From Geoalkalibacter subterraneus (GTDB taxonomy: Bacteria; Desulfobacterota; Desulfuromonadia; Desulfuromonadales; Geoalkalibacteraceae), in contig NZ_CP010312.1 in NCBI RefSeq assembly GCF_000827125.1, positions 1-64,000 of the forward strand: a stretch of DNA of 64,000 bases. Reading direction: 5' to 3'. This document shows positions 1 to 64,000 of the stretch, in pieces (position 1 is the stretch's first letter; every line of letters starts with the position of its first letter). The position numbers were made by a program, and so were the translations under genes. The notes beneath the pieces are model-generated. The model did no database searches, had not been told where the DNA came from, and was given only the letters and a program-made list of their open reading frames with translations.

Positions 1-108
1 ACGATGACTGTCGAACCGGTCACTGTTTCTGTCTCTCCAACACAACCCTTTAAAAAGGACGTTTTTGAGCCCTTTTTCGAGGGTTGTTTGAAGAAAATGC
101 CGGGTTAA
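1..108 (+). other. left edge: possible 3' end of an upstream gene
   Basis: A reading frame is open from base 1 to a TAA at 106-108, and a second frame ends with TAA at 51-53. Either could be the tail of a gene that begins outside the window. The stretch also contains the first regulatory dyad, so only the part before about base 43 is likely to be coding. Nothing in the residues identifies a family. Confidence 0.2.
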
Positions 109-111
109 TAT
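43..111 (+). promoter_or_regulatory. regulatory dyad A and -10 box before traF
   Basis: This is the most symmetrical copy of a motif found eight times. Arms CAACCCTTTAAAAAGG (43-58) and CCTTTTTCGAGGGTTG (71-86) match at 14 of 16 positions when one is inverted. The C of TTTTTC is base 78, and a -10-like TAATAT begins 28 bases later at 106. A weak -35-like TTGTTT lies at 84-89 with a 16-base spacer. It would drive traF-traH-traG. The function is inferred from recurrence and fixed spacing. Confidence 0.6.
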
Positions 112-154
112 GCCAGCATGTTTTCTTTTTAAATTTTTCAAGAAGGGTTTTTTG

Positions 155-1108
155 ATGAAAAAGATACTGTTTTTTCTCGTCTTTTTCTTGATTCTCATCC
201 AGCCTTCTTTGGGATTCAGCGAAGGGCGCTGGTTTGAGCGAAAAGCGGAAGGATGGTTTTGGTATGAGCAGCCCGAAGTCCCCGAAGAAGAAAAAGAGCC
301 GGAACCTCCTTCGATTGTTGTAAAGCCGAAAGAGAAGGAGCCGGTTCCAGAAGAAAAAGAGCCGGAGATCAAAAAAGAGCAAGGCCCCGCTCCGCTGTCT
401 GCAGCGTGGATGCGGGAGAATTTGCCCAAATACAGGGACCTGGCAGTTGACAATCCGACACCTGAAAACGTCTCGATGTATCTGTATCTGCAAAAATATG
501 CGCTCGATAAATCCCAAGTGTTTGCCGATGTCGCCAAGTCGGTTGTGATCTCAGATGCCGTTCTTGACGCCAATACCCGCAGGCCGCTGTCTTCGTTTGG
601 CGGAGAGCAGAAAAACAAAGAGACCAGAAGGGCACGAGCAAAAGTTCTTCATGCCATTTCAAAGCAAGCAGGCCTTTGGTTTTTCTACCAAAGTGGCTGC
701 GGACAGTGTGAGGTTCAAGAGCCCGTACTTTTTTCGCTCAAAGAGCGCTACGGAATCGAGATCTATCCTGTCTCCATTGATGGCAGCGCGCCCCCGGCCG
801 GGATGTTTAAAAACTATGTGGTCGACCAGGGGCAGGCACAAAAGCTTGGTGTGCAAAAAACACCCGCTATTTTTCTGGTGCGCCCCGAGTCCATGGACTT
901 TCTGCCCCTGGGCCAGACGACCATGGCTCGCGACATGCTCGAAGAGCGGATTTTGTTCGCCGCGGGGTCCAACGGATGGATTTCGAAAGAGATGCTGAAT
1001 TCAACTCGTCCGATGGATGCAAATTTTCTTCTGAACACGGAGATACCCCAAGATTCTTTCTCAGAAAAAAAACCTGATGAGATAATCCAGTATCTTAAAG
1101 AACAGTAA
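155..1108 (+). CDS. traF: TraF, thioredoxin-fold conjugation protein
   Basis: A 317-residue periplasmic protein of the F-type TraF family, needed for pilus assembly in F-like systems. I place the start at ATG 155 because it begins a clear signal peptide (lysines, then a Phe/Leu-rich core) and has an AGAAGGG ribosome site at 141-147; an earlier in-frame ATG at 110 lacks both. After the signal comes a Glu/Pro/Lys-rich linker (about residues 30-80), then the conserved TraF region with a thioredoxin-like C-G-Q-C motif at residues 182-185. F TraF itself often lacks the CXXC, so this copy may be redox-active. It is followed 17 bases later by traH, as in other F-type loci. Confidence 0.88.
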   Translation: MKKILFFLVFFLILIQPSLGFSEGRWFERKAEGWFWYEQPEVPEEEKEPEPPSIVVKPKEKEPVPEEKEPEIKKEQGPAPLSAAWMRENLPKYRDLAVDNPTPENVSMYLYLQKYALDKSQVFADVAKSVVISDAVLDANTRRPLSSFGGEQKNKETRRARAKVLHAISKQAGLWFFYQSGCGQCEVQEPVLFSLKERYGIEIYPVSIDGSAPPAGMFKNYVVDQGQAQKLGVQKTPAIFLVRPESMDFLPLGQTTMARDMLEERILFAAGSNGWISKEMLNSTRPMDANFLLNTEIPQDSFSEKKPDEIIQYLKEQ

Positions 1109-1125
1109 AATAAAGGGAATGATCA

Positions 1126-2559
1126 ATGAAACACAAATTCATATCTAAAGCGATCTTATTTTTAGCCCTTGTTCTACCTTTGAATGCAAATGCTGGATTG
1201 TCAGAAGAGTTCGATACAATATTCGGATCAATGTCGAACGTGACAAATCCTGTAGCATACCAGGGACAATCAAGAGGTGTTATCTCTGGAGGATCAGCTT
1301 ACACGAGAAATCCTATGTGGAACGGTGATCTCTTTACGATTAAACCGCCAAGAGTAGATGCTGGTTGTGGTGGAATAGATATGTTTACAGGAAGTTTTAG
1401 CTATATAAACGCTGATCGTATGATTGAAGCGTTTAGAGCTATTGCATCGAACGCGGCAGGTTATGCCTTTAAGATGGCTTTAGAGACCATGTGCCCTACA
1501 TGTAGTGCAGTTATGGGAGAAATTGATAAGATTGCACGAAATCTTAGTAGTATGAATTTTGATTCCTGTCAAGTTGCAACAAAACTTGTAGATACAGCAC
1601 TTCCTTTTCCAACACAACCACAACAATCTGAACTTGGTAAAAAAGTCTCAGATAGGTTCAAACAATGGGGAGAGTATTCTGATGATTTTCAAGCCTGGGG
1701 TTCAGGACTACTTAGGGCTTCTCCTATAAGTGACGCGACTGAAGCTCAAAAAGAGAAGCTTAAAGATGAAAAGATGCTCGGCAATATTGCCTGGGCATCT
1801 TTGACAGAATCCCCGACGCTGGGAGGTTCCGCAGTCATCAGCTGGGCCTCTCACGGCGACAAAGAGATGGCAAAAATCATTATGAGCCTGACAGGCTCTC
1901 TTGTCATAACCGCAGAACAGGATTCAGACACCGATAAGGAAGCGCCCAAAGTTGAAGAATGGATCCCTATTCTCAACATCAAGGACGTGCTTGGCAGCAC
2001 GAAAATCGAAAGACCGAACCTGAGCATCTATTCCTGCCCGGATGACGATTGCATGGAAAAAGCAACGGAGCAAATGGCTATTCCTACAATGGTCGATCGA
2101 GTCAGCACGATGTTTTTTGGCGAAAGCGGCTCCATCGGGATTGTCGAGAAATTCATCACCAACCAGGGTTCTCTATCCGATGAGGAGATGGCCTTTATGG
2201 AGGCTATTCCTATCCATGGAAAAAGGATTCGAGATCTGGCGATCGTGAGCCCAGGGGGGGCGCGCTATTACGCCAAGAGTGCAATTGAGACAATTGCTGC
2301 CGAACTCGTTGACGAATTTATCGCAACAGCTATTCGTTCAATCAGAAAAGCGGCCCATGCTCACAGCTACGAAATGAATACTTCCTTCCTGAAGAAGCTT
2401 GCTGAGCATGAAGATAAAATCCTTGCTGAAATAAAAGAGTATCGAAATCAGGTGGTTTACAGCGGAGCTTTGGATCAGATCTATGAAGGTATTAGAAATT
2501 CGGGAGAGAAGAAAAAGCTTCAGATGGAACCTCCTACTGAAACCAAAAGCAATAAATAG
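1126..2559 (+). CDS. traH: TraH, pilus assembly protein
   Basis: A 477-residue protein with an N-terminal signal peptide ending near NANA. The N-terminal half carries TraH family features: a CGGIDMFTGSFSYI-type stretch and a CPTC pair (around residues 82-128). TraH is a periplasmic or outer-membrane-associated component needed for F-pilus extension, working with TraF and the periplasmic part of TraG. Base composition changes sharply: roughly 1126-1790 is AT-rich with A/T third positions, while 1790-2559 matches the rest of the operon. That suggests the 5' half was replaced by recombination. The gene lies between traF and traG in one operon, with an ATG start and short spacers. Confidence 0.9.
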   Translation: MKHKFISKAILFLALVLPLNANAGLSEEFDTIFGSMSNVTNPVAYQGQSRGVISGGSAYTRNPMWNGDLFTIKPPRVDAGCGGIDMFTGSFSYINADRMIEAFRAIASNAAGYAFKMALETMCPTCSAVMGEIDKIARNLSSMNFDSCQVATKLVDTALPFPTQPQQSELGKKVSDRFKQWGEYSDDFQAWGSGLLRASPISDATEAQKEKLKDEKMLGNIAWASLTESPTLGGSAVISWASHGDKEMAKIIMSLTGSLVITAEQDSDTDKEAPKVEEWIPILNIKDVLGSTKIERPNLSIYSCPDDDCMEKATEQMAIPTMVDRVSTMFFGESGSIGIVEKFITNQGSLSDEEMAFMEAIPIHGKRIRDLAIVSPGGARYYAKSAIETIAAELVDEFIATAIRSIRKAAHAHSYEMNTSFLKKLAEHEDKILAEIKEYRNQVVYSGALDQIYEGIRNSGEKKKLQMEPPTETKSNK

Positions 2560-2573
2560 TCAGGGGCTTTGAA

Positions 2574-5500
2574 ATGACGATGGAAATTTGGAGCATCGGA
2601 GATGCGGAGTATCTAGCATCAATACTGAATTCCGTTGCAATGTTTGTAGGGACAGGAGCGCCGTATCAACTTGCATCGATAGGGATGATTCTCAGCATTC
2701 TGGCGTTCTCGGTGCAAAGCATTCTTCAGGGTGGCAAGTCTGTTCCTTTCCAAAATGTTCTTATTGGCTGGCTTCTGTTCTCTGCACTTTTTGGCCCCCC
2801 GGCAACAGTAATCGTCAATGACGCCTACGAAACGGCGGCTTATCCTGTCGACAATGTGCCCTGGGGCGTGGCGGCAACAGGCCATGTCATGTCTACGATG
2901 GGCTACGAGGTTACTCAGTATATGGAACAGGCGTTTAGCCTGCCCACAATGATAAGCAATGGATTCGCAGCACCTCTTGAAGCGCTGCTTAAAGCCAGAG
3001 ATCTCGATTTTGCAACGGCTTCAGTCGGGGGCAACGACAACGTAAACACCAGTGAAGTGGGAGACATAGAAACATCGATTGTTAATTATATTAAAGATTG
3101 CGTTGCCGTAGGGCTAAAAAGGGAAGAGTTGAATCCTAAACAGATCGCCCTGTCCAACCCTGCCTGGAGCGCGCTTAAGTACAATAGCAATGTTTATTGG
3201 ACAAAAATTCACCTTCCTGACCAGCCTCCTGAGTCCCTTTCATGCTCTGAAGCTTATGCAGAACTTGATAGCTTGTTAAGGAGTGGGGATTTTTGGGTCA
3301 ACTGGGACAATTATCTTTCTTCAACGATAGACAGCACAGACCCTATCGGAGATATGCAGTCAGCAATTAACGCCTTTAGTCTGTCATCAACAAACGCGCA
3401 AAGCTTCATGATAACGTCAATTTTGAGCAAGCTTTATTCAAAAGGCATCAGTCTAAGCCATGCCCAGGATGGAGACGTAGCCGAAGCTATTTTGGTTGAA
3501 AGCGCAAGACAGCAGCGCAATATTCAATGGGCCGCAGAGGGAAGTCTTTTTTCAACAATCGTTCGTCCCATGATGACTTTTTTCGAGGCTTTCTGGTATT
3601 GCCTGACCCCGTTTATGGCTTTTCTGGCGGTTTTTCTGCCCATGGGTCCAAAAATTATCATGAAATACCTAAGCCTTGCCATCTGGATACAACTCTGGAT
3701 GCCGACAATGGCCGTTTTGAATTATTACATCAACTGGACTGTGCAACGAAAATTCGAGCAACTCGGACAAACTTATGCCCTTGATAGCTTCGACGGATTT
3801 TATCTTGCCTCAACCATGCTTCAGGATCAGCTTGCGGTAGCCGGGAAACTCGCCTCGGCAACGCCAGTCCTGACCATGGTCTTGCTGGGGTCGACCTATG
3901 CCGCCGTAAGTCTTTCCGGGCAACTCTCCGGCGGGGATCATGTCAACGAAAAAGCGGTTGCTCCCGATCCTGTCAATACAGGCGCAGGCCTCAATGTCGA
4001 CTCAGCCTTTTCACACAATCGCGTCTCAGGGTCGCGATTCACAGGAGCGAAGGACCTGGCTGGAAGCTTCGATATCGGGCAGAACCTGCAGCAGTCAGTC
4101 AGCTCCGCACAGTCGGCCGTCTCGAGCAGCACCATGAATTTCGGCCAATCCCTGGGGCGCTCGATCTCAAGCGAATTCGGGCAAAGCGACTCTTTGTCCA
4201 ATACACAGGGACTGCATCAAAGACTAAGTGCCTCAAGCAGCCAGACAGACCAGACAATGGCTAAGTGGGGTGCAGACCTGACCAAAGAACTGGGCCTTGG
4301 CCAGCAGCATCAGGATGTAGTCACAGGCTCCCTCCTCGCAAACCTTAAAGCAGGCGGTGGCCCCGGAGATCTTGGCAAGATCCTTGGAGCACAGCTTAGC
4401 GGAAGTGTTAGTGCGAGCATTGGCAACCAATTCTCCGAATCCGGAATTGCCTCGGCCATGGATAGGGTGGCCGGCACCGAAGGGCATCAAGGCAGCCAGG
4501 CGTTTATGGCGCAGCTTGCAGAAAGTGTCGATAAGGATTCCGGATCACAGGCAACCAGCACAGTCATGGGTGGCGAGAAGGTCTCCGATAACGAAAATCT
4601 CACTGAATCGGCACAAAAGGTTCTCAGTGCTCAAGACAGCTACGAGCAGGCAACCTCACACCAGACAGCTTTTGGAGGAAGAAGCAGCGTCGACGCTGTG
4701 ACCCTGGGTCACCAGGCGACCTCCAACCCGCAGTTGATGGAGGAGATGCGCTCGTCACTCGATAAAAGAAAATTGCTTGATGACGCCATGGCCTATGGCC
4801 AAAATCAACTCGGGATGAACGGCAATGCTGGGATGTTTGCCGGAGGCCTGATGATGCTCAACCGATATGCCCAGCAAAACGCAGGCACTGAGGCCGGCAC
4901 GGAAGCCTCCAATGAACTGCTTAATTTCGCGGCTCGGGCCGATGGACGCCAAGGCTTTGATAACCATATCGATCCAAACGCCAACCAGAGCGTGGTTGAT
5001 ACAGGAAAAGTTAAGGGTAAGGCCAATGACGCCCAAGCTGCTGTTCAAACTGGGGTGCCGGGGCCAAGCGATAAGGCACGAGAGCTTGCTGCAGGAGGCC
5101 GCCCCGGCGTCGATGGAAGGATTGCGGACGGTCAGCAAAAGATTGAAAACGGAGACCCCCGCGCTAACCACGCCGAATACCAAAACAGAGTTGCCACTGC
5201 CGCGGCTGGTCAGCAGGGAGCCTTTAACGACAAAGCAAAAGATGAAGCTCTTAACCGTATGGTTGCGAGTCTGGAGAATAAAAGCCCTGCTGGGGTGGCA
5301 ACAGAGGCCGCAAGAACAGCTTTGTCGACAGCCACAGATATGACTAAAAAGGGCTTTGATATTCTCGGAACAACCATTGGTGCTGGCGCCGCAGGAGCCC
5401 TTGGTGGGGCAGAACAAGCATATTACGAATTTCTAGAGCACCAAGAAAAACTCAATCCTAACGGGATCACTCTGGATGAAAACGGAAATGCTGTTGCGAA

Positions 5501-6638
5501 CATAGATGAAAAAGGTCTTCATTTGTATGAAAACCTTATGGAAAAAGTGCAAGTGGCTCGTGATGATATCGCCAATTTCCCGGAGCATGGACAAAAAGCC
5601 ATGAGCGAAGAGCAGCAATCGCTGTTTTCTAAAGGAAAAGAACTTCTGGAAGCTGGCTTGTCTGCAACACCAGCAGTGATGGCGTACCAGTGGTTGGTAA
5701 ATGGGGATGGGGCAGCAACGGCAAATATAGAGAAGCAATGGGATGAGGCGGTTGAGGCTGTTCCTGAAGCCAGCGTTGCTAGAGCTGTCGCGTCTGCACA
5801 CCCCGCTGTTATGCTCTACCAAGAGGTAGCAAACGGCCCAGGGGCAGCAGCGGCACACCTGGGTAAACGAGTAGCGGAGGCTGAGGAACATGTCCCGGAA
5901 TTTAAAATGGTGTCATATCCAATCAAAGGGGCACTGAACGCAATTATGGATAATATGGAGGAGCGTCACGAGGAATGGACACAGGATGCCAGGGAAGAAG
6001 CTCTGGGATATGGCCTCACTCCAGAGCAAGCTGATCTTTTTGCCGCAGTTAGGATGAATGCCCTCTCTCGTGGGCTAGAAGGGATTGTGGGGGGCCTTCC
6101 TTTGGGAGAGCAAATGAACGATATCTATCAGGAGGGAATGTATAAGGAGCAAATAGAAGCCGTTGGCGATCCAAGGATTGCACAATTAATCATGCACGAT
6201 GCAGCCGTTGGTAGCAGCACTTATGTGTCACAAATAGGCAACTTGAACGCAACTGGCGAAGTTGGCAATTTGGACCCCGCCATTCCGAAATCTCCTGCAT
6301 CACCACCAGCATCAGGTGGGGGCGGTCCTTTCCTTGAAGATGGAGGTGGTGGGCCCTCAAAGCCACAAATAGATAACGAAGTTGGCAATTTGGACCCCGC
6401 CATTCCGAAATCTCCTGCATCACCACCAGCATCAGGTGGGGGCGGTCCTTTCCTTGAAGATGGAGGTGGTGGGCCCTCAAAGCCACAAATAGATAACGAA
6501 GTTGGCAATTTGGGTTCCGCCATTCCGAAATCCGCCGTCCGGCCAACATCGGACAGGGGTGGTCCTTCTCTTGAAAATAGAAGTGGTGCCTCCCAGAAGC
6601 CAGATATGAAAAAAGAAGTGATGATGCCTGAGTCCTGA
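2574..6638 (+). CDS. traG: TraG, mating-pair stabilisation/pilus assembly protein
   Basis: A 1354-residue inner-membrane protein. The first 460 or so residues are the TraG N-terminal domain, with hydrophobic segments near residues 20-75 and a cluster at about 325-450. The long C-terminal part is Ser/Gln/Gly/Ala-rich and predicted periplasmic. In F, TraG acts in pilus assembly, mating-pair stabilisation and entry exclusion. F TraG is about 940 residues, so this protein is much longer. The extra length includes Ala-rich segments and a Pro/Gly-rich tail of three 40-residue repeats from residue 1229. It is the last gene of the traF-H-G operon, and a hairpin terminator follows. Confidence 0.88.
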   Translation: MTMEIWSIGDAEYLASILNSVAMFVGTGAPYQLASIGMILSILAFSVQSILQGGKSVPFQNVLIGWLLFSALFGPPATVIVNDAYETAAYPVDNVPWGVAATGHVMSTMGYEVTQYMEQAFSLPTMISNGFAAPLEALLKARDLDFATASVGGNDNVNTSEVGDIETSIVNYIKDCVAVGLKREELNPKQIALSNPAWSALKYNSNVYWTKIHLPDQPPESLSCSEAYAELDSLLRSGDFWVNWDNYLSSTIDSTDPIGDMQSAINAFSLSSTNAQSFMITSILSKLYSKGISLSHAQDGDVAEAILVESARQQRNIQWAAEGSLFSTIVRPMMTFFEAFWYCLTPFMAFLAVFLPMGPKIIMKYLSLAIWIQLWMPTMAVLNYYINWTVQRKFEQLGQTYALDSFDGFYLASTMLQDQLAVAGKLASATPVLTMVLLGSTYAAVSLSGQLSGGDHVNEKAVAPDPVNTGAGLNVDSAFSHNRVSGSRFTGAKDLAGSFDIGQNLQQSVSSAQSAVSSSTMNFGQSLGRSISSEFGQSDSLSNTQGLHQRLSASSSQTDQTMAKWGADLTKELGLGQQHQDVVTGSLLANLKAGGGPGDLGKILGAQLSGSVSASIGNQFSESGIASAMDRVAGTEGHQGSQAFMAQLAESVDKDSGSQATSTVMGGEKVSDNENLTESAQKVLSAQDSYEQATSHQTAFGGRSSVDAVTLGHQATSNPQLMEEMRSSLDKRKLLDDAMAYGQNQLGMNGNAGMFAGGLMMLNRYAQQNAGTEAGTEASNELLNFAARADGRQGFDNHIDPNANQSVVDTGKVKGKANDAQAAVQTGVPGPSDKARELAAGGRPGVDGRIADGQQKIENGDPRANHAEYQNRVATAAAGQQGAFNDKAKDEALNRMVASLENKSPAGVATEAARTALSTATDMTKKGFDILGTTIGAGAAGALGGAEQAYYEFLEHQEKLNPNGITLDENGNAVANIDEKGLHLYENLMEKVQVARDDIANFPEHGQKAMSEEQQSLFSKGKELLEAGLSATPAVMAYQWLVNGDGAATANIEKQWDEAVEAVPEASVARAVASAHPAVMLYQEVANGPGAAAAHLGKRVAEAEEHVPEFKMVSYPIKGALNAIMDNMEERHEEWTQDAREEALGYGLTPEQADLFAAVRMNALSRGLEGIVGGLPLGEQMNDIYQEGMYKEQIEAVGDPRIAQLIMHDAAVGSSTYVSQIGNLNATGEVGNLDPAIPKSPASPPASGGGGPFLEDGGGGPSKPQIDNEVGNLDPAIPKSPASPPASGGGGPFLEDGGGGPSKPQIDNEVGNLGSAIPKSAVRPTSDRGGPSLENRSGASQKPDMKKEVMMPES
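6258..6610 (+). repeat. 120-bp tandem repeat in the 3' end of traG
   Basis: Two units (6258-6377 and 6378-6497) appear identical over their whole 120 bases, and a third (from 6498) diverges after about 45 bases. The unit is a multiple of three and encodes a 40-residue Pro/Gly-rich stretch with SPPASGGGGPF and GGGGPS elements. Identity of the first two units implies a recent duplication or gene conversion. Confidence 0.95.
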
Positions 6639-6652
6639 ACAAAAAGCGCGGC

Positions 6653-6683
6653 AATCCCTCCACTTCAGGATGGAGAGGGATTT
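6653..6683 (+). terminator. terminator after traG
   Basis: AATCCCTC (6653-6660) pairs with GAGGGATT (6675-6682), and the loop can pair further (CCA with TGG). It sits just after the traG stop, with a short T run. Confidence 0.6.
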
Positions 6684-6729
6684 AACAGTTAGCTTGAAAT
6701 ATCACCATAATTAGTCTAATCTGTACAAT

Positions 6730-7083
6730 ATGAATAGATATGTAAGCATAAGTGATGCAGCTAAGGCGCTGGGTGTGTCTGTCACCACCCTGCGCCGCTG
6801 GGAAGCAGCGGGCAAGTTGGTGCCGGAGCACACGGCAGGCGGCCATCGCCGTTACGACTTGGCGAAACTACGTCCCGAGATGTTTCGGGCCGAGGAAGCT
6901 GCGGCGAGACGCACCATCGCCTACGCCCGCGTTTCCAGCCACGATCAAAAGGATGATCTGGAAAGACAAAAGCAAGTGCTGGAGATCATCACGGTCTTTA
7001 GCGCCAGGCTGTATGGCAGCCGCTCGCGCAAAAACCAGAAATCACTTGATAGCGTAAAGAAAGCCGTGGAGGACGCGACATGA
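6730..7083 (+). pseudogene. tnpA: IS607 TnpA serine recombinase, internally deleted
   Basis: A 117-residue product; intact IS607 TnpA is about 190-220 residues. The N-terminus has the MerR-like helix-turn-helix (VTTLRRWEAAGKLVPE) followed by the start of the resolvase domain with the catalytic Ser region YARVSSHDQ at about residues 65-73. At about residue 86 the sequence jumps from the LERQKQVLE motif straight to the family's C-terminal ITVFSARLYGSRSRKN motif. The intervening roughly 80 residues of the catalytic domain are missing but the frame is kept. In relatives a VLE tripeptide occurs on both sides of the lost part, so recombination between short repeats could explain the deletion. It is probably inactive for catalysis but could still bind DNA. 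Confidence 0.8.
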
Positions 7084-8276
7084 TCGTTGCGCACAAGATC
7101 GCGCTTGCGCCCAACAACAAACAGGGGACATATTTCGCCAAGGCAGCCGGGACGGCGCGGTTCGCCTACAACTGGGCGCTGGTCGAGTGGCAACGCCAGT
7201 ATGACGCATGGAAGCAGGACAACAGCCTGCCCAAGCCATCACAGGCGGCGCTGCGCCGTCAATTAAATACCATCAAACGTGAGCAGTTTCCGTGGATGCT
7301 CGAAGTCACCAAAAATGCGCCACAAATGGCGATCATGCAGTTGGGCGATGCCTTTAAGAATTTCTTTGCCGGTCGCGCCAAGTACCCGAAGTTCCGCAAG
7401 AAGGGAGTGCGTGATCGATTCACCCTTACCAACGACCAATTCAGCATCGACGGCTGCCGCATACGCATCCCCAATCTGGGCTGGGTGCGTATGCGAGAGT
7501 CGTTGCGCTTTACTGGCAAGATCCTGTCGGCCACGGTCTACCGTGTGGCCGACCGCTGGTTTGTCAGTATTGCTGTGGACACCCAGGACGATCCACGCCT
7601 GCCAGAAGCCGAAAACCAAGGCGTAGTAGGTGTGGACCTGGGTGTCTCGGCATTAGCAACACTCTCGACGGGAGAAACCATCATCGGCCCCAAGGCGCAC
7701 ACACTATTGCTCAAGCGGCTTCGGCGGCTATCGCGTAGCCTGTCGCGCAAGCAGAAAGGCTCCAGCAACCGAAACAAGGCCAAGGCCAAACTGGCGCGGC
7801 TTCATGCCCGTATTGCGAATGTCCGCTCCGATGCCTTGCACAAACTGACCGCCGACCTAACACGACGGTTTCATACCATCGGGATCGAAGATCTGAATGT
7901 GCGCGGCATGATGGCAAACCGACACTTGGCCCGATCTATTGCCGATATGGGCTTTTTCGAGTTTCGTCGGCAATTGAACTACAAGGCATCGCAACGGGGC
8001 GGGTTGGTGGTCGTGGCTGATCGCTGGTTTCCGAGCAGCAAGACATACTCGGCCTGCGGCTCGGCGCTGAACGACATGCCGCTATCCCTGCGGCACTGGA
8101 TCTGCCCGGACTGTGGCTCGCGCCACGACCGGGATCTGAATGCGGCCAGAAATCTGGCTACATACGCCGTGAGTTCCACGGTGTCAGCCTGTGGAGAGGA
8201 AGGCGCTGGCCGTGCTTGCAAAAGCACGGTGAAACCGGCCTCTGTGAAGCAGGAAATCAGCACTGAACCGGTTTAG
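7080..8276 (+). CDS. tnpB: TnpB, IS607-associated RNA-guided nuclease
   Basis: A 398-residue OrfB/TnpB-family protein, full length. TnpB proteins are omega-RNA-guided DNA nucleases that help the element persist. RuvC motifs are visible: GVDLGVSALAT (first Asp), IGIEDLNVRGM (Glu) and DRDLNAARNL (last Asp). The zinc ribbon is altered: the usual CSxCG reads YSACG, because the first Cys codon is TAC (bases 8047-8049), while the second pair CPDCG is intact. The start overlaps the tnpA end by four bases. The guide RNA of such elements is made from the 3' end of tnpB into the flank, here roughly 8130-8300. Loss of one zinc ligand may weaken the protein. Confidence 0.88.
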   Translation: MIVAHKIALAPNNKQGTYFAKAAGTARFAYNWALVEWQRQYDAWKQDNSLPKPSQAALRRQLNTIKREQFPWMLEVTKNAPQMAIMQLGDAFKNFFAGRAKYPKFRKKGVRDRFTLTNDQFSIDGCRIRIPNLGWVRMRESLRFTGKILSATVYRVADRWFVSIAVDTQDDPRLPEAENQGVVGVDLGVSALATLSTGETIIGPKAHTLLLKRLRRLSRSLSRKQKGSSNRNKAKAKLARLHARIANVRSDALHKLTADLTRRFHTIGIEDLNVRGMMANRHLARSIADMGFFEFRRQLNYKASQRGGLVVVADRWFPSSKTYSACGSALNDMPLSLRHWICPDCGSRHDRDLNAARNLATYAVSSTVSACGEEGAGRACKSTVKPASVKQEISTEPV

Positions 8277-8342
8277 ATACGTCTGAGCAGGTTTGGGTAG
8301 GTCTGATAGAACGGTGTCAATTCCATGTGTCTGCCAAAAAAT

Positions 8343-8406
8343 CTTTAAATAAGGCAGTGAAACGCCCTTTTTCGGCAGCAAAAAGTCTTCTCGAACAGTT
8401 TACTCT
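8343..8406 (+). promoter_or_regulatory. regulatory dyad B and -10 box before the 1866-residue protein
   Basis: The left half AAATA starts at 8347 and the right half TTTTTC ends at 8373 (27 bp across). The -10-like TACTCT begins 28 bases after that C, at 8401. No good -35 box is visible, as expected of an activator-dependent promoter. The next start codon is at 8470. Confidence 0.55.
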
Positions 8407-8469
8407 TGGGTGCAATGAGCATTCTGTTTGTAGGAGGCTTTCTGCTGTTTCGAGAAAGGGGACAAGGCG

Positions 8470-11400
8470 ATGTTTGCACTGACAAGACGATTTTCCCTTC
8501 CGGCGCTTTTGCTGCTTGCGCTGTTTTTTCTGCCGGTAGTCTCACCAGGGCAGGCTTGGTCCGCAGAGTCTGTGGAGCAGTGGGTCGATGAGATTTTGGG
8601 CAGCGACTATCGCGACGATGACCGGGCGTGTCCGCCAGGCTATGAGTTTGATCAGCCAAGCGGCAAATGCCTGAGTGACAACGTGGTTTGCCCCTCGGGA
8701 AGTACGCTTAATCCCGAAACCGATCAGTGCGAAATCGATTTTAGCTATGAGTGCCCCGCCGGCTATACCCGAAGCGGTTCACAGTGCAGTGCTACGCCTC
8801 AGTGTCCCATGCCGGGAACCTACAGCGCTTCGCAGAACAAGTGTCTTGCCAGCTACAATTCCATCTCCTGCCCCAGCGGCTATTCGTTTAACGGCTCGCA
8901 GTGCGAAAGAGCACCGGTGTGTAGCTACCCTGGAACCTACAGCGCTTCGCAGAACAAGTGCCTTGCTGATTTCACCTCCCGCAGCTGCCCGTCCGGAACC
9001 ACGCTTAGCGGTTCGCAGTGTTTGTCTTCGCCTTCATGCTCTTATCCGGGGAGTTATTCGACCTCGCAGAACAAATGCGTAGCCAATACCAGCGGCACTA
9101 TTTGTCCAAGCGGAAGTCATTTTGACGGGACCCGGTGTGTGGCTGAGCCGTCATGTAGCTATCCTGGGACTTATCACCTAAGCCATAATTTGTGCATTGC
9201 AAGTTCTGATGGAGCACCAGGGTGTCCTTCGGGGACTGTCTTGGTGGGCGGAGAATGCCGTAGACCTGTTTGTGGACAAGGAAACTACTTTTATGATTGG
9301 CAAGAAGATAAAACTTACTGCAGAGAACTCGAAAGTCCAATACATAGAGTCTATGTAGATGCTATAGCCACTTACTGGAAAGGATGTTCAGTTTTTTATG
9401 AAGACCAAGGGTGTGGAGCTTCTTGCCAGATACTATTTGATGGGTCTGGTATAAATCATAAGTGTGAATTATATTCATGTGGCAGCTATGTGGCAACCGC
9501 TACATTTAACCACATGTGCTCAGTCTCCTTGAATGGATTGGGAGGTCCTTTTATTTATCCAGGGACGCCTCAAGAAACTCACGGAGGAACGGTATATACC
9601 AGCAAAACATATCACGTTACTTGTCCGTCAGGGTACTATCCAAGCGGAACAACTGGAACAAGGTGTGGGAAAACCGTGCCTGCCACATATACCATCCACG
9701 AGGAAAACCCAAGCTGTGGACCAGGGGAAACGCAAAGAGGGGAATATTGCTACTCCCTTCCAAACGAACCCTGCCCGAGCGGCTACAGCTATTCAAGCAG
9801 CTTGGGAAAATGCACCAAAAGCTCAACCTGCTCGGTAGGCTCACTCAATACGTCACTGGATCTCTGCACGGCCAGCGGTTCTCCGGACTGCCCCACAGGT
9901 TACAGTTACTCAAGCAGCCTGGGAAAATGCACCAAAAGTGCTACCTGCTCGCAGGGCTCTTTAAGCACCAGTCTCGATAAATGCGCCAGCACGGCAAGCT
10001 ACAATTGCCCCAGCGGTTATTCGTGGAGTGCCTCATTAGGCAAATGCACCCGCAGCAGCAGCTGCCCCTCGGGCGGCTCGCTTAATACCTCAGTCGATAA
10101 ATGTCAGGCCTCCGAGACCTACAACTGCATCAACGGCTACGCCTGGAGCAGCGCGCTCAGTAAATGCAGCAAGATTGTGGACTGCCCCTCAGGAGGCTAT
10201 CTGGACGGTTCAAGTGATTTGTGCCGGCGAACAGCCGATAAGGTCTGCCCCTCGCAGCTAAGCCTTTTTGAAGGGCGCATCTGCCAAGCCGACCCTGACT
10301 GTACGCAAAACGGCGATTTTGTGCCCGCAACCGATCTGTGCGACAGAGGCCTCGCCCCGGACACAAAGGCTCCGCATCTCTATTTTGCCAAGCGCGATAA
10401 TCTGTTTACCGGCGGGGCGGTTGCCTACTTTGAGGATCTGCGCGTGGTGATGGCCGACAACCTCGATGATGCTCCGCAGCTGACCGGGCTTAAACTCACA
10501 GGCGGCCCGGACGATGTATCGATTGATCTTTCGCCTATGGGGCCGCTGCCGGTCTATACCTTTGATGTACCGCTGCTGCCGCGCACCAAGGAGTCGCCCT
10601 ACACGCTGACCGCCTACGCTAAAGACTGGCGTGAGAATAGCGTACAAAAAAGCGTTGATCTTGAATATGTTCCGCGCATCGTTGAGATCAACGGCGGGCT
10701 TGTCAAGCTTCCTGCTGCTGCACACACCTTTGGCCGCATGGACGGGCAATCCGGGATAGCTTCTCCGGTGATAGAATTAATCGACGGTGGCGGCATAAAC
10801 GGCAGCGCCGATGTAGAGGTGATGCTTGAGAGCGATTCCGAAGTCTCGTTGTCGGTGGGTGGGCAAGCCTTGTCCGCAGGCGAGCGCGGCCTGATCGAAG
10901 GGTATGATTTCAGCAGCAGCCGCGGCAAGATCGGGATTACTCTGGCGCCGCAGGACCAAAGCGTTGGGGCCTCCACCGTGCTTCTCAAACCCAAAGTGCC
11001 TTACGCACCAACGGTCAGAGCGCAAGTCGAAACTTGGCTTGGAGCACTATCCTGGGACCCGTCTGAGGATCTTCAGATCGAGCAGATGCTTGAAGTGGCC
11101 GACTTGTCCGCACAGAGCAATGGCCTGATGAACTGCACCCTGACGACTAGCGAGGACAACGCCCGTTCACGACCTGCGCTCTCAAGCAATCCGTACTGCT
11201 TGATGCAATGGGAGCCAAGCGCTTCGGGCCTTGAGAATTATTTTCTATCCCCGCCGCGATTCCGCGGCCGGGTACATGAACTTGGTCCCCAAGGAATCGA
11301 TTACACGGTCAGTGTTTTTGATCATGCGGGCAATAAGGTTGATTTATTCTCCGACCGTTTTGATTTTGAAGTGATCGCCCCGCAGGATTTTGAGTATGGA

Positions 11401-14070
11401 CCCAACGCAGATCTCAACGACATTGCCCGCACGGTGGAAAAACTTGACTTTGAACTTGAGCAAAAAAGCGGCATTCCCTGCCGGTTGGCGGTAACCTCTC
11501 AAGAAGCCAAGGATGCAGCCAGCCGCGACAAGGTACTGTGCTACCCACGCTTTACCCTCTTACCCGGCACGCTTGCGTTTTCGCAAAACGCTTATACGCC
11601 GAGATTGCAGGGACAAATCGATGAACTGGGTGAACACGAGATGGCGTGGGAGATTTTGACCTTTACCCGTGAGGGTGAAGAGATTGTGCTGGGCGAGGGA
11701 TCTTCAACCATTACGGTCAACGACCCGCCGGCACCGACGCTGAGCATTCTTTCGCGCATGGAACAGCTAGAGAATGGTACTTACGTTGGCTCTCAGCGCG
11801 GCGGCACTCTGGGCTATGCGCAGGTGGGTGTTCCACGAAAGGCGGCGCGGGTGACCATGGAGGTCAAAGGCGTTGAAGATTCCGATCGCTCTTATCAGTA
11901 TGCTACGCGCAGCTGGATGGGGGCCGATGACATTGTGACCTTTACTCGCCTGCTTCAAATGGACGAAGCGCCTCTTTGGAGCAAGGAGCCTGTGCAGATC
12001 AAGGCCTACTACACAGAGCTTCCTGAGATCAGCGCAACCATCGAGCCCAAGGTACTGCGTGTGCCCGATGAGCGCACCAAGCTGATTTTAAAACCCAACG
12101 GCGAGGCGCTTGATACCACAGGGGTTCCGTTTAAACTCAAACTGGGCGAGGTGGTTGGCGCTGATGTGATCTACAACGAAGACCGCCACGGGCTGTGGAC
12201 GGTTCAGATGGGAATGTACGAAAACCGCGAGATCACCCCTTTAATGGAGCCTCGACCTATGACCGACGGGGTGTGGGAGGGCGTTCTAAACGATGTGTCC
12301 GCGGGCAAATACAGCTTCATCGCCGAGTCGACCATTAAATCCCCGGACGGCGAGTACGAGCGCACCATCGAATCGAATCGCTACTACACCGTGGTTTTCA
12401 AAGGCACAGAGCCCGATGCCAAGGTCAACCCGTCGCGCTACTCAGGCGTTGCACCTTTCAGTACGGTGCTGATGCTGCAGATGGATACTGAATCGCGTAT
12501 GGTACTGGGAGAGATTACCTGGGAGGTCAGCGAGGACGGAGGTAAGACTTGGAAACCTCTGGAGCAGGAATCTTATGTTCCGTGGCGTAAATACGTTACG
12601 TTTGAAGCCGGAATCTACCAGGTACGCGCCGAGGTGGAGAACTCAAAAACTGGCGCTCGGGGCTATACCGAGACAATCGAGATCAACAGCTTTCATGTCC
12701 CAAAGCTTGAACTTTCAGGGCCCAAGGCGGTTTTTGTCGGCGACGAGCTGACAATTGATGCCAAAACCACCATCGACGGCGAGCCGGTCGATGCAATCAT
12801 TCAGTGGGAGACCCTTCGCGGGGAGCTACTCTCGACAGGTGATACGTACAACTACAAAAGCGATGAGCCTACCACTTTGATGCTCAACGTGCGGGCCAAA
12901 CTGCCTGATTCTCCCGACGACAACCCCAGGGCCTGGGATGAGCAGCGCTACTACGTCAAAATCATGCCGCCGCGCGCTCCGCGAGGCCGCGTAGTGGTTC
13001 CCGGCTACATGGAGGCCGGAAAGACCTACACGATAAACGCCTCCAATCTGCTTTTGCCCTACACGGGTATGGACACCGAGCGCTATCCCATTGAGGGGCG
13101 GTGGACGCTGCCTGATGGCACCACGATTGACGAGCCGGTATATGAATATACGGCAACCGTGGCTGATGCCGAAGCGAAGCGGATAAGCTTCTACTACTCG
13201 GCCTGGATCAAAGGGCATAAAAGCGATGAGCTGACCGCCACCTGGCAGCGCCGCGTGGCCACAGGACAGTATATCTGGCCAGATTTTGAGATTCGGCAGA
13301 TAATTAAGCTGCCGCAGGCTCCAGCCGATGTGACCTTGTACGCGCTGTCCACCGACACCAATATCCGGCTTGAAGACCCGCAGTATACCTGGAGTCTGCC
13401 CGCTTCGGCCGAGGTGGTTTATGATGCCGGCATGCGTCTGCAGGCCCGGTTCAAGGAGCCTGGCATCCATGAGGTCACCTGCGACATCGTTGACCGACGC
13501 GGCTTTGAGGCAACGGTGACTGCGGAGGTCGAAGTGGTTGAACCCGACCCCTTCGATATCGAGTTCTACACCTATGAGAGCAACCCCTACGGACGTGCGC
13601 CTCTAAGCGTGCGGCTTTCACCGCGAGTTTCCGGCGGTCATCCCCGTGACCGTATGGGTGAATTCGACTATTTTCTCAACGATGAGAAGCTGCCAGATAC
13701 CGGCTCAACCGGCATCGCGCTCGATCTTGAGGCGGGTATCCATGTTATTGATGTCCAAGGAACCTCTCAGATGGGGGCCACAGCAAGTGCTCAGCATGTG
13801 GTAGTAGTCAACGAAAACACCCCTCCTGAGTGCGAGGTGGAAAAAAGTTTCTACGATGGCAGCTACCCGGTCTATCGTTTCAAGGCCAACTGCGAGGACG
13901 CAGACGGGCGGGTGACCGGCTATCAGTGGCTTATCGATGGCAAAAGCTACGGAAGTTCCTCAAATCTACTCAGCTTGGCCGCCCCCAAAGGGGATCAGAC
14001 GGTACGCATCACAATGACCGCCACAGACGATTCCGGCGATAGCGTGACGATTGAGGAGATTATCCCCTAA
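8470..14070 (+). CDS. giant cysteine-rich secreted protein with PKD-like domains
   Basis: An 1866-residue protein with a signal peptide (hydrophobic core LPALLLLALFFLPVV) and an AAAGGGG ribosome site. Residues about 55-625 are many short Cys-rich modules of the form CPSGY...GSQC...YPGTYSASQNKC, similar to EGF- or TraN-like Cys-rich surface modules. The rest is beta-rich with PKD/Ig-like segments (GVAPFSTV near residue 1330, GRAPLSVRLSP near 1706 and a DADGRVTGYQWLIDG repeat near the end). I know no named family for the whole chain. Its own copy of the transfer-operon dyad and its place between traG and traL suggest a secreted or surface role in mating, perhaps adhesion. Bases about 9150-9760 are AT-rich compared with both sides, so this part was probably exchanged. 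Confidence 0.8.
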   Translation: MFALTRRFSLPALLLLALFFLPVVSPGQAWSAESVEQWVDEILGSDYRDDDRACPPGYEFDQPSGKCLSDNVVCPSGSTLNPETDQCEIDFSYECPAGYTRSGSQCSATPQCPMPGTYSASQNKCLASYNSISCPSGYSFNGSQCERAPVCSYPGTYSASQNKCLADFTSRSCPSGTTLSGSQCLSSPSCSYPGSYSTSQNKCVANTSGTICPSGSHFDGTRCVAEPSCSYPGTYHLSHNLCIASSDGAPGCPSGTVLVGGECRRPVCGQGNYFYDWQEDKTYCRELESPIHRVYVDAIATYWKGCSVFYEDQGCGASCQILFDGSGINHKCELYSCGSYVATATFNHMCSVSLNGLGGPFIYPGTPQETHGGTVYTSKTYHVTCPSGYYPSGTTGTRCGKTVPATYTIHEENPSCGPGETQRGEYCYSLPNEPCPSGYSYSSSLGKCTKSSTCSVGSLNTSLDLCTASGSPDCPTGYSYSSSLGKCTKSATCSQGSLSTSLDKCASTASYNCPSGYSWSASLGKCTRSSSCPSGGSLNTSVDKCQASETYNCINGYAWSSALSKCSKIVDCPSGGYLDGSSDLCRRTADKVCPSQLSLFEGRICQADPDCTQNGDFVPATDLCDRGLAPDTKAPHLYFAKRDNLFTGGAVAYFEDLRVVMADNLDDAPQLTGLKLTGGPDDVSIDLSPMGPLPVYTFDVPLLPRTKESPYTLTAYAKDWRENSVQKSVDLEYVPRIVEINGGLVKLPAAAHTFGRMDGQSGIASPVIELIDGGGINGSADVEVMLESDSEVSLSVGGQALSAGERGLIEGYDFSSSRGKIGITLAPQDQSVGASTVLLKPKVPYAPTVRAQVETWLGALSWDPSEDLQIEQMLEVADLSAQSNGLMNCTLTTSEDNARSRPALSSNPYCLMQWEPSASGLENYFLSPPRFRGRVHELGPQGIDYTVSVFDHAGNKVDLFSDRFDFEVIAPQDFEYGPNADLNDIARTVEKLDFELEQKSGIPCRLAVTSQEAKDAASRDKVLCYPRFTLLPGTLAFSQNAYTPRLQGQIDELGEHEMAWEILTFTREGEEIVLGEGSSTITVNDPPAPTLSILSRMEQLENGTYVGSQRGGTLGYAQVGVPRKAARVTMEVKGVEDSDRSYQYATRSWMGADDIVTFTRLLQMDEAPLWSKEPVQIKAYYTELPEISATIEPKVLRVPDERTKLILKPNGEALDTTGVPFKLKLGEVVGADVIYNEDRHGLWTVQMGMYENREITPLMEPRPMTDGVWEGVLNDVSAGKYSFIAESTIKSPDGEYERTIESNRYYTVVFKGTEPDAKVNPSRYSGVAPFSTVLMLQMDTESRMVLGEITWEVSEDGGKTWKPLEQESYVPWRKYVTFEAGIYQVRAEVENSKTGARGYTETIEINSFHVPKLELSGPKAVFVGDELTIDAKTTIDGEPVDAIIQWETLRGELLSTGDTYNYKSDEPTTLMLNVRAKLPDSPDDNPRAWDEQRYYVKIMPPRAPRGRVVVPGYMEAGKTYTINASNLLLPYTGMDTERYPIEGRWTLPDGTTIDEPVYEYTATVADAEAKRISFYYSAWIKGHKSDELTATWQRRVATGQYIWPDFEIRQIIKLPQAPADVTLYALSTDTNIRLEDPQYTWSLPASAEVVYDAGMRLQARFKEPGIHEVTCDIVDRRGFEATVTAEVEVVEPDPFDIEFYTYESNPYGRAPLSVRLSPRVSGGHPRDRMGEFDYFLNDEKLPDTGSTGIALDLEAGIHVIDVQGTSQMGATASAQHVVVVNENTPPECEVEKSFYDGSYPVYRFKANCEDADGRVTGYQWLIDGKSYGSSSNLLSLAAPKGDQTVRITMTATDDSGDSVTIEEIIP

Positions 14071-14082
14071 AGCCTTACGCAG

Positions 14083-14487
14083 TTGACTATGACCGCACGA
14101 TGGACGACAAGCAACAAGGCCGTGTTTAATATCGGCTACCACTTGATTTGGTGTACCAAATACCGTCGGCCGTTGTTGACCGGCGATATCGAATCGCGGC
14201 TCAAACAATTGCTTGGCGACAAGTGCCGTGAGCGGGGGTGGCGAATCGAAACGATGGAGGTGATGCCCGATCACGTCCATCTTTTTGTAAAGGCTTCTCC
14301 CGTGGACAGTCCCCACTACATCGTCCAGCAGCTCAAGGGGGCGTCGTCGCGGATACTGCGCGCCGAGTTTTCCCTTACAAGAAGCCGGGTGCCGACGCTG
14401 TGGACCCGAAGCTATTATTGCGAAACGGTCGGTCATATTTCGGCCGAGACCATAACCCGGTACATCGAGGACCAGAAGCTGCGATGA
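14083..14487 (+). CDS. tnpA: TnpA, Y1 (HUH) transposase of IS200/IS605 family
   Basis: A 134-residue Transposase_17 (REP/IS200-like) protein of normal length. It cuts and rejoins single-stranded element ends. The HUH motif is PDHVHLFV at about residues 64-71 and the catalytic Tyr is in TRYIEDQK near residue 128. The start may be TTG 14083 or ATG 14089, which are in the same frame. It overlaps tnpB by four bases. All catalytic residues seem present, so the element may still move. Confidence 0.92.
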   Translation: MTMTARWTTSNKAVFNIGYHLIWCTKYRRPLLTGDIESRLKQLLGDKCRERGWRIETMEVMPDHVHLFVKASPVDSPHYIVQQLKGASSRILRAEFSLTRSRVPTLWTRSYYCETVGHISAETITRYIEDQKLR

Positions 14488-15737
14488 TCAAGGCGCGTCA
14501 CCATATCCTGCAAACGACGCCGGAGCAGTGCGACCTGTTGAAGCAGGTGCAGCAGGAAGCCGCCGGGTGTTGGAACGCCATCGTTGCCGAGGCCAAGGCG
14601 CACTACGATGCCGGCGGCGGCTGGATCTCGAAAAACGATCTGCAAAAGCGGCTCAAGGGACGTTTCGACCTGCACAGCCAGACGGTGCAGGGACTCGTTG
14701 ACCGCTTTTGCGGCAACCGCCGGACGGCCGCCGAGAACCGGCGCATGGGTCTTGATAAGAACTACCCGTGGCGCGAGAAGCGGTTTGTGACGGTTCCGTT
14801 CAAACAGATGGCGATCCGTTGCAGCGCAAGCGGAACCGTTCAGCTCACTTTGAAAGCAGGCATCCGTTTCGACACCGGGTTTCCGTTTTCCGACGGCATC
14901 CACACCTGCGAGATCATGTGGCGCCACGGGCGGTACGTTTTGAGTTGCACGGCTGAATACCAACCGGCCGAGCCCGCCGAGCAGGGCCTTCGGGCCGGGA
15001 TCGACATCGGCGAGATTCACCCGGTGGCCGTTTGCGCCGAAAACGGAGCCGGGCTGGTGGTTTCCGGCAGGCAGATCCGGTCGGCCAAGCAGCAGCGCAA
15101 CAAGAGTCTTGGAACTTTCGCCAAAAGGCTGTCGCGCTGCAAGAAGGGCAGTCGTCGCTGGAAGAAGCTGCGGCGAGCCAAGGCGCGTCTGCGGGCAAAG
15201 ACCGACCGCCAGGTGCGCGACCTGCTCCACCATGCGACGCGCAAGGCGATCGATTGGTGCCGGGAGCAAGGCGTTTCGGAACTGGTGATCGGCAACCCGG
15301 CCGGGGTTGAGAAAAACACCCGCAAGGCTAAACGCCTCAACCGCAAGGCCCGGCAGAAGGTTTCGCAGATGGAAACCGGGCGCATCAAGCAGTACCTGAG
15401 CTACAAGGCCGAGGAAGCCGGAATTCAAACGTGCCTCGTTGTCGAGCGAGGCACCAGTCGGGATTGTCCCGTGTGCGGTTCGCAAAACCGTGCCCGGGGG
15501 CGGTTGTTCGTATGCGCGGCCTGCGGTTTTTCCGCGCACCGCGACGGCAAGGCCGGTTTTATGATGCTTTGGAAAAAGCATCCGCAAATCCCCTTGCCGC
15601 AGCTTCGAATCGAGCACCGCCAGGCGTATCCAAAGTATCGCAAGCGGCTTTCGCCGGCTTGCGTAGATGGCCCCGACGTGGCCCCAAGTAGCTTGGCCAT
15701 ACCCGGACCGCTGCTCGGCGAGCATATCGCCGCGTAA
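14484..15737 (+). CDS. tnpB: TnpB, IS605-associated RNA-guided nuclease
   Basis: A 417-residue TnpB starting at ATG 14484, overlapping the tnpA stop; the frame is also open upstream, but that part lies over tnpA. RuvC motif I is GIDIGEIHPVAV. The zinc ribbon CPVCG...CAACG is complete, and the last Asp is in SAHRDGKAG. At the usual RuvC-II position (IExL) it has IGNPAGV without the catalytic Glu. A Glu occurs instead in VVERGTSRDC just before the zinc ribbon, as reported for TnpB lineages with a relocated catalytic Glu. It is probably functional, with its guide RNA encoded in the 3' part and right end. Confidence 0.9.
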   Translation: MIKARHHILQTTPEQCDLLKQVQQEAAGCWNAIVAEAKAHYDAGGGWISKNDLQKRLKGRFDLHSQTVQGLVDRFCGNRRTAAENRRMGLDKNYPWREKRFVTVPFKQMAIRCSASGTVQLTLKAGIRFDTGFPFSDGIHTCEIMWRHGRYVLSCTAEYQPAEPAEQGLRAGIDIGEIHPVAVCAENGAGLVVSGRQIRSAKQQRNKSLGTFAKRLSRCKKGSRRWKKLRRAKARLRAKTDRQVRDLLHHATRKAIDWCREQGVSELVIGNPAGVEKNTRKAKRLNRKARQKVSQMETGRIKQYLSYKAEEAGIQTCLVVERGTSRDCPVCGSQNRARGRLFVCAACGFSAHRDGKAGFMMLWKKHPQIPLPQLRIEHRQAYPKYRKRLSPACVDGPDVAPSSLAIPGPLLGEHIAA

Positions 15738-15809
15738 GCCCGGGGTTCCCAAGAATTCCACAGGCTTTAGCCGTGGGAGTACGTCAACCTCTCTATCTTC
15801 TAAAACTCT

Positions 15810-15842
15810 AAAGCCCCAGCAAATATTACTGCTGGGGCTTTT
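15810..15842 (+). terminator. rho-independent terminator
   Basis: AAAGCCCCAGCA (15810-15821) pairs perfectly with TGCTGGGGCTTT (15830-15841), followed by T residues. It was probably the original terminator of the giant secreted-protein gene, now separated from it by the IS605-type element. Confidence 0.9.
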
Positions 15843-15901
15843 CTGCGCCAACTCTACTAATAAGTGAAAAACCTTATCAAAGACTCTGCAACAAAAAACT
15901 T

Positions 15902-15966
15902 CCTCGAAATAGGGCGAAAATTCCGGTTTTTTCGAGGGTATCAATGGCTTTTTTTAAAACGATAAT
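15902..15966 (+). promoter_or_regulatory. regulatory dyad C and -10 box, distal to traL
   Basis: Arms CCTCGAAA (15902-15909) and TTTTTTCGAGG (15927-15937). The C of TTTTTTC is base 15933, and a -10-like GATAAT begins 28 bases on, at 15961. With dyad D it forms a tandem pair about 107 bp apart before traL. Confidence 0.5.
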
Positions 15967-16008
15967 CACTCTCGCTGCGAAACACGAAAAAGGTTTAAGG
16001 AGAGTTCA

Positions 16009-16073
16009 CCCCTTGAAAAAGGTCAAAATAGAGGTTTTTTCAGGGGTAGAAATGAAAAATTTTCTCAGATAAT
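16009..16073 (+). promoter_or_regulatory. regulatory dyad D and -10 box, proximal to traL
   Basis: Arms CCCCTTGAAAAA (16009-16020) and TTTTTTCAGGGG (16035-16046). The C is base 16041, and -10-like GATAAT begins 27 bases on, at 16068. traL starts at 16098. Confidence 0.6.
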
Positions 16074-16097
16074 AGATCCAGAATTGAAGAGGTAAAG

Positions 16098-16379
16098 ATG
16101 GAGCCAACCAAAATACCAACAAAAATTGATGACCCACACCAAGTTCTTATGTGGAGTGCTGACGAACTTGTTCCGATGATGGTCATGATTACCTTCGGTG
16201 TCATGTTTGAAAGGGTCTTGATTTTCATGTTGCTGGGTTGGGCGGCCGTAAGGGTTTACAGAAGATATAAAAACAGCCGTCCAGACGGATTTATACTTCA
16301 CTTTTTTTACTGGGTCGGATTCCTGCCAGATAAAGGTGTCACACTTGTCAACCCTTATAAGAGACGTTTTCTGCCGTAA
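16098..16379 (+). CDS. traL: TraL, pilus assembly membrane protein
   Basis: A 93-residue protein of the F-type TraL family, of normal size. TraL is a small inner-membrane subunit of the type IV secretion channel (VirB3-like). The sequence shows a hydrophobic stretch at about residues 26-53, then a basic loop (VRVYRRYK) and the family's C-terminal G-F-LP and NPY elements (VGFLPDKG..LVNPYKRRF). A GAGG ribosome site lies about 8 bases before the ATG. It is the first gene after the tandem dyads C and D and is followed by traE, the standard order in F- and H-type loci. Confidence 0.92.
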   Translation: MEPTKIPTKIDDPHQVLMWSADELVPMMVMITFGVMFERVLIFMLLGWAAVRVYRRYKNSRPDGFILHFFYWVGFLPDKGVTLVNPYKRRFLP

Positions 16380-16419
16380 GTGATTGTTTGATGTTTTCGA
16401 AGAAGGCTGGAGAAAAAAA

Positions 16420-16998
16420 TTGATCTTTAAAGAATATAAAAAATCATTCAGAGCGGCGGTCAAAGAACTTCAGTGGCGAAGATTTGCAGACGTTGCCCAG
16501 CTTCTGATCATCATTGTCCTTTTATTTTTCCTCGGGACAAAAAGCACGGTAGTTACTGTTGTCCCCCCGAACTTGCAGGAAGATGCCGTTATTGAGAAAA
16601 GCGGAGCGAGCGAGAATTACAAGCTGGCCTGGGGCTGGTTTATGGCTGACATTATTGGCAACGTCACACCCAAGAACGTGGACTTCGTTCGCGAAAGTAT
16701 TTCCCTGTACCTGTCTCCGACCCTCTACCAGGAGGTCAGAAAATCGATCACGGAGCAGGCCCGGGTTCTTCGTGAAGATGATATTGCCGTCTCCTTCAGC
16801 CCTTCGTCGGCCCAGTATCAAAAATCCCGCAACCGCGTATTTATTACGGGGGAGACCACCACGACAGGACCCTTCGGCGACCCCCGCAGAGAAGTAAGGA
16901 CGTATGAATTCGTCATCGAGGTGAAAAATTACATGCCGGTTTTCACGCTGTTCGACGTGTATGAGGGCGCGGCCCAACTTCGCCCGAAAGCAGAATAG
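16420..16998 (+). CDS. traE: TraE, type IV secretion channel protein
   Basis: A 192-residue TraE-family protein (VirB5/VirB8-like inner-membrane subunit): one N-terminal membrane helix (LLIIIVLLFFLG) and a periplasmic domain with the family GWFMADIIGNVTPKNVDF region. I choose TTG 16420, which has GGAG at 16409-16412 and a 7-base spacer. A longer frame from TTG 16384 is possible; the ATG at 16391 is in a different frame that stops at once. traK and traB, normally next, lie 23 kb away behind their own dyad, because the pil locus sits here instead. Confidence 0.88.
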   Translation: MIFKEYKKSFRAAVKELQWRRFADVAQLLIIIVLLFFLGTKSTVVTVVPPNLQEDAVIEKSGASENYKLAWGWFMADIIGNVTPKNVDFVRESISLYLSPTLYQEVRKSITEQARVLREDDIAVSFSPSSAQYQKSRNRVFITGETTTTGPFGDPRREVRTYEFVIEVKNYMPVFTLFDVYEGAAQLRPKAE

Positions 16999-17013
16999 GC
17001 GTCGAACATAGGC

Positions 17014-17273
17014 GCCGCGGACATCACGAGAATGCTGACTTTAACGCCGCTGGGGTCATCAAGCAGCGTGGCGTTAAGGCATTGCTCGCGGGTGAGATCC
17101 AGTTCAAACAGCCGCACAAAAGCGGTATACGGAAACAACCAGGGGTGGGACGACCCGAAGTTGCGCTCGGAAGAGAGGATGTCAGTCGCACGCGGCAACC
17201 GTCGCAGGCGCAGACCTCGTTGACCCGAGAAGAAACCCCCACCACAACCAATGCGGTTTAGTGGCGGGAGCGT
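17014..17273 (+). mobile_element. solo 3' end of a tnpB element (remnant R1)
   Basis: About 260 bp, nearly identical to 30172-30431 but in unrelated flanks. In frame it reads GHHENADFNAAGVIKQRG, the end of the TnpB zinc ribbon plus C-terminal tail, and closes with a right-end hairpin (CCCCCACCA with TAGTGGCGGG). The 5' boundary falls inside the zinc ribbon, just after the first Cys pair. This segment is where TnpB guide (omega) RNA scaffolds are encoded. It sits directly after traE and before the pilin leader. Minus-strand open frames over it are shadows. Confidence 0.75.
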
Positions 17274-17402
17274 TCATCGACATAAATGAAAGAAAGGAGG
17301 ACAGTGCCTATCGCGTAGCTACCATCAATTTCTGATTCCTTGGTTTTCGTGAAAGATTTTTGTTCTTCAACCCAAACAAAACAAAAACAGGAGAAAAACA
17401 AC

Positions 17403-17933
17403 ATGCTTAAGTTCAAAAAGTCCGAAAAAGGTTTCACTCTGATCGAAATGGTTATTGCAGCCGTGCTGGTCCTGATGGCCGGTGCTGTGGTCACCCCCAT
17501 GCTGCTGGGCTATGTCGATGACCAGAAAGTGGCCTCGCTGAACGAGACCCTGATAAACACCCGTGCGGCCTTTGAAGCCTTCTACACCGATAATCTGGGT
17601 GTTCTTGCAGAACCTGTCGATGGCGACTACTTCCCTGACCTCGTTGACGCAGGTTTCATGAGCCGTGTGCCGCAAACCGAAGGTGTTGAATACGAAATCA
17701 ATCTTGACGATTCTACCACCAACAGCGGCACCGCTTTCTTCGTCAAAGGAACCTTTGCCCCTAACGATGCCCAGGTAATTGACCGTCTGACCAGGCTTGA
17801 CGAACGCATTGACGGCGACAGCGGTGAATCCGCAGGCATCCTGCAGTGGGACGCAACCACCGGCTACTTTGCCTACCTGCTCTACGGCACCGGCGTTGAT
17901 CTGAACACCTCCGCCTGGCACAGCAACATCTAA
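17403..17933 (+). CDS. type IV prepilin, probable major pilin
   Basis: A 176-residue prepilin. The short basic leader is cut after KG in SEKGFTLIEMVIAA, giving an N-terminal Phe and the conserved Glu5; a hydrophobic helix follows. The start is ATG 17403 with AGGAGA upstream; a longer open frame from 17340 has no ribosome site. The protein ends in an Asn/Thr/Tyr-rich segment without cysteines. It is likely the major subunit, because it is first in the pil operon and is followed by a strong GC-rich terminator that would make its message more abundant. It should be processed by the prepilin peptidase at 29283-30053. Confidence 0.85.
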   Translation: MLKFKKSEKGFTLIEMVIAAVLVLMAGAVVTPMLLGYVDDQKVASLNETLINTRAAFEAFYTDNLGVLAEPVDGDYFPDLVDAGFMSRVPQTEGVEYEINLDDSTTNSGTAFFVKGTFAPNDAQVIDRLTRLDERIDGDSGESAGILQWDATTGYFAYLLYGTGVDLNTSAWHSNI

Positions 17934-17971
17934 GTTCACTTTTGCCACAAAAGCAGTCTTGGCATAACCGC

Positions 17972-18008
17972 AAAGGGGGCGGGGGAGACCCCGCCCCCTT
18001 TGCTTTAA
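17972..18008 (+). terminator. terminator/attenuator between the two pilin genes
   Basis: AAAGGGGGCGGGG (from 17972) pairs with CCCCGCCCCCTTT (to 18001), with a 4-base loop. It is strong enough to limit transcription into the downstream pil genes or to stabilise the 3' end of the first pilin message. Confidence 0.85.
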
Positions 18009-18029
18009 CCTTAAAAGGGGATAAAGGGA

Positions 18030-18479
18030 ATGAAAAAAACTCAAGAAAAAGGTTTTACTCTGGTTGAGATTGTGGTCGCAATCGCCCTGGTTCTTCTGGC
18101 CGCAGCCATTGTCGTCCCGATGCTTTTTAAACACATTGATCGGGAAAAAGTGGCTTCAGTCAACGCCGAAGTTCTTTCCCTGCGGGCCGCAGTTAAAGCG
18201 GCAATCCTTCGTGACGGCGGGCTCAAAGACAATAACGGCGACGGTAACTTTCTCGATGATCTGGTCGACACCGACTATCTCGACCGCGCACCGAAATCAC
18301 TGCCTGGAGCGACCTGGCTTCTCAAGCAGACCACGCATACCAGCGGACGCAAGGTGTTTTACCTCGATATCGAGTGCCCGGATGCCGAGTGCGTCAAAGT
18401 CGCCCAGGAACTCGATCTGATGGTGGATGAAGAAAGCGGGGAAAGCAGCGGCAATATCCAGTGGGCGCTGGGTTCCTGA
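18030..18479 (+). CDS. type IV prepilin-like protein (second pilin)
   Basis: A 149-residue protein with the same leader type (QEKGFTLVEIVVAIAL, Glu5 present) and about the same helix as the pilin at 17403, so the two are probably paralogues. A FxDDLVDxxYLxRxP element and an ESGES motif occur in both. It carries two Cys close together in its C-terminal part (ECPDAEC). It is likely a minor pilin or an alternative subunit. A ribosome site (AAAGGGAATG context) precedes ATG 18030. It follows the terminator after the first pilin gene, so its expression should be lower. Confidence 0.82.
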   Translation: MKKTQEKGFTLVEIVVAIALVLLAAAIVVPMLFKHIDREKVASVNAEVLSLRAAVKAAILRDGGLKDNNGDGNFLDDLVDTDYLDRAPKSLPGATWLLKQTTHTSGRKVFYLDIECPDAECVKVAQELDLMVDEESGESSGNIQWALGS

Positions 18480-18550
18480 TCCGTTTTTTTCGACAAACCA
18501 AATCTTGCAACCCAACAGATTGACCTGCAAAGCCTCCATGCGGAGTTTTT

Positions 18551-20767
18551 ATGATTGAATTAGGGCCTTACACTTTTTGTACCGTTGAGGAATTTCTGAG
18601 CGAAGAAAACGCTCATAAAAAGGATGTTCTTTATGCGGTGTTCAGCGCAGAGATCAAGCCTTTGGAGATCATGCTCCCGGCTCAAAGCAGAAGGCGAGAA
18701 GACGACCGGCGCATAAGAACAAAGCTTGAAGGGATGTCATTCCAGCAGATACCATGTTTTGCTTACAGCAAGCACAAAAACAAGGCTCAGGTTTTTTATC
18801 TGCCCAGCATCCCTTTTAAAAACAGAAGAGACTATGGCGTGGGCTTTCTGCCGGGGTCAATCGTGTTGTCTGCCCTTAATCGCGCTTTTGAGTCCGGGGA
18901 GAAAAGCCGCCTTTTTGCCATCTATCTCAAAGATAAACACGGCAGTGTCTCCTTTAGTTTCATCCATAAAGGGCAGGACGTTTTTACGCGCATCATCACT
19001 CCTTCCAATATGGAAGATTTTGAGATCGAATTCGCAGAAACCCAGCGCCACCTTCAACGCGAATTCCAGGGTGTGCCCTACGAGGTTGTGGCGGTAGGTT
19101 TTCCTGACGCGGAGATCTTCAACCTGCCCCCGCAGACGCCGTGTCACACTTTGAACTCTCTCTCAAAGGGGGTACATCTTGACTCCACGGGCTTTTTCTA
19201 CGAACCGAAAAGATACCCGGTAAAAACGGCCTTTGCAGCAGCGGTACTGGCCACAACTCTTGCGGCAACCGCATTTCTGGGCACTCATGGCGTTCAATAT
19301 GCCATGACAAAAATGGAATCAGCCCAACTTCTGGCCCAGAAGTCAGAGATCGAGATTTCAGTTAATGAAAAAGAATCTCTGAAAAAGGCATATCAAAAAC
19401 ATAAGCCCGGCACAAGATGGGGTGATTTCGTCTCAACCATCGATCTTCTGAAGCAAGCCCTCGAGCCGTATCCCTTTACTATCACCAGCATCAATATCCG
19501 TGGCGAAAATATCGATATCAGAGGCAAATTCTGGTCCTTTAAGGAACAGTACGTTCAAGACAATGTAGAGGAGGCGGGCAGAAAACTGCGTCCTTTCTTG
19601 AAGATGTTTCCCAGCGGCAAAGTCGAAAAAAAACGGGATTGGGTTTCCCAAGCGGTTCAAATAGGAGGAAAGATTTTCGATGACCCTCAAAAACGTGATT
19701 TCCAGGATAAGGTCCTGGGAGAGTTCCCCCGGGGGATGGCGCCCGATCGTCGTCCTATTCGTTCTGAGTCTGACAATGCTCTATATGGGCAATCTCTTCG
19801 AGAAAAAACACTCTCAGCTCTCGACGCAAAACACGATATTGACTACCGATATATCTATCCTCTCGGACCGATTGCAGAGATTGGAAAAGCACTCCTCACC
19901 AGTGCCTATCATTTCGCAACAGGCGTGGCTTACGCAGCTCCAGGACAAGATGCCGATGGCATGGGATATCAAAACGGAAGTATCCCAAACCCCACACCTA
20001 AGTACAATCAAGGCCAAGCTCAAATGGGAGGGGCAGACCCCTTTGACCATCAAGGATCTCAAGGCCCTGCCTTTCAGCACGATGAGCCCTACCCCTTCGA
20101 TCGACCGGATACTCATCAACGAGAACATCCAGACGATGGAGCTGTCCCTGGTCGGCCGGATCAAGCAAAACCGCTCATAATCTCAGATCCCGAGCAAGAC
20201 TCTTCGATCAGCTTCAAGGCTCTTAAAATTACATTGGATAGAGCCGAAGAAGAAAACAAAAAGCTCCAGAAAGAATTAGAGAAAATCAAAAAACAGCGCG
20301 AAAAAGCGCAGAAAAATATGACGCACTACAATCCGCCGGGTTTTTACCTTGTCAGCATGACGCCTGAATGTGTGGTGATGTCCGACGACGACGGAAACTC
20401 CTTCTTCGTTGAAAAGGGCGCGGCTTTTTTCTACGAAAAAACTCTTTTTCATCTTGTTGAAATCGAGATGGGAGAAAAGGCTGTTTTTGTTTCGGACGCT
20501 GACGCTTTGGACCTCGAAGAAAAGCTGATCTTTTTACAGCGAAGCGGCAACAAGACTCGGGGCTTCTCAAATATTGCCCGCATGGCGGCGCAGACCGAGG
20601 AAGAAAACCTGATGAGAGAGCCCGTTCTGAGCAAAAACAAGCCAAAGCCGAGTTCTTCGCAAACTCCCGATCAGAACTCTGTTGACCCGCAGAAATTCGG
20701 CAATCCGCCGACTCCAGGGATGCTTGATGGAGTCCGGCCGGACAACCTCTCTGTTTCGAGAAAATAA
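18551..20767 (+). CDS. pilus assembly protein, PilO2-like N-terminus with PilP-like C-terminus (open frame of 738 residues)
   Basis: Residues 1-375 look like the type IVB pilus accessory protein PilO of IncI plasmids: a cytoplasmic domain, a membrane helix (AAAVLATTLAATAFLG at about 228-243), then a periplasmic part. Residues about 545-738 resemble PilP: a charged coiled coil (EEENKKLQKELEKIKKQ) and a small beta domain (YLVSMTPECVVMSDDDGN). The stretch between (about 377-543) is a low-complexity Pro/Gly/Asp linker that overlaps another gene (19680-20180) in a different frame. No separate good start for the PilP part is seen (ATG 20318 would cut the coil). A run of eight A at 19626-19633 offers another reading: dropping one A ends the first protein at TAG 19662. 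Confidence 0.65.
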   Translation: MIELGPYTFCTVEEFLSEENAHKKDVLYAVFSAEIKPLEIMLPAQSRRREDDRRIRTKLEGMSFQQIPCFAYSKHKNKAQVFYLPSIPFKNRRDYGVGFLPGSIVLSALNRAFESGEKSRLFAIYLKDKHGSVSFSFIHKGQDVFTRIITPSNMEDFEIEFAETQRHLQREFQGVPYEVVAVGFPDAEIFNLPPQTPCHTLNSLSKGVHLDSTGFFYEPKRYPVKTAFAAAVLATTLAATAFLGTHGVQYAMTKMESAQLLAQKSEIEISVNEKESLKKAYQKHKPGTRWGDFVSTIDLLKQALEPYPFTITSINIRGENIDIRGKFWSFKEQYVQDNVEEAGRKLRPFLKMFPSGKVEKKRDWVSQAVQIGGKIFDDPQKRDFQDKVLGEFPRGMAPDRRPIRSESDNALYGQSLREKTLSALDAKHDIDYRYIYPLGPIAEIGKALLTSAYHFATGVAYAAPGQDADGMGYQNGSIPNPTPKYNQGQAQMGGADPFDHQGSQGPAFQHDEPYPFDRPDTHQREHPDDGAVPGRPDQAKPLIISDPEQDSSISFKALKITLDRAEEENKKLQKELEKIKKQREKAQKNMTHYNPPGFYLVSMTPECVVMSDDDGNSFFVEKGAAFFYEKTLFHLVEIEMGEKAVFVSDADALDLEEKLIFLQRSGNKTRGFSNIARMAAQTEEENLMREPVLSKNKPKPSSSQTPDQNSVDPQKFGNPPTPGMLDGVRPDNLSVSRK
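19680..20180 (+). CDS. small membrane protein (PilO/GspM-like), embedded in another frame
   Basis: A 166-residue protein with one N-terminal membrane helix (PIVVLFVLSLTMLYMGNLF) followed by a coiled-coil-like stretch and a small C-terminal domain, the plan of PilO/GspM-type inner-membrane proteins. It has a strong AGGAGG (19663-19668) 11 bases before ATG 19680, and G/C-rich third positions like its neighbours. The evidence that this frame is translated is good. What is odd is that the whole gene lies within the 738-residue frame of 18551-20767, which stays open throughout. Partners should be the PilN/PilP-like proteins and the secretin encoded next door. Confidence 0.7.
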   Translation: MTLKNVISRIRSWESSPGGWRPIVVLFVLSLTMLYMGNLFEKKHSQLSTQNTILTTDISILSDRLQRLEKHSSPVPIISQQAWLTQLQDKMPMAWDIKTEVSQTPHLSTIKAKLKWEGQTPLTIKDLKALPFSTMSPTPSIDRILINENIQTMELSLVGRIKQNRS

Positions 20768-20796
20768 TAGAAAAATCCTTTTGGGAGATATTTGAT

Positions 20797-22485
20797 ATGC
20801 GTATTTGGGCCTTCATTCTCACCGTTTTTCTTTTGGCAGGGTGCAGCACCATGCACAAAAGTCCGACCCTGCAGGACAAAATGGAAAAAGACTACAGTGC
20901 GGTACTCGAAGCGGAAAAAACTCCGCCGCCTTCGGTTGTTTTCTTTATAGAAGAACACGATTCCCTGGAAAGATTCAAAAATCACCCGGCTGCGCAAGAC
21001 CAGATCAATTTGGTCAGCGGCGGAGGCGAGAGTCTGGCAAACATCGTTCGGCTGATTCAGATGCAGACCTCCCTGGTGATGGTTCCCAAAGACCTCGAAA
21101 ATATCGATGCAGGAATTGTAAGTTTTCGCAAAATGCCTCTTTTAAAAGTGCTGCAGTTTATACGCAGCCGCTATGACGTTGAGTTCAACTACGACCGGCA
21201 AGCCGATATTTTTGAAGTCAAAAAAGACATCACCCGCCGCATCATTCTGCCACCGATTCTTGACTCCCAATCGGGAGTTATCGGTGGCGAAGACGGGGTA
21301 AGCGTCGCGGCAGAACCAGATCATCTGCGAGATATCATTATGGAGACCGCAAAAACTCTGGAAGTCCAGGTAGTTGCGGTCAGCGAAACTACAGGTTTGA
21401 TGCACCTCAAAGGCCGCCCCTCCAAGGTGCGTGAACTCTCGCGCATTATTGAGTCTGAAGCCACAGAAAGGCTTAAGTTTGTCACCTTGCACGTCATGTT
21501 TCTTGAGGTGCGGCGCAACAATTCCTTTGACCGTGATTTTCGACTGGAATACCTGCCCAACCTTTCATTTCTCGGCAACGATGTGTTTGGAACATTCAAA
21601 TTCGCCATGCCTGTCTCTCTTCTGCCCAACGATCAAAATTCATCCGGCTCCACTCAATCGCTGGCTGGAAACGGACAGTCCTCAGACGATCAGCAAGGCG
21701 GGATTCCTGTACCTTCAAGTGATAACGGGGACACAAATGGCGACGATGGATCTGGACTTTTGCCGGCTGTGGCAGGAAGCAGCATGTTTGTTCCCACCGA
21801 CAAGGCAAGCGCGGGCGTGCGCGGCAGCAAGTTTGCCTCTCTTCTGACGCTTCTTGAGCAGTGGGGGGACAGCGAACTTGTGACAGCCCCTGCAGTTATG
21901 ACGCCCAATGGCGTGCCGGTAAGCTTCGATGTGGTCGATGAGATAGGCTACTGGGAACCCGGCGATATCGACACGTCCCTGGGAGACTCTTTCGGAAAAT
22001 CAATCACCGAAGGCAAGCCCGAATTTGTCAGCGACGAGGTGGGATTGAAACTGCGAATTCGCCCCAAAATCATCGAAGATGCCGCCACAGGGGATTTCAT
22101 GGTGGAACTCGATATCGCACTGGAGAACTCCAAGGTCAGAGAATACGCCTCGATTCAATGGCAGAGATCTTCCGATACCGATCCGGTAATGCTCTCAAAA
22201 CCATTGAAAAGCACCAAAAGGGTTTCTTCCCGAGCAGTGCTGCGTCCGGACGAACTGCTTCTGCTTGCGCGGCTCGACAATAAGGATAATGCAGGGGCCA
22301 AGGCGGGTTTGCCCGGAACCGTTGGAAGCGACAGCATTCTGGCCAAGCCTTTTGTCAGCGAGGCTTCCCGCATCAACGAAAGTCAGCTTTTTATCGTCGT
22401 TGACGCAATCTTGCCACCCAACTTGACCAACACCAAAGAGGAGCCGGTCGAACAGAAGGTCAAAAACCTCTCGGCCTATCGGTAA
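20797..22485 (+). CDS. type IV pilus secretin, lipoprotein (PilN/BfpB type)
   Basis: A 562-residue outer-membrane secretin that would form the exit pore of the type IV pilus. The lipobox LLAGC puts the lipidated Cys at residue 16, which is typical of IncI PilN and BfpB secretins. N-domains follow (about 60-230), then the secretin beta domain with the VTAPAVMTPNGVPVSFDV and EVGLKLRIRPKI type motifs (about 365-430). A Ser/Gly/Asp-rich insert at about 280-320 is unusual. The gene follows the PilO/PilP-like genes by 29 bases, and the PilZ gene starts 13 bases later. Confidence 0.88.
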   Translation: MRIWAFILTVFLLAGCSTMHKSPTLQDKMEKDYSAVLEAEKTPPPSVVFFIEEHDSLERFKNHPAAQDQINLVSGGGESLANIVRLIQMQTSLVMVPKDLENIDAGIVSFRKMPLLKVLQFIRSRYDVEFNYDRQADIFEVKKDITRRIILPPILDSQSGVIGGEDGVSVAAEPDHLRDIIMETAKTLEVQVVAVSETTGLMHLKGRPSKVRELSRIIESEATERLKFVTLHVMFLEVRRNNSFDRDFRLEYLPNLSFLGNDVFGTFKFAMPVSLLPNDQNSSGSTQSLAGNGQSSDDQQGGIPVPSSDNGDTNGDDGSGLLPAVAGSSMFVPTDKASAGVRGSKFASLLTLLEQWGDSELVTAPAVMTPNGVPVSFDVVDEIGYWEPGDIDTSLGDSFGKSITEGKPEFVSDEVGLKLRIRPKIIEDAATGDFMVELDIALENSKVREYASIQWQRSSDTDPVMLSKPLKSTKRVSSRAVLRPDELLLLARLDNKDNAGAKAGLPGTVGSDSILAKPFVSEASRINESQLFIVVDAILPPNLTNTKEEPVEQKVKNLSAYR

Positions 22486-22498
22486 GAAGGAAAAGAAG

Positions 22499-23233
22499 AT
22501 GCCCAGAAAAAAAGATGAGATCAGCCTGATCATTTTATGTTCCCTGTCCAACCGAGACCTGCTGGAGAAAATCCCCCAGGAAATGGGAGCCAGCTTCGAT
22601 ACCGTTTTCAGTGTCGATGACATCTACCATCATCCGGTGGTCACAAAGAAATATCATGGCTTTGTTTTGGATACGGCCAATGTGCAAAAGCTCGAGAAGC
22701 ATCAGCGGACAATTATCCAGCGTATGCAGCAGGCATTCCCCATGCTCTTTCTCGATACGACCACACTCTATCAAAAAGAGAACGACCCGCAATGGTTTTG
22801 GTCGGATCGTTTTGTTGAGCGGTTTGTTGAAGCCGTCAACAAGTTTTCTCCCCGCCCGGTCAGAAATCAGGCCCGGGTCAGGTTGCCGCTGCATGGGCAT
22901 ATCTGCATGGCCTCTCACTTCAAAAACAGCTTACGAGTTGTTACAGAGAATATTTCCGAGGGGGGCGCTTTCTTGCTGCTCAACGAAAGCGAACGCTTTG
23001 AAACAGGGGATATGGCATGGGTCAAAATAAGCGAGATCTGCGAAGATAATCCGATAAAGGCTTCAGTGCGGTGGGTTTCCAAGTGGGGCGAAAACGGCAA
23101 ATTTCCCGGCGTTGGCGTTGAGTTTGTGCGGATTGAGACGGAACATAAAGAAAAAATCAAACAGATTCTTGAACAGGCAAAAAACGAGCAGGAGTCGTCA
23201 TTGTCGCCAGAGGGAGTTGTAGATGCGATTTAA
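22499..23233 (+). CDS. PilZ-domain protein 1
   Basis: A 244-residue protein. The N-terminal 110 residues are unassigned; they may be a degenerate receiver-like domain, as they list hydrophobic strands such as YHGFVLDTAN. The C-terminal PilZ domain has both c-di-GMP-binding signatures: RxxxR as RNQAR at about residues 122-126, and NxSxxG as NISEGG at about 150-155. It is probably a c-di-GMP receptor that controls pilus assembly. Its last codons overlap the start of the next pilin-like gene by 11 bases, which indicates translational coupling within the pil operon. Confidence 0.85.
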   Translation: MPRKKDEISLIILCSLSNRDLLEKIPQEMGASFDTVFSVDDIYHHPVVTKKYHGFVLDTANVQKLEKHQRTIIQRMQQAFPMLFLDTTTLYQKENDPQWFWSDRFVERFVEAVNKFSPRPVRNQARVRLPLHGHICMASHFKNSLRVVTENISEGGAFLLLNESERFETGDMAWVKISEICEDNPIKASVRWVSKWGENGKFPGVGVEFVRIETEHKEKIKQILEQAKNEQESSLSPEGVVDAI

Positions 23234-24227
23234 TAATCAAAAAGGTTTGGCTTTACTGGAAGTTGTGATTGCCGCAGCCATTGTTGCCATCATGGGCTCT
23301 GTCGGCATGGTGAGTTGGGCACAAATCTCGAACGTGAAATCTCAAAAAAATACCGAGCAAAACATCCTTGCGGCCAAATCAGCCTACATCCAGCACTACG
23401 AAAATACCGGCTCAAGGGCTTCCTCGCTTCAGGATCTGGTCTACCTGATCGGCAAGGCTCCCCGGGACGGATGGAGGCAGCCTCTGACCCTGTGGGAAGA
23501 TGTCTCTTATGACCCGGACGGAAACGGCGCCGTCGAATATGACGCCGTGATTATCTCTCCCGGCCAGGATACGGTTGTTGACTCCTCGGTTGACGCATCA
23601 GGGAACCTAACCCTTTCCAGCAAAGATACCGCGACACTGGTCTCCCTTGAAACCCAGCGCCTTGAAAAGCTCGACCAGGCGGCAGAGGAGATGAAGCTTA
23701 TCCTTCAGGCCGCTTTGTCCTACTACGACAAAACCGGCACGAAGCCTTCGACCATCGCAGACCTTGACGGGCACATCCCTTTTAACAGAAAGGACAGCTC
23801 AGGCAACCTTCTGGACCCCTGGCGCAGTCCCTATCAGAGTCAGGACAGCACTTCTGCACCGGGCGGTTTTTTCAGCGTATCGAGTTACGGTCCCGATCGC
23901 AGCGGATCAACCTCCGACGATCTGGAGAATTTCGTTCCGCAGTCTCAATACGACGGGGTGGCGCGCAATGTTTCCCTGCGCAGGATCGCTTCAGCAAATG
24001 CGGCATTGAGTATTTACGAAACAAACTGGGGCGACCCCGGCTGCAGCACAGACCCGGCTCAGTGCGTGACGTACCTGGTGGTGGACCCTCTCGGAAACGC
24101 CTTGATGGACGGCAAAAACGCCTACGATGCGTGGGGACGCATTTTGATCTACGATGCGTCTCTTGGAGGCTTTTTTTCCACAGGTCCTGATGGAGACAGC
24201 TCTACCTTATCGGACAACGTTCGTTGA
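23223..24227 (+). CDS. large pilin-like protein (GspG-like), C-terminal tail cut by TGA
   Basis: A 334-residue protein with a prepilin leader (NQKGLALLEVVIAAAI, Glu5 present) and two successive GspG-like regions, each with a YYxxTGxxP..L and DPW/DAWG motif. It is probably a minor or tip pilin. After the TGA at 24225-24227 the same frame stays open for 68 more codons to TGA 24432-24434. That part encodes a Ser/Gly spacer, a Cys and eight PPGGG repeats. The first TGA is therefore likely a nonsense change in a longer gene, or it is read through. The gene overlaps the PilZ gene upstream. Confidence 0.8.
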   Translation: MRFNNQKGLALLEVVIAAAIVAIMGSVGMVSWAQISNVKSQKNTEQNILAAKSAYIQHYENTGSRASSLQDLVYLIGKAPRDGWRQPLTLWEDVSYDPDGNGAVEYDAVIISPGQDTVVDSSVDASGNLTLSSKDTATLVSLETQRLEKLDQAAEEMKLILQAALSYYDKTGTKPSTIADLDGHIPFNRKDSSGNLLDPWRSPYQSQDSTSAPGGFFSVSSYGPDRSGSTSDDLENFVPQSQYDGVARNVSLRRIASANAALSIYETNWGDPGCSTDPAQCVTYLVVDPLGNALMDGKNAYDAWGRILIYDASLGGFFSTGPDGDSSTLSDNVR

Positions 24228-24434
24228 GGGGATAGTAGCGGCGGCGGCAGTTCGTCGCTCCCAGAATGCTCTACCCCTCAAGGCGTCTACCCGCCAGAAA
24301 CACCTCCCGGTGGTGGTCCTCCCGGTGGCGGACCTCCCGGTGGCGGCCCTCCCGGTGGTGGTCCTCCCGGTGGTGGTCCTCCCGGTGGCGGACCTCCCGG
24401 TGGCGGACCTCCCGGTGGTGGTCGCTGGAAATGA
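24228..24434 (+). pseudogene. in-frame 3' continuation of the pilin-like gene
   Basis: Read in the same frame as 23223-24227, this segment gives DSSGGGSSSLPEC, STPQGVYPPET, eight PPGGG units, RWK and a TGA. The composition fits a disordered collagen-like tail. No start codon or ribosome site of its own is visible, so it is expressed only if the TGA at 24225 is bypassed or is a sequence error. Confidence 0.55.
24303..24422 (+). repeat. 15-bp tandem repeat, eight units (PPGGG)
   Basis: Eight units of CCTCCCGGTGGNGGN. Variation is confined to third codon positions (GGT, GGA or GGC), which argues that the PPGGG protein repeat has been under selection rather than being a pure DNA expansion. Confidence 0.95.
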
Positions 24435-24464
24435 TAAAAAACAAAAACAACGAGGAGACTTTCT

Positions 24465-25592
24465 TTGGAACCCGCACCCTGTTTTTTAAACAAAGAGCCC
24501 GAAGGCAACGACGTGTTGGACCTTAAATATCTGCTGCAAAAAGCGGTTGAAAAAGGTGCGTCGGATCTGCATATCACAATAAACAACCCTCCGCGGATGC
24601 GTATTGACGGAGAGCTTTGCAATGCCGGGACTCAACTGCTTGATGCCTCTCAGACGCAAGAGCTGTGCATGCAGATTCTTTCCCCGGAACAAAAAAAACA
24701 GCTGCAGGAAGGAAAAAAAGAGCTTGATTTTGCTTTTGAGATAGAAGGCGTCAGCCGTTTTCGGTGCAACATCTTCCATAATCTCAAAAGCATCTGCGGG
24801 GTTTTTCGCGTCATTCCCTATAAGATCTTGAGTTTTGAGGAACTTGGTCTTCCGCGGATCGGATTCAGTATGATCGATGCTCGTCCCGGCCTGGTGTTGA
24901 TCACCGGAGCAACCGGAAGCGGCAAGTCTACGACCCTTGCGGCCATGGTAGATAAGATCAATTCGGATAGAAATCACCATGTTTTGACCATAGAGGATCC
25001 GGTCGAATTTGTTCATCCAAAGAAGAAAGCCATCGTTACCCAGCGTGAGGTTGGGGTCGACACGGACAGCTTTGCCTCGGCCCTGAAATATGCCCTGCGT
25101 GAAGATCCCGATGTTGTGTTGGTAGGGGAGATGCGTGACCTTGAAACAATCTCCAATGCGCTGACCATCGCAGAGACAGGGCATCTCGTTTTAGCCACTC
25201 TGCACACCAACTCGGCCGTGCAGTCAATCAATCGCATCATTGATGTTTTCCCCTCCCACCAGCAACCGCAGGTCAGAACTCAGCTCTCCTTTGTGCTAAA
25301 AGGTGTCTTTTCACAAAAACTCGTTCCTGCCGCCAACGGATCTGGCCGGGTTCTGGCCCTTGAAACACTTTGCCCCAACAATGCGATAAGGCAGTTGATT
25401 CGTGAGGACAAGCTTCATCAAATTGAATCTCACATGCTTTCAGGTCAAAGATCACACGGGATGCAAGTTATGGATATGCACCTGGTTTCTCTAGTAAAAG
25501 AGGGGAAAATTCGTAGGGAAACAGCCATCCAACATGCCAAAAACCCAGAAGACATGCAGTCCGAACTGCCGCAGACCGGCCTTGGTTTTTAA
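24465..25592 (+). CDS. pilT: PilT-family retraction ATPase
   Basis: A 375-residue ATPase of the PilT/PilU family, of usual length. The Walker A is GATGSGKST at about residues 148-156; Asp box (TIEDPVEF), Walker B (VVLVGEMRDLET) and His box (TLHTN) are all present, as is the AIRQLIRE element. It should power pilus retraction. The start is TTG 24465 with GAGGAG at 24451-24456. IncI pil loci have one assembly ATPase and no dedicated PilT motor, so a retraction motor here is notable and implies a dynamic pilus. It is followed 12 bases later by the platform gene. Confidence 0.9.
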   Translation: MEPAPCFLNKEPEGNDVLDLKYLLQKAVEKGASDLHITINNPPRMRIDGELCNAGTQLLDASQTQELCMQILSPEQKKQLQEGKKELDFAFEIEGVSRFRCNIFHNLKSICGVFRVIPYKILSFEELGLPRIGFSMIDARPGLVLITGATGSGKSTTLAAMVDKINSDRNHHVLTIEDPVEFVHPKKKAIVTQREVGVDTDSFASALKYALREDPDVVLVGEMRDLETISNALTIAETGHLVLATLHTNSAVQSINRIIDVFPSHQQPQVRTQLSFVLKGVFSQKLVPAANGSGRVLALETLCPNNAIRQLIREDKLHQIESHMLSGQRSHGMQVMDMHLVSLVKEGKIRRETAIQHAKNPEDMQSELPQTGLGF

Positions 25593-25604
25593 CGGAGAAC
25601 AAAA

Positions 25605-26837
25605 ATGCCTCAATTCAAATACGTTGCACGCACCGCGGACGGAAAGAAAAAAACCAAGGGAGTCATGATTGCCTCCTCCAAAATCGATCTGGCAAACAAA
25701 ATTGAGTCCCAGGGAGACTTTCTGATCTGGTGCGAGGAAAAAAACAGCGAGGAAAACTCCCGAGCTTTCATGGATAACCTTTCGAGAATTTTCCAGAAAA
25801 AGGTTCCCAAAAAACATGTCGCCGATTTTCTGAAACAACTCAAGGTTTACATCAGAGCCGGCATCGCAATCCCGGCAGCTCTGGAAGAAACCCAAAAGAC
25901 GACAGGGAATAAAAAGTTTCAAGAAATCATCCAGTCGGTCAAAGCGACAATCGAAAACGGAGAAACTTTGGCTGAGGCGCTGGCAACCTTTCCCGGCGTT
26001 TTTGATACCATGCTGGTTGAATCTATCCGGATGGGGGAAGAAAGCGGGAGTTTGCCAGAGGTCATTCAAGGGCAATCCGACAGGTTGGCTCGCGAAGCAA
26101 AATTGGTCTCAAAGATGAAAAGCCAAAGCGTTTATCCGGTACTGCTTTGCACAATCGTTTTTACGCTGCTGATTGTCATGAACACCATCATCGTTCCGAA
26201 CCTTATGAATTCCTATGAGAGCTTTCTTCCCAAGGGAGATGTTCCCCCAAAAACGGCATTGATTATGGGAATCAATCAATGGCTGATGGACTATGGATGG
26301 CTTCTCCCTTCTTTCATGGTGGTCTTTTTCTTCAGCTTTGTCTTTGCTGAACTTCATCCGGCAACAAAAAAATTGAAAGACGCATTTAAGCTCAAAATAC
26401 CAATCATCAAAACGTTTATCCTCTACAGCAATCTCTCTCGTGTCTGTGACGGGATAAAGGTCGGGTATTCCTCCGGGATGCCGATAACAAAAATCCTGCA
26501 ATTTCTGGAAAAACACGTCAACAATATGGTTGTTCAGGAAAGAGTTCGTGGAATTTATACCGAAATAATCAATGGGACAACTTTCTCTTTAGCTGTGAAA
26601 CAGAACCATCTCGATCATGTTTTTTCTTCTCTAGCCTCGGCAGGAGAGGGGACAGGTAATCTGACTTACACCATGGATATCGGGATGGACCACTATAATG
26701 AAAAGCTCGACTCTCTGATCGGCGTTGCCACAACCGTCGGAAGCTTTATGGTCGTTATATTCCTGGGGCTTATTGTCATGTTTACCGTTATGTCGATCAT
26801 CATACCAATGTACGAACTACCTTCAGCATTGATATGA
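25605..26837 (+). CDS. pilC: PilC/GspF-family inner-membrane platform protein
   Basis: A 410-residue platform protein of usual size. It starts with the PQFKYVARTADGKKKTKG motif of PilC and has two GspF repeats (about residues 70-195 and 270-400) and three membrane segments (about 180-205, 230-250, 375-405). The motif GETLAEAL in the first half is typical. It anchors the pilus fibre and couples to the PilB and PilT ATPases. It lies between pilT and the second PilZ gene in the pil operon, with a 12-base gap upstream. Confidence 0.92.
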   Translation: MPQFKYVARTADGKKKTKGVMIASSKIDLANKIESQGDFLIWCEEKNSEENSRAFMDNLSRIFQKKVPKKHVADFLKQLKVYIRAGIAIPAALEETQKTTGNKKFQEIIQSVKATIENGETLAEALATFPGVFDTMLVESIRMGEESGSLPEVIQGQSDRLAREAKLVSKMKSQSVYPVLLCTIVFTLLIVMNTIIVPNLMNSYESFLPKGDVPPKTALIMGINQWLMDYGWLLPSFMVVFFFSFVFAELHPATKKLKDAFKLKIPIIKTFILYSNLSRVCDGIKVGYSSGMPITKILQFLEKHVNNMVVQERVRGIYTEIINGTTFSLAVKQNHLDHVFSSLASAGEGTGNLTYTMDIGMDHYNEKLDSLIGVATTVGSFMVVIFLGLIVMFTVMSIIIPMYELPSALI

Positions 26838-26850
26838 GGAAGGGGTAGAG

Positions 26851-27531
26851 GTGATGAATAAAACAGTTTGGGACAACATTAAACAAGCCACCCTGTCCCA
26901 GCCGGTTCCAACCGAAATTTATCTGCCGGCAGGAGACTCCTCCAAAATTGTTCAGTTCGATGGTGTTCTTCGTGTCAAGAAAAAGCCCTACATCCACTTC
27001 AGACTGGTGGGGCATGACCAGATTCTGAAAGAAATAAAAGTAGGTCAGATCGCTCTTATCAACACCGATCCGATAGACGGGAATTTCTTCTCTGCCGCCA
27101 TCATCGAGCATATTGCTCCCGGCGGGGTTCTTCTCAGGCTCTACGATGAAAAAAGAGGTCCCTTAAGAGTTGATGCAGAGTGCCCCGTTGAAATGACCTT
27201 TTTCACCATCGACCAAGAAAAAGAAGACTATGAAAAACATCTACAAATTCGGGTCGGAAAAACGCTCAATATATCAAAAGAAGGAATTCTGGTTAATTCC
27301 GACTTGCCAATGCCTGTCGGTATCACAGTCGTTTCGAAAATCTTCATTGATGAACACAGCACTCCGATTATGGTAACAAGCAAGGTTCTGCGGTGTGAGG
27401 AAAACATCTCCAACAGTTACCATGTCGCTCTTGAGCCGATATATTGTAGTTCCCAGGAGTTGGAAAAAATTGAACATTTCTGTTTGGTTCAAAAATGCCG
27501 GCAACTTCAATCCTCAGAAATTGAAATCTAA
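26851..27531 (+). CDS. PilZ-domain protein 2
   Basis: A 226-residue protein with the YcgR-like plan: an N-terminal beta domain (about 1-95) then a PilZ domain. Signatures are RxxxR as RGPLR at about residues 101-105 and NxSxxG as NISKEG at about 138-143, so c-di-GMP binding is likely. It starts at GTG 26851 or ATG 26854. It lies between the platform gene and the PilB-like ATPase, the most likely targets. It is the second PilZ protein in this operon and is clearly different from the one at 22499. Confidence 0.82.
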   Translation: MMNKTVWDNIKQATLSQPVPTEIYLPAGDSSKIVQFDGVLRVKKKPYIHFRLVGHDQILKEIKVGQIALINTDPIDGNFFSAAIIEHIAPGGVLLRLYDEKRGPLRVDAECPVEMTFFTIDQEKEDYEKHLQIRVGKTLNISKEGILVNSDLPMPVGITVVSKIFIDEHSTPIMVTSKVLRCEENISNSYHVALEPIYCSSQELEKIEHFCLVQKCRQLQSSEIEI

Positions 27532-27543
27532 AAGGGCCTGATT

Positions 27544-29283
27544 ATGTCTTTTTTAAACACCGTGAGAAATAAAACCGCCAATGTGGTTGAAAAGGAAAAA
27601 GAGGAAGAAAAAAACTTTCGACTTGGAGACCTGCTTAAAGAACAGGGTTTACTGTCTGATCGCGACATTCAGATCATTGCGACAGAACAAAAAGCAATCG
27701 GAGGTCGTTTCGGCGAAATCGCTCTGAATCTCGGGCTTGTCAATGAGACTCAGATCACCCAGGCGCTGGCTAAGCAGGCAGGCATGCAGTATTTCGATCT
27801 TCGCTCAGAAGATATCGATGTCGATGCCGCCCAGTTTATCGATTCCGAAAAATCCAGGGAACATGAAATTCTCCCTCTGGCCTTAAACGACAATACGCTT
27901 CTCGTTGGGATCACAGAGCCGACCAATGTAAAAAAAAGGGATCTGGCCAAAAAGTTTCTTGGCCAGCATAAACTCGAATTTTGCGCCATCGACAAATCAG
28001 AACTATTTCTGGTCCAATCGCGGGTTTTTCCGGATCTCAACTTCCAGACCAAGGCGCTTGAACTGGCAGAACAGATGGGCAAGGACCAGAACAAGGATAC
28101 AAGCTCTCTGACTCCCCGCCTGGTCAACGCGATCGTCTGGGACGCACTCTCCAATAAAGCAAGCGATATCCACCTTGTTTATGGCGGCGATATCTTTCGC
28201 ATCTTCTATCGCATTGCCGGGGCTTTGCGCTACATGTACGGATTTAAACCTCAACTCTACTCCCGGGTTGCCGCCCAGATCAAGCAGGCCGCGGGCATGG
28301 AACCCGGAGACAAACTTCACGCCCAGGGCGGGAATTTCAATTTCCAGACCGGATCGCGCACGGTCAACACTCGTGTCAGTAAACTCCCTACGGTGCCCCT
28401 GCAAGAGGGCGAATCACTGGTTTTGCGCCTTCTTGACCAAAACAGGGTTTCTCTCAACCTTAAAACACTTGGGTTCTACCCTGAAGACGTTGAAAAACTC
28501 AAGAAATCCTGCACCATGCCCTACGGCATGATTCTCTGCACAGGCCCAACCGGCAGCGGTAAAACAACGACTCTCTACTCCATGCTCTCAGCCATCAGCG
28601 CGTTTGACACCAAAATACTGACCATCGAAGATCCGGTGGAATATCAGCTCCCCGGAATCTGTCAGGTTCAAGTCAACGCCCGAGCGGAGATCACCTTCGC
28701 CTCGGCCTTGAGAGAATTTCTGCGCCAGGACCCGGACGTAATTCTCGTAGGCGAGACTCGAGATCCGGAAACCGCAAAAATCTCCATTCAGGCGGCTTTG
28801 ACAGGACACCTTCTGTTCTCAACTCTTCATACCAACGATGCAGCAGGCGCTATCCCACGACTGCTTAACTATGATGTCGATATCAACGGGTTGCAGTCCT
28901 CTTTGGCCGTCATTATTGCTCAGCGCCTGGTGCGAAAACTCTGCAAGCACTGTCACGAAGAAAGGCCTCTGACCGCAGACGAAAAAGAGCTTTTTCTGCG
29001 CCACAGCGTCAAAGCCCCGGAAACCGTGCGTATTGCCTCCGAGAAAAAAAGCAGCACCTGTAAATTCTGCAACGGCGGGTACTCCTCTCCCACCATTATC
29101 TACGAAACTATTTACATGGATGAAGACCTGCGCGAGATGATCCGCAAAGGCATCTCCCATCGGGAGTTTCAGAGCGCGGCAATCAAAAAGGGGATGAAAA
29201 CCATGATTCAGTGCGGTCTGCAAAAGGTGGCAGACCATACAACTTCTTTTAGCGAAGTGCTCAAGGTCACGAGGGTCGGCTAA
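27544..29283 (+). CDS. pilB: PilB/GspE-family assembly ATPase with MshEN domain
   Basis: A 579-residue assembly ATPase, full length. The N-terminal MshEN domain (about residues 25-100) shows the paired c-di-GMP-binding pattern, RLGxxLxxxG followed by a second RFG..L.LG copy. Walker A GPTGSGKT is at about residue 334; Walker B (VILVGETRDPET) and His box (TLHTNDA) follow. The zinc-binding Cys pairs CKHC (about 466) and CKFC (about 506) are present. It powers pilus extension, and MshEN would make that c-di-GMP dependent. Its stop codon overlaps the prepilin peptidase start by one base. Confidence 0.92.
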   Translation: MSFLNTVRNKTANVVEKEKEEEKNFRLGDLLKEQGLLSDRDIQIIATEQKAIGGRFGEIALNLGLVNETQITQALAKQAGMQYFDLRSEDIDVDAAQFIDSEKSREHEILPLALNDNTLLVGITEPTNVKKRDLAKKFLGQHKLEFCAIDKSELFLVQSRVFPDLNFQTKALELAEQMGKDQNKDTSSLTPRLVNAIVWDALSNKASDIHLVYGGDIFRIFYRIAGALRYMYGFKPQLYSRVAAQIKQAAGMEPGDKLHAQGGNFNFQTGSRTVNTRVSKLPTVPLQEGESLVLRLLDQNRVSLNLKTLGFYPEDVEKLKKSCTMPYGMILCTGPTGSGKTTTLYSMLSAISAFDTKILTIEDPVEYQLPGICQVQVNARAEITFASALREFLRQDPDVILVGETRDPETAKISIQAALTGHLLFSTLHTNDAAGAIPRLLNYDVDINGLQSSLAVIIAQRLVRKLCKHCHEERPLTADEKELFLRHSVKAPETVRIASEKKSSTCKFCNGGYSSPTIIYETIYMDEDLREMIRKGISHREFQSAAIKKGMKTMIQCGLQKVADHTTSFSEVLKVTRVG

Positions 29284-30053
29284 TGATCGATATCTACTTC
29301 ACGACGTTTCTTGCGGTCATGGGTGCCGTAATCGGGTCTTTTCTGAATGTTGTCATTTATCGATTGCCACTTGGGAAAAACTGGGCAAACGGGCGCTCGG
29401 CCTGCCCAAAGTGCGAAGCTCCGATCACTTGGAAACAAAACATTCCTGTTTTGAGCTACCTTGTCCTAAAAGGACGCTGCGCCCGGTGTCGCAAACCTAT
29501 ATCCGTGCGCTATCCGCTTGTTGAGATGGTAACGGCCGCTCTTTTTGGGGCGGCCTATCTCGAATTCGGCTTCGGGTCTGATCTTGCGGCCAGTCTGCTT
29601 CTGATCGTCACATTGGTTGTTATCACTGGAATTGACATCGATCACCAGATCATTCCGGACGTGATTACCTACCCGGCTGCAGTTGCAGGGGTGCTTTTCG
29701 CTTTTTCGAACAACTCCCCCGAGTTAGCTGATGCTCTGATTGGTGCAGCAACAGGCTATGGCGTTTTCTTCGCACTCAATTGGACTTACATTCTTGTGCG
29801 CAAACGTGAAGCCATGGGAATGGGTGACGCCAAGCTTTTTGCTGTTCTTGGACTTTTTCTGGGATGGCAGGCTCTTTTGCCTATCTTCATCGTCGCCGTT
29901 TTTTCCTGCTTCTTTTTTATCCTTGCCCACGCGCTCGTTTGCAAGGGAACCCCACCCAAAATTCTTCCGTTCGGCCCCTTTTTGTCCCTTGGCGGATTGA
30001 GTTGTCTTTTCTTCGACCCCGCCGCTATCCAATCCCTACTGTTCAGATTCTGA
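29283..30053 (+). CDS. pilD: prepilin peptidase (PilD/GspO)
   Basis: A 256-residue bifunctional leader peptidase/N-methyltransferase. The cytoplasmic domain has two CPKC/CARC zinc pairs (about residues 40-75), expected of the methylating PilD type. Aspartyl protease motifs are GIDIDHQIIPD (about 118-128) and GMGDAKL (about 179-185). Several membrane segments are visible. It would process the three prepilins in this locus. It closes the pil operon; regulatory dyad E follows. Confidence 0.92.
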   Translation: MIDIYFTTFLAVMGAVIGSFLNVVIYRLPLGKNWANGRSACPKCEAPITWKQNIPVLSYLVLKGRCARCRKPISVRYPLVEMVTAALFGAAYLEFGFGSDLAASLLLIVTLVVITGIDIDHQIIPDVITYPAAVAGVLFAFSNNSPELADALIGAATGYGVFFALNWTYILVRKREAMGMGDAKLFAVLGLFLGWQALLPIFIVAVFSCFFFILAHALVCKGTPPKILPFGPFLSLGGLSCLFFDPAAIQSLLFRF

Positions 30054-30069
30054 AAATGGCCGGGAAAAT

Positions 30070-30133
30070 CTTTAAATAGGGCAGAAAATAGCACTTATTC
30101 GACAGTAAGAAGCCCTGAAGTCTGCGCTACTCT
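30070..30133 (+). promoter_or_regulatory. regulatory dyad E and -10 box
   Basis: The left half AAATA starts at 30074 and the right half TTATTC ends at 30100. The -10-like TACTCT begins 28 bases later at 30128, the same hexamer as in dyad B. The arms are less symmetrical than in A, C or D. The expected transcript crosses remnant R2 and reaches the gene at 30480. Confidence 0.5.
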
Positions 30134-30171
30134 CTTGCAAAAGTGGATTTTCTGCAACCAGGAAAATTGAA

Positions 30172-30431
30172 GCTGCGGCCATCACGAGAATGCTGACTTT
30201 AACGCCGCTGGGGTCATCAAGCACAGAGGCGTTAACGCATTGCTCGCGGGTGAGATCCAGTTCAAACAGCCGCGCAAAAGCGGTATACGGAAACAACCAG
30301 GGGTGGGACGACCCGAAGTTACGCTCGGAAGAGAGGATGTCAGTCGCACGCGGCAACCGTCGCAGGCGCAGACCTCGTTGACCCGAGAAGAACCCCCACT
30401 ACAACCAATACGGTTTAGTGGCGGGAGCGTT
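30172..30431 (+). mobile_element. solo 3' end of a tnpB element (remnant R2)
   Basis: The near-identical partner of 17014-17273, with the same 5' boundary (codons for the CGHHENADFNAA zinc-ribbon half) and the same right end (TAGTGGCGGGAGCGTT). Here the Cys before GHH is retained (TGC GGC CAT CAC). It lies between the -10 of dyad E and the next gene, so it forms most of that gene's leader. Differences from R1 are few and include both substitutions and one single-base gap. Confidence 0.75.
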
Positions 30432-30479
30432 TATAACACATTCTTGCAAAAGGAGGCAGTCGTGAAGAAGTCTTGATTA

Positions 30480-31616
30480 ATGGTGCTGTTTTTCTCGCTG
30501 TTTTTTGTGCAGGGGGGATGGGCAGCCTCGCCACCGCATACGCTCGATTTTTCGTTCGACAAAACCAGCCCTGCCGTTCAGAACAACGATGATTATGCGG
30601 TCAGGATGACCAACATCCACGTCGCAGGTGAAGCTTCGGACGACATAAACTATTACGAGATAGCCTGCGAGACTTACGGCCCGGATGGGGCAAGGGTTTT
30701 AGGCAGTTTTACCAACTGGCGACAAGTCTCCTATGTCGAAAACAAATTGATAGTCGTCTCTTTGCAAACAAACCGCGCACCGGGCACCTTTACGGTTGTA
30801 GTGCGTGCGAAAAACCAAGGAGCCCCGGACGATCAATATATTGAGACAACCAAAACCTTCGAGGTAACAGCAGCTGCAGCACCTCACACACTCGATTTTT
30901 CGTTTGATAAGGCCAGCCCTGCCGTTCAGAACAACGATGATTATGAGGTCAGGATGACCAACATCCACGTCGCAGGTGAAGCTTCGGACGACATAAACTA
31001 TTACTATTACGAGATAGCCTACGAGACTTACGGCCCGGATGGGGCAAGGGTTCTAGGCAGTTTTACCGACTGGCGACAAGTCACCTTTGTCGGAGACAAA
31101 TTTGTGGTCGTCTATTTGCATACAGCCTACGCACCGGGCACATATACGGTTGTAGCACGTGCGAAAAATTACCAAGCCCCGGACGATCAATACATTGAGA
31201 CAACCAAAACCTTTGAGGTCTTAGCCGCGGATTCCCCAACCGCAGCAAGCCTCTCCGTAGAGGGTCCTGTTTACCAGGACACCGCCACAACAGCTCAGGC
31301 TTCGGTAGAAGGCCCAGGTATCTACACTTACCGCTTCTGGCACGATTCGGGCAGTGGATACACGCTGCTTAGCGACTGGTCCAGTAGCCTGTCTGTGAGC
31401 ATTCCCGCTTCGGAGACGGCAGAGGTTGGCACCAATCGGGTCAAACTCGAAGTACAGGCCCAGGACAGCGGCACCATCACGGTACGCACAGCGTCCTACC
31501 AGGTCGAGCTGGGCGATAATGTCCCGTTTGAATTCGACCCGCCGGAGAAAAACGATCCGGCCTATGCGCCGGAGGTCGGAAAAGGTCGCGTGTTTATCAT
31601 GCTTGAAGCGTTCTGA
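30480..31616 (+). CDS. secreted protein with two large tandem repeats
   Basis: A 378-residue secreted protein. Two repeats of about 120 residues (PHTLDFSFDK...TTKTFEV) are almost identical at protein and DNA level, then comes a distinct beta-rich C-terminal part. ATG 30480 has no good ribosome site. A perfect one (AAAGGAGG, about 30449-30456) precedes GTG 30462 in the same frame, but TGA interrupts at codon 5 (30474-30476). The true signal peptide was probably GTG AAG AAG TCT, x, LMVLFFSLFFV. The family is unknown to me. Beta-sandwich-like repeats and its own dyad suggest a co-expressed surface or pilus-associated protein. Confidence 0.7.
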   Translation: MVLFFSLFFVQGGWAASPPHTLDFSFDKTSPAVQNNDDYAVRMTNIHVAGEASDDINYYEIACETYGPDGARVLGSFTNWRQVSYVENKLIVVSLQTNRAPGTFTVVVRAKNQGAPDDQYIETTKTFEVTAAAAPHTLDFSFDKASPAVQNNDDYEVRMTNIHVAGEASDDINYYYYEIAYETYGPDGARVLGSFTDWRQVTFVGDKFVVVYLHTAYAPGTYTVVARAKNYQAPDDQYIETTKTFEVLAADSPTAASLSVEGPVYQDTATTAQASVEGPGIYTYRFWHDSGSGYTLLSDWSSSLSVSIPASETAEVGTNRVKLEVQAQDSGTITVRTASYQVELGDNVPFEFDPPEKNDPAYAPEVGKGRVFIMLEAF

Positions 31617-31623
31617 ATGACGT

Positions 31624-31672
31624 AAAACAAAAACCCCGACCTGGCTGTGTGCCGGATCGGGGTTTTTGTTTT
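31624..31672. terminator. bidirectional terminator
   Basis: AAAACAAAAACCCCGA (from 31624) pairs perfectly with TCGGGGTTTTTGTTTT (to 31672). The A and T runs on both sides suit convergent termination of the 30480 gene and the minus-strand trfA gene. Confidence 0.92.
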
Positions 31673-31687
31673 AAATTCAGTGCCAGA

Positions 31688-32557
31688 TCAGTTCGAACGG
31701 GCAAATTTCAAAAGGTTACTATCTATCTCATACCAGCAGACAATGCCCATGTTTTTAAGACTCTCCATGGCGCTGTGCACATCAAACCTCACCTTATTCA
31801 AAGGTCTCTCAGGGCTTATGCGCGCCAGTTCCTTGATTTTGCCCAGATGAATTTTGGAGGGCTCTTTGACCGTGGCATCGTGGGAGTTGATATAGCAGTG
31901 AAGCCATCGAGCCAGATCCCCTTTGATGGTTCTGCGAACCGGCCACTCAATACGGGTAAATTCCAGAGCAAAAAGTTTCGCCATGCCCGGGTCGATCATG
32001 ACCTTGTATTTTTTGCGCGAAAAATCGTAATCGAAAGACGTGATAAATCCTCCGGCAAAGTGACGAAAGTCGCTGATAATTTCAATCGTCACTTTTTTAA
32101 GCCGCCTCATACTCTCCTTGAGCCTTTCGTAATTGTTCTTCCCCTTGCTTTTGCCCAAGACATCAAGAATATCCCCTGCAGTCAGATACAGGGGATGATA
32201 GAGGTCTTTGTCGCGAAAAAAATGCAAAACGGCCAGCCAAACATCGAGATCTCGCTGATCGAGGGTCTCGCCGGTGAAAAGGATGCGGTTTCCTTTCCAG
32301 CAGCGAACCTCGTGGTTGACCATCCATTCACGCTTGACTCCCTTAACGGCCATTCCAAAAACTTCGGATCTCACAATTTCGTTGGGAATCGCTCTTGAGT
32401 CATTGGACCAGGCCGGCAATTTTTCGGCCTGAGCAATGATTCTTTTCTTCGTCTGTATCAGAGAGAATTCAAGAGTTTCCTCCATCCGGAGGCTGGACGG
32501 CTGTGCCATGGGTGTGCCTTCTGCACCGGCGCCAAAATTTAAGCTTGCTTGCTGCAT
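31688..32557 (-). CDS. TrfA-like plasmid replication initiator
   Basis: A 289-residue protein resembling the TrfA family of plasmid replication initiators: the central winged-helix-like region with LYLTAGDILDVLGKSKG and the DLARWLHCYINSH segment are the recognisable parts. Such proteins bind iterons and open the vegetative origin. I start it at ATG 32557, which has ACGGAG upstream; a longer frame from 32608 is possible. I did not find clear iterons within the window. It follows the lipoprotein gene at 32612 on the same strand and converges with the 30480 gene. Its presence argues that the DNA is a plasmid. Confidence 0.75.
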   Translation of the reverse strand: MQQASLNFGAGAEGTPMAQPSSLRMEETLEFSLIQTKKRIIAQAEKLPAWSNDSRAIPNEIVRSEVFGMAVKGVKREWMVNHEVRCWKGNRILFTGETLDQRDLDVWLAVLHFFRDKDLYHPLYLTAGDILDVLGKSKGKNNYERLKESMRRLKKVTIEIISDFRHFAGGFITSFDYDFSRKKYKVMIDPGMAKLFALEFTRIEWPVRRTIKGDLARWLHCYINSHDATVKEPSKIHLGKIKELARISPERPLNKVRFDVHSAMESLKNMGIVCWYEIDSNLLKFARSN

Positions 32558-32611
32558 TAATAAAACTCCGTCATGATTTCTGAAGACGTTTCCAATCGCG
32601 CGATGCACTCC

Positions 32612-33256
32612 CTATTTAGGCGGCAGGCAGCGGTCGCGGTACTGGGGAGGGATCTTGTATTTGTGAGATTCAAGAAGCGCAATGTCTTCATCCGTTAAAT
32701 CTTCTCCATTCCGGCAATATTTCATCCACGCCCTGTCCAGCGCAGAGAGATCTGGCCCTTCACTGCGGACAGAGGCATTTGATTTTCGTTCGTTGAGAAA
32801 GTCGCGGGCTTTTTGTAGAGCCTGATTTTGGTCTGAATTCTGTTGCGCGAGCTTGGAGGATTCTTCGTTGATGGGAAAAACTCCGACTTTTGGCCCATCT
32901 TCAGTCGTTTTTTTGTCAGATACGGATTTTTGACAGGGCCTATCCCCCTTTTTGAAGGGGCAGGGTTTTTTCTTTGCACAAGGAGTCTTTTTTTCCTCCT
33001 CCGTGCGTTCTCCCCAGATAATCTCCGGAAGCCTTTGATTTTGAGCCCTGATGACATGATCGGGGCGAGTCACTAAAAGAACGGCCCCTGACGCTTCGGG
33101 GGAAACAACGCCGTAGCCTGTTTCATAAGCCCACTGCTGAGCGGGTTCTTGCCCATGCGTTAAAAAAGGGGAAACCTCTTCCACCGACTTGCCGGCACAT
33201 CCCAAATTAACTCCGACCACAAAAGCAAGCAGCGTTCCAATATAAACCTTGCTCAT
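32612..33256 (-). CDS. putative lipoprotein, unknown function
   Basis: A 214-residue protein, start ATG 33256 (GGAGG upstream). The N-terminal hydrophobic segment ends in VNLGCAG, a likely but imperfect lipobox. The middle is Lys/Cys-rich (CAKKKPCPFKKGDRPC), and the C-terminal 40 residues (RAWMKYCRNG..LTDEDIALLE) look like a small helical domain. I do not recognise the family. A frame starting upstream at 33280 lies in the right end of the IscB element, so it is not the original start. The ribosome site now used is supplied by the element's end. Confidence 0.6.
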   Translation of the reverse strand: MSKVYIGTLLAFVVGVNLGCAGKSVEEVSPFLTHGQEPAQQWAYETGYGVVSPEASGAVLLVTRPDHVIRAQNQRLPEIIWGERTEEEKKTPCAKKKPCPFKKGDRPCQKSVSDKKTTEDGPKVGVFPINEESSKLAQQNSDQNQALQKARDFLNERKSNASVRSEGPDLSALDRAWMKYCRNGEDLTDEDIALLESHKYKIPPQYRDRCLPPK

Positions 33257-33313
33257 GAAAAATACCTCCAGGAAACCCACTACTTCAGTAATGGGAGGAA
33301 TGGAGCTACGCCG

Positions 33314-33521
33314 TCAGGCGTATGAATAGCCATCCGCTTTATGCAGCAGCCGGCAATGTCGCCAGCCGATGCCTTGAAGGGTGGCTACCTCCGTTTTGAT
33401 GTTGAATGAGCCGGTAGCGCGAACCGCTACCCGCCCGACGTAAGTCCCTGCTTTCCTTCCCGCTACTACAACCGCCTTAACAATGTCGCCGGTTGTTATC
33501 AAGAACGAATACTTGTTGCAT
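33314..33521 (-). pseudogene. iscB: iscB remnant, internal deletion
   Basis: ATG 33521 starts MQQVFVLDNN, the usual IscB N-terminus. After about 11 codons it joins, one base out of frame, to the IscB C-terminal end: TGDIVKAVV, GRKAGTYVGRVAVRA, TGSFNIKT and a CRLLHKADGYSYA ending. The deleted middle held the RuvC and HNH nuclease domains and the bridge helix, so no nuclease can be made. The frame check is simple: 33521 to 33314 is 208 bases, not a multiple of three. Confidence 0.75.
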
Positions 33522-33775
33522 ACTGTTACCGTACTTTCTCCGCTTACGCGGGTGATGTTTCCCTCGCCAATGTTATCCAACGGTTTGTCGGCAACCGCAC
33601 CGACTTAACCCCTTACGTCTGTTTAATGGTTGCCCGTAGAGCCTGGGGCTGGGAAATGCACTCCAGGGTACCTATGTATTCGCCGGTAACGTAGCTGAAA
33701 GACCTGAGAGGCTTTCAGCTGAGGCTGGTCAGGTTAGGGCTTGCAAACCATCGACTTTAGTCGTGGGTTCCTGAC
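33522..33775 (-). ncRNA. HEARO-type omega RNA of IscB
   Basis: The bases before the iscB start read as the GC-rich structured leader typical of HEARO RNAs: a hairpin CCACGACTAAAGTCGATGG, a CAGCTGAAAG/CTTTCAGCTA pairing, and further on GGGCAACCATTAAACAG and GTGCGGTTGCCGACAAACCG elements. By the known layout of IscB RNAs, the guide would be the sequence 5' of the left end (above about 33778). The assignment is from memory of the family, not from a covariance search. Confidence 0.55.
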
Positions 33776-33790
33776 CTTTTCTATGTCCTC

Positions 33791-33931
33791 CTAAGAAATC
33801 CCGGGTAGAGACGCAAAAATCCCTCCGGCTTTTGCCACGACGTTTTTGACCCATTGGGCGACAGCAGGAGATTGGAGTGAGTACCATCCTCCCGCCACAA
33901 AGGCTGTAAACAGCAAGACCAACCTGAACAT
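33791..33931 (-). CDS. small membrane protein
   Basis: A 46-residue protein, start ATG 33931 (AAAGGAAT about 8 bases upstream). It has a single hydrophobic segment (LVLLFTAFVAGGWY) and a short amphipathic tail (WVKNVVAKAGGIFASL). No family is recognised. It stops just before an AGGAGG that originally served the next minus-strand gene, now separated by the IscB element. It may be transcribed from the back side of dyad F. Confidence 0.45.
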   Translation of the reverse strand: MFRLVLLFTAFVAGGWYSLQSPAVAQWVKNVVAKAGGIFASLPGIS

Positions 33932-34000
33932 TTTGTTGATTCCTTTCTTTGGCGATTTGTTTGACCACCAAAGGGTAACGGCAAAAGGATCCAAAGTTTC

Positions 34001-34064
34001 CTTTGAATAAGGCGGAAAAAACGGTTTATTCGGGAGGTTGTTTGAAAAAGAAAGCGTGTATGAT
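34001..34064. promoter_or_regulatory. regulatory dyad F, possibly divergent, before traI
   Basis: GAATAA (34005-34010) and TTTATTC (34025-34031) form the dyad. On the plus strand a -10-like TATGAT begins 28 bases after the C, at 34059. On the minus strand the same spacing from the mirrored C (34005) lands on TACCCT (33977 down to 33972), similar to the TACTCT boxes of dyads B and E. One site may therefore serve traI and the minus-strand small gene, lipoprotein and trfA. After the dyad, GGTTGTTTGAA is shared with site A. Confidence 0.5.
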
Positions 34065-36369
34065 TTGCGCCATGAATTTACTTTTCTGGCGAAAAAAACC
34101 TAAGAAAACAGCCATGTGGGAGGATGAAATCCCACGATACCCGCCTTTTGCCCGAGGACTTCCACTGGCGCCGGTCGATGTGCTGCTTGAGCATCAAGCG
34201 GAGAAGATCTCCCAAATCCGGGAAGCTATGCGCTCTGGCGGGGAGATTTTCGACAAATTCTATATGCCAATGCTCAGGCGTTATGCAGCTTTTGTCCATC
34301 TGCTGCCGGCCAGCGAATCTCACCACCATCGCGGCGCAGGCGGACTTTTGCGCCACGGACTCGAAGTCGCCCTGTGGTCGGTGCAAGCGTCAGACCGCGT
34401 GATGTTCGGGCATAACTTGACCGCTGCAGAGAGAAAAAAGGTTTTGCCACGCTACGAAATGGCCACCTTTATCGCAGGACTTACACACGATTTGGGTAAG
34501 CCTATCGCCGATATGGAGGTGGTTGACTCAACGGGCAACCATTGCTGGAACCCTTTTGGTAAAGACATTGTGTTGTGGGGCGAGCAGGCAGGAATTGATC
34601 GTTACTACATTCGTTGGAGAACAGCGCGAGAGCATAAGCAACATGAAAAATTCTCCGCCCAGGTTTTACGAAAAATCGTTCCCGAAGAGATTGAAAACTA
34701 CCTGATGGATGCAGGCGTTGGCGCAGACCCTTTCCAGAAGATGCTTGATACCATCATGGGGACAGTTACCGGCAAAAACGTCATCTACGACATTGTGTAT
34801 AAGTACGACAAGGAAAGTTGCGCCAAAGACCTGAGAGAGAATTCGACAGGATCGGATCTGGGTTCTCAGTATGGCGTACCGGTCGAACGGTATCTGCTCG
34901 ATGCTATGAGGCGATTGATCAAAGACGGAGTGTGGGAGCACAACAAGCGCGGAGCAAGGCTCTGGATGCTCGATTCCCAGCTTTATTGCGTTTGGCCTCA
35001 TGGCGCAAAAGACATTACCGAATACCTCAAAAGAGACAATATTCCAGGGATCCCGCAGGACCCGAGCACTATTGCTGAAATTCTGCTCGATCGCGACTTT
35101 ATCGTGCCTGCAGAGGGCGACACGCGCCGAGTTCTGTGGCAGATAAGCCCTGAAATTCTGTGCGAGAAGCGTCCGACCCAGCTTGGCGCTATCCGGTTTA
35201 GTGCGCCAGATCTTCTTCTTGACCCGGCCCCCGCTTCCGTCCCGGGCTTTGTGACCAGTGAAATACTGAGTGACGCCCGCGAACAGGACGTCTCGCAAGA
35301 GACGGAAGCACAAGACTGCAAAGAGCCTTCTGCATCCCCGCCCCCCACAATGGAACCTGCACCACCCGAACCGTGGAATGAACCCGCAAGCTCGGAGTCC
35401 AACTCGGACGACAAAGAGAAGCATCCGCAGGGTACTGAGAAGCCCTCAGTAGAGAAGCCGAAGGTTCCGGCGGAACAGGGGAAGAGTCACAAGGCTGCGA
35501 AAAAGGGTAAGGAGCCGGCCCAGTCAAAACAAACTCAAGGTCCCAAAGCTCCTCCCTTGCCGGAGATTATCGCAGATGAGGAAGGCGAAACATCCCAGGG
35601 GGCGGCTCAAAACAAGGGATTTGAAAAACCTTGCTCTGGGCAGTATGAAATACAGGAAAAAATCCAGGATGCAAGATCCTTTTTCGAGGAAATCAAGGGC
35701 GTTGGTCCTATCTTCGAGGCTTTTGCCGAGGACCTGGCGGCAGGGAGAAAAAAGTGGGGGCAAGATGCCACACTTTACGAAAACAACTGCCTGGCCCTGG
35801 CACATCCTCGCGCTTTGAGCGGATACGGTCTCGATATCTCAGCCATCACAAAAGAGCTTCTGGAGCAGGAATGGATTCTGCCGGACCCCGCCAGTTCAGG
35901 ACTCAAGGCGGTTCGGGAAATAGACGCCTTCGGGAGAAAAAATGCCAAGGCATTGATTGTCAACAAGGATATAACCGCGCTGGTTCTGACCCTGAGCGAG
36001 CCTGGCGGCAAAAAACAAAAGCCGGCCGTTCCGTCCAAATCAAATCCACCGGCACCGACTACTGTTGCGCAAGAAAAGGAAGGAAAGACAAAAGGGGAAA
36101 ATTTACCCCCTGAGAAACAGAAGGCGCCAGAAGATGAACTCACAGAAATAGAGATCATCACCCGCGCTCTTAAAGAAGAGATCAAGGCGAACCCAACTTT
36201 CATGGGCGTTAAATACTCTTCGGCAGGGATTTGTGTGCGCCAGAAAGATTTTGAGGAATGGGTGAAGATTCTCGGGGTTTCAAAACGAGGAATTCTGAAG
36301 CTGACGCTGGCCGGAGATATCCGCGAAGGAGATGGCCCCGAAGCTGAATATTACATTATTGCGAACTAA
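34060..36369 (+). CDS. traI: TraI relaxase, MOBH type
   Basis: A protein of about 769 residues. The N-terminal TraI_2 domain carries the MOBH signatures: the HHH motif in SESHHHRGAGGLLRHG (about residue 87) and an HD metal-binding motif in GLTHDLGKP (about 142). The middle is a Pro/Glu/Lys-rich linker (about 400-520), and the C-terminal TraI_2_C-like domain follows. It should nick oriT and lead transfer. The frame is open from TTG 34003, but that lies in the dyad; ATG 34060 or 34072 is more likely the start. traD follows by 26 bases, as in SXT- and R27-like elements. Confidence 0.88.
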   Translation: MICAMNLLFWRKKPKKTAMWEDEIPRYPPFARGLPLAPVDVLLEHQAEKISQIREAMRSGGEIFDKFYMPMLRRYAAFVHLLPASESHHHRGAGGLLRHGLEVALWSVQASDRVMFGHNLTAAERKKVLPRYEMATFIAGLTHDLGKPIADMEVVDSTGNHCWNPFGKDIVLWGEQAGIDRYYIRWRTAREHKQHEKFSAQVLRKIVPEEIENYLMDAGVGADPFQKMLDTIMGTVTGKNVIYDIVYKYDKESCAKDLRENSTGSDLGSQYGVPVERYLLDAMRRLIKDGVWEHNKRGARLWMLDSQLYCVWPHGAKDITEYLKRDNIPGIPQDPSTIAEILLDRDFIVPAEGDTRRVLWQISPEILCEKRPTQLGAIRFSAPDLLLDPAPASVPGFVTSEILSDAREQDVSQETEAQDCKEPSASPPPTMEPAPPEPWNEPASSESNSDDKEKHPQGTEKPSVEKPKVPAEQGKSHKAAKKGKEPAQSKQTQGPKAPPLPEIIADEEGETSQGAAQNKGFEKPCSGQYEIQEKIQDARSFFEEIKGVGPIFEAFAEDLAAGRKKWGQDATLYENNCLALAHPRALSGYGLDISAITKELLEQEWILPDPASSGLKAVREIDAFGRKNAKALIVNKDITALVLTLSEPGGKKQKPAVPSKSNPPAPTTVAQEKEGKTKGENLPPEKQKAPEDELTEIEIITRALKEEIKANPTFMGVKYSSAGICVRQKDFEEWVKILGVSKRGILKLTLAGDIREGDGPEAEYYIIAN

Positions 36370-36395
36370 AAATTGACAGCGACGGAGTTAAATCA

Positions 36396-38225
36396 TTGAA
36401 AACGTTTGAGATACCTTACCGCCCCAATATTGAAAAGTGGGCCTTTGTGTCTTGGGCCCTATGTCTGGCCGTGATGTTTTTTGTCGTGCGCAAAACAGAT
36501 ATGCCGATGGTGCCCTTTGTGGTTATGGCCTCAGTCTGCTCTTTGATGACCTTGTGGCGCGGTGCTCAGTCTCTCAGGCAGCACTCCCGGCTGGCCAGAC
36601 TTAAAAAAGGGGTGATGGAGTTTCTTACGTGGAACAAGTTTCTCAAAAAAATCTCACTCAAAGAGGGAACCTGGATGGGCAGCGGGTTTTCCTGGGGCCA
36701 GACAGAAATAGAGCGAGCTACAGAATTGCTTAAAAAAGACCCCCAGCGGGTCCTTGGCAAAAGAGCCTTGAAGTATGGAGCGCAATGGATTCATGGCCTG
36801 GGAGATGAAGATAAACCCCTTCTCTTTCCGCTGGGGCTTCAAAACGGCCATACCTTGATTGCCGGGACCACCGGTGCCGGAAAGACGCAGCTTTTCGGTC
36901 TTGCTGTCACCCAGGCGGTCATGCGCAACGAGCCGGTGATCATCTTTGACCCCAAAGGCGACCATGCCCTGCGCGAAAAAGCGCGTATGGCCTGTGTTCA
37001 GGCCGGGCAGCCGGAGAGGTTTATGGTCTTTCATCCGGCCTATCCTGAAAACTCGGTGCGTATCGACCCGCTTCGCAACTGGAACCGCCCCACCGAGATC
37101 GCAAGCCGCCTTGCGGCTTTGATGAGCGCCGAATCGTCCAACGATCCTTTCGTAGCCTTCGGTTGGATGGCCATGAACAACATCGTCAATGGACTTCTTG
37201 CTATTGATGAGCGCCCCAACCTCGTCAAGATCAGACGCTATGTCGAGGGCGAACCCGGGCCTCTGGTTGTCCGGGCCCTTAGAAGCTACTTCGACAAGAA
37301 CGTGGAAGACTGGTCGGAGAAAATTCAACCGTACCTGAATCGATTTAAAGGTAAGGGCAACGAGGTCGACGCATATATCCAGTTCTACAACAACGTAATC
37401 AAACCTGTTTTGCCCTCAACGGAAATGGACGGATTGATCAATGCCTACACGCACAACCGAGAGCACATGCAGAAAATGCTGGCTTCGCTTATTCCGATCC
37501 TGAGCATGCTTACAGGCGGGACTCTCGGCGATCTGCTCTCTCCAGAGCCTTCGGCCGATGACGATAGAATCATCACGGATATGTCGAAAATTATTCATAA
37601 CAACAAGGTCGTCTATGTCGGCCTTGACTCTCTCTCTGACGGGACCGTGGGCAGCGCCATAGGTTCAATTCTTTTGGCAGACCTGACGGCGGTAGCAGGA
37701 GACATCTACAACTATGGCGAGGGCAAAATCTCGATGGTCAACATCTTTGTAGATGAAGCGGCAGAGATCATCAACAAGCCCACCATACAGCTTCTCAATA
37801 AAGGTCGCGGAGCAGGATTCAGACTTTGGGTGGCCACTCAGACCTTGGCCGATTTTGAGGTCAGAACGGGGAGCGAGGCGGCTGCACGACAGGCTTTGGG
37901 CAACTTGAACAACCTGATAACACTTCGCGTCCTTGATGGCGAGACGCAAAAGTATATTGCGGAAAACCTGCCCAAAACGGTTGTCAGATCCATTGAACAA
38001 CAATATCGAAGCGGGACAACGACAAACAGTCCTTCTGATTTTAGCGGAATGTATGGTGAGAGTTTGAAAGAGGAAGAGGCGGATTTAATTCCTCCTGCAC
38101 TTCTAGGCCTGCTGCCGAATCTGCATTATTTCATGAAATTATCCGATGGGAAGATTGTCAAAGGCAAACTCCCGATTTTGCAGTTGGAAGAAGAGGGCCA
38201 AAACAAAAAAAGAAAGGGAAAATAA
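36396..38225 (+). CDS. traD: TraD coupling ATPase
   Basis: A 609-residue VirD4/TraD-type coupling protein that links the relaxosome to the secretion channel. Two N-terminal membrane helices (about residues 15-55) precede the ATPase domain with Walker A GTTGAGKT (about residue 157) and Walker B NIFVDEAAEI (about 450). Length and layout match the MOBH-associated TraD group. The start is TTG 36396 with ACGGAG upstream. It is followed directly by the gene at 38230. Confidence 0.92.
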   Translation: MKTFEIPYRPNIEKWAFVSWALCLAVMFFVVRKTDMPMVPFVVMASVCSLMTLWRGAQSLRQHSRLARLKKGVMEFLTWNKFLKKISLKEGTWMGSGFSWGQTEIERATELLKKDPQRVLGKRALKYGAQWIHGLGDEDKPLLFPLGLQNGHTLIAGTTGAGKTQLFGLAVTQAVMRNEPVIIFDPKGDHALREKARMACVQAGQPERFMVFHPAYPENSVRIDPLRNWNRPTEIASRLAALMSAESSNDPFVAFGWMAMNNIVNGLLAIDERPNLVKIRRYVEGEPGPLVVRALRSYFDKNVEDWSEKIQPYLNRFKGKGNEVDAYIQFYNNVIKPVLPSTEMDGLINAYTHNREHMQKMLASLIPILSMLTGGTLGDLLSPEPSADDDRIITDMSKIIHNNKVVYVGLDSLSDGTVGSAIGSILLADLTAVAGDIYNYGEGKISMVNIFVDEAAEIINKPTIQLLNKGRGAGFRLWVATQTLADFEVRTGSEAAARQALGNLNNLITLRVLDGETQKYIAENLPKTVVRSIEQQYRSGTTTNSPSDFSGMYGESLKEEEADLIPPALLGLLPNLHYFMKLSDGKIVKGKLPILQLEEEGQNKKRKGK

Positions 38226-38229
38226 AAAG

Positions 38230-38748
38230 ATGGCCCCCAAGGTAAAAGCAAAGATTGAAGATTCTGAAAAGCTTCTGGAACGAGCAATTCGAAAAAGCCA
38301 AACTGGACGATTTTTCAACTGGCTGGAACTTCTCTGGCCCAATGTCAGAAACATTCTACTGCGCCTGACCGAATCCTTATGCGCAAAGGTCGAGAACAAA
38401 GACAATCAGTTCAAAATTCTTGCGGCCTGCCTGCATATCTCAAAGAAAAGGGTGACCGATGCACGCCCTGAACTTCTTGGACATGTGGGTAAAGACCGCC
38501 TGATTCTTGTTCTTTTCCTCCAGGGCGTAGTTGAGGCATGCGCCGACAAGATCTACAGCGTCCAGAGTGTCGGCGGCAAAAGCACATCCGGAGCAAAACC
38601 AACGCGTCCGACGCCTGAATTGGCGAAAAAAACCCTGGATCGCCTTTTGTGCGAAAGAGATCGCGACATTCTGGGGCAAGACATCGAGGATGTTTTCAAC
38701 TTCACGCCTGTTGCAGACAGGTATCGGTTAGACAAGGCGATTATTTGA
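38230..38748 (+). CDS. conserved-position small protein of the traI-traD operon
   Basis: A 172-residue protein with no signal peptide or membrane segment. It is rich in Lys/Arg/Leu, with an N-terminal basic helix and a hydrophobic centre (RLILVLFLQGVVEACADKIY). The start is ATG 38230 with AAAGGGA upstream; the frame opens earlier over traD. I do not recognise the family. The place between traD and the DUF4400 gene matches a slot filled by small uncharacterised proteins in MOBH transfer loci, so a role in coupling or DNA transfer is plausible. Confidence 0.65.
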   Translation: MAPKVKAKIEDSEKLLERAIRKSQTGRFFNWLELLWPNVRNILLRLTESLCAKVENKDNQFKILAACLHISKKRVTDARPELLGHVGKDRLILVLFLQGVVEACADKIYSVQSVGGKSTSGAKPTRPTPELAKKTLDRLLCERDRDILGQDIEDVFNFTPVADRYRLDKAII

Positions 38749-38778
38749 ACCGCTTTTAGAAGAAAAGGTTAAGCACAG

Positions 38779-39432
38779 ATGCCGTCGAAAGAAAAACAAA
38801 ATAACCAAAAACCAAGGCACCCGATTTTCGTTTTTCTGACTTTTTTTCTCGTCGTACTTGGACTTGTTTTTCTTTTTGTACCAAAGACGATGCTCGCCTC
38901 TGCTCTGGAAAAAGAACAACAGGTGGTGGCTTCCTCTCTGGGAGAAAAGACCGCAAAAAGGATAAAGGCGGATGCAGACGCATGGTATGTCGCCTCATTT
39001 ATCGAAACCGGCATGCTGCATGCCACCTACGATTTTCTGATTGGGCAATGGGACCAGGAAGGCGATCTTCAATTTGACGACCGCGGGATAGGCAAATGGA
39101 GCGAGCAGCGCCTGGATACAACATGGCTTGTTCTTTATCTCGTCTACTACCGCGTGGCTGTTATTACTACCTGGCTTCCGTATCTTTTTCCGTTTTTGCT
39201 CGCAGTCGGTATCGACAGTGTGGCGCATCGGGAAATCAGTAAGTGGAGATTTTCGTTCTCAAGCCCCCTGGCGCACTCCTCGGGACTTAAGGGAATCTAC
39301 GGCTCAATTTTCATCCTATTGACGTTGCCTTTTTTACCGATTGCGCCACCTCCCATGACAACGCCTTTTGTTTTTATGGTGATCGCAATCTTTATGTGGT
39401 TGTGTCTGGCCAATGTCCATAAACGAGTTTAA
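38779..39432 (+). CDS. DUF4400 family membrane protein
   Basis: A 217-residue inner-membrane protein with about four hydrophobic segments (near residues 17-35, 118-142, 166-190, 195-212). It matches the plan of DUF4400 proteins, which lie next to traD in R27- and SXT-like conjugative elements. The AHREISKWRFSFSSPLAHSS stretch is the part that most recalls the family. The function is unknown. It ends the traI operon; an IS200 remnant and a terminator follow. Confidence 0.75.
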   Translation: MPSKEKQNNQKPRHPIFVFLTFFLVVLGLVFLFVPKTMLASALEKEQQVVASSLGEKTAKRIKADADAWYVASFIETGMLHATYDFLIGQWDQEGDLQFDDRGIGKWSEQRLDTTWLVLYLVYYRVAVITTWLPYLFPFLLAVGIDSVAHREISKWRFSFSSPLAHSSGLKGIYGSIFILLTLPFLPIAPPPMTTPFVFMVIAIFMWLCLANVHKRV

Positions 39433-39436
39433 CTGA

Positions 39437-39690
39437 CAGGAGAAAAACTTTCAGACTGTTCACCAGTTTCGAGATCGGAACGGTGGGGGGATAATTCACC
39501 AGGAGATGAACGTAATCCCTCTCCCCGTCCGTCTCGACCAGCTCGGCGCCGAAGTCGGCGCAGACCTTGGCGAACACCTCCCGCATGGTTTCGTAGTGTG
39601 CCGGGGAAAAGATGTCCCGCCGGTAGCGCGTCACGAAGACCAAGTGCGCGTGAATCTGGAAAACACAACTCCGAATGTGCTTTTACCTCC
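39437..39690 (-). pseudogene. tnpA: truncated IS200/IS605 Y1 transposase
   Basis: Minus-strand frame reading QIHAHLVFVTRYRRDIF, then HYETMREVFAKVCADFG, YVHLLVNYPP and SKLVNSLK. This is the N-terminal half of a Transposase_17 protein including the HUH-like YVHLLV. No ATG is visible for it, and it stops being homologous at the end of SLK, so the C-terminal half with the catalytic Tyr is missing. The GC-rich fragment lies at the end of the DUF4400 gene. Confidence 0.8.
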
Positions 39691-39703
39691 TGAAGCAACC
39701 ACT

Positions 39704-39735
39704 AGCCCCGCACAAACATCGTGCGGGGCTTTTTC
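39704..39735 (+). terminator. terminator of the traI operon
   Basis: AGCCCCGCAC (39704-39713) pairs with GTGCGGGGCT (39721-39730), followed by TTTTT. Confidence 0.92.
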
Positions 39736-39739
39736 GTCT

Positions 39740-39802
39740 AAATAAGGGCAAAAAAAGGGGTTTATTCAAAGGTTTTTCTGGAAATTTTTAAGGCAAGATA
39801 TT
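39740..39802 (+). promoter_or_regulatory. regulatory dyad G before traK
   Basis: The left half AAATAAGGG starts at 39740 and the right half TTTATTC ends at 39767. The -10 is less clear here: AAGATA at 39795 or GATATT at 39797, which is 28-30 bases past the C. traK starts at 39871. The dyad begins immediately after the terminator of the preceding operon. Confidence 0.5.
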
Positions 39803-39870
39803 TCTCGCGTTCCCCCCGAAAACCAAAAATATGCAGTGAAAAATCTCACAATTCCAAGAGGAAAGGCTGT

Positions 39871-40992
39871 ATGCAACTAAAAACCACGTTCACATTTCTG
39901 ACTGCGCTTTACTTGCTTTCGCTGTCTTGTGCAGCCTTTGCCGCGCCCACAGCGCAAGATCTGCCCGGCGTACCCTTGAAATCAATCATCGATACGTCTG
40001 GCCAGAACCAGAAAAGCCCCTCGATGACTCCGGATTTTTCCTCTTCCACGCCACGGGTCACAGAAATCAGGCCCTCCGCGGACGGACAAGAGGAGTCCAT
40101 CCCTCTCTCACTTCCTGGGGTCTTAAAGGAAACGGTGGCCGAAGCAAAAGAAACGGCAGATCGTCAATCGACGCCCGCGCCTTCTGTGTCAAAGAAAACA
40201 AAAGCTGTCATCCCGCCGGGACAGGAATCGAACAAGTCAGAGCAGGAGCCGGAAAGCACCCGGGTCGCAATCGAGGTTTACCCCGGCGAGAACATGATCT
40301 TGCCTGTGGCAAACAACCATACCAACCGACTGATCACCCCCTTTGGTACGGCTAAGGTTCACACCGCTTCCAGTGCTGCGATCGAAGTGGATGCTGACGA
40401 TGAGTCCATCGTCTATGTCACCCCCGACAGCAAGGACCTGATCACTATGTTCGTAACGGAGAAAGAGGGTGATCAGACCAAGGCGTTGTCGCTAACGCTT
40501 GTGCCTCGCGCCATTCCTCCCCGTGAAGTCAGAGTCCTTGTCGCAGGCGAAGAAGGCCAAACCATAGGCTTCTCACAAGCTGCCGCCCAGCAGTGGGAGG
40601 TCCAGGACGAATACACCCGTATGCTCGAGAAGCTGATGGTTGAGATCGCAAAGCAAAACACGCCCCAGGGCTACGGGCTAAGGCTTCCTTCGGCGAAAGA
40701 TCCGGTTATTACCTGCGATATCCCGGGGGTAACGGTCGAGACAGGACAGATTCTTGACGGACACAACATGTTTGTCGTGGTCAGCAAGATTTCCAATATC
40801 TCCGACCAGACCATCGAGATCAACGAGCGGGCCTGCTATCAGCGCGGGATGCTTGCAGCGGCTCCCTGGCCTTATGTATGGCTCGAACCGGGTCAGGCGA
40901 CAGAACTCTACACGATCTTCCGTCGCCCCTCGCCGGAGGAACAAAAGCCCCATCGGCCATCTTTGATTTCTCAGTCGGGAGGTGCTCGGTAA
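39871..40992 (+). CDS. traK: TraK, secretin-like outer-membrane ring subunit
   Basis: A 373-residue protein with a signal peptide (LTALYLLSLSCAAFAA). The N-terminal extension is Ser/Pro/Glu-rich (about 25-135). The TraK domain follows (MILPVANNHTNRLITPFGTAKV region, about 145-170, to the end). TraK is the VirB9-like subunit that joins TraV and TraB in the outer-membrane core. F TraK is about 240 residues, so the extra N-terminal linker is unusual though seen in H-type relatives. The stop overlaps the traB start by one base. Confidence 0.88.
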   Translation: MQLKTTFTFLTALYLLSLSCAAFAAPTAQDLPGVPLKSIIDTSGQNQKSPSMTPDFSSSTPRVTEIRPSADGQEESIPLSLPGVLKETVAEAKETADRQSTPAPSVSKKTKAVIPPGQESNKSEQEPESTRVAIEVYPGENMILPVANNHTNRLITPFGTAKVHTASSAAIEVDADDESIVYVTPDSKDLITMFVTEKEGDQTKALSLTLVPRAIPPREVRVLVAGEEGQTIGFSQAAAQQWEVQDEYTRMLEKLMVEIAKQNTPQGYGLRLPSAKDPVITCDIPGVTVETGQILDGHNMFVVVSKISNISDQTIEINERACYQRGMLAAAPWPYVWLEPGQATELYTIFRRPSPEEQKPHRPSLISQSGGAR

Positions 40993-42320
40993 TGAGTTCG
41001 AATAAAAGAAGCGCATTTAGCTCGTTGATGGAAAAAATCCCGGCCAAGCAAAGGCGCTGGCTTTCAATCGGGCTTATCGCCACAGCGTTTATCGGCATTT
41101 TGTGGATTTTTGTCTCTGGCGATACCGATACGCGCAGAGAGCGCGTTTCGCGTGATGACGTCGTAAAGGAGATCTTTACCGGCGCAAACGTCAGAGAGCA
41201 GGGCCTGCAAGGGCTAACCAGCGAAGTCAGTCGCCTGAGAAAAGAAATCGCCAAAATGCAGCAGCAAAACGAAAACCTCAATAAACGCATCGAAAAACAG
41301 CAGGAAGACCGCAAGAAAATTGTGGAGTTCGATGAAGAGCGTGTCAGCCGGGCTGCTGCCTCAGAAGCGGTGAAAAGGGTTGAAGAGATCTACAACAAAA
41401 AACTTAAGAACATGCAAAACCTCCTTGAAGTTCAACAGGGCAAGCAAGGTGATGTGTCAAGCCCTCGAAGCGCTTCATCGCAAGGACAGCAACCTCTGGG
41501 ATCGACACAAGATCCTTCGCAGCTCTACGATGTGGATTGGGAAAATCAATCGGCTGCCCCCGCTCAAGGTACAGCTGGACAGGAGCAGCAGACATCCAAA
41601 AAGAAAAAGACTCAGTTTCGCGTTATCACCGCTCAGGAAGATCCAAAGCAAAAAAAAGAAAAGGAAGAAGAGCCGCAGGAATTTTTTATCCCTGCCGGTT
41701 CAATTCTTAGCGGAACGCTTCTGACCGGCCTTGACGCGCCTACCGCCCAGGTCGCTCGCAGCAATCCTTATCCGGTTGTGCTTCGCCTTAAAAAGGAGGC
41801 CATCTTGCCCAACCGCCATCGTGCCGATGTGCGCGAGTGCTTTCTGGTGGCCTCTGGTTACGGGGACTTGAGTTCGGAGCGTGCCTACCTTCGTTCGGAG
41901 CTGATCTCCTGTGTGCGCGAAGATGGCGGCGTGATCGAGGCACCCATCGATATGTTCGCCTCCGGCGAAGACGGAAAGGCCGGTGTGCGAGGGCGCCTGG
42001 TCAGCAAGCAGGGACAGTTCCTGGCGCGTGCGCTTATGGCTGGGTTTATGGATGGGTTCAGCGACGTGTTCTCGTCAACGCCTGTTCCCACGCTGGTCAC
42101 CAATTCCGATTCAGATTCAAAAGTTTTCCAGCAGAACTTCTCACAACAGGCCCTGGAAAGTGCCGGGATCCGGGGCGTGGGTGACGCATTAGAGAAGCTG
42201 GCTGACTTCTATATGGACATGGCCGCAAACATCTTTCCCATCATTGAAATTGATGCCGGTCGCGAAATCGATTTCCTGATGACGCGCGGCACCAAGCTCA
42301 AGATGGTTTCCGGAGGCTGA
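40992..42320 (+). CDS. traB: TraB, channel core protein
   Basis: A 442-residue VirB10-like protein that spans the envelope: an N-terminal membrane helix (LSIGLIATAFIGILWIF), a coiled coil (about residues 75-140), a Gln/Ser/Pro-rich linker, and the conserved C-terminal domain with GSILSGTLLTGLDAP and AEKNLMD-free TraB features such as ECFLVASGYGDLSSERAYLR. Of usual length for the family. ATG 40992 overlaps the traK stop. The operon probably ends here, because dyad H follows. Confidence 0.92.
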   Translation: MSSNKRSAFSSLMEKIPAKQRRWLSIGLIATAFIGILWIFVSGDTDTRRERVSRDDVVKEIFTGANVREQGLQGLTSEVSRLRKEIAKMQQQNENLNKRIEKQQEDRKKIVEFDEERVSRAAASEAVKRVEEIYNKKLKNMQNLLEVQQGKQGDVSSPRSASSQGQQPLGSTQDPSQLYDVDWENQSAAPAQGTAGQEQQTSKKKKTQFRVITAQEDPKQKKEKEEEPQEFFIPAGSILSGTLLTGLDAPTAQVARSNPYPVVLRLKKEAILPNRHRADVRECFLVASGYGDLSSERAYLRSELISCVREDGGVIEAPIDMFASGEDGKAGVRGRLVSKQGQFLARALMAGFMDGFSDVFSSTPVPTLVTNSDSDSKVFQQNFSQQALESAGIRGVGDALEKLADFYMDMAANIFPIIEIDAGREIDFLMTRGTKLKMVSGG

Positions 42321-42325
42321 AAAAG

Positions 42326-42389
42326 AGTCGAAAAAGTGTCAAAAAAGGACTTTATTCAACAGGTGGTCGACAAAAAACACGCATAGAAT
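42326..42389 (+). promoter_or_regulatory. regulatory dyad H and -10 box before dsbC
   Basis: GAAAAA starts at 42330 and TTTATTC ends at 42357. GTC and GAC flank the inner side (AAGTGTC/GGACTTT), adding symmetry. The -10-like TAGAAT begins 27 bases after the C, at 42384. The next start codon is at 42411. Confidence 0.55.
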
Positions 42390-42410
42390 GCAAATCAAAA
42401 AGGAGAAGGT

Positions 42411-43172
42411 ATGACAACAACGTATTTCCGTAAAAACTTTATCGCAGCAGCAATTCTGGCCTTTGCGGCCATCTCCGCGCCCGTTATGGCGGCAGAGCAG
42501 CTTCCCACCGCCATGAAGAACCTCCCGCCGGGGATGGTCGACCCGAACAAGGAGGCGGTTGATGCCATGCAGATGATTCCCTCGGAAGGGTTTCAGATGG
42601 TTGAGGCCAACGGCAAGACTTTTCTTCTCTCAATCGATGGCCGCTACATGGTGCGTGGCGAGCTTCACGATTTGTGGAGCGGGCAGACCATCTCTTCGGT
42701 CAAGCAGCTCACCGACACCATGGATCGGCTCGATTTCGAAAAAGTCGGACTCGATGTGCAGGAACTCTTCGGCCTTGACTACGGCTCGGGAGATAAGCAG
42801 GTCGTGGTTTTTGTCGCCCCTGGCTGCCCCCACTGCCACACCTTGATGCAAAAGATGCCGGAGCTTGCCTCCGAATACACCTTTCGCCTGATCCCACTGC
42901 CGTTTATGGGCCCGGAGTCGGTCAAGCACACAAAACAGGTGGCGTGTGCGGCAGATCGGTATCCCGAAGAGGCCACACAGGCCCTTATGAGTGAGAACTA
43001 CGACCTTCTCCCTGTCAAAGAAGAGATGTGTGACCTCGATGGGGTCCGCAAAAGCCTGATCAGCTCAAAAATTCTTGGCATCAAAGGTGTGCCCTATGTG
43101 GTCTCGCACGACAAACGTGTAAGCCGGGGAGCACCCCGAGATCTTAAAGCTTTTTTGGAAGGAGGTGAATAA
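42411..43172 (+). CDS. dsbC: DsbC-like periplasmic disulfide isomerase
   Basis: A 253-residue protein with a signal peptide (AAAILAFAAISAPVMA), an N-terminal dimerisation-type domain, then a thioredoxin domain with C-P-H-C (in APGCPHCHTL, about residues 140-146) and a cis-Pro loop KGVPYVV. In SXT- and R27-like loci a DsbC gene lies in this position and helps fold Cys-rich transfer proteins; here likely clients are TraU, TraN, TraH and the giant Cys-rich protein. An AGGAGA site precedes the ATG. The stop is next to the traV start. Confidence 0.9.
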   Translation: MTTTYFRKNFIAAAILAFAAISAPVMAAEQLPTAMKNLPPGMVDPNKEAVDAMQMIPSEGFQMVEANGKTFLLSIDGRYMVRGELHDLWSGQTISSVKQLTDTMDRLDFEKVGLDVQELFGLDYGSGDKQVVVFVAPGCPHCHTLMQKMPELASEYTFRLIPLPFMGPESVKHTKQVACAADRYPEEATQALMSENYDLLPVKEEMCDLDGVRKSLISSKILGIKGVPYVVSHDKRVSRGAPRDLKAFLEGGE

Positions 43173-43733
43173 ATGAGGCGGGGCCTCAAATTCGCAGCAC
43201 TGGTCTTGTTGAGCCTGTTGGCCAGTGGCTGCTCGATGGGTCTGGGAAACGGCAACTACGGGTGCGAAGGCTTCCCCGAAGGCGTCAATTGCATGTCTGC
43301 CCGTGACGTTTACAACCTCACAGACTTCGATGGAGAGATTCAGGCACAGCTGCAGGCGCAGGAAAATAAAAAAAGCGACCAACAATCACAGATGCCAGTT
43401 CCTGCTCAAACTCTGCATCGTGACGAAATCGCCCAACGCATGCTTGATACGAACGGCTCTATCCCGATCAGGACTCCGGCCCAGGTCATCAGGATCACAG
43501 TCTTTTCCTGGGAGGATAAGTACGGGGCTCTGCATTCCGGAGACACGATTTATTCGGAAGTTGAACAAAGGCGCTGGATGGTGGGGGAGAAGGCTCCAAA
43601 AAGGGCTGCATCTCTTAAACCTCTTGACGTCCGGTCAAGACAACCTGAAGGCAAAAACAACAAACCGGCCGATTTTTCCCAATATCAGTCAATCGTGCCG
43701 CAAACCCAAAACAAAGGAGAAGAAAGACAGTGA
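43173..43733 (+). CDS. traV: TraV, outer-membrane lipoprotein
   Basis: A 186-residue lipoprotein. The lipobox LASGC gives the lipidated Cys at residue 20. Conserved Cys further on (CEGFPEGVNCMS) are typical of TraV. TraV is the VirB7-like lipoprotein that anchors the TraK ring in the outer membrane. The C-terminal part has a TraV-like IRTPAQVIRITVFSWED. It overlaps the start of traA (GTG 43730) by four bases. Confidence 0.88.
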   Translation: MRRGLKFAALVLLSLLASGCSMGLGNGNYGCEGFPEGVNCMSARDVYNLTDFDGEIQAQLQAQENKKSDQQSQMPVPAQTLHRDEIAQRMLDTNGSIPIRTPAQVIRITVFSWEDKYGALHSGDTIYSEVEQRRWMVGEKAPKRAASLKPLDVRSRQPEGKNNKPADFSQYQSIVPQTQNKGEERQ

Positions 43734-44047
43734 ACATGGAAGACAAAAAACGCAACTGGGCAAAACCCTTTGCCCTCTGCCTGATGCTACTGGCTGCGAT
43801 TTCAGTGGTCCCTGATATCGCGATGGCCGGCGGCGTAGGCGGTCCTCTTGATGACGTTTACACCGAGCTGACCACCTGGACCCAAGGTTCGGTCGGCAAG
43901 CTGATTACCCTGGCATTTATAATCGTCGGGGTTGTCGCGGGGATTGTGCGCCAGTCGCTGATGGCTTTTGCGGTTGGTATCGGCGCAGGCCTTGGGGTCT
44001 ACAATGCCGAAGGCATCGTGGAGACCATCTTTAGCGCAACCATTTAA
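43730..44047 (+). CDS. traA: TraA, conjugative pilin precursor
   Basis: A 105-residue propilin with a signal peptide ending in AMA (cleavage about residue 33), leaving a mature pilin of about 72 residues with two hydrophobic segments separated by a short polar turn (GIVRQ). This matches F/H-type pilin. GTG 43730 fits the AAAGGAGA site at about 43713-43720 better than ATG 43736. In H-type systems the pilin may be cyclised by the TraF/TrhF-like peptidase, encoded here at 46968. A hairpin follows, as often seen after highly expressed pilin genes. Confidence 0.85.
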   Translation: MNMEDKKRNWAKPFALCLMLLAAISVVPDIAMAGGVGGPLDDVYTELTTWTQGSVGKLITLAFIIVGVVAGIVRQSLMAFAVGIGAGLGVYNAEGIVETIFSATI

Positions 44048-44061
44048 CCCCTCTTTGTATC

Positions 44062-44112
44062 GGCGCATCCTGCTGCCGGCCAACGCTTGTGCAAGCAGGG
44101 TGCGCCTTCTTT
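44062..44112 (+). terminator. hairpin after traA
   Basis: GGCGCATCCTGCT (44062-44074) pairs with AGCAGGGTGCGCC (44094-44106) with one mismatch, followed by TTCTTTG. It is likely a partial terminator or an RNA-stabilising 3' end that raises pilin message over the traC part of the operon. Confidence 0.6.
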
Positions 44113-44139
44113 GAATTGTAGAATGAAAAGGGCTTTTTT

Positions 44140-46626
44140 ATGAAAAGCTATAAACGAGACGTCGCCGCAGAACTTCTCCCTGCGCTTGCTTTCTCCGAAG
44201 AAGACAGGCTGTTTCTTCTCGAAAAAGACACCATAGGCTTTGGTTTTTTGTGCCAACCCATGTATGGGGCAGACGAAAAGGCCGGAGACCGTCTCAATGT
44301 TTTACTCAACCAGGACTGGCCAACAAACACGATTGTTCAGTTCAGCCTTTGGACCTCTCCCGACATCGAAGATACTCTGTATGCCTACACTACCATGGGC
44401 ATTGCCGAAAAAGGCCTGTTGGGGCAGGTCCGTCCCGAGCGAGCGATATTTCTGCGCGAAAAAACTGAGGAGCCTTTCGCAGGAGCCGGAAATCTGCGTC
44501 TGCGCAACATCCAGCTTATTGTGACCGTGAAGGTTCCGACAAAAAGTCACATCCCGACTGACAAGGAACTTGAAAACGCGGCGATCTTGCGGCGCACCAC
44601 CCGCCAGTCTCTGGAAACATCAGGCATCAGGGATATTGAGGAATTGGATCCGGGTAAATATATCCGGTTGATGTCCTCTATTCTTAATCAAAGCCCCAAA
44701 GCGTCCTGGCGCGGCAATGTTGACAGCGGATGGGACAAAAACACCCTGATCCGCGATCAGATCTTCGATTTCAATACCGAGGTCAAGGTAGACCGCAAGG
44801 GGGTGTTTTTCGGAGATACGCGGGTCAAGACGCTCTCTATTAAAAAATTTCCTGAATACTCGATTCTCGGAATGGCTCGTCGCTTTCTGACCGAACCCAT
44901 GACCGGCTCTCGCGGGATTCGCGAAAGGGTCCTTCTGACAGCTTCACTGGTGTTCCCCGATTCAGAAGGAGTTCGGGGCCGGATGGAGAAAGAAAGACAG
45001 TGGGTGACCAATCAGGCCTATGGGCCGCTTCTGAAGTGGTCCCCACGCCTGGCGGACAAAAAATACTCCTTCGACGCTCTTTTCGATGCCCTTGATGACG
45101 GTGATCGCGTGGTCAAGCTCTACCTTGGGATGACTCTTTTTACCGACAAGGACAATGAGGATGCAGCTGTTTCCAACGCCAGAACTTACTGGCGTGAAAG
45201 CGGCTATCAACTCATGGAGGATAAATATCTCTGCCTGCCCCTGGCGCTAAACAATATGCCCTTTGGCGCAGAAAGAGATGTGATCAACGAGCTTTTTCGC
45301 TATCGCACCATGGCCACACGGCACGTTATCACCCAGCTTCCGATCTTTGCCGGCTGGAAAGGGACAGGATCTCAGGTCCTTAACTTTGTTGGTCGTGACG
45401 GGCAGTTGATGAATCTGTGTCTGTTTGACAGCTCCACCAATTACAACTGCGTCATTGCCGCCCGAAGCGGGTCGGGAAAATCCTTCCTGACCAACGAAAT
45501 AATTCTGTCCTATCTCTCCATCGGTGGCCGCTCCTGGATTATCGATGTGGGACGAAGCTACCAAAAGCTCTGCACTCATCTCGATGGGCAGTTTATGGAA
45601 TTCGGTGAAGACTCCCCCGTATGTCTCAACCCATTCGATGTGGTCCAAAACTATGAGGAAGAAGCTGACATGCTCGTGGGTATTCTCGCCTCGATGGCTG
45701 CGCCTACCGAGCAGTTGAGCGACTTTCAGTCTTCGGGACTAAGGCGCGTTCTCGGCGAGTGCTGGGCCAAAAAGGGCTCAAACCTAAACATCGACTTTTT
45801 AGCCGAAGAACTCAAAAAAGACAACGATCCCAGAGGTCGCATTCGTGACATCGGACACCAGCTTTTCCCCTTTACCTCCAAGGGAGAATACGGGCATTTC
45901 TTCAACGGCAAAAACAACGTCAAATTCAGCGACCGGCTGGCCGTTATCGAACTCGAAGAACTCAAAGGCAAAAAGCATCTGCAGCAGGTCGTTTTGCTGC
46001 AGACCATCTATCAGATTTCCAACGATGTTTTCTTAGGAGACCGTGACCGGCGCAAGGTGCTGGTCATCGATGAGGCCTGGGATCTTCTCAAGCGCGGCGA
46101 TATCGCCGACTTTATCGAGGCCGCGGTGCGCCGCTTCAGAAAATACGGAGCCTCGTTGATTATCTGCACACAGTCCATGAACGACCTCTATAACAACCCC
46201 AACGGGGTTGCCATTGCGGAAAACAGCTCCTTTAAGTTCCTGCTCGGGCAGAACAAGGAGACGGTTGCCCAACTCAAAGAACAAAAGCGCATCGATGTGG
46301 GGGACTATGGCTTCGAACTGCTGCGCACTGTTCACACCCTTGCGGGACAGTATTCGGAGATTTTTCTGATTGCCGATCAATCCGTCGCTGTCGGCAGACT
46401 CTATGTCGAACCGTTCAAGCAGCTTCTTTATTCAACCGCCCCCCAGGATGTCCATGAGATCGAAACGCTGCTCAAACAGGGGTATCCGCTGGATGAGGCG
46501 ATCAACGAGATTTTGCGCCGCAGAAATCGGCAGCAGGATGGATCCAGCGACAAGACCAAGGGGCCCTATACCAGCCTGCCAGTCGACTCTCTGGTTGATG
46601 ATGACGATGATGAAAACGCCGCTTAA
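44140..46626 (+). CDS. traC: TraC, pilus assembly ATPase (VirB4-like)
   Basis: An 828-residue TraC-family ATPase of usual length. The N-terminal domain covers about residues 1-400, then Walker A in ARSGSGKSF (about residue 441), Walker B VLVIDEAWDLLK (about 642) and the ICTQSMNDL motif. It powers pilus assembly and acts at the inner membrane with TraL. It follows traA and its hairpin, and trbI starts 16 bases later. Confidence 0.93.
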   Translation: MKSYKRDVAAELLPALAFSEEDRLFLLEKDTIGFGFLCQPMYGADEKAGDRLNVLLNQDWPTNTIVQFSLWTSPDIEDTLYAYTTMGIAEKGLLGQVRPERAIFLREKTEEPFAGAGNLRLRNIQLIVTVKVPTKSHIPTDKELENAAILRRTTRQSLETSGIRDIEELDPGKYIRLMSSILNQSPKASWRGNVDSGWDKNTLIRDQIFDFNTEVKVDRKGVFFGDTRVKTLSIKKFPEYSILGMARRFLTEPMTGSRGIRERVLLTASLVFPDSEGVRGRMEKERQWVTNQAYGPLLKWSPRLADKKYSFDALFDALDDGDRVVKLYLGMTLFTDKDNEDAAVSNARTYWRESGYQLMEDKYLCLPLALNNMPFGAERDVINELFRYRTMATRHVITQLPIFAGWKGTGSQVLNFVGRDGQLMNLCLFDSSTNYNCVIAARSGSGKSFLTNEIILSYLSIGGRSWIIDVGRSYQKLCTHLDGQFMEFGEDSPVCLNPFDVVQNYEEEADMLVGILASMAAPTEQLSDFQSSGLRRVLGECWAKKGSNLNIDFLAEELKKDNDPRGRIRDIGHQLFPFTSKGEYGHFFNGKNNVKFSDRLAVIELEELKGKKHLQQVVLLQTIYQISNDVFLGDRDRRKVLVIDEAWDLLKRGDIADFIEAAVRRFRKYGASLIICTQSMNDLYNNPNGVAIAENSSFKFLLGQNKETVAQLKEQKRIDVGDYGFELLRTVHTLAGQYSEIFLIADQSVAVGRLYVEPFKQLLYSTAPQDVHEIETLLKQGYPLDEAINEILRRRNRQQDGSSDKTKGPYTSLPVDSLVDDDDDENAA

Positions 46627-46642
46627 AAGGGAGGTGTAGGTT

Positions 46643-46966
46643 TTGTCAGGGTTTTTCGAAAAGATGGTTCTTGTTGTCCTCGCCGCCCTGATTGGGGCCG
46701 GCGCAGGCTGGTATCTCAACGAAAACAACAGCGCAAAAGCTGAAATGCCGATCGCGATAGTGGATAAGTACAAGATTATGGACATGACTCTTGAGCAGGT
46801 CAAAGGCACGGACAAAGAGCAGGAGTTTGTCAAAATCGCCCTTGATAAAACCAACCAGGTTGCCGCCGAACTCAAAGATCAAGGGTTTGTTGTCCTTGAA
46901 GCAGAAAGTGTTTTGAGCGCTCCAGATTTTTATTTTGTCCCCAGAAAAGAAGAAAGGAAAGATTGA
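46643..46966 (+). CDS. trbI: TrbI-type transfer protein
   Basis: A 107-residue protein with one N-terminal membrane helix (VLVVLAALIGAGAGWYL) followed by the TrbI motif MPIAIVDKYKIMDMT and a short helical periplasmic region. F TrbI affects pilus retraction. The start is TTG 46643 with GGGAGGTG upstream. It lies between traC and the signal-peptidase gene, as in F- and H-type loci (traC-trbI-traW order with insertions). Confidence 0.75.
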   Translation: MSGFFEKMVLVVLAALIGAGAGWYLNENNSAKAEMPIAIVDKYKIMDMTLEQVKGTDKEQEFVKIALDKTNQVAAELKDQGFVVLEAESVLSAPDFYFVPRKEERKD

Positions 46967-46967
46967 C

Positions 46968-47494
46968 GTGTTTAAAAAAAAAAGAAGCCAACTTCAGTTT
47001 TCGCTTTGCAGGCGATTGCCACAATCGTTCTAACCGTTACGGTTTTTCATCTTGCAACGTCGAGATTTTCGTTCGGGCTTGAGGCGCAAGAAGAGGCCTG
47101 CTTGCCCTACACACTGTTTGTCATCGACAAAAAAGACACATCCGTTGCATTGGGAGACTTTGTGGCCTTTTACGCCGATGAACGCACCCGTCCCTGGTTC
47201 GAACCGGGCACTTTGATGATAAAGGAGGTGAGGGCTACCGCAGGAGATCGCATTCGGATAGAAAAGGGGCAGATGTTTATCAACGATGCCGAAGTTGATT
47301 ATGGAAGGATCGACCCGGAAGTGGTTTCAAAAATAGAAGAGAAAAAGAAGGTCACACCGAGTTTTGACAGGGAAATGGTTCTTGAAGAGATGCGTTTCTG
47401 GGTCATGGGCAATCAGCCTCGCACTTTTGACTCAAGGTACTGGGGGCCCATTTCTTCGGAACAGATTGTGGGGCAGGCATACCCCTTATTTTAA
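46968..47494 (+). CDS. TraF/TrhF-type signal peptidase, frameshift in an A10 tract
   Basis: An S26-family peptidase like TrhF, thought to mature or cyclise the pilin. A good start is GTG 46968 (AAAGGA upstream), but that frame stops after 22 codons. Ten A residues at 46974-46983 lie six bases in; one more A would join GTG to the long frame, giving a basic N-terminus, KPTSVFALQAI and a membrane helix. The long frame alone has only a poor TTG at 47006. Conserved parts are CLPYTLFVID, FVAFYADER, KEVRATAGDRI (catalytic Lys region) and FWVMGNQPRTFDSRYWG. The nucleophile position before LP is Cys, not Ser. Confidence 0.75.
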
Positions 47495-47521
47495 AAACAC
47501 ACAACACAAAAAGGAGAAACA

Positions 47522-47914
47522 ATGGAAAAGCAGGTTCATCTCGAAAGTCTTCAGGCAAACATCCGTCGCTATGGCTGGCAGTCCCTGGCGGTTCGAATGA
47601 CAGCGGCCATCTCGCTGAGCCTTCTTCTGGCCTTCAGCATGATTGCGCCGGTATCGGTTGCTGGAACAAGCCTCAAACTTGGGCTGGGTGTAATTTTGTG
47701 CATGCTTCTTTGGATTACCGATGGCCATTTCTGCGATATGCAGGAGCGTTATGCCGGTCTTTACTCCAGCGCGATTAAAGAGGATGGAGTGGGGGAGATG
47801 AGAATTGACGTCCCTCACAATCTCAATGCCAAAGCGCTCTGGCGGCCCATCGTCGCGGCCTATTATCTGCCGATTATGGGAATTTTGGCCTTCATCAGCA
47901 TGGGTGCCAAATAA
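47522..47914 (+). CDS. small membrane protein of the tra operon
   Basis: A 130-residue protein with three or so hydrophobic segments (about residues 30-46, 50-66, 109-126), suggesting an inner-membrane TraE/DUF-like accessory. The sequence DGHFCDMQERYAGLYSSAIKE in the middle resembles the cytoplasmic loop of small uncharacterised proteins found in H-type transfer loci, but I cannot name the family. An AAGGAGAAAC site precedes the ATG. It is followed by a perfect 18-bp hairpin. Confidence 0.6.
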   Translation: MEKQVHLESLQANIRRYGWQSLAVRMTAAISLSLLLAFSMIAPVSVAGTSLKLGLGVILCMLLWITDGHFCDMQERYAGLYSSAIKEDGVGEMRIDVPHNLNAKALWRPIVAAYYLPIMGILAFISMGAK

Positions 47915-47919
47915 TCGCA

Positions 47920-47967
47920 ATATTTAGGCCGCACCCACCTGATTCTCGATGGGTGCGGCCTAAATAT
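47920..47967. terminator. perfect 18-bp inverted repeat
   Basis: ATATTTAGGCCGCACCCA (47920-47937) is the exact inverse complement of TGGGTGCGGCCTAAATAT (47950-47967), with a 12-base loop. The A/T ends make it a plausible bidirectional terminator, yet it lies inside a same-strand gene series. It may be an operon boundary before the EAL gene. Confidence 0.65.
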
Positions 47968-48013
47968 CAATCCTTCAACTCGTTTCAAACGAAAAGACCA
48001 CAGGCGGGTTTCT

Positions 48014-48754
48014 ATGGAATTCGGAGTTTACTTTCAAAAAATTATGATCACAGGTCGGGGGCAAACGTCCGTTTTTGCCCGAGAGGCATTGATTCGTGGT
48101 CCAGTCGGGTCACCTGTTGAATCCCCAATCAATCTTTTTGCCTTTGCCCGGCTCAAGGGGCGGCTTGCCAGCATCGATGTTCAGATCATGAAGACCGCCT
48201 GCCGCGTCTTTGCCGCCAACGACCCGGGCGGCAAGCTTTTTCTCAATATGTTTCCTGAAAGCATTCTCTCCGAGGAGTTTGACACCCAGGAATTTCTGAC
48301 AATTCTCAACGACATCAATCTTGAGCCAAAACGAATCGTAATCGAGGTTCTTGAATCTGAGCGAATTGTCGATTGTCAGGCAATCAAAACAAAGCTGTTT
48401 CCGTTGGAGAACAAAGGGGTGGAATTGGCCCTTGACGACTTCGGTACCGGCTTTGCCGATCTGCAGAAATGGATTGAGCTTTGCCCCACCTATATCAAAT
48501 GTGATCGCAACCTGCTGGTTGGCGCCAAGCATGACGCCCGAAGAGGCCATCTGCTCAAGGCCATAGAAACCATGTGCAAAGGGACCAATACCCTGATGAT
48601 TGCAGAGGGCATAGAGACAGAAGAGGAAGAGGCATGGCTTAAAGCGCATACCTCGATTTTTCTGGTGCAGGGGTTTCGCTACCATATTCCCCAACCAATT
48701 GACCCCAATGAACACATCCTTGTCATTGAAGATAAACCATGCGCGCATGCTTGA
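48014..48754 (+). CDS. EAL-domain c-di-GMP phosphodiesterase
   Basis: A 246-residue stand-alone EAL domain. Catalytic motifs look intact: EAL at residues 24-26 (AREALIRG), N in NMFPES, E in IEVLES, DDFGTG near residue 140, IKCDRN and AEGIET. It should hydrolyse c-di-GMP. It has no sensor, signal peptide or membrane part. Its end overlaps the start of the next tra gene (48739) by 16 bases, so it is translationally coupled to transfer genes. Targets of the signal are the PilZ proteins and the MshEN ATPase encoded at 22499, 26851 and 27544. Confidence 0.9.
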   Translation: MEFGVYFQKIMITGRGQTSVFAREALIRGPVGSPVESPINLFAFARLKGRLASIDVQIMKTACRVFAANDPGGKLFLNMFPESILSEEFDTQEFLTILNDINLEPKRIVIEVLESERIVDCQAIKTKLFPLENKGVELALDDFGTGFADLQKWIELCPTYIKCDRNLLVGAKHDARRGHLLKAIETMCKGTNTLMIAEGIETEEEEAWLKAHTSIFLVQGFRYHIPQPIDPNEHILVIEDKPCAHA

Positions 48755-49962
48755 TTAAAATAATCCCTCTCGTCCTGCTTCTTCTGAGCGCTGCGTTCGC
48801 TGCAGGGGCTCAAGACCCCCTGTCCGAGCAAGACATGCAATGGATTGAAAAATCGCTTAGCATCATGAGCGATGCGCAAAAACAGCAACAAATCCTGGGC
48901 GATTTGGATCTGAAATCTCCCACTGTGTCCGAAAAGGACAAGCAGATCGCCCGCAAGATGTGGGAAAAATCAAAAAAAATCGCGGAAGAATCTTTGGGGG
49001 AAGATGTTCTCTCCCAAAGTCTTGACGTTGAGATCGGTAAAAAAGTCATTGTCTTTTTTACCCTGGGGAAAAAAGTCCGGAACAAGGAAAAAATCAAAGA
49101 GCTGGTTCGCTCTTTATCCGAATCTGAACACAACGTCATCTTTGCTCTAAGCGGTTTGCCAGACGGCACAAGACGCATCAACGATGCGATTAGAATCATG
49201 GCGGAACTGACTCAGGAGATTGAATCGGCTCCGGCCGTCTACCTTGACCCGATGCGATACAAAAAGTACCGCGTCGAAAATGCGCCAACCCTAATGCTTG
49301 AAGAACATGATCAGGCCGTGGCCTGGGTCGAAGGTGTGACAGACCCGCAATGGATAATGAAGAAAATAGAGCAGGGCGAGACTGGTTTTTTAGGCACCCA
49401 TGGACCGATAGAGCCTGTTGCCGAGAAAAACTTGATGGATGAGATCGCCTCACGGCTAAAGCAGATCGACTGGGATCAAAAGAAAAAAGAGGTTCGGCAA
49501 CGATACTGGAAGCGCTATCAGTTTACCGACCTGCCAACCGCTCAAAAACCAAGAGCTTATGCGTTCAAACCTTTGTATGAGGCGCAGCAGGATATCACCG
49601 ACGACAAAGGCAACATTATTGTCAAAAAGGGCACACGCATCAACCCCATGGAAGTCATGCCTCCGACGTTCGCCTTGATTGTTTTCAACGGCAGCGAGCC
49701 CAAACAAGTTGAGGCGGCAATCAAAATGGGGCATCTCTACGGGCAAAAATACAGAACCAAGTTTATCACCACCACAATCCCGAGGGACAACGGCTGGAAG
49801 GCCTACCAAAGTCTGGAAGAAAAAATAGGGCATCCGGTCTACCTTCTTCAGGATCACCTGGCGCAGACTTTCCATCTGCAAAACGTCCCGGCCGCAGTCA
49901 GTGCCGAAGGACAGCAGTTTGTTGTTCGTGAATATCCGCCCGAAACCGATTTATTGCCTTGA
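48739..49962 (+). CDS. traW: TrbC-TraW fusion protein
   Basis: A 407-residue periplasmic protein with a signal peptide (LIKIIPLVLLLLSAAFAAGA). Residues about 85-215 form a TrbC-like thioredoxin-fold region (VIVFFTLGKKV, SGLPDG, VYLDPMRYKKYRVENAPTLM), and residues about 220-407 the TraW domain (GTHGPIEPVAEKNLMDEI). In F these are separate proteins, while SXT/R27-like systems have the fusion. It supports pilus assembly. The 3' end overlaps the right end of a tnpB remnant (TTGACATCC), so the last residues may have been altered by that insertion. Confidence 0.87.
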   Translation: MRACLIKIIPLVLLLLSAAFAAGAQDPLSEQDMQWIEKSLSIMSDAQKQQQILGDLDLKSPTVSEKDKQIARKMWEKSKKIAEESLGEDVLSQSLDVEIGKKVIVFFTLGKKVRNKEKIKELVRSLSESEHNVIFALSGLPDGTRRINDAIRIMAELTQEIESAPAVYLDPMRYKKYRVENAPTLMLEEHDQAVAWVEGVTDPQWIMKKIEQGETGFLGTHGPIEPVAEKNLMDEIASRLKQIDWDQKKKEVRQRYWKRYQFTDLPTAQKPRAYAFKPLYEAQQDITDDKGNIIVKKGTRINPMEVMPPTFALIVFNGSEPKQVEAAIKMGHLYGQKYRTKFITTTIPRDNGWKAYQSLEEKIGHPVYLLQDHLAQTFHLQNVPAAVSAEGQQFVVREYPPETDLLP

Positions 49963-50358
49963 CATCCTCCCGGCCGTGAACAGACCGGGATTTCAAGGAT
50001 CAACGGCTGCGGCCTACCTCTTGCGAGGCGGGTCTTACGCAGCCTCCCCTTCCAGGCGATGCCCCCGCCTGGTGAGCGAAAAGGCGAAGGCCTTCGCGCT
50101 CGATATTGATGGCGGCGTTCGCGTCTCGATCGTGATGCGATGCGCAACGTGAACAGGTCCACTCCCGGTCCCGAAGGGATAGCACCCGGAGATCGGGCGG
50201 CACTACTGGAAAGGCGGACTCTGGTTGCCGTCTTACTTCGCCGCCTCTTGCGGCGGCGCGCCGATCTCCATCATCAGGCAGTACATCGAAAAACAACGGC
50301 AATGACCGCAAGCGGTCAGCACCTTATATCCCGGCCGTGAACTGACCGGGTTTTACGG
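49961..50358 (-). mobile_element. short tnpB-derived element with both ends (remnant R3)
   Basis: Two similar hairpins face the same way: CCCGG..CCGGG at 49969-49989 and at 50330-50350 (CCCGGCCGTGAACxGACCGGG). Read on the minus strand between them is only the end of a TnpB (about 50150-50000): [20 protein letters not shown] and a short tail. A perfect 7-bp-arm hairpin TGACCGCAAGCGGTCA lies at 50303-50318. The element is about 400 bp, keeps terminal structures and the guide-RNA region, and lacks any transposase or nuclease. Confidence 0.7.
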
Positions 50359-50383
50359 CGCGCCAGATAAGACGGAGCAAGTG

Positions 50384-51022
50384 ATGGTTTTAGAAAAATC
50401 TTTCAATAACTGCTGGCAATGCCCCTTCTGGTCGAGCAACGACGGGAAGATCCATGCTTTTGTCCCAGGCGAATCGAACTGCGAAATTCTCGATATGGTC
50501 AAGGTGTTGGTCTTAGCTGAGGCTCCGGCAAAGAACGAGTGGAGCGCGTCAAGGCCTCTTGCTCCCCAGGGAACGGCCGGCAAAAGGTTCAGGACCCAGA
50601 TGGAGAGATCAGGCCTGGCCAAGATCCCACACTATATCGCCAATGTGGTGATGTGTACCAATCTTGAAAATACTTCAAAAAATCGGATCAAAAACCATAA
50701 TCCGCCGGAAAACGTGCGCCTGCGCTGTCTTTCTCACTGGCAAAGGCTGGTCCAGGCCTGTCGTCCAGAAGTTGTTTTTCTCCTTGGAGCAACCGCGCTT
50801 AAATCGGTGTGCCCTCAAATGGACCTGGGGAAAAACTCCTTTGCTCAAATCCGCCGGGAATCTAACGGATCCAGACTTAACTTCCTGCCGGGCTGCCCGC
50901 AGGTTGTAGTCACCCATCATCCAAGCCGGCTGACCTATCAGGCTGCGGGCAACAGTGTTTGGCAGCAATTCACTGAAGATTTTGAAACGGTCGTTCGCCT
51001 TGCAGAAAAGGCGTCCGAATAG
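50384..51022 (+). CDS. uracil-DNA glycosylase-like protein
   Basis: A 212-residue protein like family 4/5 uracil-DNA glycosylases. Start ATG 50384 has GGAG at 50374-50377. Seen are CWQCPFW near the N-terminus (iron-sulphur-type Cys pair), VLVLAEAPAKNEW in the place of the GEAPG active-site motif, YIANVVMC with a further Cys, VVFLLGATALKSV, and the THHPSRL motif near the C-terminus. The active-site motif differs from the canonical one, so the substrate is uncertain. Its position between traW and traU in the transfer operon suggests a role on incoming or outgoing DNA. Confidence 0.75.
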   Translation: MVLEKSFNNCWQCPFWSSNDGKIHAFVPGESNCEILDMVKVLVLAEAPAKNEWSASRPLAPQGTAGKRFRTQMERSGLAKIPHYIANVVMCTNLENTSKNRIKNHNPPENVRLRCLSHWQRLVQACRPEVVFLLGATALKSVCPQMDLGKNSFAQIRRESNGSRLNFLPGCPQVVVTHHPSRLTYQAAGNSVWQQFTEDFETVVRLAEKASE

Positions 51023-51037
51023 GACAAGGACCGCCTG

Positions 51038-52189
51038 ATGTCTCATGAAATCCATAAAACGCTTCTTGCCACAATCGTCTCTCTATTATTAGGACTGGCC
51101 GCCCCTTTCATCACTTTTGCTGAAAATGGAGGGGCAACCGAAGAGAGTAGATCGATCAATCCGGTCTGCCCGGACAACAAACTCTTAAGTGGCAAACTGA
51201 TCACGGATGTCTCCTGGTCGACCTTGTTTCCTATCCGCATTGCGGGCGTGCCGGTCGGGGGAGGAGATGTGCCAGACGGTGCGGCGCCGGCAAGACCCAT
51301 GTGTTACTGCCTTGATAACAATGGGGTTCCAGAGCTTGGTTCTCAGCTTGGCATGTTTGAGCCAGCCCGGGTGATCGATGTGACCCGCGTGCCGTGGTGT
51401 GCCCCATCCCTTGGCGGAGTCATGCTGAGAAGCTCTCCTCGCGCCATTGGCGGATCAGGCGATGCGGAAAAAGATTCCACGGGAAAATCCACTTTCCACT
51501 ATACCTACTTTGCTTTTCCTCTGCTGGTCATCATGGATCTTTTTGTAGACGAATACTGCAACAAAGACGGATTCATGGATATGGACCTGATGTATATCTC
51601 CGCAACAGATCCAACGTGGCTGGACGATGAATTGGCGTTCCACCTCGCCCCGGAAACAGCCTGGGCCGCGCTGCCTGTTGCCCAAGCCATGCAGCCTGTT
51701 GACTGCGTAGCCTCAACCACAGGAAACCCCATAAAGAAATTTTTCTGGACTGCAGGCTGTTGGGGCTCTCTGTATCCATTCACCGGCAATGTTCTGACCA
51801 ATGCGTCCGCTCCTCGCGAATCAAGCCTTGTTGCAACACGTTCTCTTGCAGCTCTGCATCGACGCGGGCTGGCTCGGCTGACCATGGGCGATGACGCCAT
51901 GTGTAAAGGCAAGATTTTCCCCACCATCCCCAAAACCCAATACAAAATGTCCCAATTTTTCCCTCTGGCCGAAGTTAAGGGCGACTACAGCATGTCCGGC
52001 CGAAGCGATGAGAGCAATGAGGATTCCAGCAACCCGGCTCCCAATAATGGTGCCTCCAACATTACCCTTAAAGGATCTCACTTTATTGGCGAAAGCACGT
52101 TTACCTGGGGGGAGTGGCGCTCTATCCCCGCAGTTGGAGAAGACTACTCGTATTTTCTGTGGCGCTGGAATGACTGCTGTCTGAGGTGA
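51038..52189 (+). CDS. traU: TraU, DNA transfer protein
   Basis: A 383-residue periplasmic, Cys-rich TraU protein of usual size, with a signal peptide (LLATIVSLLLGLAAPFITFA). Recognisable TraU parts are WSTLFPIRIAGV, MCYCLDNNGVPELG, FEPARVIDVTRVPWC, CWGSLYPFTGNV and WNDCC at the C-terminus. About ten Cys are seen, and DsbC from the same transcription unit is the likely helper. TraU is needed for DNA transfer more than for pilus formation. traN begins 7 bases after the stop. Confidence 0.93.
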   Translation: MSHEIHKTLLATIVSLLLGLAAPFITFAENGGATEESRSINPVCPDNKLLSGKLITDVSWSTLFPIRIAGVPVGGGDVPDGAAPARPMCYCLDNNGVPELGSQLGMFEPARVIDVTRVPWCAPSLGGVMLRSSPRAIGGSGDAEKDSTGKSTFHYTYFAFPLLVIMDLFVDEYCNKDGFMDMDLMYISATDPTWLDDELAFHLAPETAWAALPVAQAMQPVDCVASTTGNPIKKFFWTAGCWGSLYPFTGNVLTNASAPRESSLVATRSLAALHRRGLARLTMGDDAMCKGKIFPTIPKTQYKMSQFFPLAEVKGDYSMSGRSDESNEDSSNPAPNNGASNITLKGSHFIGESTFTWGEWRSIPAVGEDYSYFLWRWNDCCLR

Positions 52190-52196
52190 TGATTTT

Positions 52197-54986
52197 ATGC
52201 CACGCAATGCTTTAAAAACCGTATCTGTCCTGGTCCTGATGTTTTTTAACTGGGCCATTGCCTATCCCGCATGGGCTGATGCTTTCTCCGATGCCGCCAA
52301 CAAGGGACAGAGTTCCGCTGAGAGTTTCATGCCGGACTTTAATCGCATGGGAACCGCGGATAGCTCGGGCAACATAACCCTGTACCCGCAAGATTCCTCT
52401 TCAACCATGAACATAAATGTCGGAGAGATCTTTCAGGAACTGGATCAAAACCCCAACGAAGAATCCCATGACTCTCTTTATGGAGACAATAACGGGATAT
52501 TCGGAGCAACGGAGACGACCCTCGAATTCTTAAGAGATTCCCCCAGCAATACCGGCGAGGCTTACCGTGTCGTCAAGTCAGGACAATCTCGTTCCCATCC
52601 GGATATGAGAAATGACCCGATCTGGGGGCAAACAGATTCAGTCCTTGCGGATGTCTTCAGTGGCGAATTTGCCGACTGCCAGCAGATAACCTCAATCAAC
52701 CGGACAAGCTGGGGAGCGCACATGCCCGACCTGCAGACTTGTGACAGGCTGAGAAAACCTGATCGGTGTGAAAAAATAAGAAAAGTCGACGTGACTCAAA
52801 CCACTGTGCCAGAAAGAAAAGTCTTTAGCTATCAAGGGTGTTTCGACCATAACATAAAATCATTCAAAATATACGAAGATAATCTCGATAGTAGCTATTA
52901 TTACAAGGACCTTTTCCCAAGTGAAGTTGAAGAGTTGTATCCCGGATTTTTTGAGGGTGGGTCCAATAGAGGCAATTCAGAAGATGAAAAAATGGCGGGC
53001 AGTTACTATTTTTATCCATTAAATCCCGACCATCTCCCTTCCTCGGGGATGGAGGCGTTCGTTCGTCTAAAAAGTTCTTTTCAATACTCAGTATCTGAAG
53101 CATCAGCAGTCGTTAAAAGCCAACCGAGCAACGATAATGGCTGGACCGTAACTTTAGACCTGAATGATCCAGGGAGGGGAAATGGGACCCCCCCCTGTGC
53201 CAAAGGAATAACTGATTACAAGAGAGGGTGGGTGGATCTTGATCTATATGTGTCCGCTATAGGATACGAGGTTTCAGAGTATGGAGATGAAAGCCTAATA
53301 GATAGCACAGAAAACGAGGAAGAAGTTATCAGGGAAGATTCCTGTGATTACCCCGAAGGGTTTTGTGATGTTACATGGGTGTGTGATGAAATAGATAATG
53401 GAAAAATAATTAATGGTTTAGAGATAACGCCTGAATTTGCGAGAGAGAATTTGTCTCCTCTGTACCCTGGCGACCCAATGACTGATGTTTGCTGGAAAGC
53501 TTCAGCCGAATATCAGTGTGATTATAATGTTGGACACATGGATTGTTGGACTGACCCACAGGGCGATGTTCATTGTCCTTACAACGAAGGAGACGTTCTT
53601 GATTCTTGCGAAGAATTTGAAAAAAATCCTTCATGTGCTTTCATCCGAACAGAGTGCGTAGAAGGGTCACTTTCTCCAACAGGCTTTTGCTATGTCACAA
53701 CCGATGTCTACGATTGCGGCTACGGCGTCGGTATCCCTTCGGCGTCCCGGGAAGACTCCTACAATTGCCCGGGAGAAATTCGCTGCATGGGAAATGACTG
53801 CGTTGAGCAGCAGTCCATGACCAGCAGTGACTTTCAAAAAGCCGTGGCACTTTTGAACGCGGCCGATTATATGGGCAACGACATGCAATGCAATGAAAAT
53901 ATGACAGGCTGCACGGTTTTTGGCGGTGAGCCCTATACCTGCAAAATGGCCTTGGGGGGATGGCAGGATTGTTGTGAAACCCCGGGGACGGTTTCGCTTG
54001 GCGACTATATTTCGTTGATTTCCGGGATGAACAAACTTGCCAGCGCTGAAAAAATAATGGGGATGCAAAATCCGGTTTATGGAAGTTGGACAAGTTTGAA
54101 AGATGGGGGAACAAATGTCGCCGAAACCATGGCTAAACCATTCACAACAGCTTGGGAGTCTGTCGCTGGGCGAATTGGACTAGACGCGGGCAAGGAAGCC
54201 GGTGAGCAAGGGTTGGTAACAGCGGCTCAATCCGCCATCGGGGAGACGGTACAGCAAATCACCAACCAAATGGCTCAATGGGTGTATGAAAAATTTGGAG
54301 CCGCCGCCGTTAATACTTTTTTCAGCGGAGTTGGAGGAGCGGGAGGCAGTGAAATTGCTTCTGAGGCTTTAGCTAACAATGGAAATGTGGCGTTCGGAGG
54401 ATACTTTGGCGCGGCCTTGACAGTTGTTGGTTATGCTTATTTGATCTACCAGATCTCCAATATTTTGGTTCAAATTATATGGGAATGCGAGGAACAAGAG
54501 TTCGAATTAGGAGTTAAACGCGAACAAAAAAACTGCTCATACAAAGGGTCCTATTGTGCAAGCAAGGTCTTAGGCTCTTGCGTTGAAAAAAGAAAATCAT
54601 ACTGCTGTTTTGAATCTCCGCTCTCCAGAATCATTCATGAACAAGTTCTAAAACAGGTGGAAGTCAATATCCACCCAGGATCGGCAAAAAACCCCAATTG
54701 CGAGGGGATTCCTCTGCAAAAAATGGAATTGGTCGATTGGGACAGAATCGATCTAAGTGAGTGGATTGCAATTTTGGCGATAACCGACAACCTTCCTGAT
54801 GTTGATGATCAAAGACTTAATATCGATGACCTGACAGGATCTGGATCTGAACTTAACTTTGATAGCAACGACCCAAATATCCCGTCTCGAACCAATACGG
54901 CAGAAAGAACGATAGAAAGACTCGATTCTGACGATTGGAAGAACGCGGCAGAAGACTCCAGGCAGGAGTTGTGGGGGCAAAATTGA
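52197..54986 (+). CDS. traN: TraN, mating-pair stabilisation protein
   Basis: A 929-residue outer-membrane, Cys-rich TraN. After a signal peptide (to AWADAF) come a conserved N-terminal part, a variable middle, and a Cys-rich C-terminal half (CNENMTGCTVFGGEPYTCKMALGGWQDCC and following). In F-like plasmids the variable part of TraN selects recipient outer-membrane receptors. Here bases about 52790-53690 are AT-rich compared with both sides and cover that middle part, so it was probably exchanged. It also contains a hydrophobic Gly/Ala-rich stretch near residues 660-760. The last gene of the operon; a terminator follows. Confidence 0.9.
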   Translation: MPRNALKTVSVLVLMFFNWAIAYPAWADAFSDAANKGQSSAESFMPDFNRMGTADSSGNITLYPQDSSSTMNINVGEIFQELDQNPNEESHDSLYGDNNGIFGATETTLEFLRDSPSNTGEAYRVVKSGQSRSHPDMRNDPIWGQTDSVLADVFSGEFADCQQITSINRTSWGAHMPDLQTCDRLRKPDRCEKIRKVDVTQTTVPERKVFSYQGCFDHNIKSFKIYEDNLDSSYYYKDLFPSEVEELYPGFFEGGSNRGNSEDEKMAGSYYFYPLNPDHLPSSGMEAFVRLKSSFQYSVSEASAVVKSQPSNDNGWTVTLDLNDPGRGNGTPPCAKGITDYKRGWVDLDLYVSAIGYEVSEYGDESLIDSTENEEEVIREDSCDYPEGFCDVTWVCDEIDNGKIINGLEITPEFARENLSPLYPGDPMTDVCWKASAEYQCDYNVGHMDCWTDPQGDVHCPYNEGDVLDSCEEFEKNPSCAFIRTECVEGSLSPTGFCYVTTDVYDCGYGVGIPSASREDSYNCPGEIRCMGNDCVEQQSMTSSDFQKAVALLNAADYMGNDMQCNENMTGCTVFGGEPYTCKMALGGWQDCCETPGTVSLGDYISLISGMNKLASAEKIMGMQNPVYGSWTSLKDGGTNVAETMAKPFTTAWESVAGRIGLDAGKEAGEQGLVTAAQSAIGETVQQITNQMAQWVYEKFGAAAVNTFFSGVGGAGGSEIASEALANNGNVAFGGYFGAALTVVGYAYLIYQISNILVQIIWECEEQEFELGVKREQKNCSYKGSYCASKVLGSCVEKRKSYCCFESPLSRIIHEQVLKQVEVNIHPGSAKNPNCEGIPLQKMELVDWDRIDLSEWIAILAITDNLPDVDDQRLNIDDLTGSGSELNFDSNDPNIPSRTNTAERTIERLDSDDWKNAAEDSRQELWGQN

Positions 54987-54989
54987 AAA

Positions 54990-55033
54990 AAGGCCTGCTG
55001 GTTCTCAAAAATCACGCTGAAACAGCAGGCCTT
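54990..55033. terminator. terminator between traN and the minus-strand lipoprotein gene
   Basis: AAGGCCTGCTG (54990-55000) pairs with CAGCAGGCCTT (55023-55033). A run of A residues before it and TT after it suit use in both directions for these convergent genes. Confidence 0.8.
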
Positions 55034-55043
55034 CCTCCTAAGA

Positions 55044-55877
55044 TCAATCGGGTTTTACGAAAAAGTAACTTTCGCCTTGGTTGAAAACAACCGGGTAATT
55101 GAGCATCTCGAAATCATTTTCTGTCCTGACTGAAACATAGCCATGTTTACCAGGAGCCAAATATAGAAAAACCCACTCCGGAAGATATTTGCTGGCTTCA
55201 AGGTAAACCTGATAGTCTGGAGAGATCGTGGGAAAATCACGCTTATTAGAATAAAAATAAAGAAGTGGAGCATTTTTATCCTCAAATGTGAAAATCCATG
55301 CCGGACTTCCTCCTAGAAAATCAGGTGAAAAGCCTTTTTTGCCTGGTTTTTTTCGAGTCGAAATACTGTACTGACATCCTATCTTGGGTCCGTCACACCC
55401 CTTGCCCGTAATCTCGACAAAATATTCTTCGATTTCACCAACTTCAAACCAGGACGGTAACTCGACTGCATTTTCACCGGTCAATGCCCGGGCAAACGCC
55501 TTGGCGACAATCCTTCGAAGTTTGTCGTTTGCCTCCTTGCCATTTTCGGCCATATCTTCCGGCATCCAGGCAAAAACAAAGGATGTCGCTTCAGGTGCAT
55601 CGTCATGGACACTCCAGTAAGACAAAGCCGGCAAAAAACCTCCTCCGAGCAAGGTAATCATGGCGGGAATTGCGGGACCTCCTCGCTTGACTCCTTCCAC
55701 CTTCTGCTTCTCAAAATCCTCAGCCTTTACATCCTTGATATACCTTGCGCCCGCCGCCCGAAGAACATTGAGCGCATGGGAGCTTTCAGGATCACTGACA
55801 TAGGGTTTGGGCGCGGCACATCCGGTGGCCACCATCAGACACAGCGCCATGGCAATAAAAAGAGCCCCTTTTTTCAT
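55044..55877 (-). CDS. putative lipoprotein, unknown function
   Basis: A 277-residue protein with a signal peptide and lipobox (VATGCAA, Cys at residue 20). The body has a hydrophobic loop (PAMITLLGGGFLPALSYW), two Cys in a GKGCDGPKIGCQ motif, and a beta-rich C-terminal half. I recognise no family. An AAGGAGAAG site precedes ATG 55877. It converges with traN. Being plasmid-borne and exported, it might be an exclusion or envelope-maintenance protein, but nothing in the sequence shows this. Confidence 0.65.
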   Translation of the reverse strand: MKKGALFIAMALCLMVATGCAAPKPYVSDPESSHALNVLRAAGARYIKDVKAEDFEKQKVEGVKRGGPAIPAMITLLGGGFLPALSYWSVHDDAPEATSFVFAWMPEDMAENGKEANDKLRRIVAKAFARALTGENAVELPSWFEVGEIEEYFVEITGKGCDGPKIGCQYSISTRKKPGKKGFSPDFLGGSPAWIFTFEDKNAPLLYFYSNKRDFPTISPDYQVYLEASKYLPEWVFLYLAPGKHGYVSVRTENDFEMLNYPVVFNQGESYFFVKPD

Positions 55878-56025
55878 TTTTTTTCTTCTCCTTAATTTCT
55901 ATTCTGTGTGCGCAATCGACAAGACGTTCCACGGCATCTTCCCCTAAATTTTGCACAATCCCTTTTGAGAAAGAGTGTCGTTTCGGCAAAACCTTCTCCG
56001 AAAGAAGATCTGCAGCATGAAGCAT
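55878..56025 (-). other. gap with possible gene fragment
   Basis: On the minus strand a frame opens at ATG 56025 right at the edge of a tnpB right end, and reads about 43 plausible residues (GIVQNLGEDAVERLVDCAHRI) before running into the lipoprotein leader. It could be the tail of a gene broken by the insertion. I see no promoter box that is convincing. Confidence 0.3.
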
Positions 56026-56100
56026 GTTGACATACTCCCACGACTAAAGTTCCTGGGCTCTCCCGCTTCCGGCCTCGGTAGAGCGCAGACACTCTTTCTC
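56026..56100 (-). mobile_element. solo tnpB right end (remnant R4)
   Basis: On the minus strand the segment ends in a hairpin around CTTTAG and CGTGGGAGTATGTCAAC (56042 down to 56026), which matches the right end of the intact IS605-type element (15772-15788) at 16 of 17 bases. Before it, frames read ECLRSTEAGSGRAQEL, like the tail of a TnpB. Only about 75 bp remain. It sits directly behind the stop codon of the gene at 56099-57148. Confidence 0.6.
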
Positions 56101-57148
56101 ACCGATAACCCCCTCCTTGCTGGTATCCGCCCTGGGGCTGCTGCCGACCGCCATGGGGGTTGGCGTTGCGAGGCTGAGACTGCGGCTGGCGCTGCTTTCG
56201 TCCAACAACAACGGCCTTGACCAGAGAGACCACATCCATGCCGGAGAGCCAGGGCGCATTCTTTCGAAGCTGGCGCACAAAGAGCTGAGCGACATAGAAG
56301 GCGTCCTCCGCAGTCACCGGCACAGCTTTGACCGGAGAATCCTTGGCGAAAATCTTGATAAAGAGCTTATCCCCCTGATCCTCAATGGAGAATCCCTTAT
56401 CCTTGGCAACGCCATGATTTCTGTATTCACAGCTTGGCAGAAGTCCAAGCAAAACAGCGGTCACCACGGGCAGCTCATCACGAGTCAACTGGATGCGCAC
56501 CTTGTTGGCCCAATCATATTGCCGCGGCGCAGTCGAAGCCGCTCCATCAAGAGCGATAGTAAAAATAGCGTTTTTGCCATCTTTGCCGCCACGGGTTGTG
56601 TCCGTTTCAAAGCAAAGAGCCGCCTTGCCGCCATAAACATGATGAGAGAGATTTTCATCCTGCAAAACATTGCCGCCACCCTGACCTTGCCCCTGACCAG
56701 AGGATGGGGCTGATGCTGACCGGGCGGCAGAAGGACCATTCGATGCCGGCTGCTGGCGTGCGGACTCAGGAGGCTGGCGATAATTACCCTGCTGCAGGGG
56801 AGGCTGCTGGTAGCTTCCCTGCTGCGGAGATGGCGGCTCTTGGGCGTAACCTTGAGGAGGCGCAGGCATGGGAGGAGGCTCGTTGGAGGGCATTGCGCCA
56901 CGAGGAGGCTGCGCGGGCGTGCTTGGAACATTGAGGGAATCCACCCCGATCAAACGAGCCAGAAAAGCGCGGGCCCCCTGGTCATTCTGCGCAAGATTGA
57001 GTGCCCGTGCCAGACGTTCGGGAGGATTGCTGGCAACGATCTGGTCATATTTTTGTCGATCGATTGTAGGAAAGTACAACCGGGCCAACTCGTCATTGAA
57101 CTCTTTGAGATTGGTTGGGTTTGCGAAGTAAGGCTGTGGCTGATTCAT
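56099..57148 (-). CDS. unknown protein with Q/P-rich linker
   Basis: A 349-residue protein. Residues 1-75 are a helical domain (FNDELARLYFPTIDRQKYDQI, RALNLAQNDQGARAFLARL); residues 80-160 are a Pro/Gln/Ser/Gly-rich linker; residues 165-310 are a compact domain (GGKAALCFETD, YDWANKVRIQLTRDELPVV, LGLLPSCEYRNHG, KLFIKIF, APWLSG). The tail is Gln/Gly/Arg-rich. The tail and compact domain recall single-stranded nucleic-acid-binding proteins, which is only an impression. Neighbours HU, VRR-NUC and RecJ are DNA-handling proteins, which fits. I do not recognise a named family. Confidence 0.6.
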   Translation of the reverse strand: MNQPQPYFANPTNLKEFNDELARLYFPTIDRQKYDQIVASNPPERLARALNLAQNDQGARAFLARLIGVDSLNVPSTPAQPPRGAMPSNEPPPMPAPPQGYAQEPPSPQQGSYQQPPLQQGNYRQPPESARQQPASNGPSAARSASAPSSGQGQGQGGGNVLQDENLSHHVYGGKAALCFETDTTRGGKDGKNAIFTIALDGAASTAPRQYDWANKVRIQLTRDELPVVTAVLLGLLPSCEYRNHGVAKDKGFSIEDQGDKLFIKIFAKDSPVKAVPVTAEDAFYVAQLFVRQLRKNAPWLSGMDVVSLVKAVVVGRKQRQPQSQPRNANPHGGRQQPQGGYQQGGGYR

Positions 57149-57243
57149 ATATCTCCCTTTAAAGTCCGAGTAATGATCTCTATATTTAAGGGGATTATCT
57201 CACGTTGTAAATTAAAAGTCAATATAAAAAATTAAATTGTAGA
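57149..57243 (-). other. AT-rich leader of the 56099-57148 gene
   Basis: A 95-bp AT-rich stretch between the HU terminator and ATG 57148. AAAGGGAGAT just before the start codon is the ribosome site. A promoter is likely here (for instance TATAGAGATC near the start) but I cannot pick one with confidence. No copy of the tra dyad is present. Confidence 0.35.
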
Positions 57244-57273
57244 GAAAAAAATGCCCCGCCTAAAAAGCGGGGC
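57244..57273 (-). terminator. terminator of the HU gene
   Basis: Read on the minus strand, GCCCCGC, a 7-base loop and GCGGGGC are followed by ATTTTTTT. It lies 26 bases after the HU stop. Confidence 0.9.
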
Positions 57274-57298
57274 GATACAGAGGAGTCCTGCTGGGGAA

Positions 57299-57574
57299 TT
57301 AGTCGTTTAAAGCTTCGCGAATGTTTTTCAAGGGCTTGAACCCCACGTATTTCGCTGCCGGAATATCGATACTTTCTCCGGTTGCGGGATTGCGCCCTTT
57401 TCGTGCCTTGCGCTCTTTGACCACAAAGGTCCCGATGCCTGGCAGGAGAGCCTTTTCGTCGTTCTGCAGTTTTTCAAGGACAATCATCTCGATCGCCTTG
57501 ATTGTTTTGCCGGCGTCAGCCTTGGTGACTCCGGCCTTCTCGGAAATACCTTTAATCAGATCTTCCTTTGTCAC
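57299..57574 (-). CDS. HU-family DNA-binding protein
   Basis: A 91-residue HU/IHF-type nucleoid protein of normal length. Typical parts are the N-terminal helices (MTKEDLIKGISEKAGVTKAD), GIGTFVVKERKARKGRNP with the DNA-contacting arm, and the FKP motif near the end (AAKYVGFKPLKNIR). It binds and bends DNA and may assist the plasmid's nucleoid structure, replication or the relaxosome. The VRR-NUC gene ends just upstream (57579), so the two are probably co-transcribed. Confidence 0.95.
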   Translation of the reverse strand: MTKEDLIKGISEKAGVTKADAGKTIKAIEMIVLEKLQNDEKALLPGIGTFVVKERKARKGRNPATGESIDIPAAKYVGFKPLKNIREALND

Positions 57575-57578
57575 AATT

Positions 57579-58085
57579 TTACTCCTTTTTCGTGCATAGT
57601 GCAGTCATTGGCAAATTGGTTTTATTCCCAGCATGGCACCGGCCAGAGACCAGGGTTTCATAGCCCATCTCTCGCATCACTGCCTTGGCAGATTCGGCCC
57701 CATGACACACAAAGACAGCCCAGTTTTTCTCCCTCAGAGACTTAATCCACCTTTCCTGATCAGGTGAAACTCGCCCGCTGTCAAAACGTTTAAGCTCGAT
57801 AACCACCCCTGGCCGCCAAGGCTCTTTAGGGGGAGGGTCCACAATGAAATTGTCAGGAACACCAGCCTTGACACCCTGGGCTTTGAGCTTGCCTCCTTCG
57901 GCGGCATTGCGGGCCCCGCCGTTCGGGACATGAAACCATTCGACGCCCAAAGAATCGAGATAGTCCGCAAGATTTCTCTGTTCGCCCTCCTCGCTTAAAC
58001 CTCCATCCTTGCAAATAAGACCCGAGGAACGCGGACGCTTGCTTTTCTGCTTACTCAAGATCTCGCGGTATTGCTTGAAACTCAT
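57579..58085 (-). CDS. VRR-NUC domain nuclease
   Basis: A 168-residue protein, start ATG 58085 with TTGGAGAGG directly upstream (the frame is open further, without support). The C-terminal part is a PD-(D/E)XK-type VRR-NUC domain: E in LSEEGEQRNLADYL, HVPNGGARN, GVKAGVPDNFIV, then the catalytic-type VVIELKRFDSG (ExK) and SPDQERWI. Such small nucleases are common in phages and plasmids and act on branched DNA in some families. It is followed by the HU gene five bases later. No toxin or restriction partner is adjacent. Confidence 0.85.
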   Translation of the reverse strand: MSFKQYREILSKQKSKRPRSSGLICKDGGLSEEGEQRNLADYLDSLGVEWFHVPNGGARNAAEGGKLKAQGVKAGVPDNFIVDPPPKEPWRPGVVIELKRFDSGRVSPDQERWIKSLREKNWAVFVCHGAESAKAVMREMGYETLVSGRCHAGNKTNLPMTALCTKKE

Positions 58086-58179
58086 CCTCTCCAACAACAA
58101 AACTCCTGTTTTTATTGTCGAAGTTAGCATGGACAAATTATTAAGTAAAGAAAAAATGATTGCGGAATCAATGGAGGAG

Positions 58180-61100
58180 CTAAAACTTTGGACCAAAATG
58201 CTTCTGGGGCATGTTGGCCCAGAATCGCCCGAACGGGTCGTATTTAAACGTGACTGTGGTGCCTGGCTTGGAGGCCTCGATCAGTTGATTCTCCCCGTTC
58301 CAGGCAAGCGCCCATGTTCCATCGGTGACATTGCGAACCGTCTGATTGCCGCGCTCATCGTATTGGTAGCTGCCGTCACGACCGGCGCTCATGCGGTTGG
58401 CCGCATCGTGAGAATAGCTCTCGGAACCGGCAGGCCCTGCGGTGCGATTGCCCACCGGATCGAAGGAGTAGGCCTCGGCGCCGGCGCTTACGAGCTGGTA
58501 GATGTCATCGTAGCCGTAGCTGGTCGGCACCCCGTCGCGGGTTTTCTGCAGGCGGTTGCCGAGCAGATCGTGGCTCGGGTAGGCGATGCTCAGAAGAGTA
58601 CCGCCGCTGCCCTGGTAGTCGAGACCCGCCAGCCAGTCGCGATCGGGCGCATAGCCGTAGACTGCAACCACCCCGTTCGGGTAGGACAGGGTGCTGCGGC
58701 GAGATCGTGCGTCGTAGCCGAAGAAGAATGTGCCGGCGGCGCTGGCAATCGTTTCCAGCCGACCGGCGGTGTCGTAGCCATAGCCCAGCGTCTTCTCATC
58801 GACCGTGCCGGGCAGATACGTTATTTGCGTTTTCTGCCCGGCGCCGTTGTATTGATCGTAGGAGATCACTCGGCCGTTGGAGTCGGTGACTTTTTCAAGC
58901 CAGCCGTTGGCATAATATTCGAGCGTGTAGCCGATGGCGGGGTTGATTGCCGCCTGCAGCCGTCCGTTCGGGTCATAGCTGAAGGTGGTCGTCTCGCCGG
59001 TGACATGATCGGTCTTGCCGACAAGGCGGCCGTTATTGGCGTAGTGGTAGCTCACCAGCAGCTCATCACCGCCGTCGACCTCGCCATCGCCGTTGGTGTC
59101 ACGCAGCTTCTTCTCCAATGCTCCGCCTGCGGTGTAGACGTAGAGGATCGTGTGGCCCAGCGGATCGGTTTCGCTCTTGAGGTTTCCGTTGGGATCATAG
59201 CGAAAGCTTGTCGTCTGGTTCTTGGCGTCGGTCAGGGCAATGAGCTTGTCCACCCCGTTGCCGCCGCAGGAAGGGCACCCGGCGCCGCTGTATGCAAGCG
59301 CGGTCTTTTGAGAAAGAGCATCGGTGATGTTTGTCACCTGTCCCTTGTAATTGTGATCAAAAGTGGTGGTGCGATTCTCGGCATCGGTGACCGAGACGCG
59401 ATTGCCCATCAGGTCGTAGCCGTACACGGTGGTCGATGAAGGACTTGCGGCCTGGGTGGTGGAGACAACCCGCGCCAGCGCATCGTAGGAGAGGGTGGTC
59501 GTTTGCGCCGACTGATCGGTGCCGACGCTTCGGATCGTTTGCGGCAGGCCCAGCTCGGTGTAATTTGAAAGCTCGGTCACAACCCCTTCGGGGGAGGTCA
59601 CCGACGCCAGAGTGCCGTCCGGATGATACGCATAGGAGGTGGTGCGCCCCTCGCCGTCGACCAGCTGGGCCACAGCCCCCTTGGCATTGAGGTGCGTCAC
59701 GCTCTGGTTGCCCGCCGGGTCGGTGACCGTGACGACTTCCGAGCCGTCCGGATCGGTGGCGTAGGCAAAAGTGGTCACGGTATCCGGGTCATCCATCAGG
59801 TTTGTGATGCTGGTCACCCGGTCGAAATTTTGGGTGTCGTAGGTGTACTGCAGATGCGAATCCGCCGGGTCGTTGGTGCCGTCGGTGTGCCGGGCGTGGC
59901 CGGTGATCTCCAGCGGGTTGCCGTAAGCGTCATAGGAGGCATAAGTGGTCACATAGTCGGTATCGGCATCGACTGGGGCGATCTTCTCGTAGAGCAGGCC
60001 TTCGGCGTTATAGACATAGCGAATCGCGTTTCCGTCAGGGTCCTGCTTGGCCAGAAGCACTCCTTCAGCTTCATCATAGGAGTAGACCCACTGGCCGCCG
60101 TCCTTCTCGATAAAGGTAGTCTGGCCAGGGGAGGGATAGTCGTAATAGAGGGCTTTGGAGTGCCCCTCGGGGCTTTCGTTGCCGGCGGTGTCGAACACGC
60201 CTTCGGGATCGATGGAGGAGGCGACACGGTGCTGGTCGTCGTAGGTGTATTTGACGATCTGGCCTTCGGGGTCGATCTTGTACTGCATGAAGCCTGCCGC
60301 ATCATAGAGATATTCCCATGTGCCATTGACGGAACCGGCGTCGGCCGCCGGATAATGCACTTTCCAGAGCATGCCTGAGTCAGCGTGATATTCGAAGGTG
60401 TAGACGTTTTGCGCCGGGTCGGTGATAGAGGTAATGCGCTCGTTGGAGTCATAAGAGATAACCGTCGTTCTTCCCGCCGGATCGATAATGGTGGTCTGGT
60501 CGGCGCTGTGGGACAAGGAAAGCGTGTTTCCGAAGCGATCTGTCATGGCACTCAAGCGCCCGTTTGTGTCGAACTCGTATGTTTGCCCGTCGCGAAAGTC
60601 CAACTGGTAGGAACCATCGCCGTTTTTCACCAGGCTCGAAAAATCGCCTTTGCGCGTGGTGTAGCCGGAAGCTCCATCCGAATAGTAAAAACGCTTTTGC
60701 GCCGCATCGGTCAGGACCATTGAGCCGTCGCTGTTGGCGTGCAGACGAATTGCGTAGCTATGGCCCCACCCGGGGCCAAGAGATCCGTCAAGTCGGTCAA
60801 GGCTGTTGTAGTAGAGCGAAAGGCTTGTTGCAAGAGGCCCGCCCTTGGCGGAGAAAAGCATCTGGTCGTGGGCGATGTTGCCGGTCATTACATTGAAGGT
60901 GGACTCACCCAGAGCCGCCAGTTTGCAGGTGTCGCGAGGCCAATCCTGGGGGCGAATTTCATCTACCCATATTTCTTCCTGATCGCTGTTTTCGGCACCG
61001 CCTCCAGTGGCGGTAAGCTTCACACTGTAGGGGCCACCCTGGTCAATTTCAAGTTGCGGATAATCAAAAAGACATTCCTGGTCGTAGCAAGATATCGATG

Positions 61101-62178
61101 AAAAAGTATATCCGTTGATTGAGGCGTCAATCCTGCCTTTATATGTATCTGAGGTGGGAGCAAAATTTACGACACCTTTGATACTTAACGGAGAGTTCGC
61201 ATTTTTTACGGGCGTAATAAGATCGACATCAGGGGTTCGATCAACGACGAGGGAAGTTTCATCACTGCTTGAGGTTCCCCCCGCTTCGGCGATTAGGTGC
61301 AAGAGGTAGCTTCCGTGTTGCAATTCATACAGCTCACCGGATTGCTCCAGATAACTATATGTGCAACTTAGGTCGTAGCAATATTTTGTTGATACCAGAG
61401 AGTCGTTAATATACGCCTTGATGGTCCCCTTTACCGTGTCTATGGTAGGCTTAAATGTCGCCTCGCCCGTAATATCGAAAGGTCCTTCTGCGACAGAAGG
61501 GGTGGTAAAGCTGACTTGCGGTGTTTTGTCGACAACAACATATTTCTGTCTTTCCGAAATTGCTTCGCCGCTTTCTGCTTTTACGACAATTGTGTGAGTT
61601 CCATGATCTGGATCGTACAGAGAAGATGTCAGCTGTTCGTAGTCGTAACTGCATTGCTCGTCATAGCAGCTTTTGTAGGAAATTTGAGACCCATCGACGT
61701 AAACTCTTATTCTTCCCTTAATACTGTAGAGAGATGGGGTAAATGTAACGTTTGTTGTGATATTGAATGGTTCAGATGTCGCTTCAGGAACAGAGATTTC
61801 ATCGATAACCGGAGTGTTGTCGAAAAAGGTCTGATGTTCAAAAGATTTTGTTTCAACGCAATCTTCGACCTGCGCCCGAAAGGTCTTTGTCCCGTGAAGA
61901 AGCGTTCTGTTGAATGTCCAGGTGTAGGAATAAGTGGAGTTCGACGTGGTTTTTCGACTCACTCTTGATCCGTCGAGATAAAGGGTGAGAAATCCTCCGG
62001 ATTCGCTGGTGCAATTTTCGCCATTTTCGTCACACTGTTCGCATGTCGAGAAAGTCGCATCCACAGAGACAAAAACACGGCCGTCTCCATTGTCTTGATG
62101 CGAAATCTCAGCGTAGGCCCCCAGGCAGGGAGTTGTTGAGAGGACGAGCAAAAATAAACCTAAAAACAATCTGAGCAT
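58180..62178 (-). CDS. RHS/YD-repeat protein with truncated core
   Basis: A 1332-residue protein starting at ATG 62178 (AAAGGATAGGG upstream) with a signal peptide (LFLGLFLLVLSTTPCLG). Residues about 110-420 contain three beta-sandwich repeats, each with a YDxxC(S/L)YxY Cys pair. Residues about 430-1320 are YD repeats (YDPNGNL, YDALGR types), the shell-forming part of RHS/teneurin-like proteins. The chain stops soon after YDPFGR (ending in KHFGPKF). The hallmark RHS core end and the variable toxin tip are therefore missing. GC is high in the YD part and lower in the N-terminal part, so the two have different histories. recJ lies directly upstream, five bases away. Confidence 0.85.
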   Translation of the reverse strand: MLRLFLGLFLLVLSTTPCLGAYAEISHQDNGDGRVFVSVDATFSTCEQCDENGENCTSESGGFLTLYLDGSRVSRKTTSNSTYSYTWTFNRTLLHGTKTFRAQVEDCVETKSFEHQTFFDNTPVIDEISVPEATSEPFNITTNVTFTPSLYSIKGRIRVYVDGSQISYKSCYDEQCSYDYEQLTSSLYDPDHGTHTIVVKAESGEAISERQKYVVVDKTPQVSFTTPSVAEGPFDITGEATFKPTIDTVKGTIKAYINDSLVSTKYCYDLSCTYSYLEQSGELYELQHGSYLLHLIAEAGGTSSSDETSLVVDRTPDVDLITPVKNANSPLSIKGVVNFAPTSDTYKGRIDASINGYTFSSISCYDQECLFDYPQLEIDQGGPYSVKLTATGGGAENSDQEEIWVDEIRPQDWPRDTCKLAALGESTFNVMTGNIAHDQMLFSAKGGPLATSLSLYYNSLDRLDGSLGPGWGHSYAIRLHANSDGSMVLTDAAQKRFYYSDGASGYTTRKGDFSSLVKNGDGSYQLDFRDGQTYEFDTNGRLSAMTDRFGNTLSLSHSADQTTIIDPAGRTTVISYDSNERITSITDPAQNVYTFEYHADSGMLWKVHYPAADAGSVNGTWEYLYDAAGFMQYKIDPEGQIVKYTYDDQHRVASSIDPEGVFDTAGNESPEGHSKALYYDYPSPGQTTFIEKDGGQWVYSYDEAEGVLLAKQDPDGNAIRYVYNAEGLLYEKIAPVDADTDYVTTYASYDAYGNPLEITGHARHTDGTNDPADSHLQYTYDTQNFDRVTSITNLMDDPDTVTTFAYATDPDGSEVVTVTDPAGNQSVTHLNAKGAVAQLVDGEGRTTSYAYHPDGTLASVTSPEGVVTELSNYTELGLPQTIRSVGTDQSAQTTTLSYDALARVVSTTQAASPSSTTVYGYDLMGNRVSVTDAENRTTTFDHNYKGQVTNITDALSQKTALAYSGAGCPSCGGNGVDKLIALTDAKNQTTSFRYDPNGNLKSETDPLGHTILYVYTAGGALEKKLRDTNGDGEVDGGDELLVSYHYANNGRLVGKTDHVTGETTTFSYDPNGRLQAAINPAIGYTLEYYANGWLEKVTDSNGRVISYDQYNGAGQKTQITYLPGTVDEKTLGYGYDTAGRLETIASAAGTFFFGYDARSRRSTLSYPNGVVAVYGYAPDRDWLAGLDYQGSGGTLLSIAYPSHDLLGNRLQKTRDGVPTSYGYDDIYQLVSAGAEAYSFDPVGNRTAGPAGSESYSHDAANRMSAGRDGSYQYDERGNQTVRNVTDGTWALAWNGENQLIEASKPGTTVTFKYDPFGRFWANMPQKHFGPKF

Positions 62179-62183
62179 TTTCC

Positions 62184-63923
62184 CTATCCTTTCTTGATGT
62201 CTTTTATTTCCAGTTGAGCAGAGCGCTCTCCTCTCCACTCGTTGATTCCCAGGCTAAACAAAATATCAAACGAACCCTGCTGTATTTCTTGGGCTCTTTG
62301 CGCCATACCGAAGGCGATGCAACGCACTCGGCTGCCATTTTGCTGTGCGATGAACGATAAATGTTTTTCTCCCACCACCCGCACGTTGTCTGCCGTAACC
62401 TGCTTACAGATAAAGCAGGGGGTTGGATTTTCCATGCCATGAGGCTGCAGAAGTTCCAGACCTGCAGCACGCTCAACGGTACACATCTCAAGTGGAAGAT
62501 GATCGTCGTAAAAAGCCCGTGGGATCATGTCTTCTTCGGAGAGAGAAGACAGGGCCAGATCATCAAAGGCATGGGCGAAGGCGGCAATATTCTTTCGCTG
62601 GATTTTAAGCCCTGCTGCAGCTTTATGCCCCCCGAATCCGTCCAGAAATTCTGAGCACTGCTTCAGGGAATCATAAAGGTGAAAGTTGGTAATTGATCTC
62701 CCAGAGCCTTTTCCTTGGTCCTGATCAAGAGCGATTAGGATGGAGGGGCGATGGTACTTCTCTATAAGCCGAGAGCAGCAAATACCAATTACACCAGGAT
62801 GGAAAGTGGGGTCGGCCAGCACAATTGTTCTCTGTCCCGTCTCCCCTTGATCAATGCGCCGAATTGCTTTTTCAAGAGTCAGATCCTCAATTCTTTGACG
62901 CTCTCGATTTAAGGCATCGAGTTGCCTGGCGATGCTTTGTGCCTGCTGTTCGTCCTGCGTCAGCAAAAGCTCTACTCCCAAAGAAGCCGATTCCAGCCGG
63001 CCGCTTGCATTTAGCCGCGGAGCAATATTGAAGGCAATGCTGCCGCAGGATATCTTTTTCACCCCTGCGGCCTGGCACAGTGCGGAGAAGCCGATAGGGG
63101 GATTTGTCTGCAAAACTCCAAGTCCCGCTTCGACAAGGACGCGGTTGATCCCTTTCAGGGGAACCAAGTCCGCAATTGTGCCTATGGCGAGAAAGGGAAG
63201 CAGGGGCTTGAGAGGAGGCTCCGCCTGGCCTTCAAACCAGCCGCGCTGACGAAGCTCTCTGCGAATGGCGCCGGCGAGAAAAAAGGCAACTCCAACGCCT
63301 GCCAGATCTTTAAAAGGGAAAGGGCAGTCGTGTTGGTGAGGGTTGATGATGGAATAGGCCTTGGGAAGGGTGTCCGGAGGACGATGATGATCAGTCACCA
63401 GGAGTGTGACCCCGAGAGAGTGCGCGATTTCGGCTTCTTTGTGAGCAGTGATGCCACAATCGGTTGAAATGATAAGCCGTGTACCCTCAGCGGCGCATTG
63501 ACGGATAGCTTCTTCTGAAAGACCGTATCCTTCTTCACGCGAAGGGATAGAGTAGGAGGCATTGGCCCCCAGCATCTTGAAAAAGGTCATCAGGCAGGCG
63601 GCACTGGTAATTCCGTCGCAATCGAAGTCGGAATGTATGCTGATTTTTTCCTTGTTTATAACCGCATCTGCAATCCGCGCAGCAGCCTTTTTCATCCCTT
63701 TCATTTCATCAGGACATGGCAGAGAGGACAGATTTCCGTGCAGAAAATTCTGTGCCTGTTCAGCAGAAGAGATGCCGCGCAAATAAAGCAGGCGTGCGAT
63801 CAAAGGGTCAAGATAAGGGTTGCCCGACATTATGGCGTCGATTACAGCCTGCGCTTGCTCAACGTCCTCTTTCTCTAACTTTTCTTCTCTTGAGACCCAT
63901 TTTTTCTCTAAATCTCCAGCCAT
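62184..63923 (-). CDS. recJ: RecJ-family single-strand exonuclease
   Basis: A 579-residue RecJ of usual length. DHH-family motifs are visible: DFDCDGITS (motif I), ISTDCG (motif II), VTDHHRPP (motif III, the DHH), and GTIADLVPL (motif IV), followed by the DHHA1 part with SGRSIT-like GKGSGRSI and GGHKAAAG. It degrades single-stranded DNA 5' to 3'. A plasmid-borne copy next to HU, VRR-NUC and a possible ssDNA-binding protein suggests a DNA-processing block. Start ATG 63923 with AAGG upstream. The rhs gene follows at 5 bases and is probably co-transcribed. Confidence 0.92.
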   Translation of the reverse strand: MAGDLEKKWVSREEKLEKEDVEQAQAVIDAIMSGNPYLDPLIARLLYLRGISSAEQAQNFLHGNLSSLPCPDEMKGMKKAAARIADAVINKEKISIHSDFDCDGITSAACLMTFFKMLGANASYSIPSREEGYGLSEEAIRQCAAEGTRLIISTDCGITAHKEAEIAHSLGVTLLVTDHHRPPDTLPKAYSIINPHQHDCPFPFKDLAGVGVAFFLAGAIRRELRQRGWFEGQAEPPLKPLLPFLAIGTIADLVPLKGINRVLVEAGLGVLQTNPPIGFSALCQAAGVKKISCGSIAFNIAPRLNASGRLESASLGVELLLTQDEQQAQSIARQLDALNRERQRIEDLTLEKAIRRIDQGETGQRTIVLADPTFHPGVIGICCSRLIEKYHRPSILIALDQDQGKGSGRSITNFHLYDSLKQCSEFLDGFGGHKAAAGLKIQRKNIAAFAHAFDDLALSSLSEEDMIPRAFYDDHLPLEMCTVERAAGLELLQPHGMENPTPCFICKQVTADNVRVVGEKHLSFIAQQNGSRVRCIAFGMAQRAQEIQQGSFDILFSLGINEWRGERSAQLEIKDIKKG

Positions 63924-64000
63924 AAAGCCTAAAACCTTTCCTTGTTTTTATTTTTTCTTTTCTTTTTATATCGATTGGGGTAGCGAAAAGCCCTGATTGT
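63924..64000 (-). other. right edge: leader of recJ
   Basis: A purine-rich (minus strand) leader containing GATATAAAAAG, which could serve as a -10 region, then AAGGAAAGG before the recJ start. No tra dyad in full is visible; the window ends here. Confidence 0.35.

Follow-up and report, generated by a model that had tools for sequence, protein, structure and literature searches.

Transposition of IS200/IS605 elements by TnpA involves single-strand cuts, one on the 3' side of the target motif and the other past the right-end motif, and the donor is sealed (PMC8612924). The target motifs of IS608 and ISDra2 are TTAC and TTGAT, respectively (PMC8612924), and TCAA, TTCA and TTAT are described as IS605 cleavage motifs, with TCAA found in many IS605 elements (PMC9956272). 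The ISDra2 RNA is ~150 nt long, ~16 nt of which is guide (PMC8612924), and processed omega RNA scaffolds measure 79–466 nt and carry a hairpin near the 3' end (PMC10278001). Here, two short tnpB-end units, R1 and R2, are compared with these systems. They lie on the 242-kb plasmid of Geoalkalibacter subterraneus Red1, for which a finished genome with megaplasmid has been published (PMC4357744). The window, i.e. the whole stretch of DNA analysed, comprises bases 1–64000 of contig C2 (242,122 bp); the genome consists of two contigs (3,717,645 bp). All nine matches to PF07282 (TnpB) in the genome are on C2 and none is on the chromosome, while the 26 matches to Y1 transposases are spread over both contigs, and open tnpA frames are present on the plasmid. 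Chromosome C1 holds seven IS200-type tnpA copies with identical scores, though no tnpB was found there.

Two tnpB-end units with common boundaries

R1 (17014..17277, plus strand, right end GTTCAT) consists of a tnpB 3' end and a right end and carries a putative omega RNA scaffold; R2 (30172..30434, plus strand) is a unit of the same type with the right end GTTTAT. Positions 17014–17273 and 30172–30430 are 96% identical over 260 nt, and the alignment extends to 17277 and 30434, with 95.5% identity over 264 columns. This bears out the original prediction of two ~260-bp tnpB-end units with common boundaries and unlike flanks, the coordinates of which were right to within a few bases, R2 homology ending at 30434 and not at 30431. 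The left breaks agree to ~2 nt (R1, GCCGCGGACATC; R2, GCTGCGGCCATC). A larger duplication of the two loci, which the prediction had named as the counter-case, was looked for and is ruled out, since the 4-kb flanks compared show no homology (best match 19 nt, E 0.027).

Read in frame, both units give (C/R)GHHENADFNAAGVIK..., the end of the TnpB zinc ribbon, and the 5' break sits at the last CxxC of that ribbon. By homology, R1 and R2 correspond to the part of an IS605-type tnpB from the zinc ribbon to the right end (73% identity to a further copy on C2 and 70% to one in genome G031). Seven of the first 68 codons differ between them (five non-synonymous and two synonymous changes), and a one-base gap in R2 breaks the old tnpB frame near the end of the unit. 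Because of these codon changes and the frame break, neither unit is kept as a protein.

In both units, as is typical of IS200/IS605 elements, a right-end palindrome lies just 5' of the 3' cleavage motif: at 17236..17268 in R1 (plus strand; CCCCCACCA...GTGGcGGG, with one arm altered) and at 30393..30425 in R2 (plus strand; CCCCCACTA...TAGTGGcGGG). A second hairpin of 8 bp, located 27 nt inside the unit, is found near the left end (R2, 30199..30235, plus strand, TTAACGCC...GGCGTTAA; R1 counterpart, 17041–17077), and its arms are unmatched in two longer relatives. Neither R1 nor R2 contains the family's left-end palindrome, CCCCCT...AGGcGGG.

On their sequence, R1 and R2 are putative TnpB omega RNA loci. 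The right-end hairpin and the stretch of guide-RNA size that the units had been predicted to hold are both present, and units of the R type and of a second family described below would both fit an omega RNA in size and shape. By analogy with TnpB biology (PMC8612924), the would-be guides are the flanks after the right end, at 17278..17297 for R1 and 30435..30454 for R2 (both plus strand). Compared with dinucleotide shuffles, R1 folds with a z of -2.2 (6 of 200 shuffles as good) and R2 with a z of -3.1 (0 of 200 as good).

R1 and R2 are direct repeats bordering a 12.7-kb type IV pilus/secretion-type cluster (17403..30053, plus strand; pilin-like, secretin, PilZ, two T2SSE, T2SSF and prepilin peptidase genes) inside an F-type tra region. 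Together with replication and relaxase genes, this cluster splits traL–traE (16098–16998) from traK–traB (39871–42320). Insertions at operon borders are not surprising, and recombination between R1 and R2 would delete the cluster.

A 37-bp imperfect palindrome, CCTTTAAATAAGG-N11-CCTTATTTAAAGG, recurs on C2 (window 46–82, 8342, 30069 and 39735, among others). After merging, the plasmid has 18 such sites (20 before), against 0.6 expected in block-shuffled controls, and several of them lie upstream of genes, tra genes among them; a stricter pattern has one chromosome match. It looks like an operator or promoter of a plasmid-wide regulon. The copy at 30069..30105 (plus strand) is 66 bp upstream of R2, with R2 between it and ORF 30480–31616. 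This ORF, which has a sub-threshold Pfam match only and contains an internal ~340-bp tandem duplication (30532–30865 / 30880–31219), is a paralogue of contig 170351–171454 (60% amino acid identity), and each is downstream of a palindrome copy; the leader of the 170-kb paralogue has the upstream palindrome alone in common with the R2 region. The second-family unit u2b lies 3' of a promoter-like palindrome and before a 441-aa ORF. Since each is located between a promoter-like palindrome and an ORF, R2 and u2b could be transcribed. Elsewhere in the window, an IS607-type pair (MerR/resolvase-type gene and tnpB, 6730–8276) is directly followed by the palindrome copy at 8342 and by the gene for a 1866-aa Ig-like protein.

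Landing motifs, relatives and further solo ends

R2 starts directly after TTGAA (30167..30171, plus strand), exactly the target motif (TAM) of the R-type element family. TTGAA is found 5' of all three readable R-type left ends (those of the 72-kb element L003, the 106.7-kb end and the G031 element), and its frequency on the plasmid is 0.0016. In R1 the match is inexact: TTGAA itself is missing, and TCGAA followed by seven extra nt, CATAGGC, precedes the unit (17002..17013, plus strand), possibly representing an altered TAM plus 7 nt. ATAGGC is also present 13 nt upstream of CATAGGC, and the 7 nt may be a local copy of it. Trimming at the landing motif in at least one unit looks like a precise event and not like random decay. 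The original argument that a common break does not come from random decay thus gains from the motif junctions of R2 and of the second family, with the motif altered in R1.

The genome-wide search for the 260-bp unit, proposed along with the prediction, returned one further copy (C2:73499–73763; 73% identity to R1 and 75% to R2), at the end of a longer tnpB. This 72-kb element carries tnpA (71929–72291, minus strand) divergent from tnpB, and the frame of the latter switches shortly after the first RuvC motif and is broken. The relative in G031 (JAFGRU010000056.1, an environmental MAG of the same order; 70% to the unit) has a tnpB with an open frame and matches to three Pfam families of the TnpB type, and PF07282 is matched by both longer tnpB. 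The G031 element appears to interrupt a gene: when it is cut at TTGAA|...TTCAT, a 77-codon open frame spans the joint, with 32 codons after it, and a Pfam search with the joined flank protein gave no match.

The R-type unit was matched in 2 of 195 genomes including its own, the other match being the longer G031 element, and the short unit is absent from the 194 other genomes. In the phylum collection, only its own genome was matched (1 of 395). A search of 277 class genomes with the L003 end matched three, the own included; the third (G066, same order) has a 22-nt perfect match to the R-type right end (L037, G066:C56:24972–24993), the rest being missing. The genome_contigs collection contained three loci, one on the G031 contig (L028) and two weaker; viral contigs gave one match, the plasmid collection a single 42-nt stretch and phages no match. 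Such sparse matches across genome, plasmid, phage and viral collections rule out a widespread R-type unit. When empty sites for R1 and R2 were sought in relatives, two neighbour genes had no counterpart in the 194 other genomes. Among plasmids, the R1 region had no match and the R2 region matched 402 records, the 20 listed of these 402 all in the T2SSE gene. A ~110-nt mini-element at contig 106673–106740 (minus strand) combines an R-type left end, after TTGAA, with a right end of the TCAA type, similar to the one carried by the 14.1–15.8 kb element.

Plasmid self-comparison revealed a second IS605 family, represented by full copies at 145.7, 165.2 and 228.2 kb that are nearly identical, one decayed copy at 50 kb, two single-hairpin remnants and four solo 3' ends. 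The decayed copy (frag50; 49959..50370, minus strand) is internally deleted, retaining the left end with TTAT beside it, a piece of tnpA, the tnpB 3' end and the right end. TTAT is 5' of 5 of 5 left ends in the longer copies and the relative L007, and the right-end cleavage motif is TCAA. The solo ends u2a (112697–112842, plus strand) and u2b (232251–232106, minus strand) are 94.5% identical and break at the same place, the tnpB NAA.N motif; the comparison reported no homology between their flanks. The u2a junction, TTTTAT|TATCGAGCGCGAAGG, consists of TTAT and the exact sequence that follows an internal TCAA in frag50; from this sequence G085 differs by one base and the full copies by two. The u2b junction reads ...TTTTTTAT|TGAGCG, which contains TTAT on the assumption of a single base change in the unit, and the TCAA reading needs a motif mismatch. 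The two remnants, of ~46 nt (73805–73855, minus strand, and 144270–144311, plus strand), are each a left-end start fused to a right-end tail; the former comes after TTAC and the latter after no motif. Among 271 genomes of relatives, own included, second-family solo ends gave any match in 9 and the right-end pattern in 5.

L061, from another genome (G047) and another subfamily, reads TTTAC|TGTATTAAGG and breaks at the codon for N in the NAA.N motif; this break was placed by eye, the tblastn match runs 8 residues past it, and no parent tnpB was found. The motif is lacking at the breaks of u3 (181.2 kb), u4 (152.6 kb), L060 and L184. Varied 5' breaks, which had been put forward as evidence against the original prediction, do occur in part, in the second family (the motif-less ends at 181.2 and 152.6 kb), alongside the break shared by u2a and u2b. 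Overall, the family motif is at the junction in four of the eight solo ends scored (R1, R2, u2a, u2b, u3, u4, L060 and L061), a non-random sample in which the inclusion of L184 gives 4 of 9. The chance of at least four such junctions in eight is about 3e-5 with ±2 nt slack, a rough figure since the junctions were placed by eye.

Two scans of viral contigs (at least 240 stretches), plus eight loci from relatives, yielded at least 259 right-end-tail sites in at least 248 loci. A tnpB was found upstream of at least 36 by motif and of at least 22 more by tblastn, and right-end-like GAAT is present at at least 32 of the at least 201 remaining sites. Fifteen of these 32 were read, the other 17 being viewed as tails only: L061 is motif-exact, L060 and L184 are not, 8 of the 15 are not judgeable, and by eye a left end is retained in L117 (two sites), L149 and L175. 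The tails of L117, a viral contig (1038 and 1739, minus strand), belong to an IS605 mini-element of ~113 nt that is reduced to its ends and present twice.

Origin of the units

The explanation that we tentatively place first is that R1 and R2 are IS605 copies that were stripped from the TAM to the zinc ribbon by an event linked to TnpA, with guide-RNA loci as the residue. The starting point would be two insertions of a single IS605-type subfamily, each losing everything between TTGAA and a fixed zinc-ribbon point in tnpB. In such an event the Y1 transposase (TnpA) would excise aberrantly, cutting the left end as usual and taking a right-end-like site within tnpB instead of the genuine right end, and the sealed product would be motif, tnpB 3' end and right end. 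The scaffold, the right-end hairpin and the flank-derived guide would stay, while the left end, tnpA and the nuclease would go. Three points in this scenario are inferred: the joint as the work of TnpA, the use of a right-end mimic inside tnpB and the independence of the two losses. Support comes from the motif-exact junction of R2, the common break, the lost left palindrome and the parallels in u2a/u2b and L061.

In IS608, the guide sequence GAAT pairs with TCAA. The full copies of the second family have GAAT and a bulged-C hairpin (CCCGTCGTG...CACGACcGGG, pairing by eye) 5' of the internal TCAA, and this site resembles the true right end, GAAT-CCCGGTC...GGCCGGG-AGGATG-TCAA. At the position of the R2 break, G031 reads CTTAT, near the right-end motif TTCAT/TTTAT. 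However, several observations count against TnpA-linked stripping. The GAAT of the internal mimic is missing in frag50 and G085, two of the three second-family tnpB versions, with TCAA kept, and the L003 tnpB reads CCAAC at the R break, which is not right-end-like. R1 lacks the exact motif, u3, u4, L060 and L184 are motif-less, u2b has a motif mismatch on the TCAA reading, the tblastn match of L061 runs past its break and its parent tnpB was not found, and one of the two single-hairpin remnants has no motif. In the joined G031 frame a stop follows shortly after the joint, and there is no Pfam match. Self-comparison of the plasmid turned up no reciprocal product (left end joined to the internal site), and the R-type break was compared with G031 and the 72-kb element, no full-length parent of R1 and R2 being among the copies found.

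Alternatively, in the reading that we place second, R1 and R2 could be a non-autonomous mobile unit, in which the hairpin within tnpB substitutes for the left end and TnpA supplied in trans moves the unit to TTGAA. The common ends in unrelated flanks, the location of R2 and u2a/u2b at the motif (u2a/u2b being simplest as one unit after TTAT), the 8-bp hairpin that both units have and longer copies lack, and the open tnpA frames on the plasmid are all consistent with this. However, TnpA should need a left-end palindrome for transposition, and the family-type palindrome (CCCCC...GGcGGG) is missing. R1 also lacks the exact motif, and there are two copies only, with none in the 194 other genomes, where the one match is a longer element. 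Movement of the unit as such, one of the routes offered by the original prediction, is possible but, with that palindrome absent, less likely.

The same plasmid also carries an IscB guide-only mini-element that has spread, a further point in favour of mobility. This mini-HEARO (33253..33775, minus strand) has an iscB of which ~10 codons at the start and ~60 at the end are left, and a complete HEARO/omega RNA. Rfam identifies HEARO (IscB omega RNA, RF02033) at 33552–33775 on the minus strand and at three more places on C2, with none on the chromosome; two of the others precede open iscB frames (130.1 and 192.7 kb). The second mini-HEARO copy (contig 109344–109866, plus strand) is identical at 512 of 523 positions, and the two copies match RF02033 at full length with 126.7 and 138.7 bits, above the gathering score. 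Their left flanks are unlike and the internal iscB deletion is identical. Since the copies agree in both element ends and in one deletion joint, the mini-HEARO was most likely copied as a unit. Each copy ends at an ATG that possibly starts the next ORF, for which a GGAGG inside the mini-HEARO is a possible ribosome-binding site; the plasmid collection contained three partial matches. The suggestion of a guide-only minimal mobile unit thus applies on this plasmid through the IscB unit and is less supported for R1 and R2.

Ordinary decay is an unlikely source of both units, although somewhat in keeping with the plasmid's content. Here the common break would go back to microhomology at the left-end edge and in the ribbon, with deletion of the intervening DNA, or to recombination between plasmid copies, and would imply neither a function nor a special mechanism. 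The plasmid is rich in decayed IS605 pieces with varied breaks (u3, u4, 50 kb and 144 kb), and the ratio of five non-synonymous to two synonymous changes, with the frame break, indicates the lack of protein constraint that decay would leave. It does not readily account for junctions that fall exactly at the motif in two families and also in a second genome. Finally, it is very improbable that R1 and R2 are trans-acting guide loci under selection, whose omega RNAs would load an outside TnpB and influence the host, for instance as regulators: folding beats the shuffles and R2 and u2b are each flanked by a promoter-like palindrome and the start of a gene, but the right-end hairpin arm of R1 is altered and the sole related tnpB found in the genome is frame-broken, which makes a present trans role unlikely and leaves the proposed action with a TnpB from elsewhere unsupported.

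Returning to TnpA-linked stripping, what the analysis adds to the original prediction is the motif-exact junction, recurring in two families. In a wider form, which we regard as possible but far from established, the zinc-ribbon/NAA.N stretch of tnpB mimics a right end, and mis-excision by TnpA repeatedly makes TAM-bounded guide-only loci. If true, transposons would have a built-in route for leaving orphan guide RNAs, in at least three tnpB subfamilies. Orphan guide-RNA loci are usually seen as decay or domesticated parts, and a recurrent motif-exact joint would mean that the transposase itself produces them. Such loci would then be a source of trans-acting guides that can be tested, and raw material for regulators derived from TnpB. 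The IscB guide-only mini-element, with its two copies, represents a second route on the same plasmid.

Comparison with known systems

No description of solo tnpB ends with a common break was found in the literature searched, which is not to claim that none is in print. As described in PMC3119063 and PMC7290912, palindrome-associated transposable elements (PATEs) resemble R1 and R2 in being IS605-derived, transposase-less and non-coding, with the core deleted and no target duplication. However, PATEs keep both near-terminal palindromes and R1 and R2 the right one only, which sets them apart from PATEs; also unlike PATEs, they keep ~220 nt of tnpB, the guide-RNA part, upstream of the right-end hairpin. 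The reRNA/omega RNA locus of ISDra2 TnpB likewise consists of a tnpB 3' end and a right end with a 3'-proximal hairpin and takes its guide from the flank, putatively so in R1 and R2 (PMC8612924), and their length of 260 nt falls inside the 79–466 nt of processed omega RNAs (PMC10278001). In contrast to that locus, R1 and R2 have no tnpB attached and are putative guide loci known from sequence.

The TTGAA of the R type resembles the known TTGAT (PMC8612924), and the TTAT/TTAC and TCAA of the solo-end families are identical to motifs of known families (PMC8612924, PMC9956272). Excision of IS608 and ISDra2 is described as using the true right end, whereas the joint of the R1/R2 type connects the motif to an internal tnpB site. 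The mini-HEARO has the RNA of HEARO/IscB (RF02033) at full length and differs in its internally deleted iscB, with the identical deletion in two copies.
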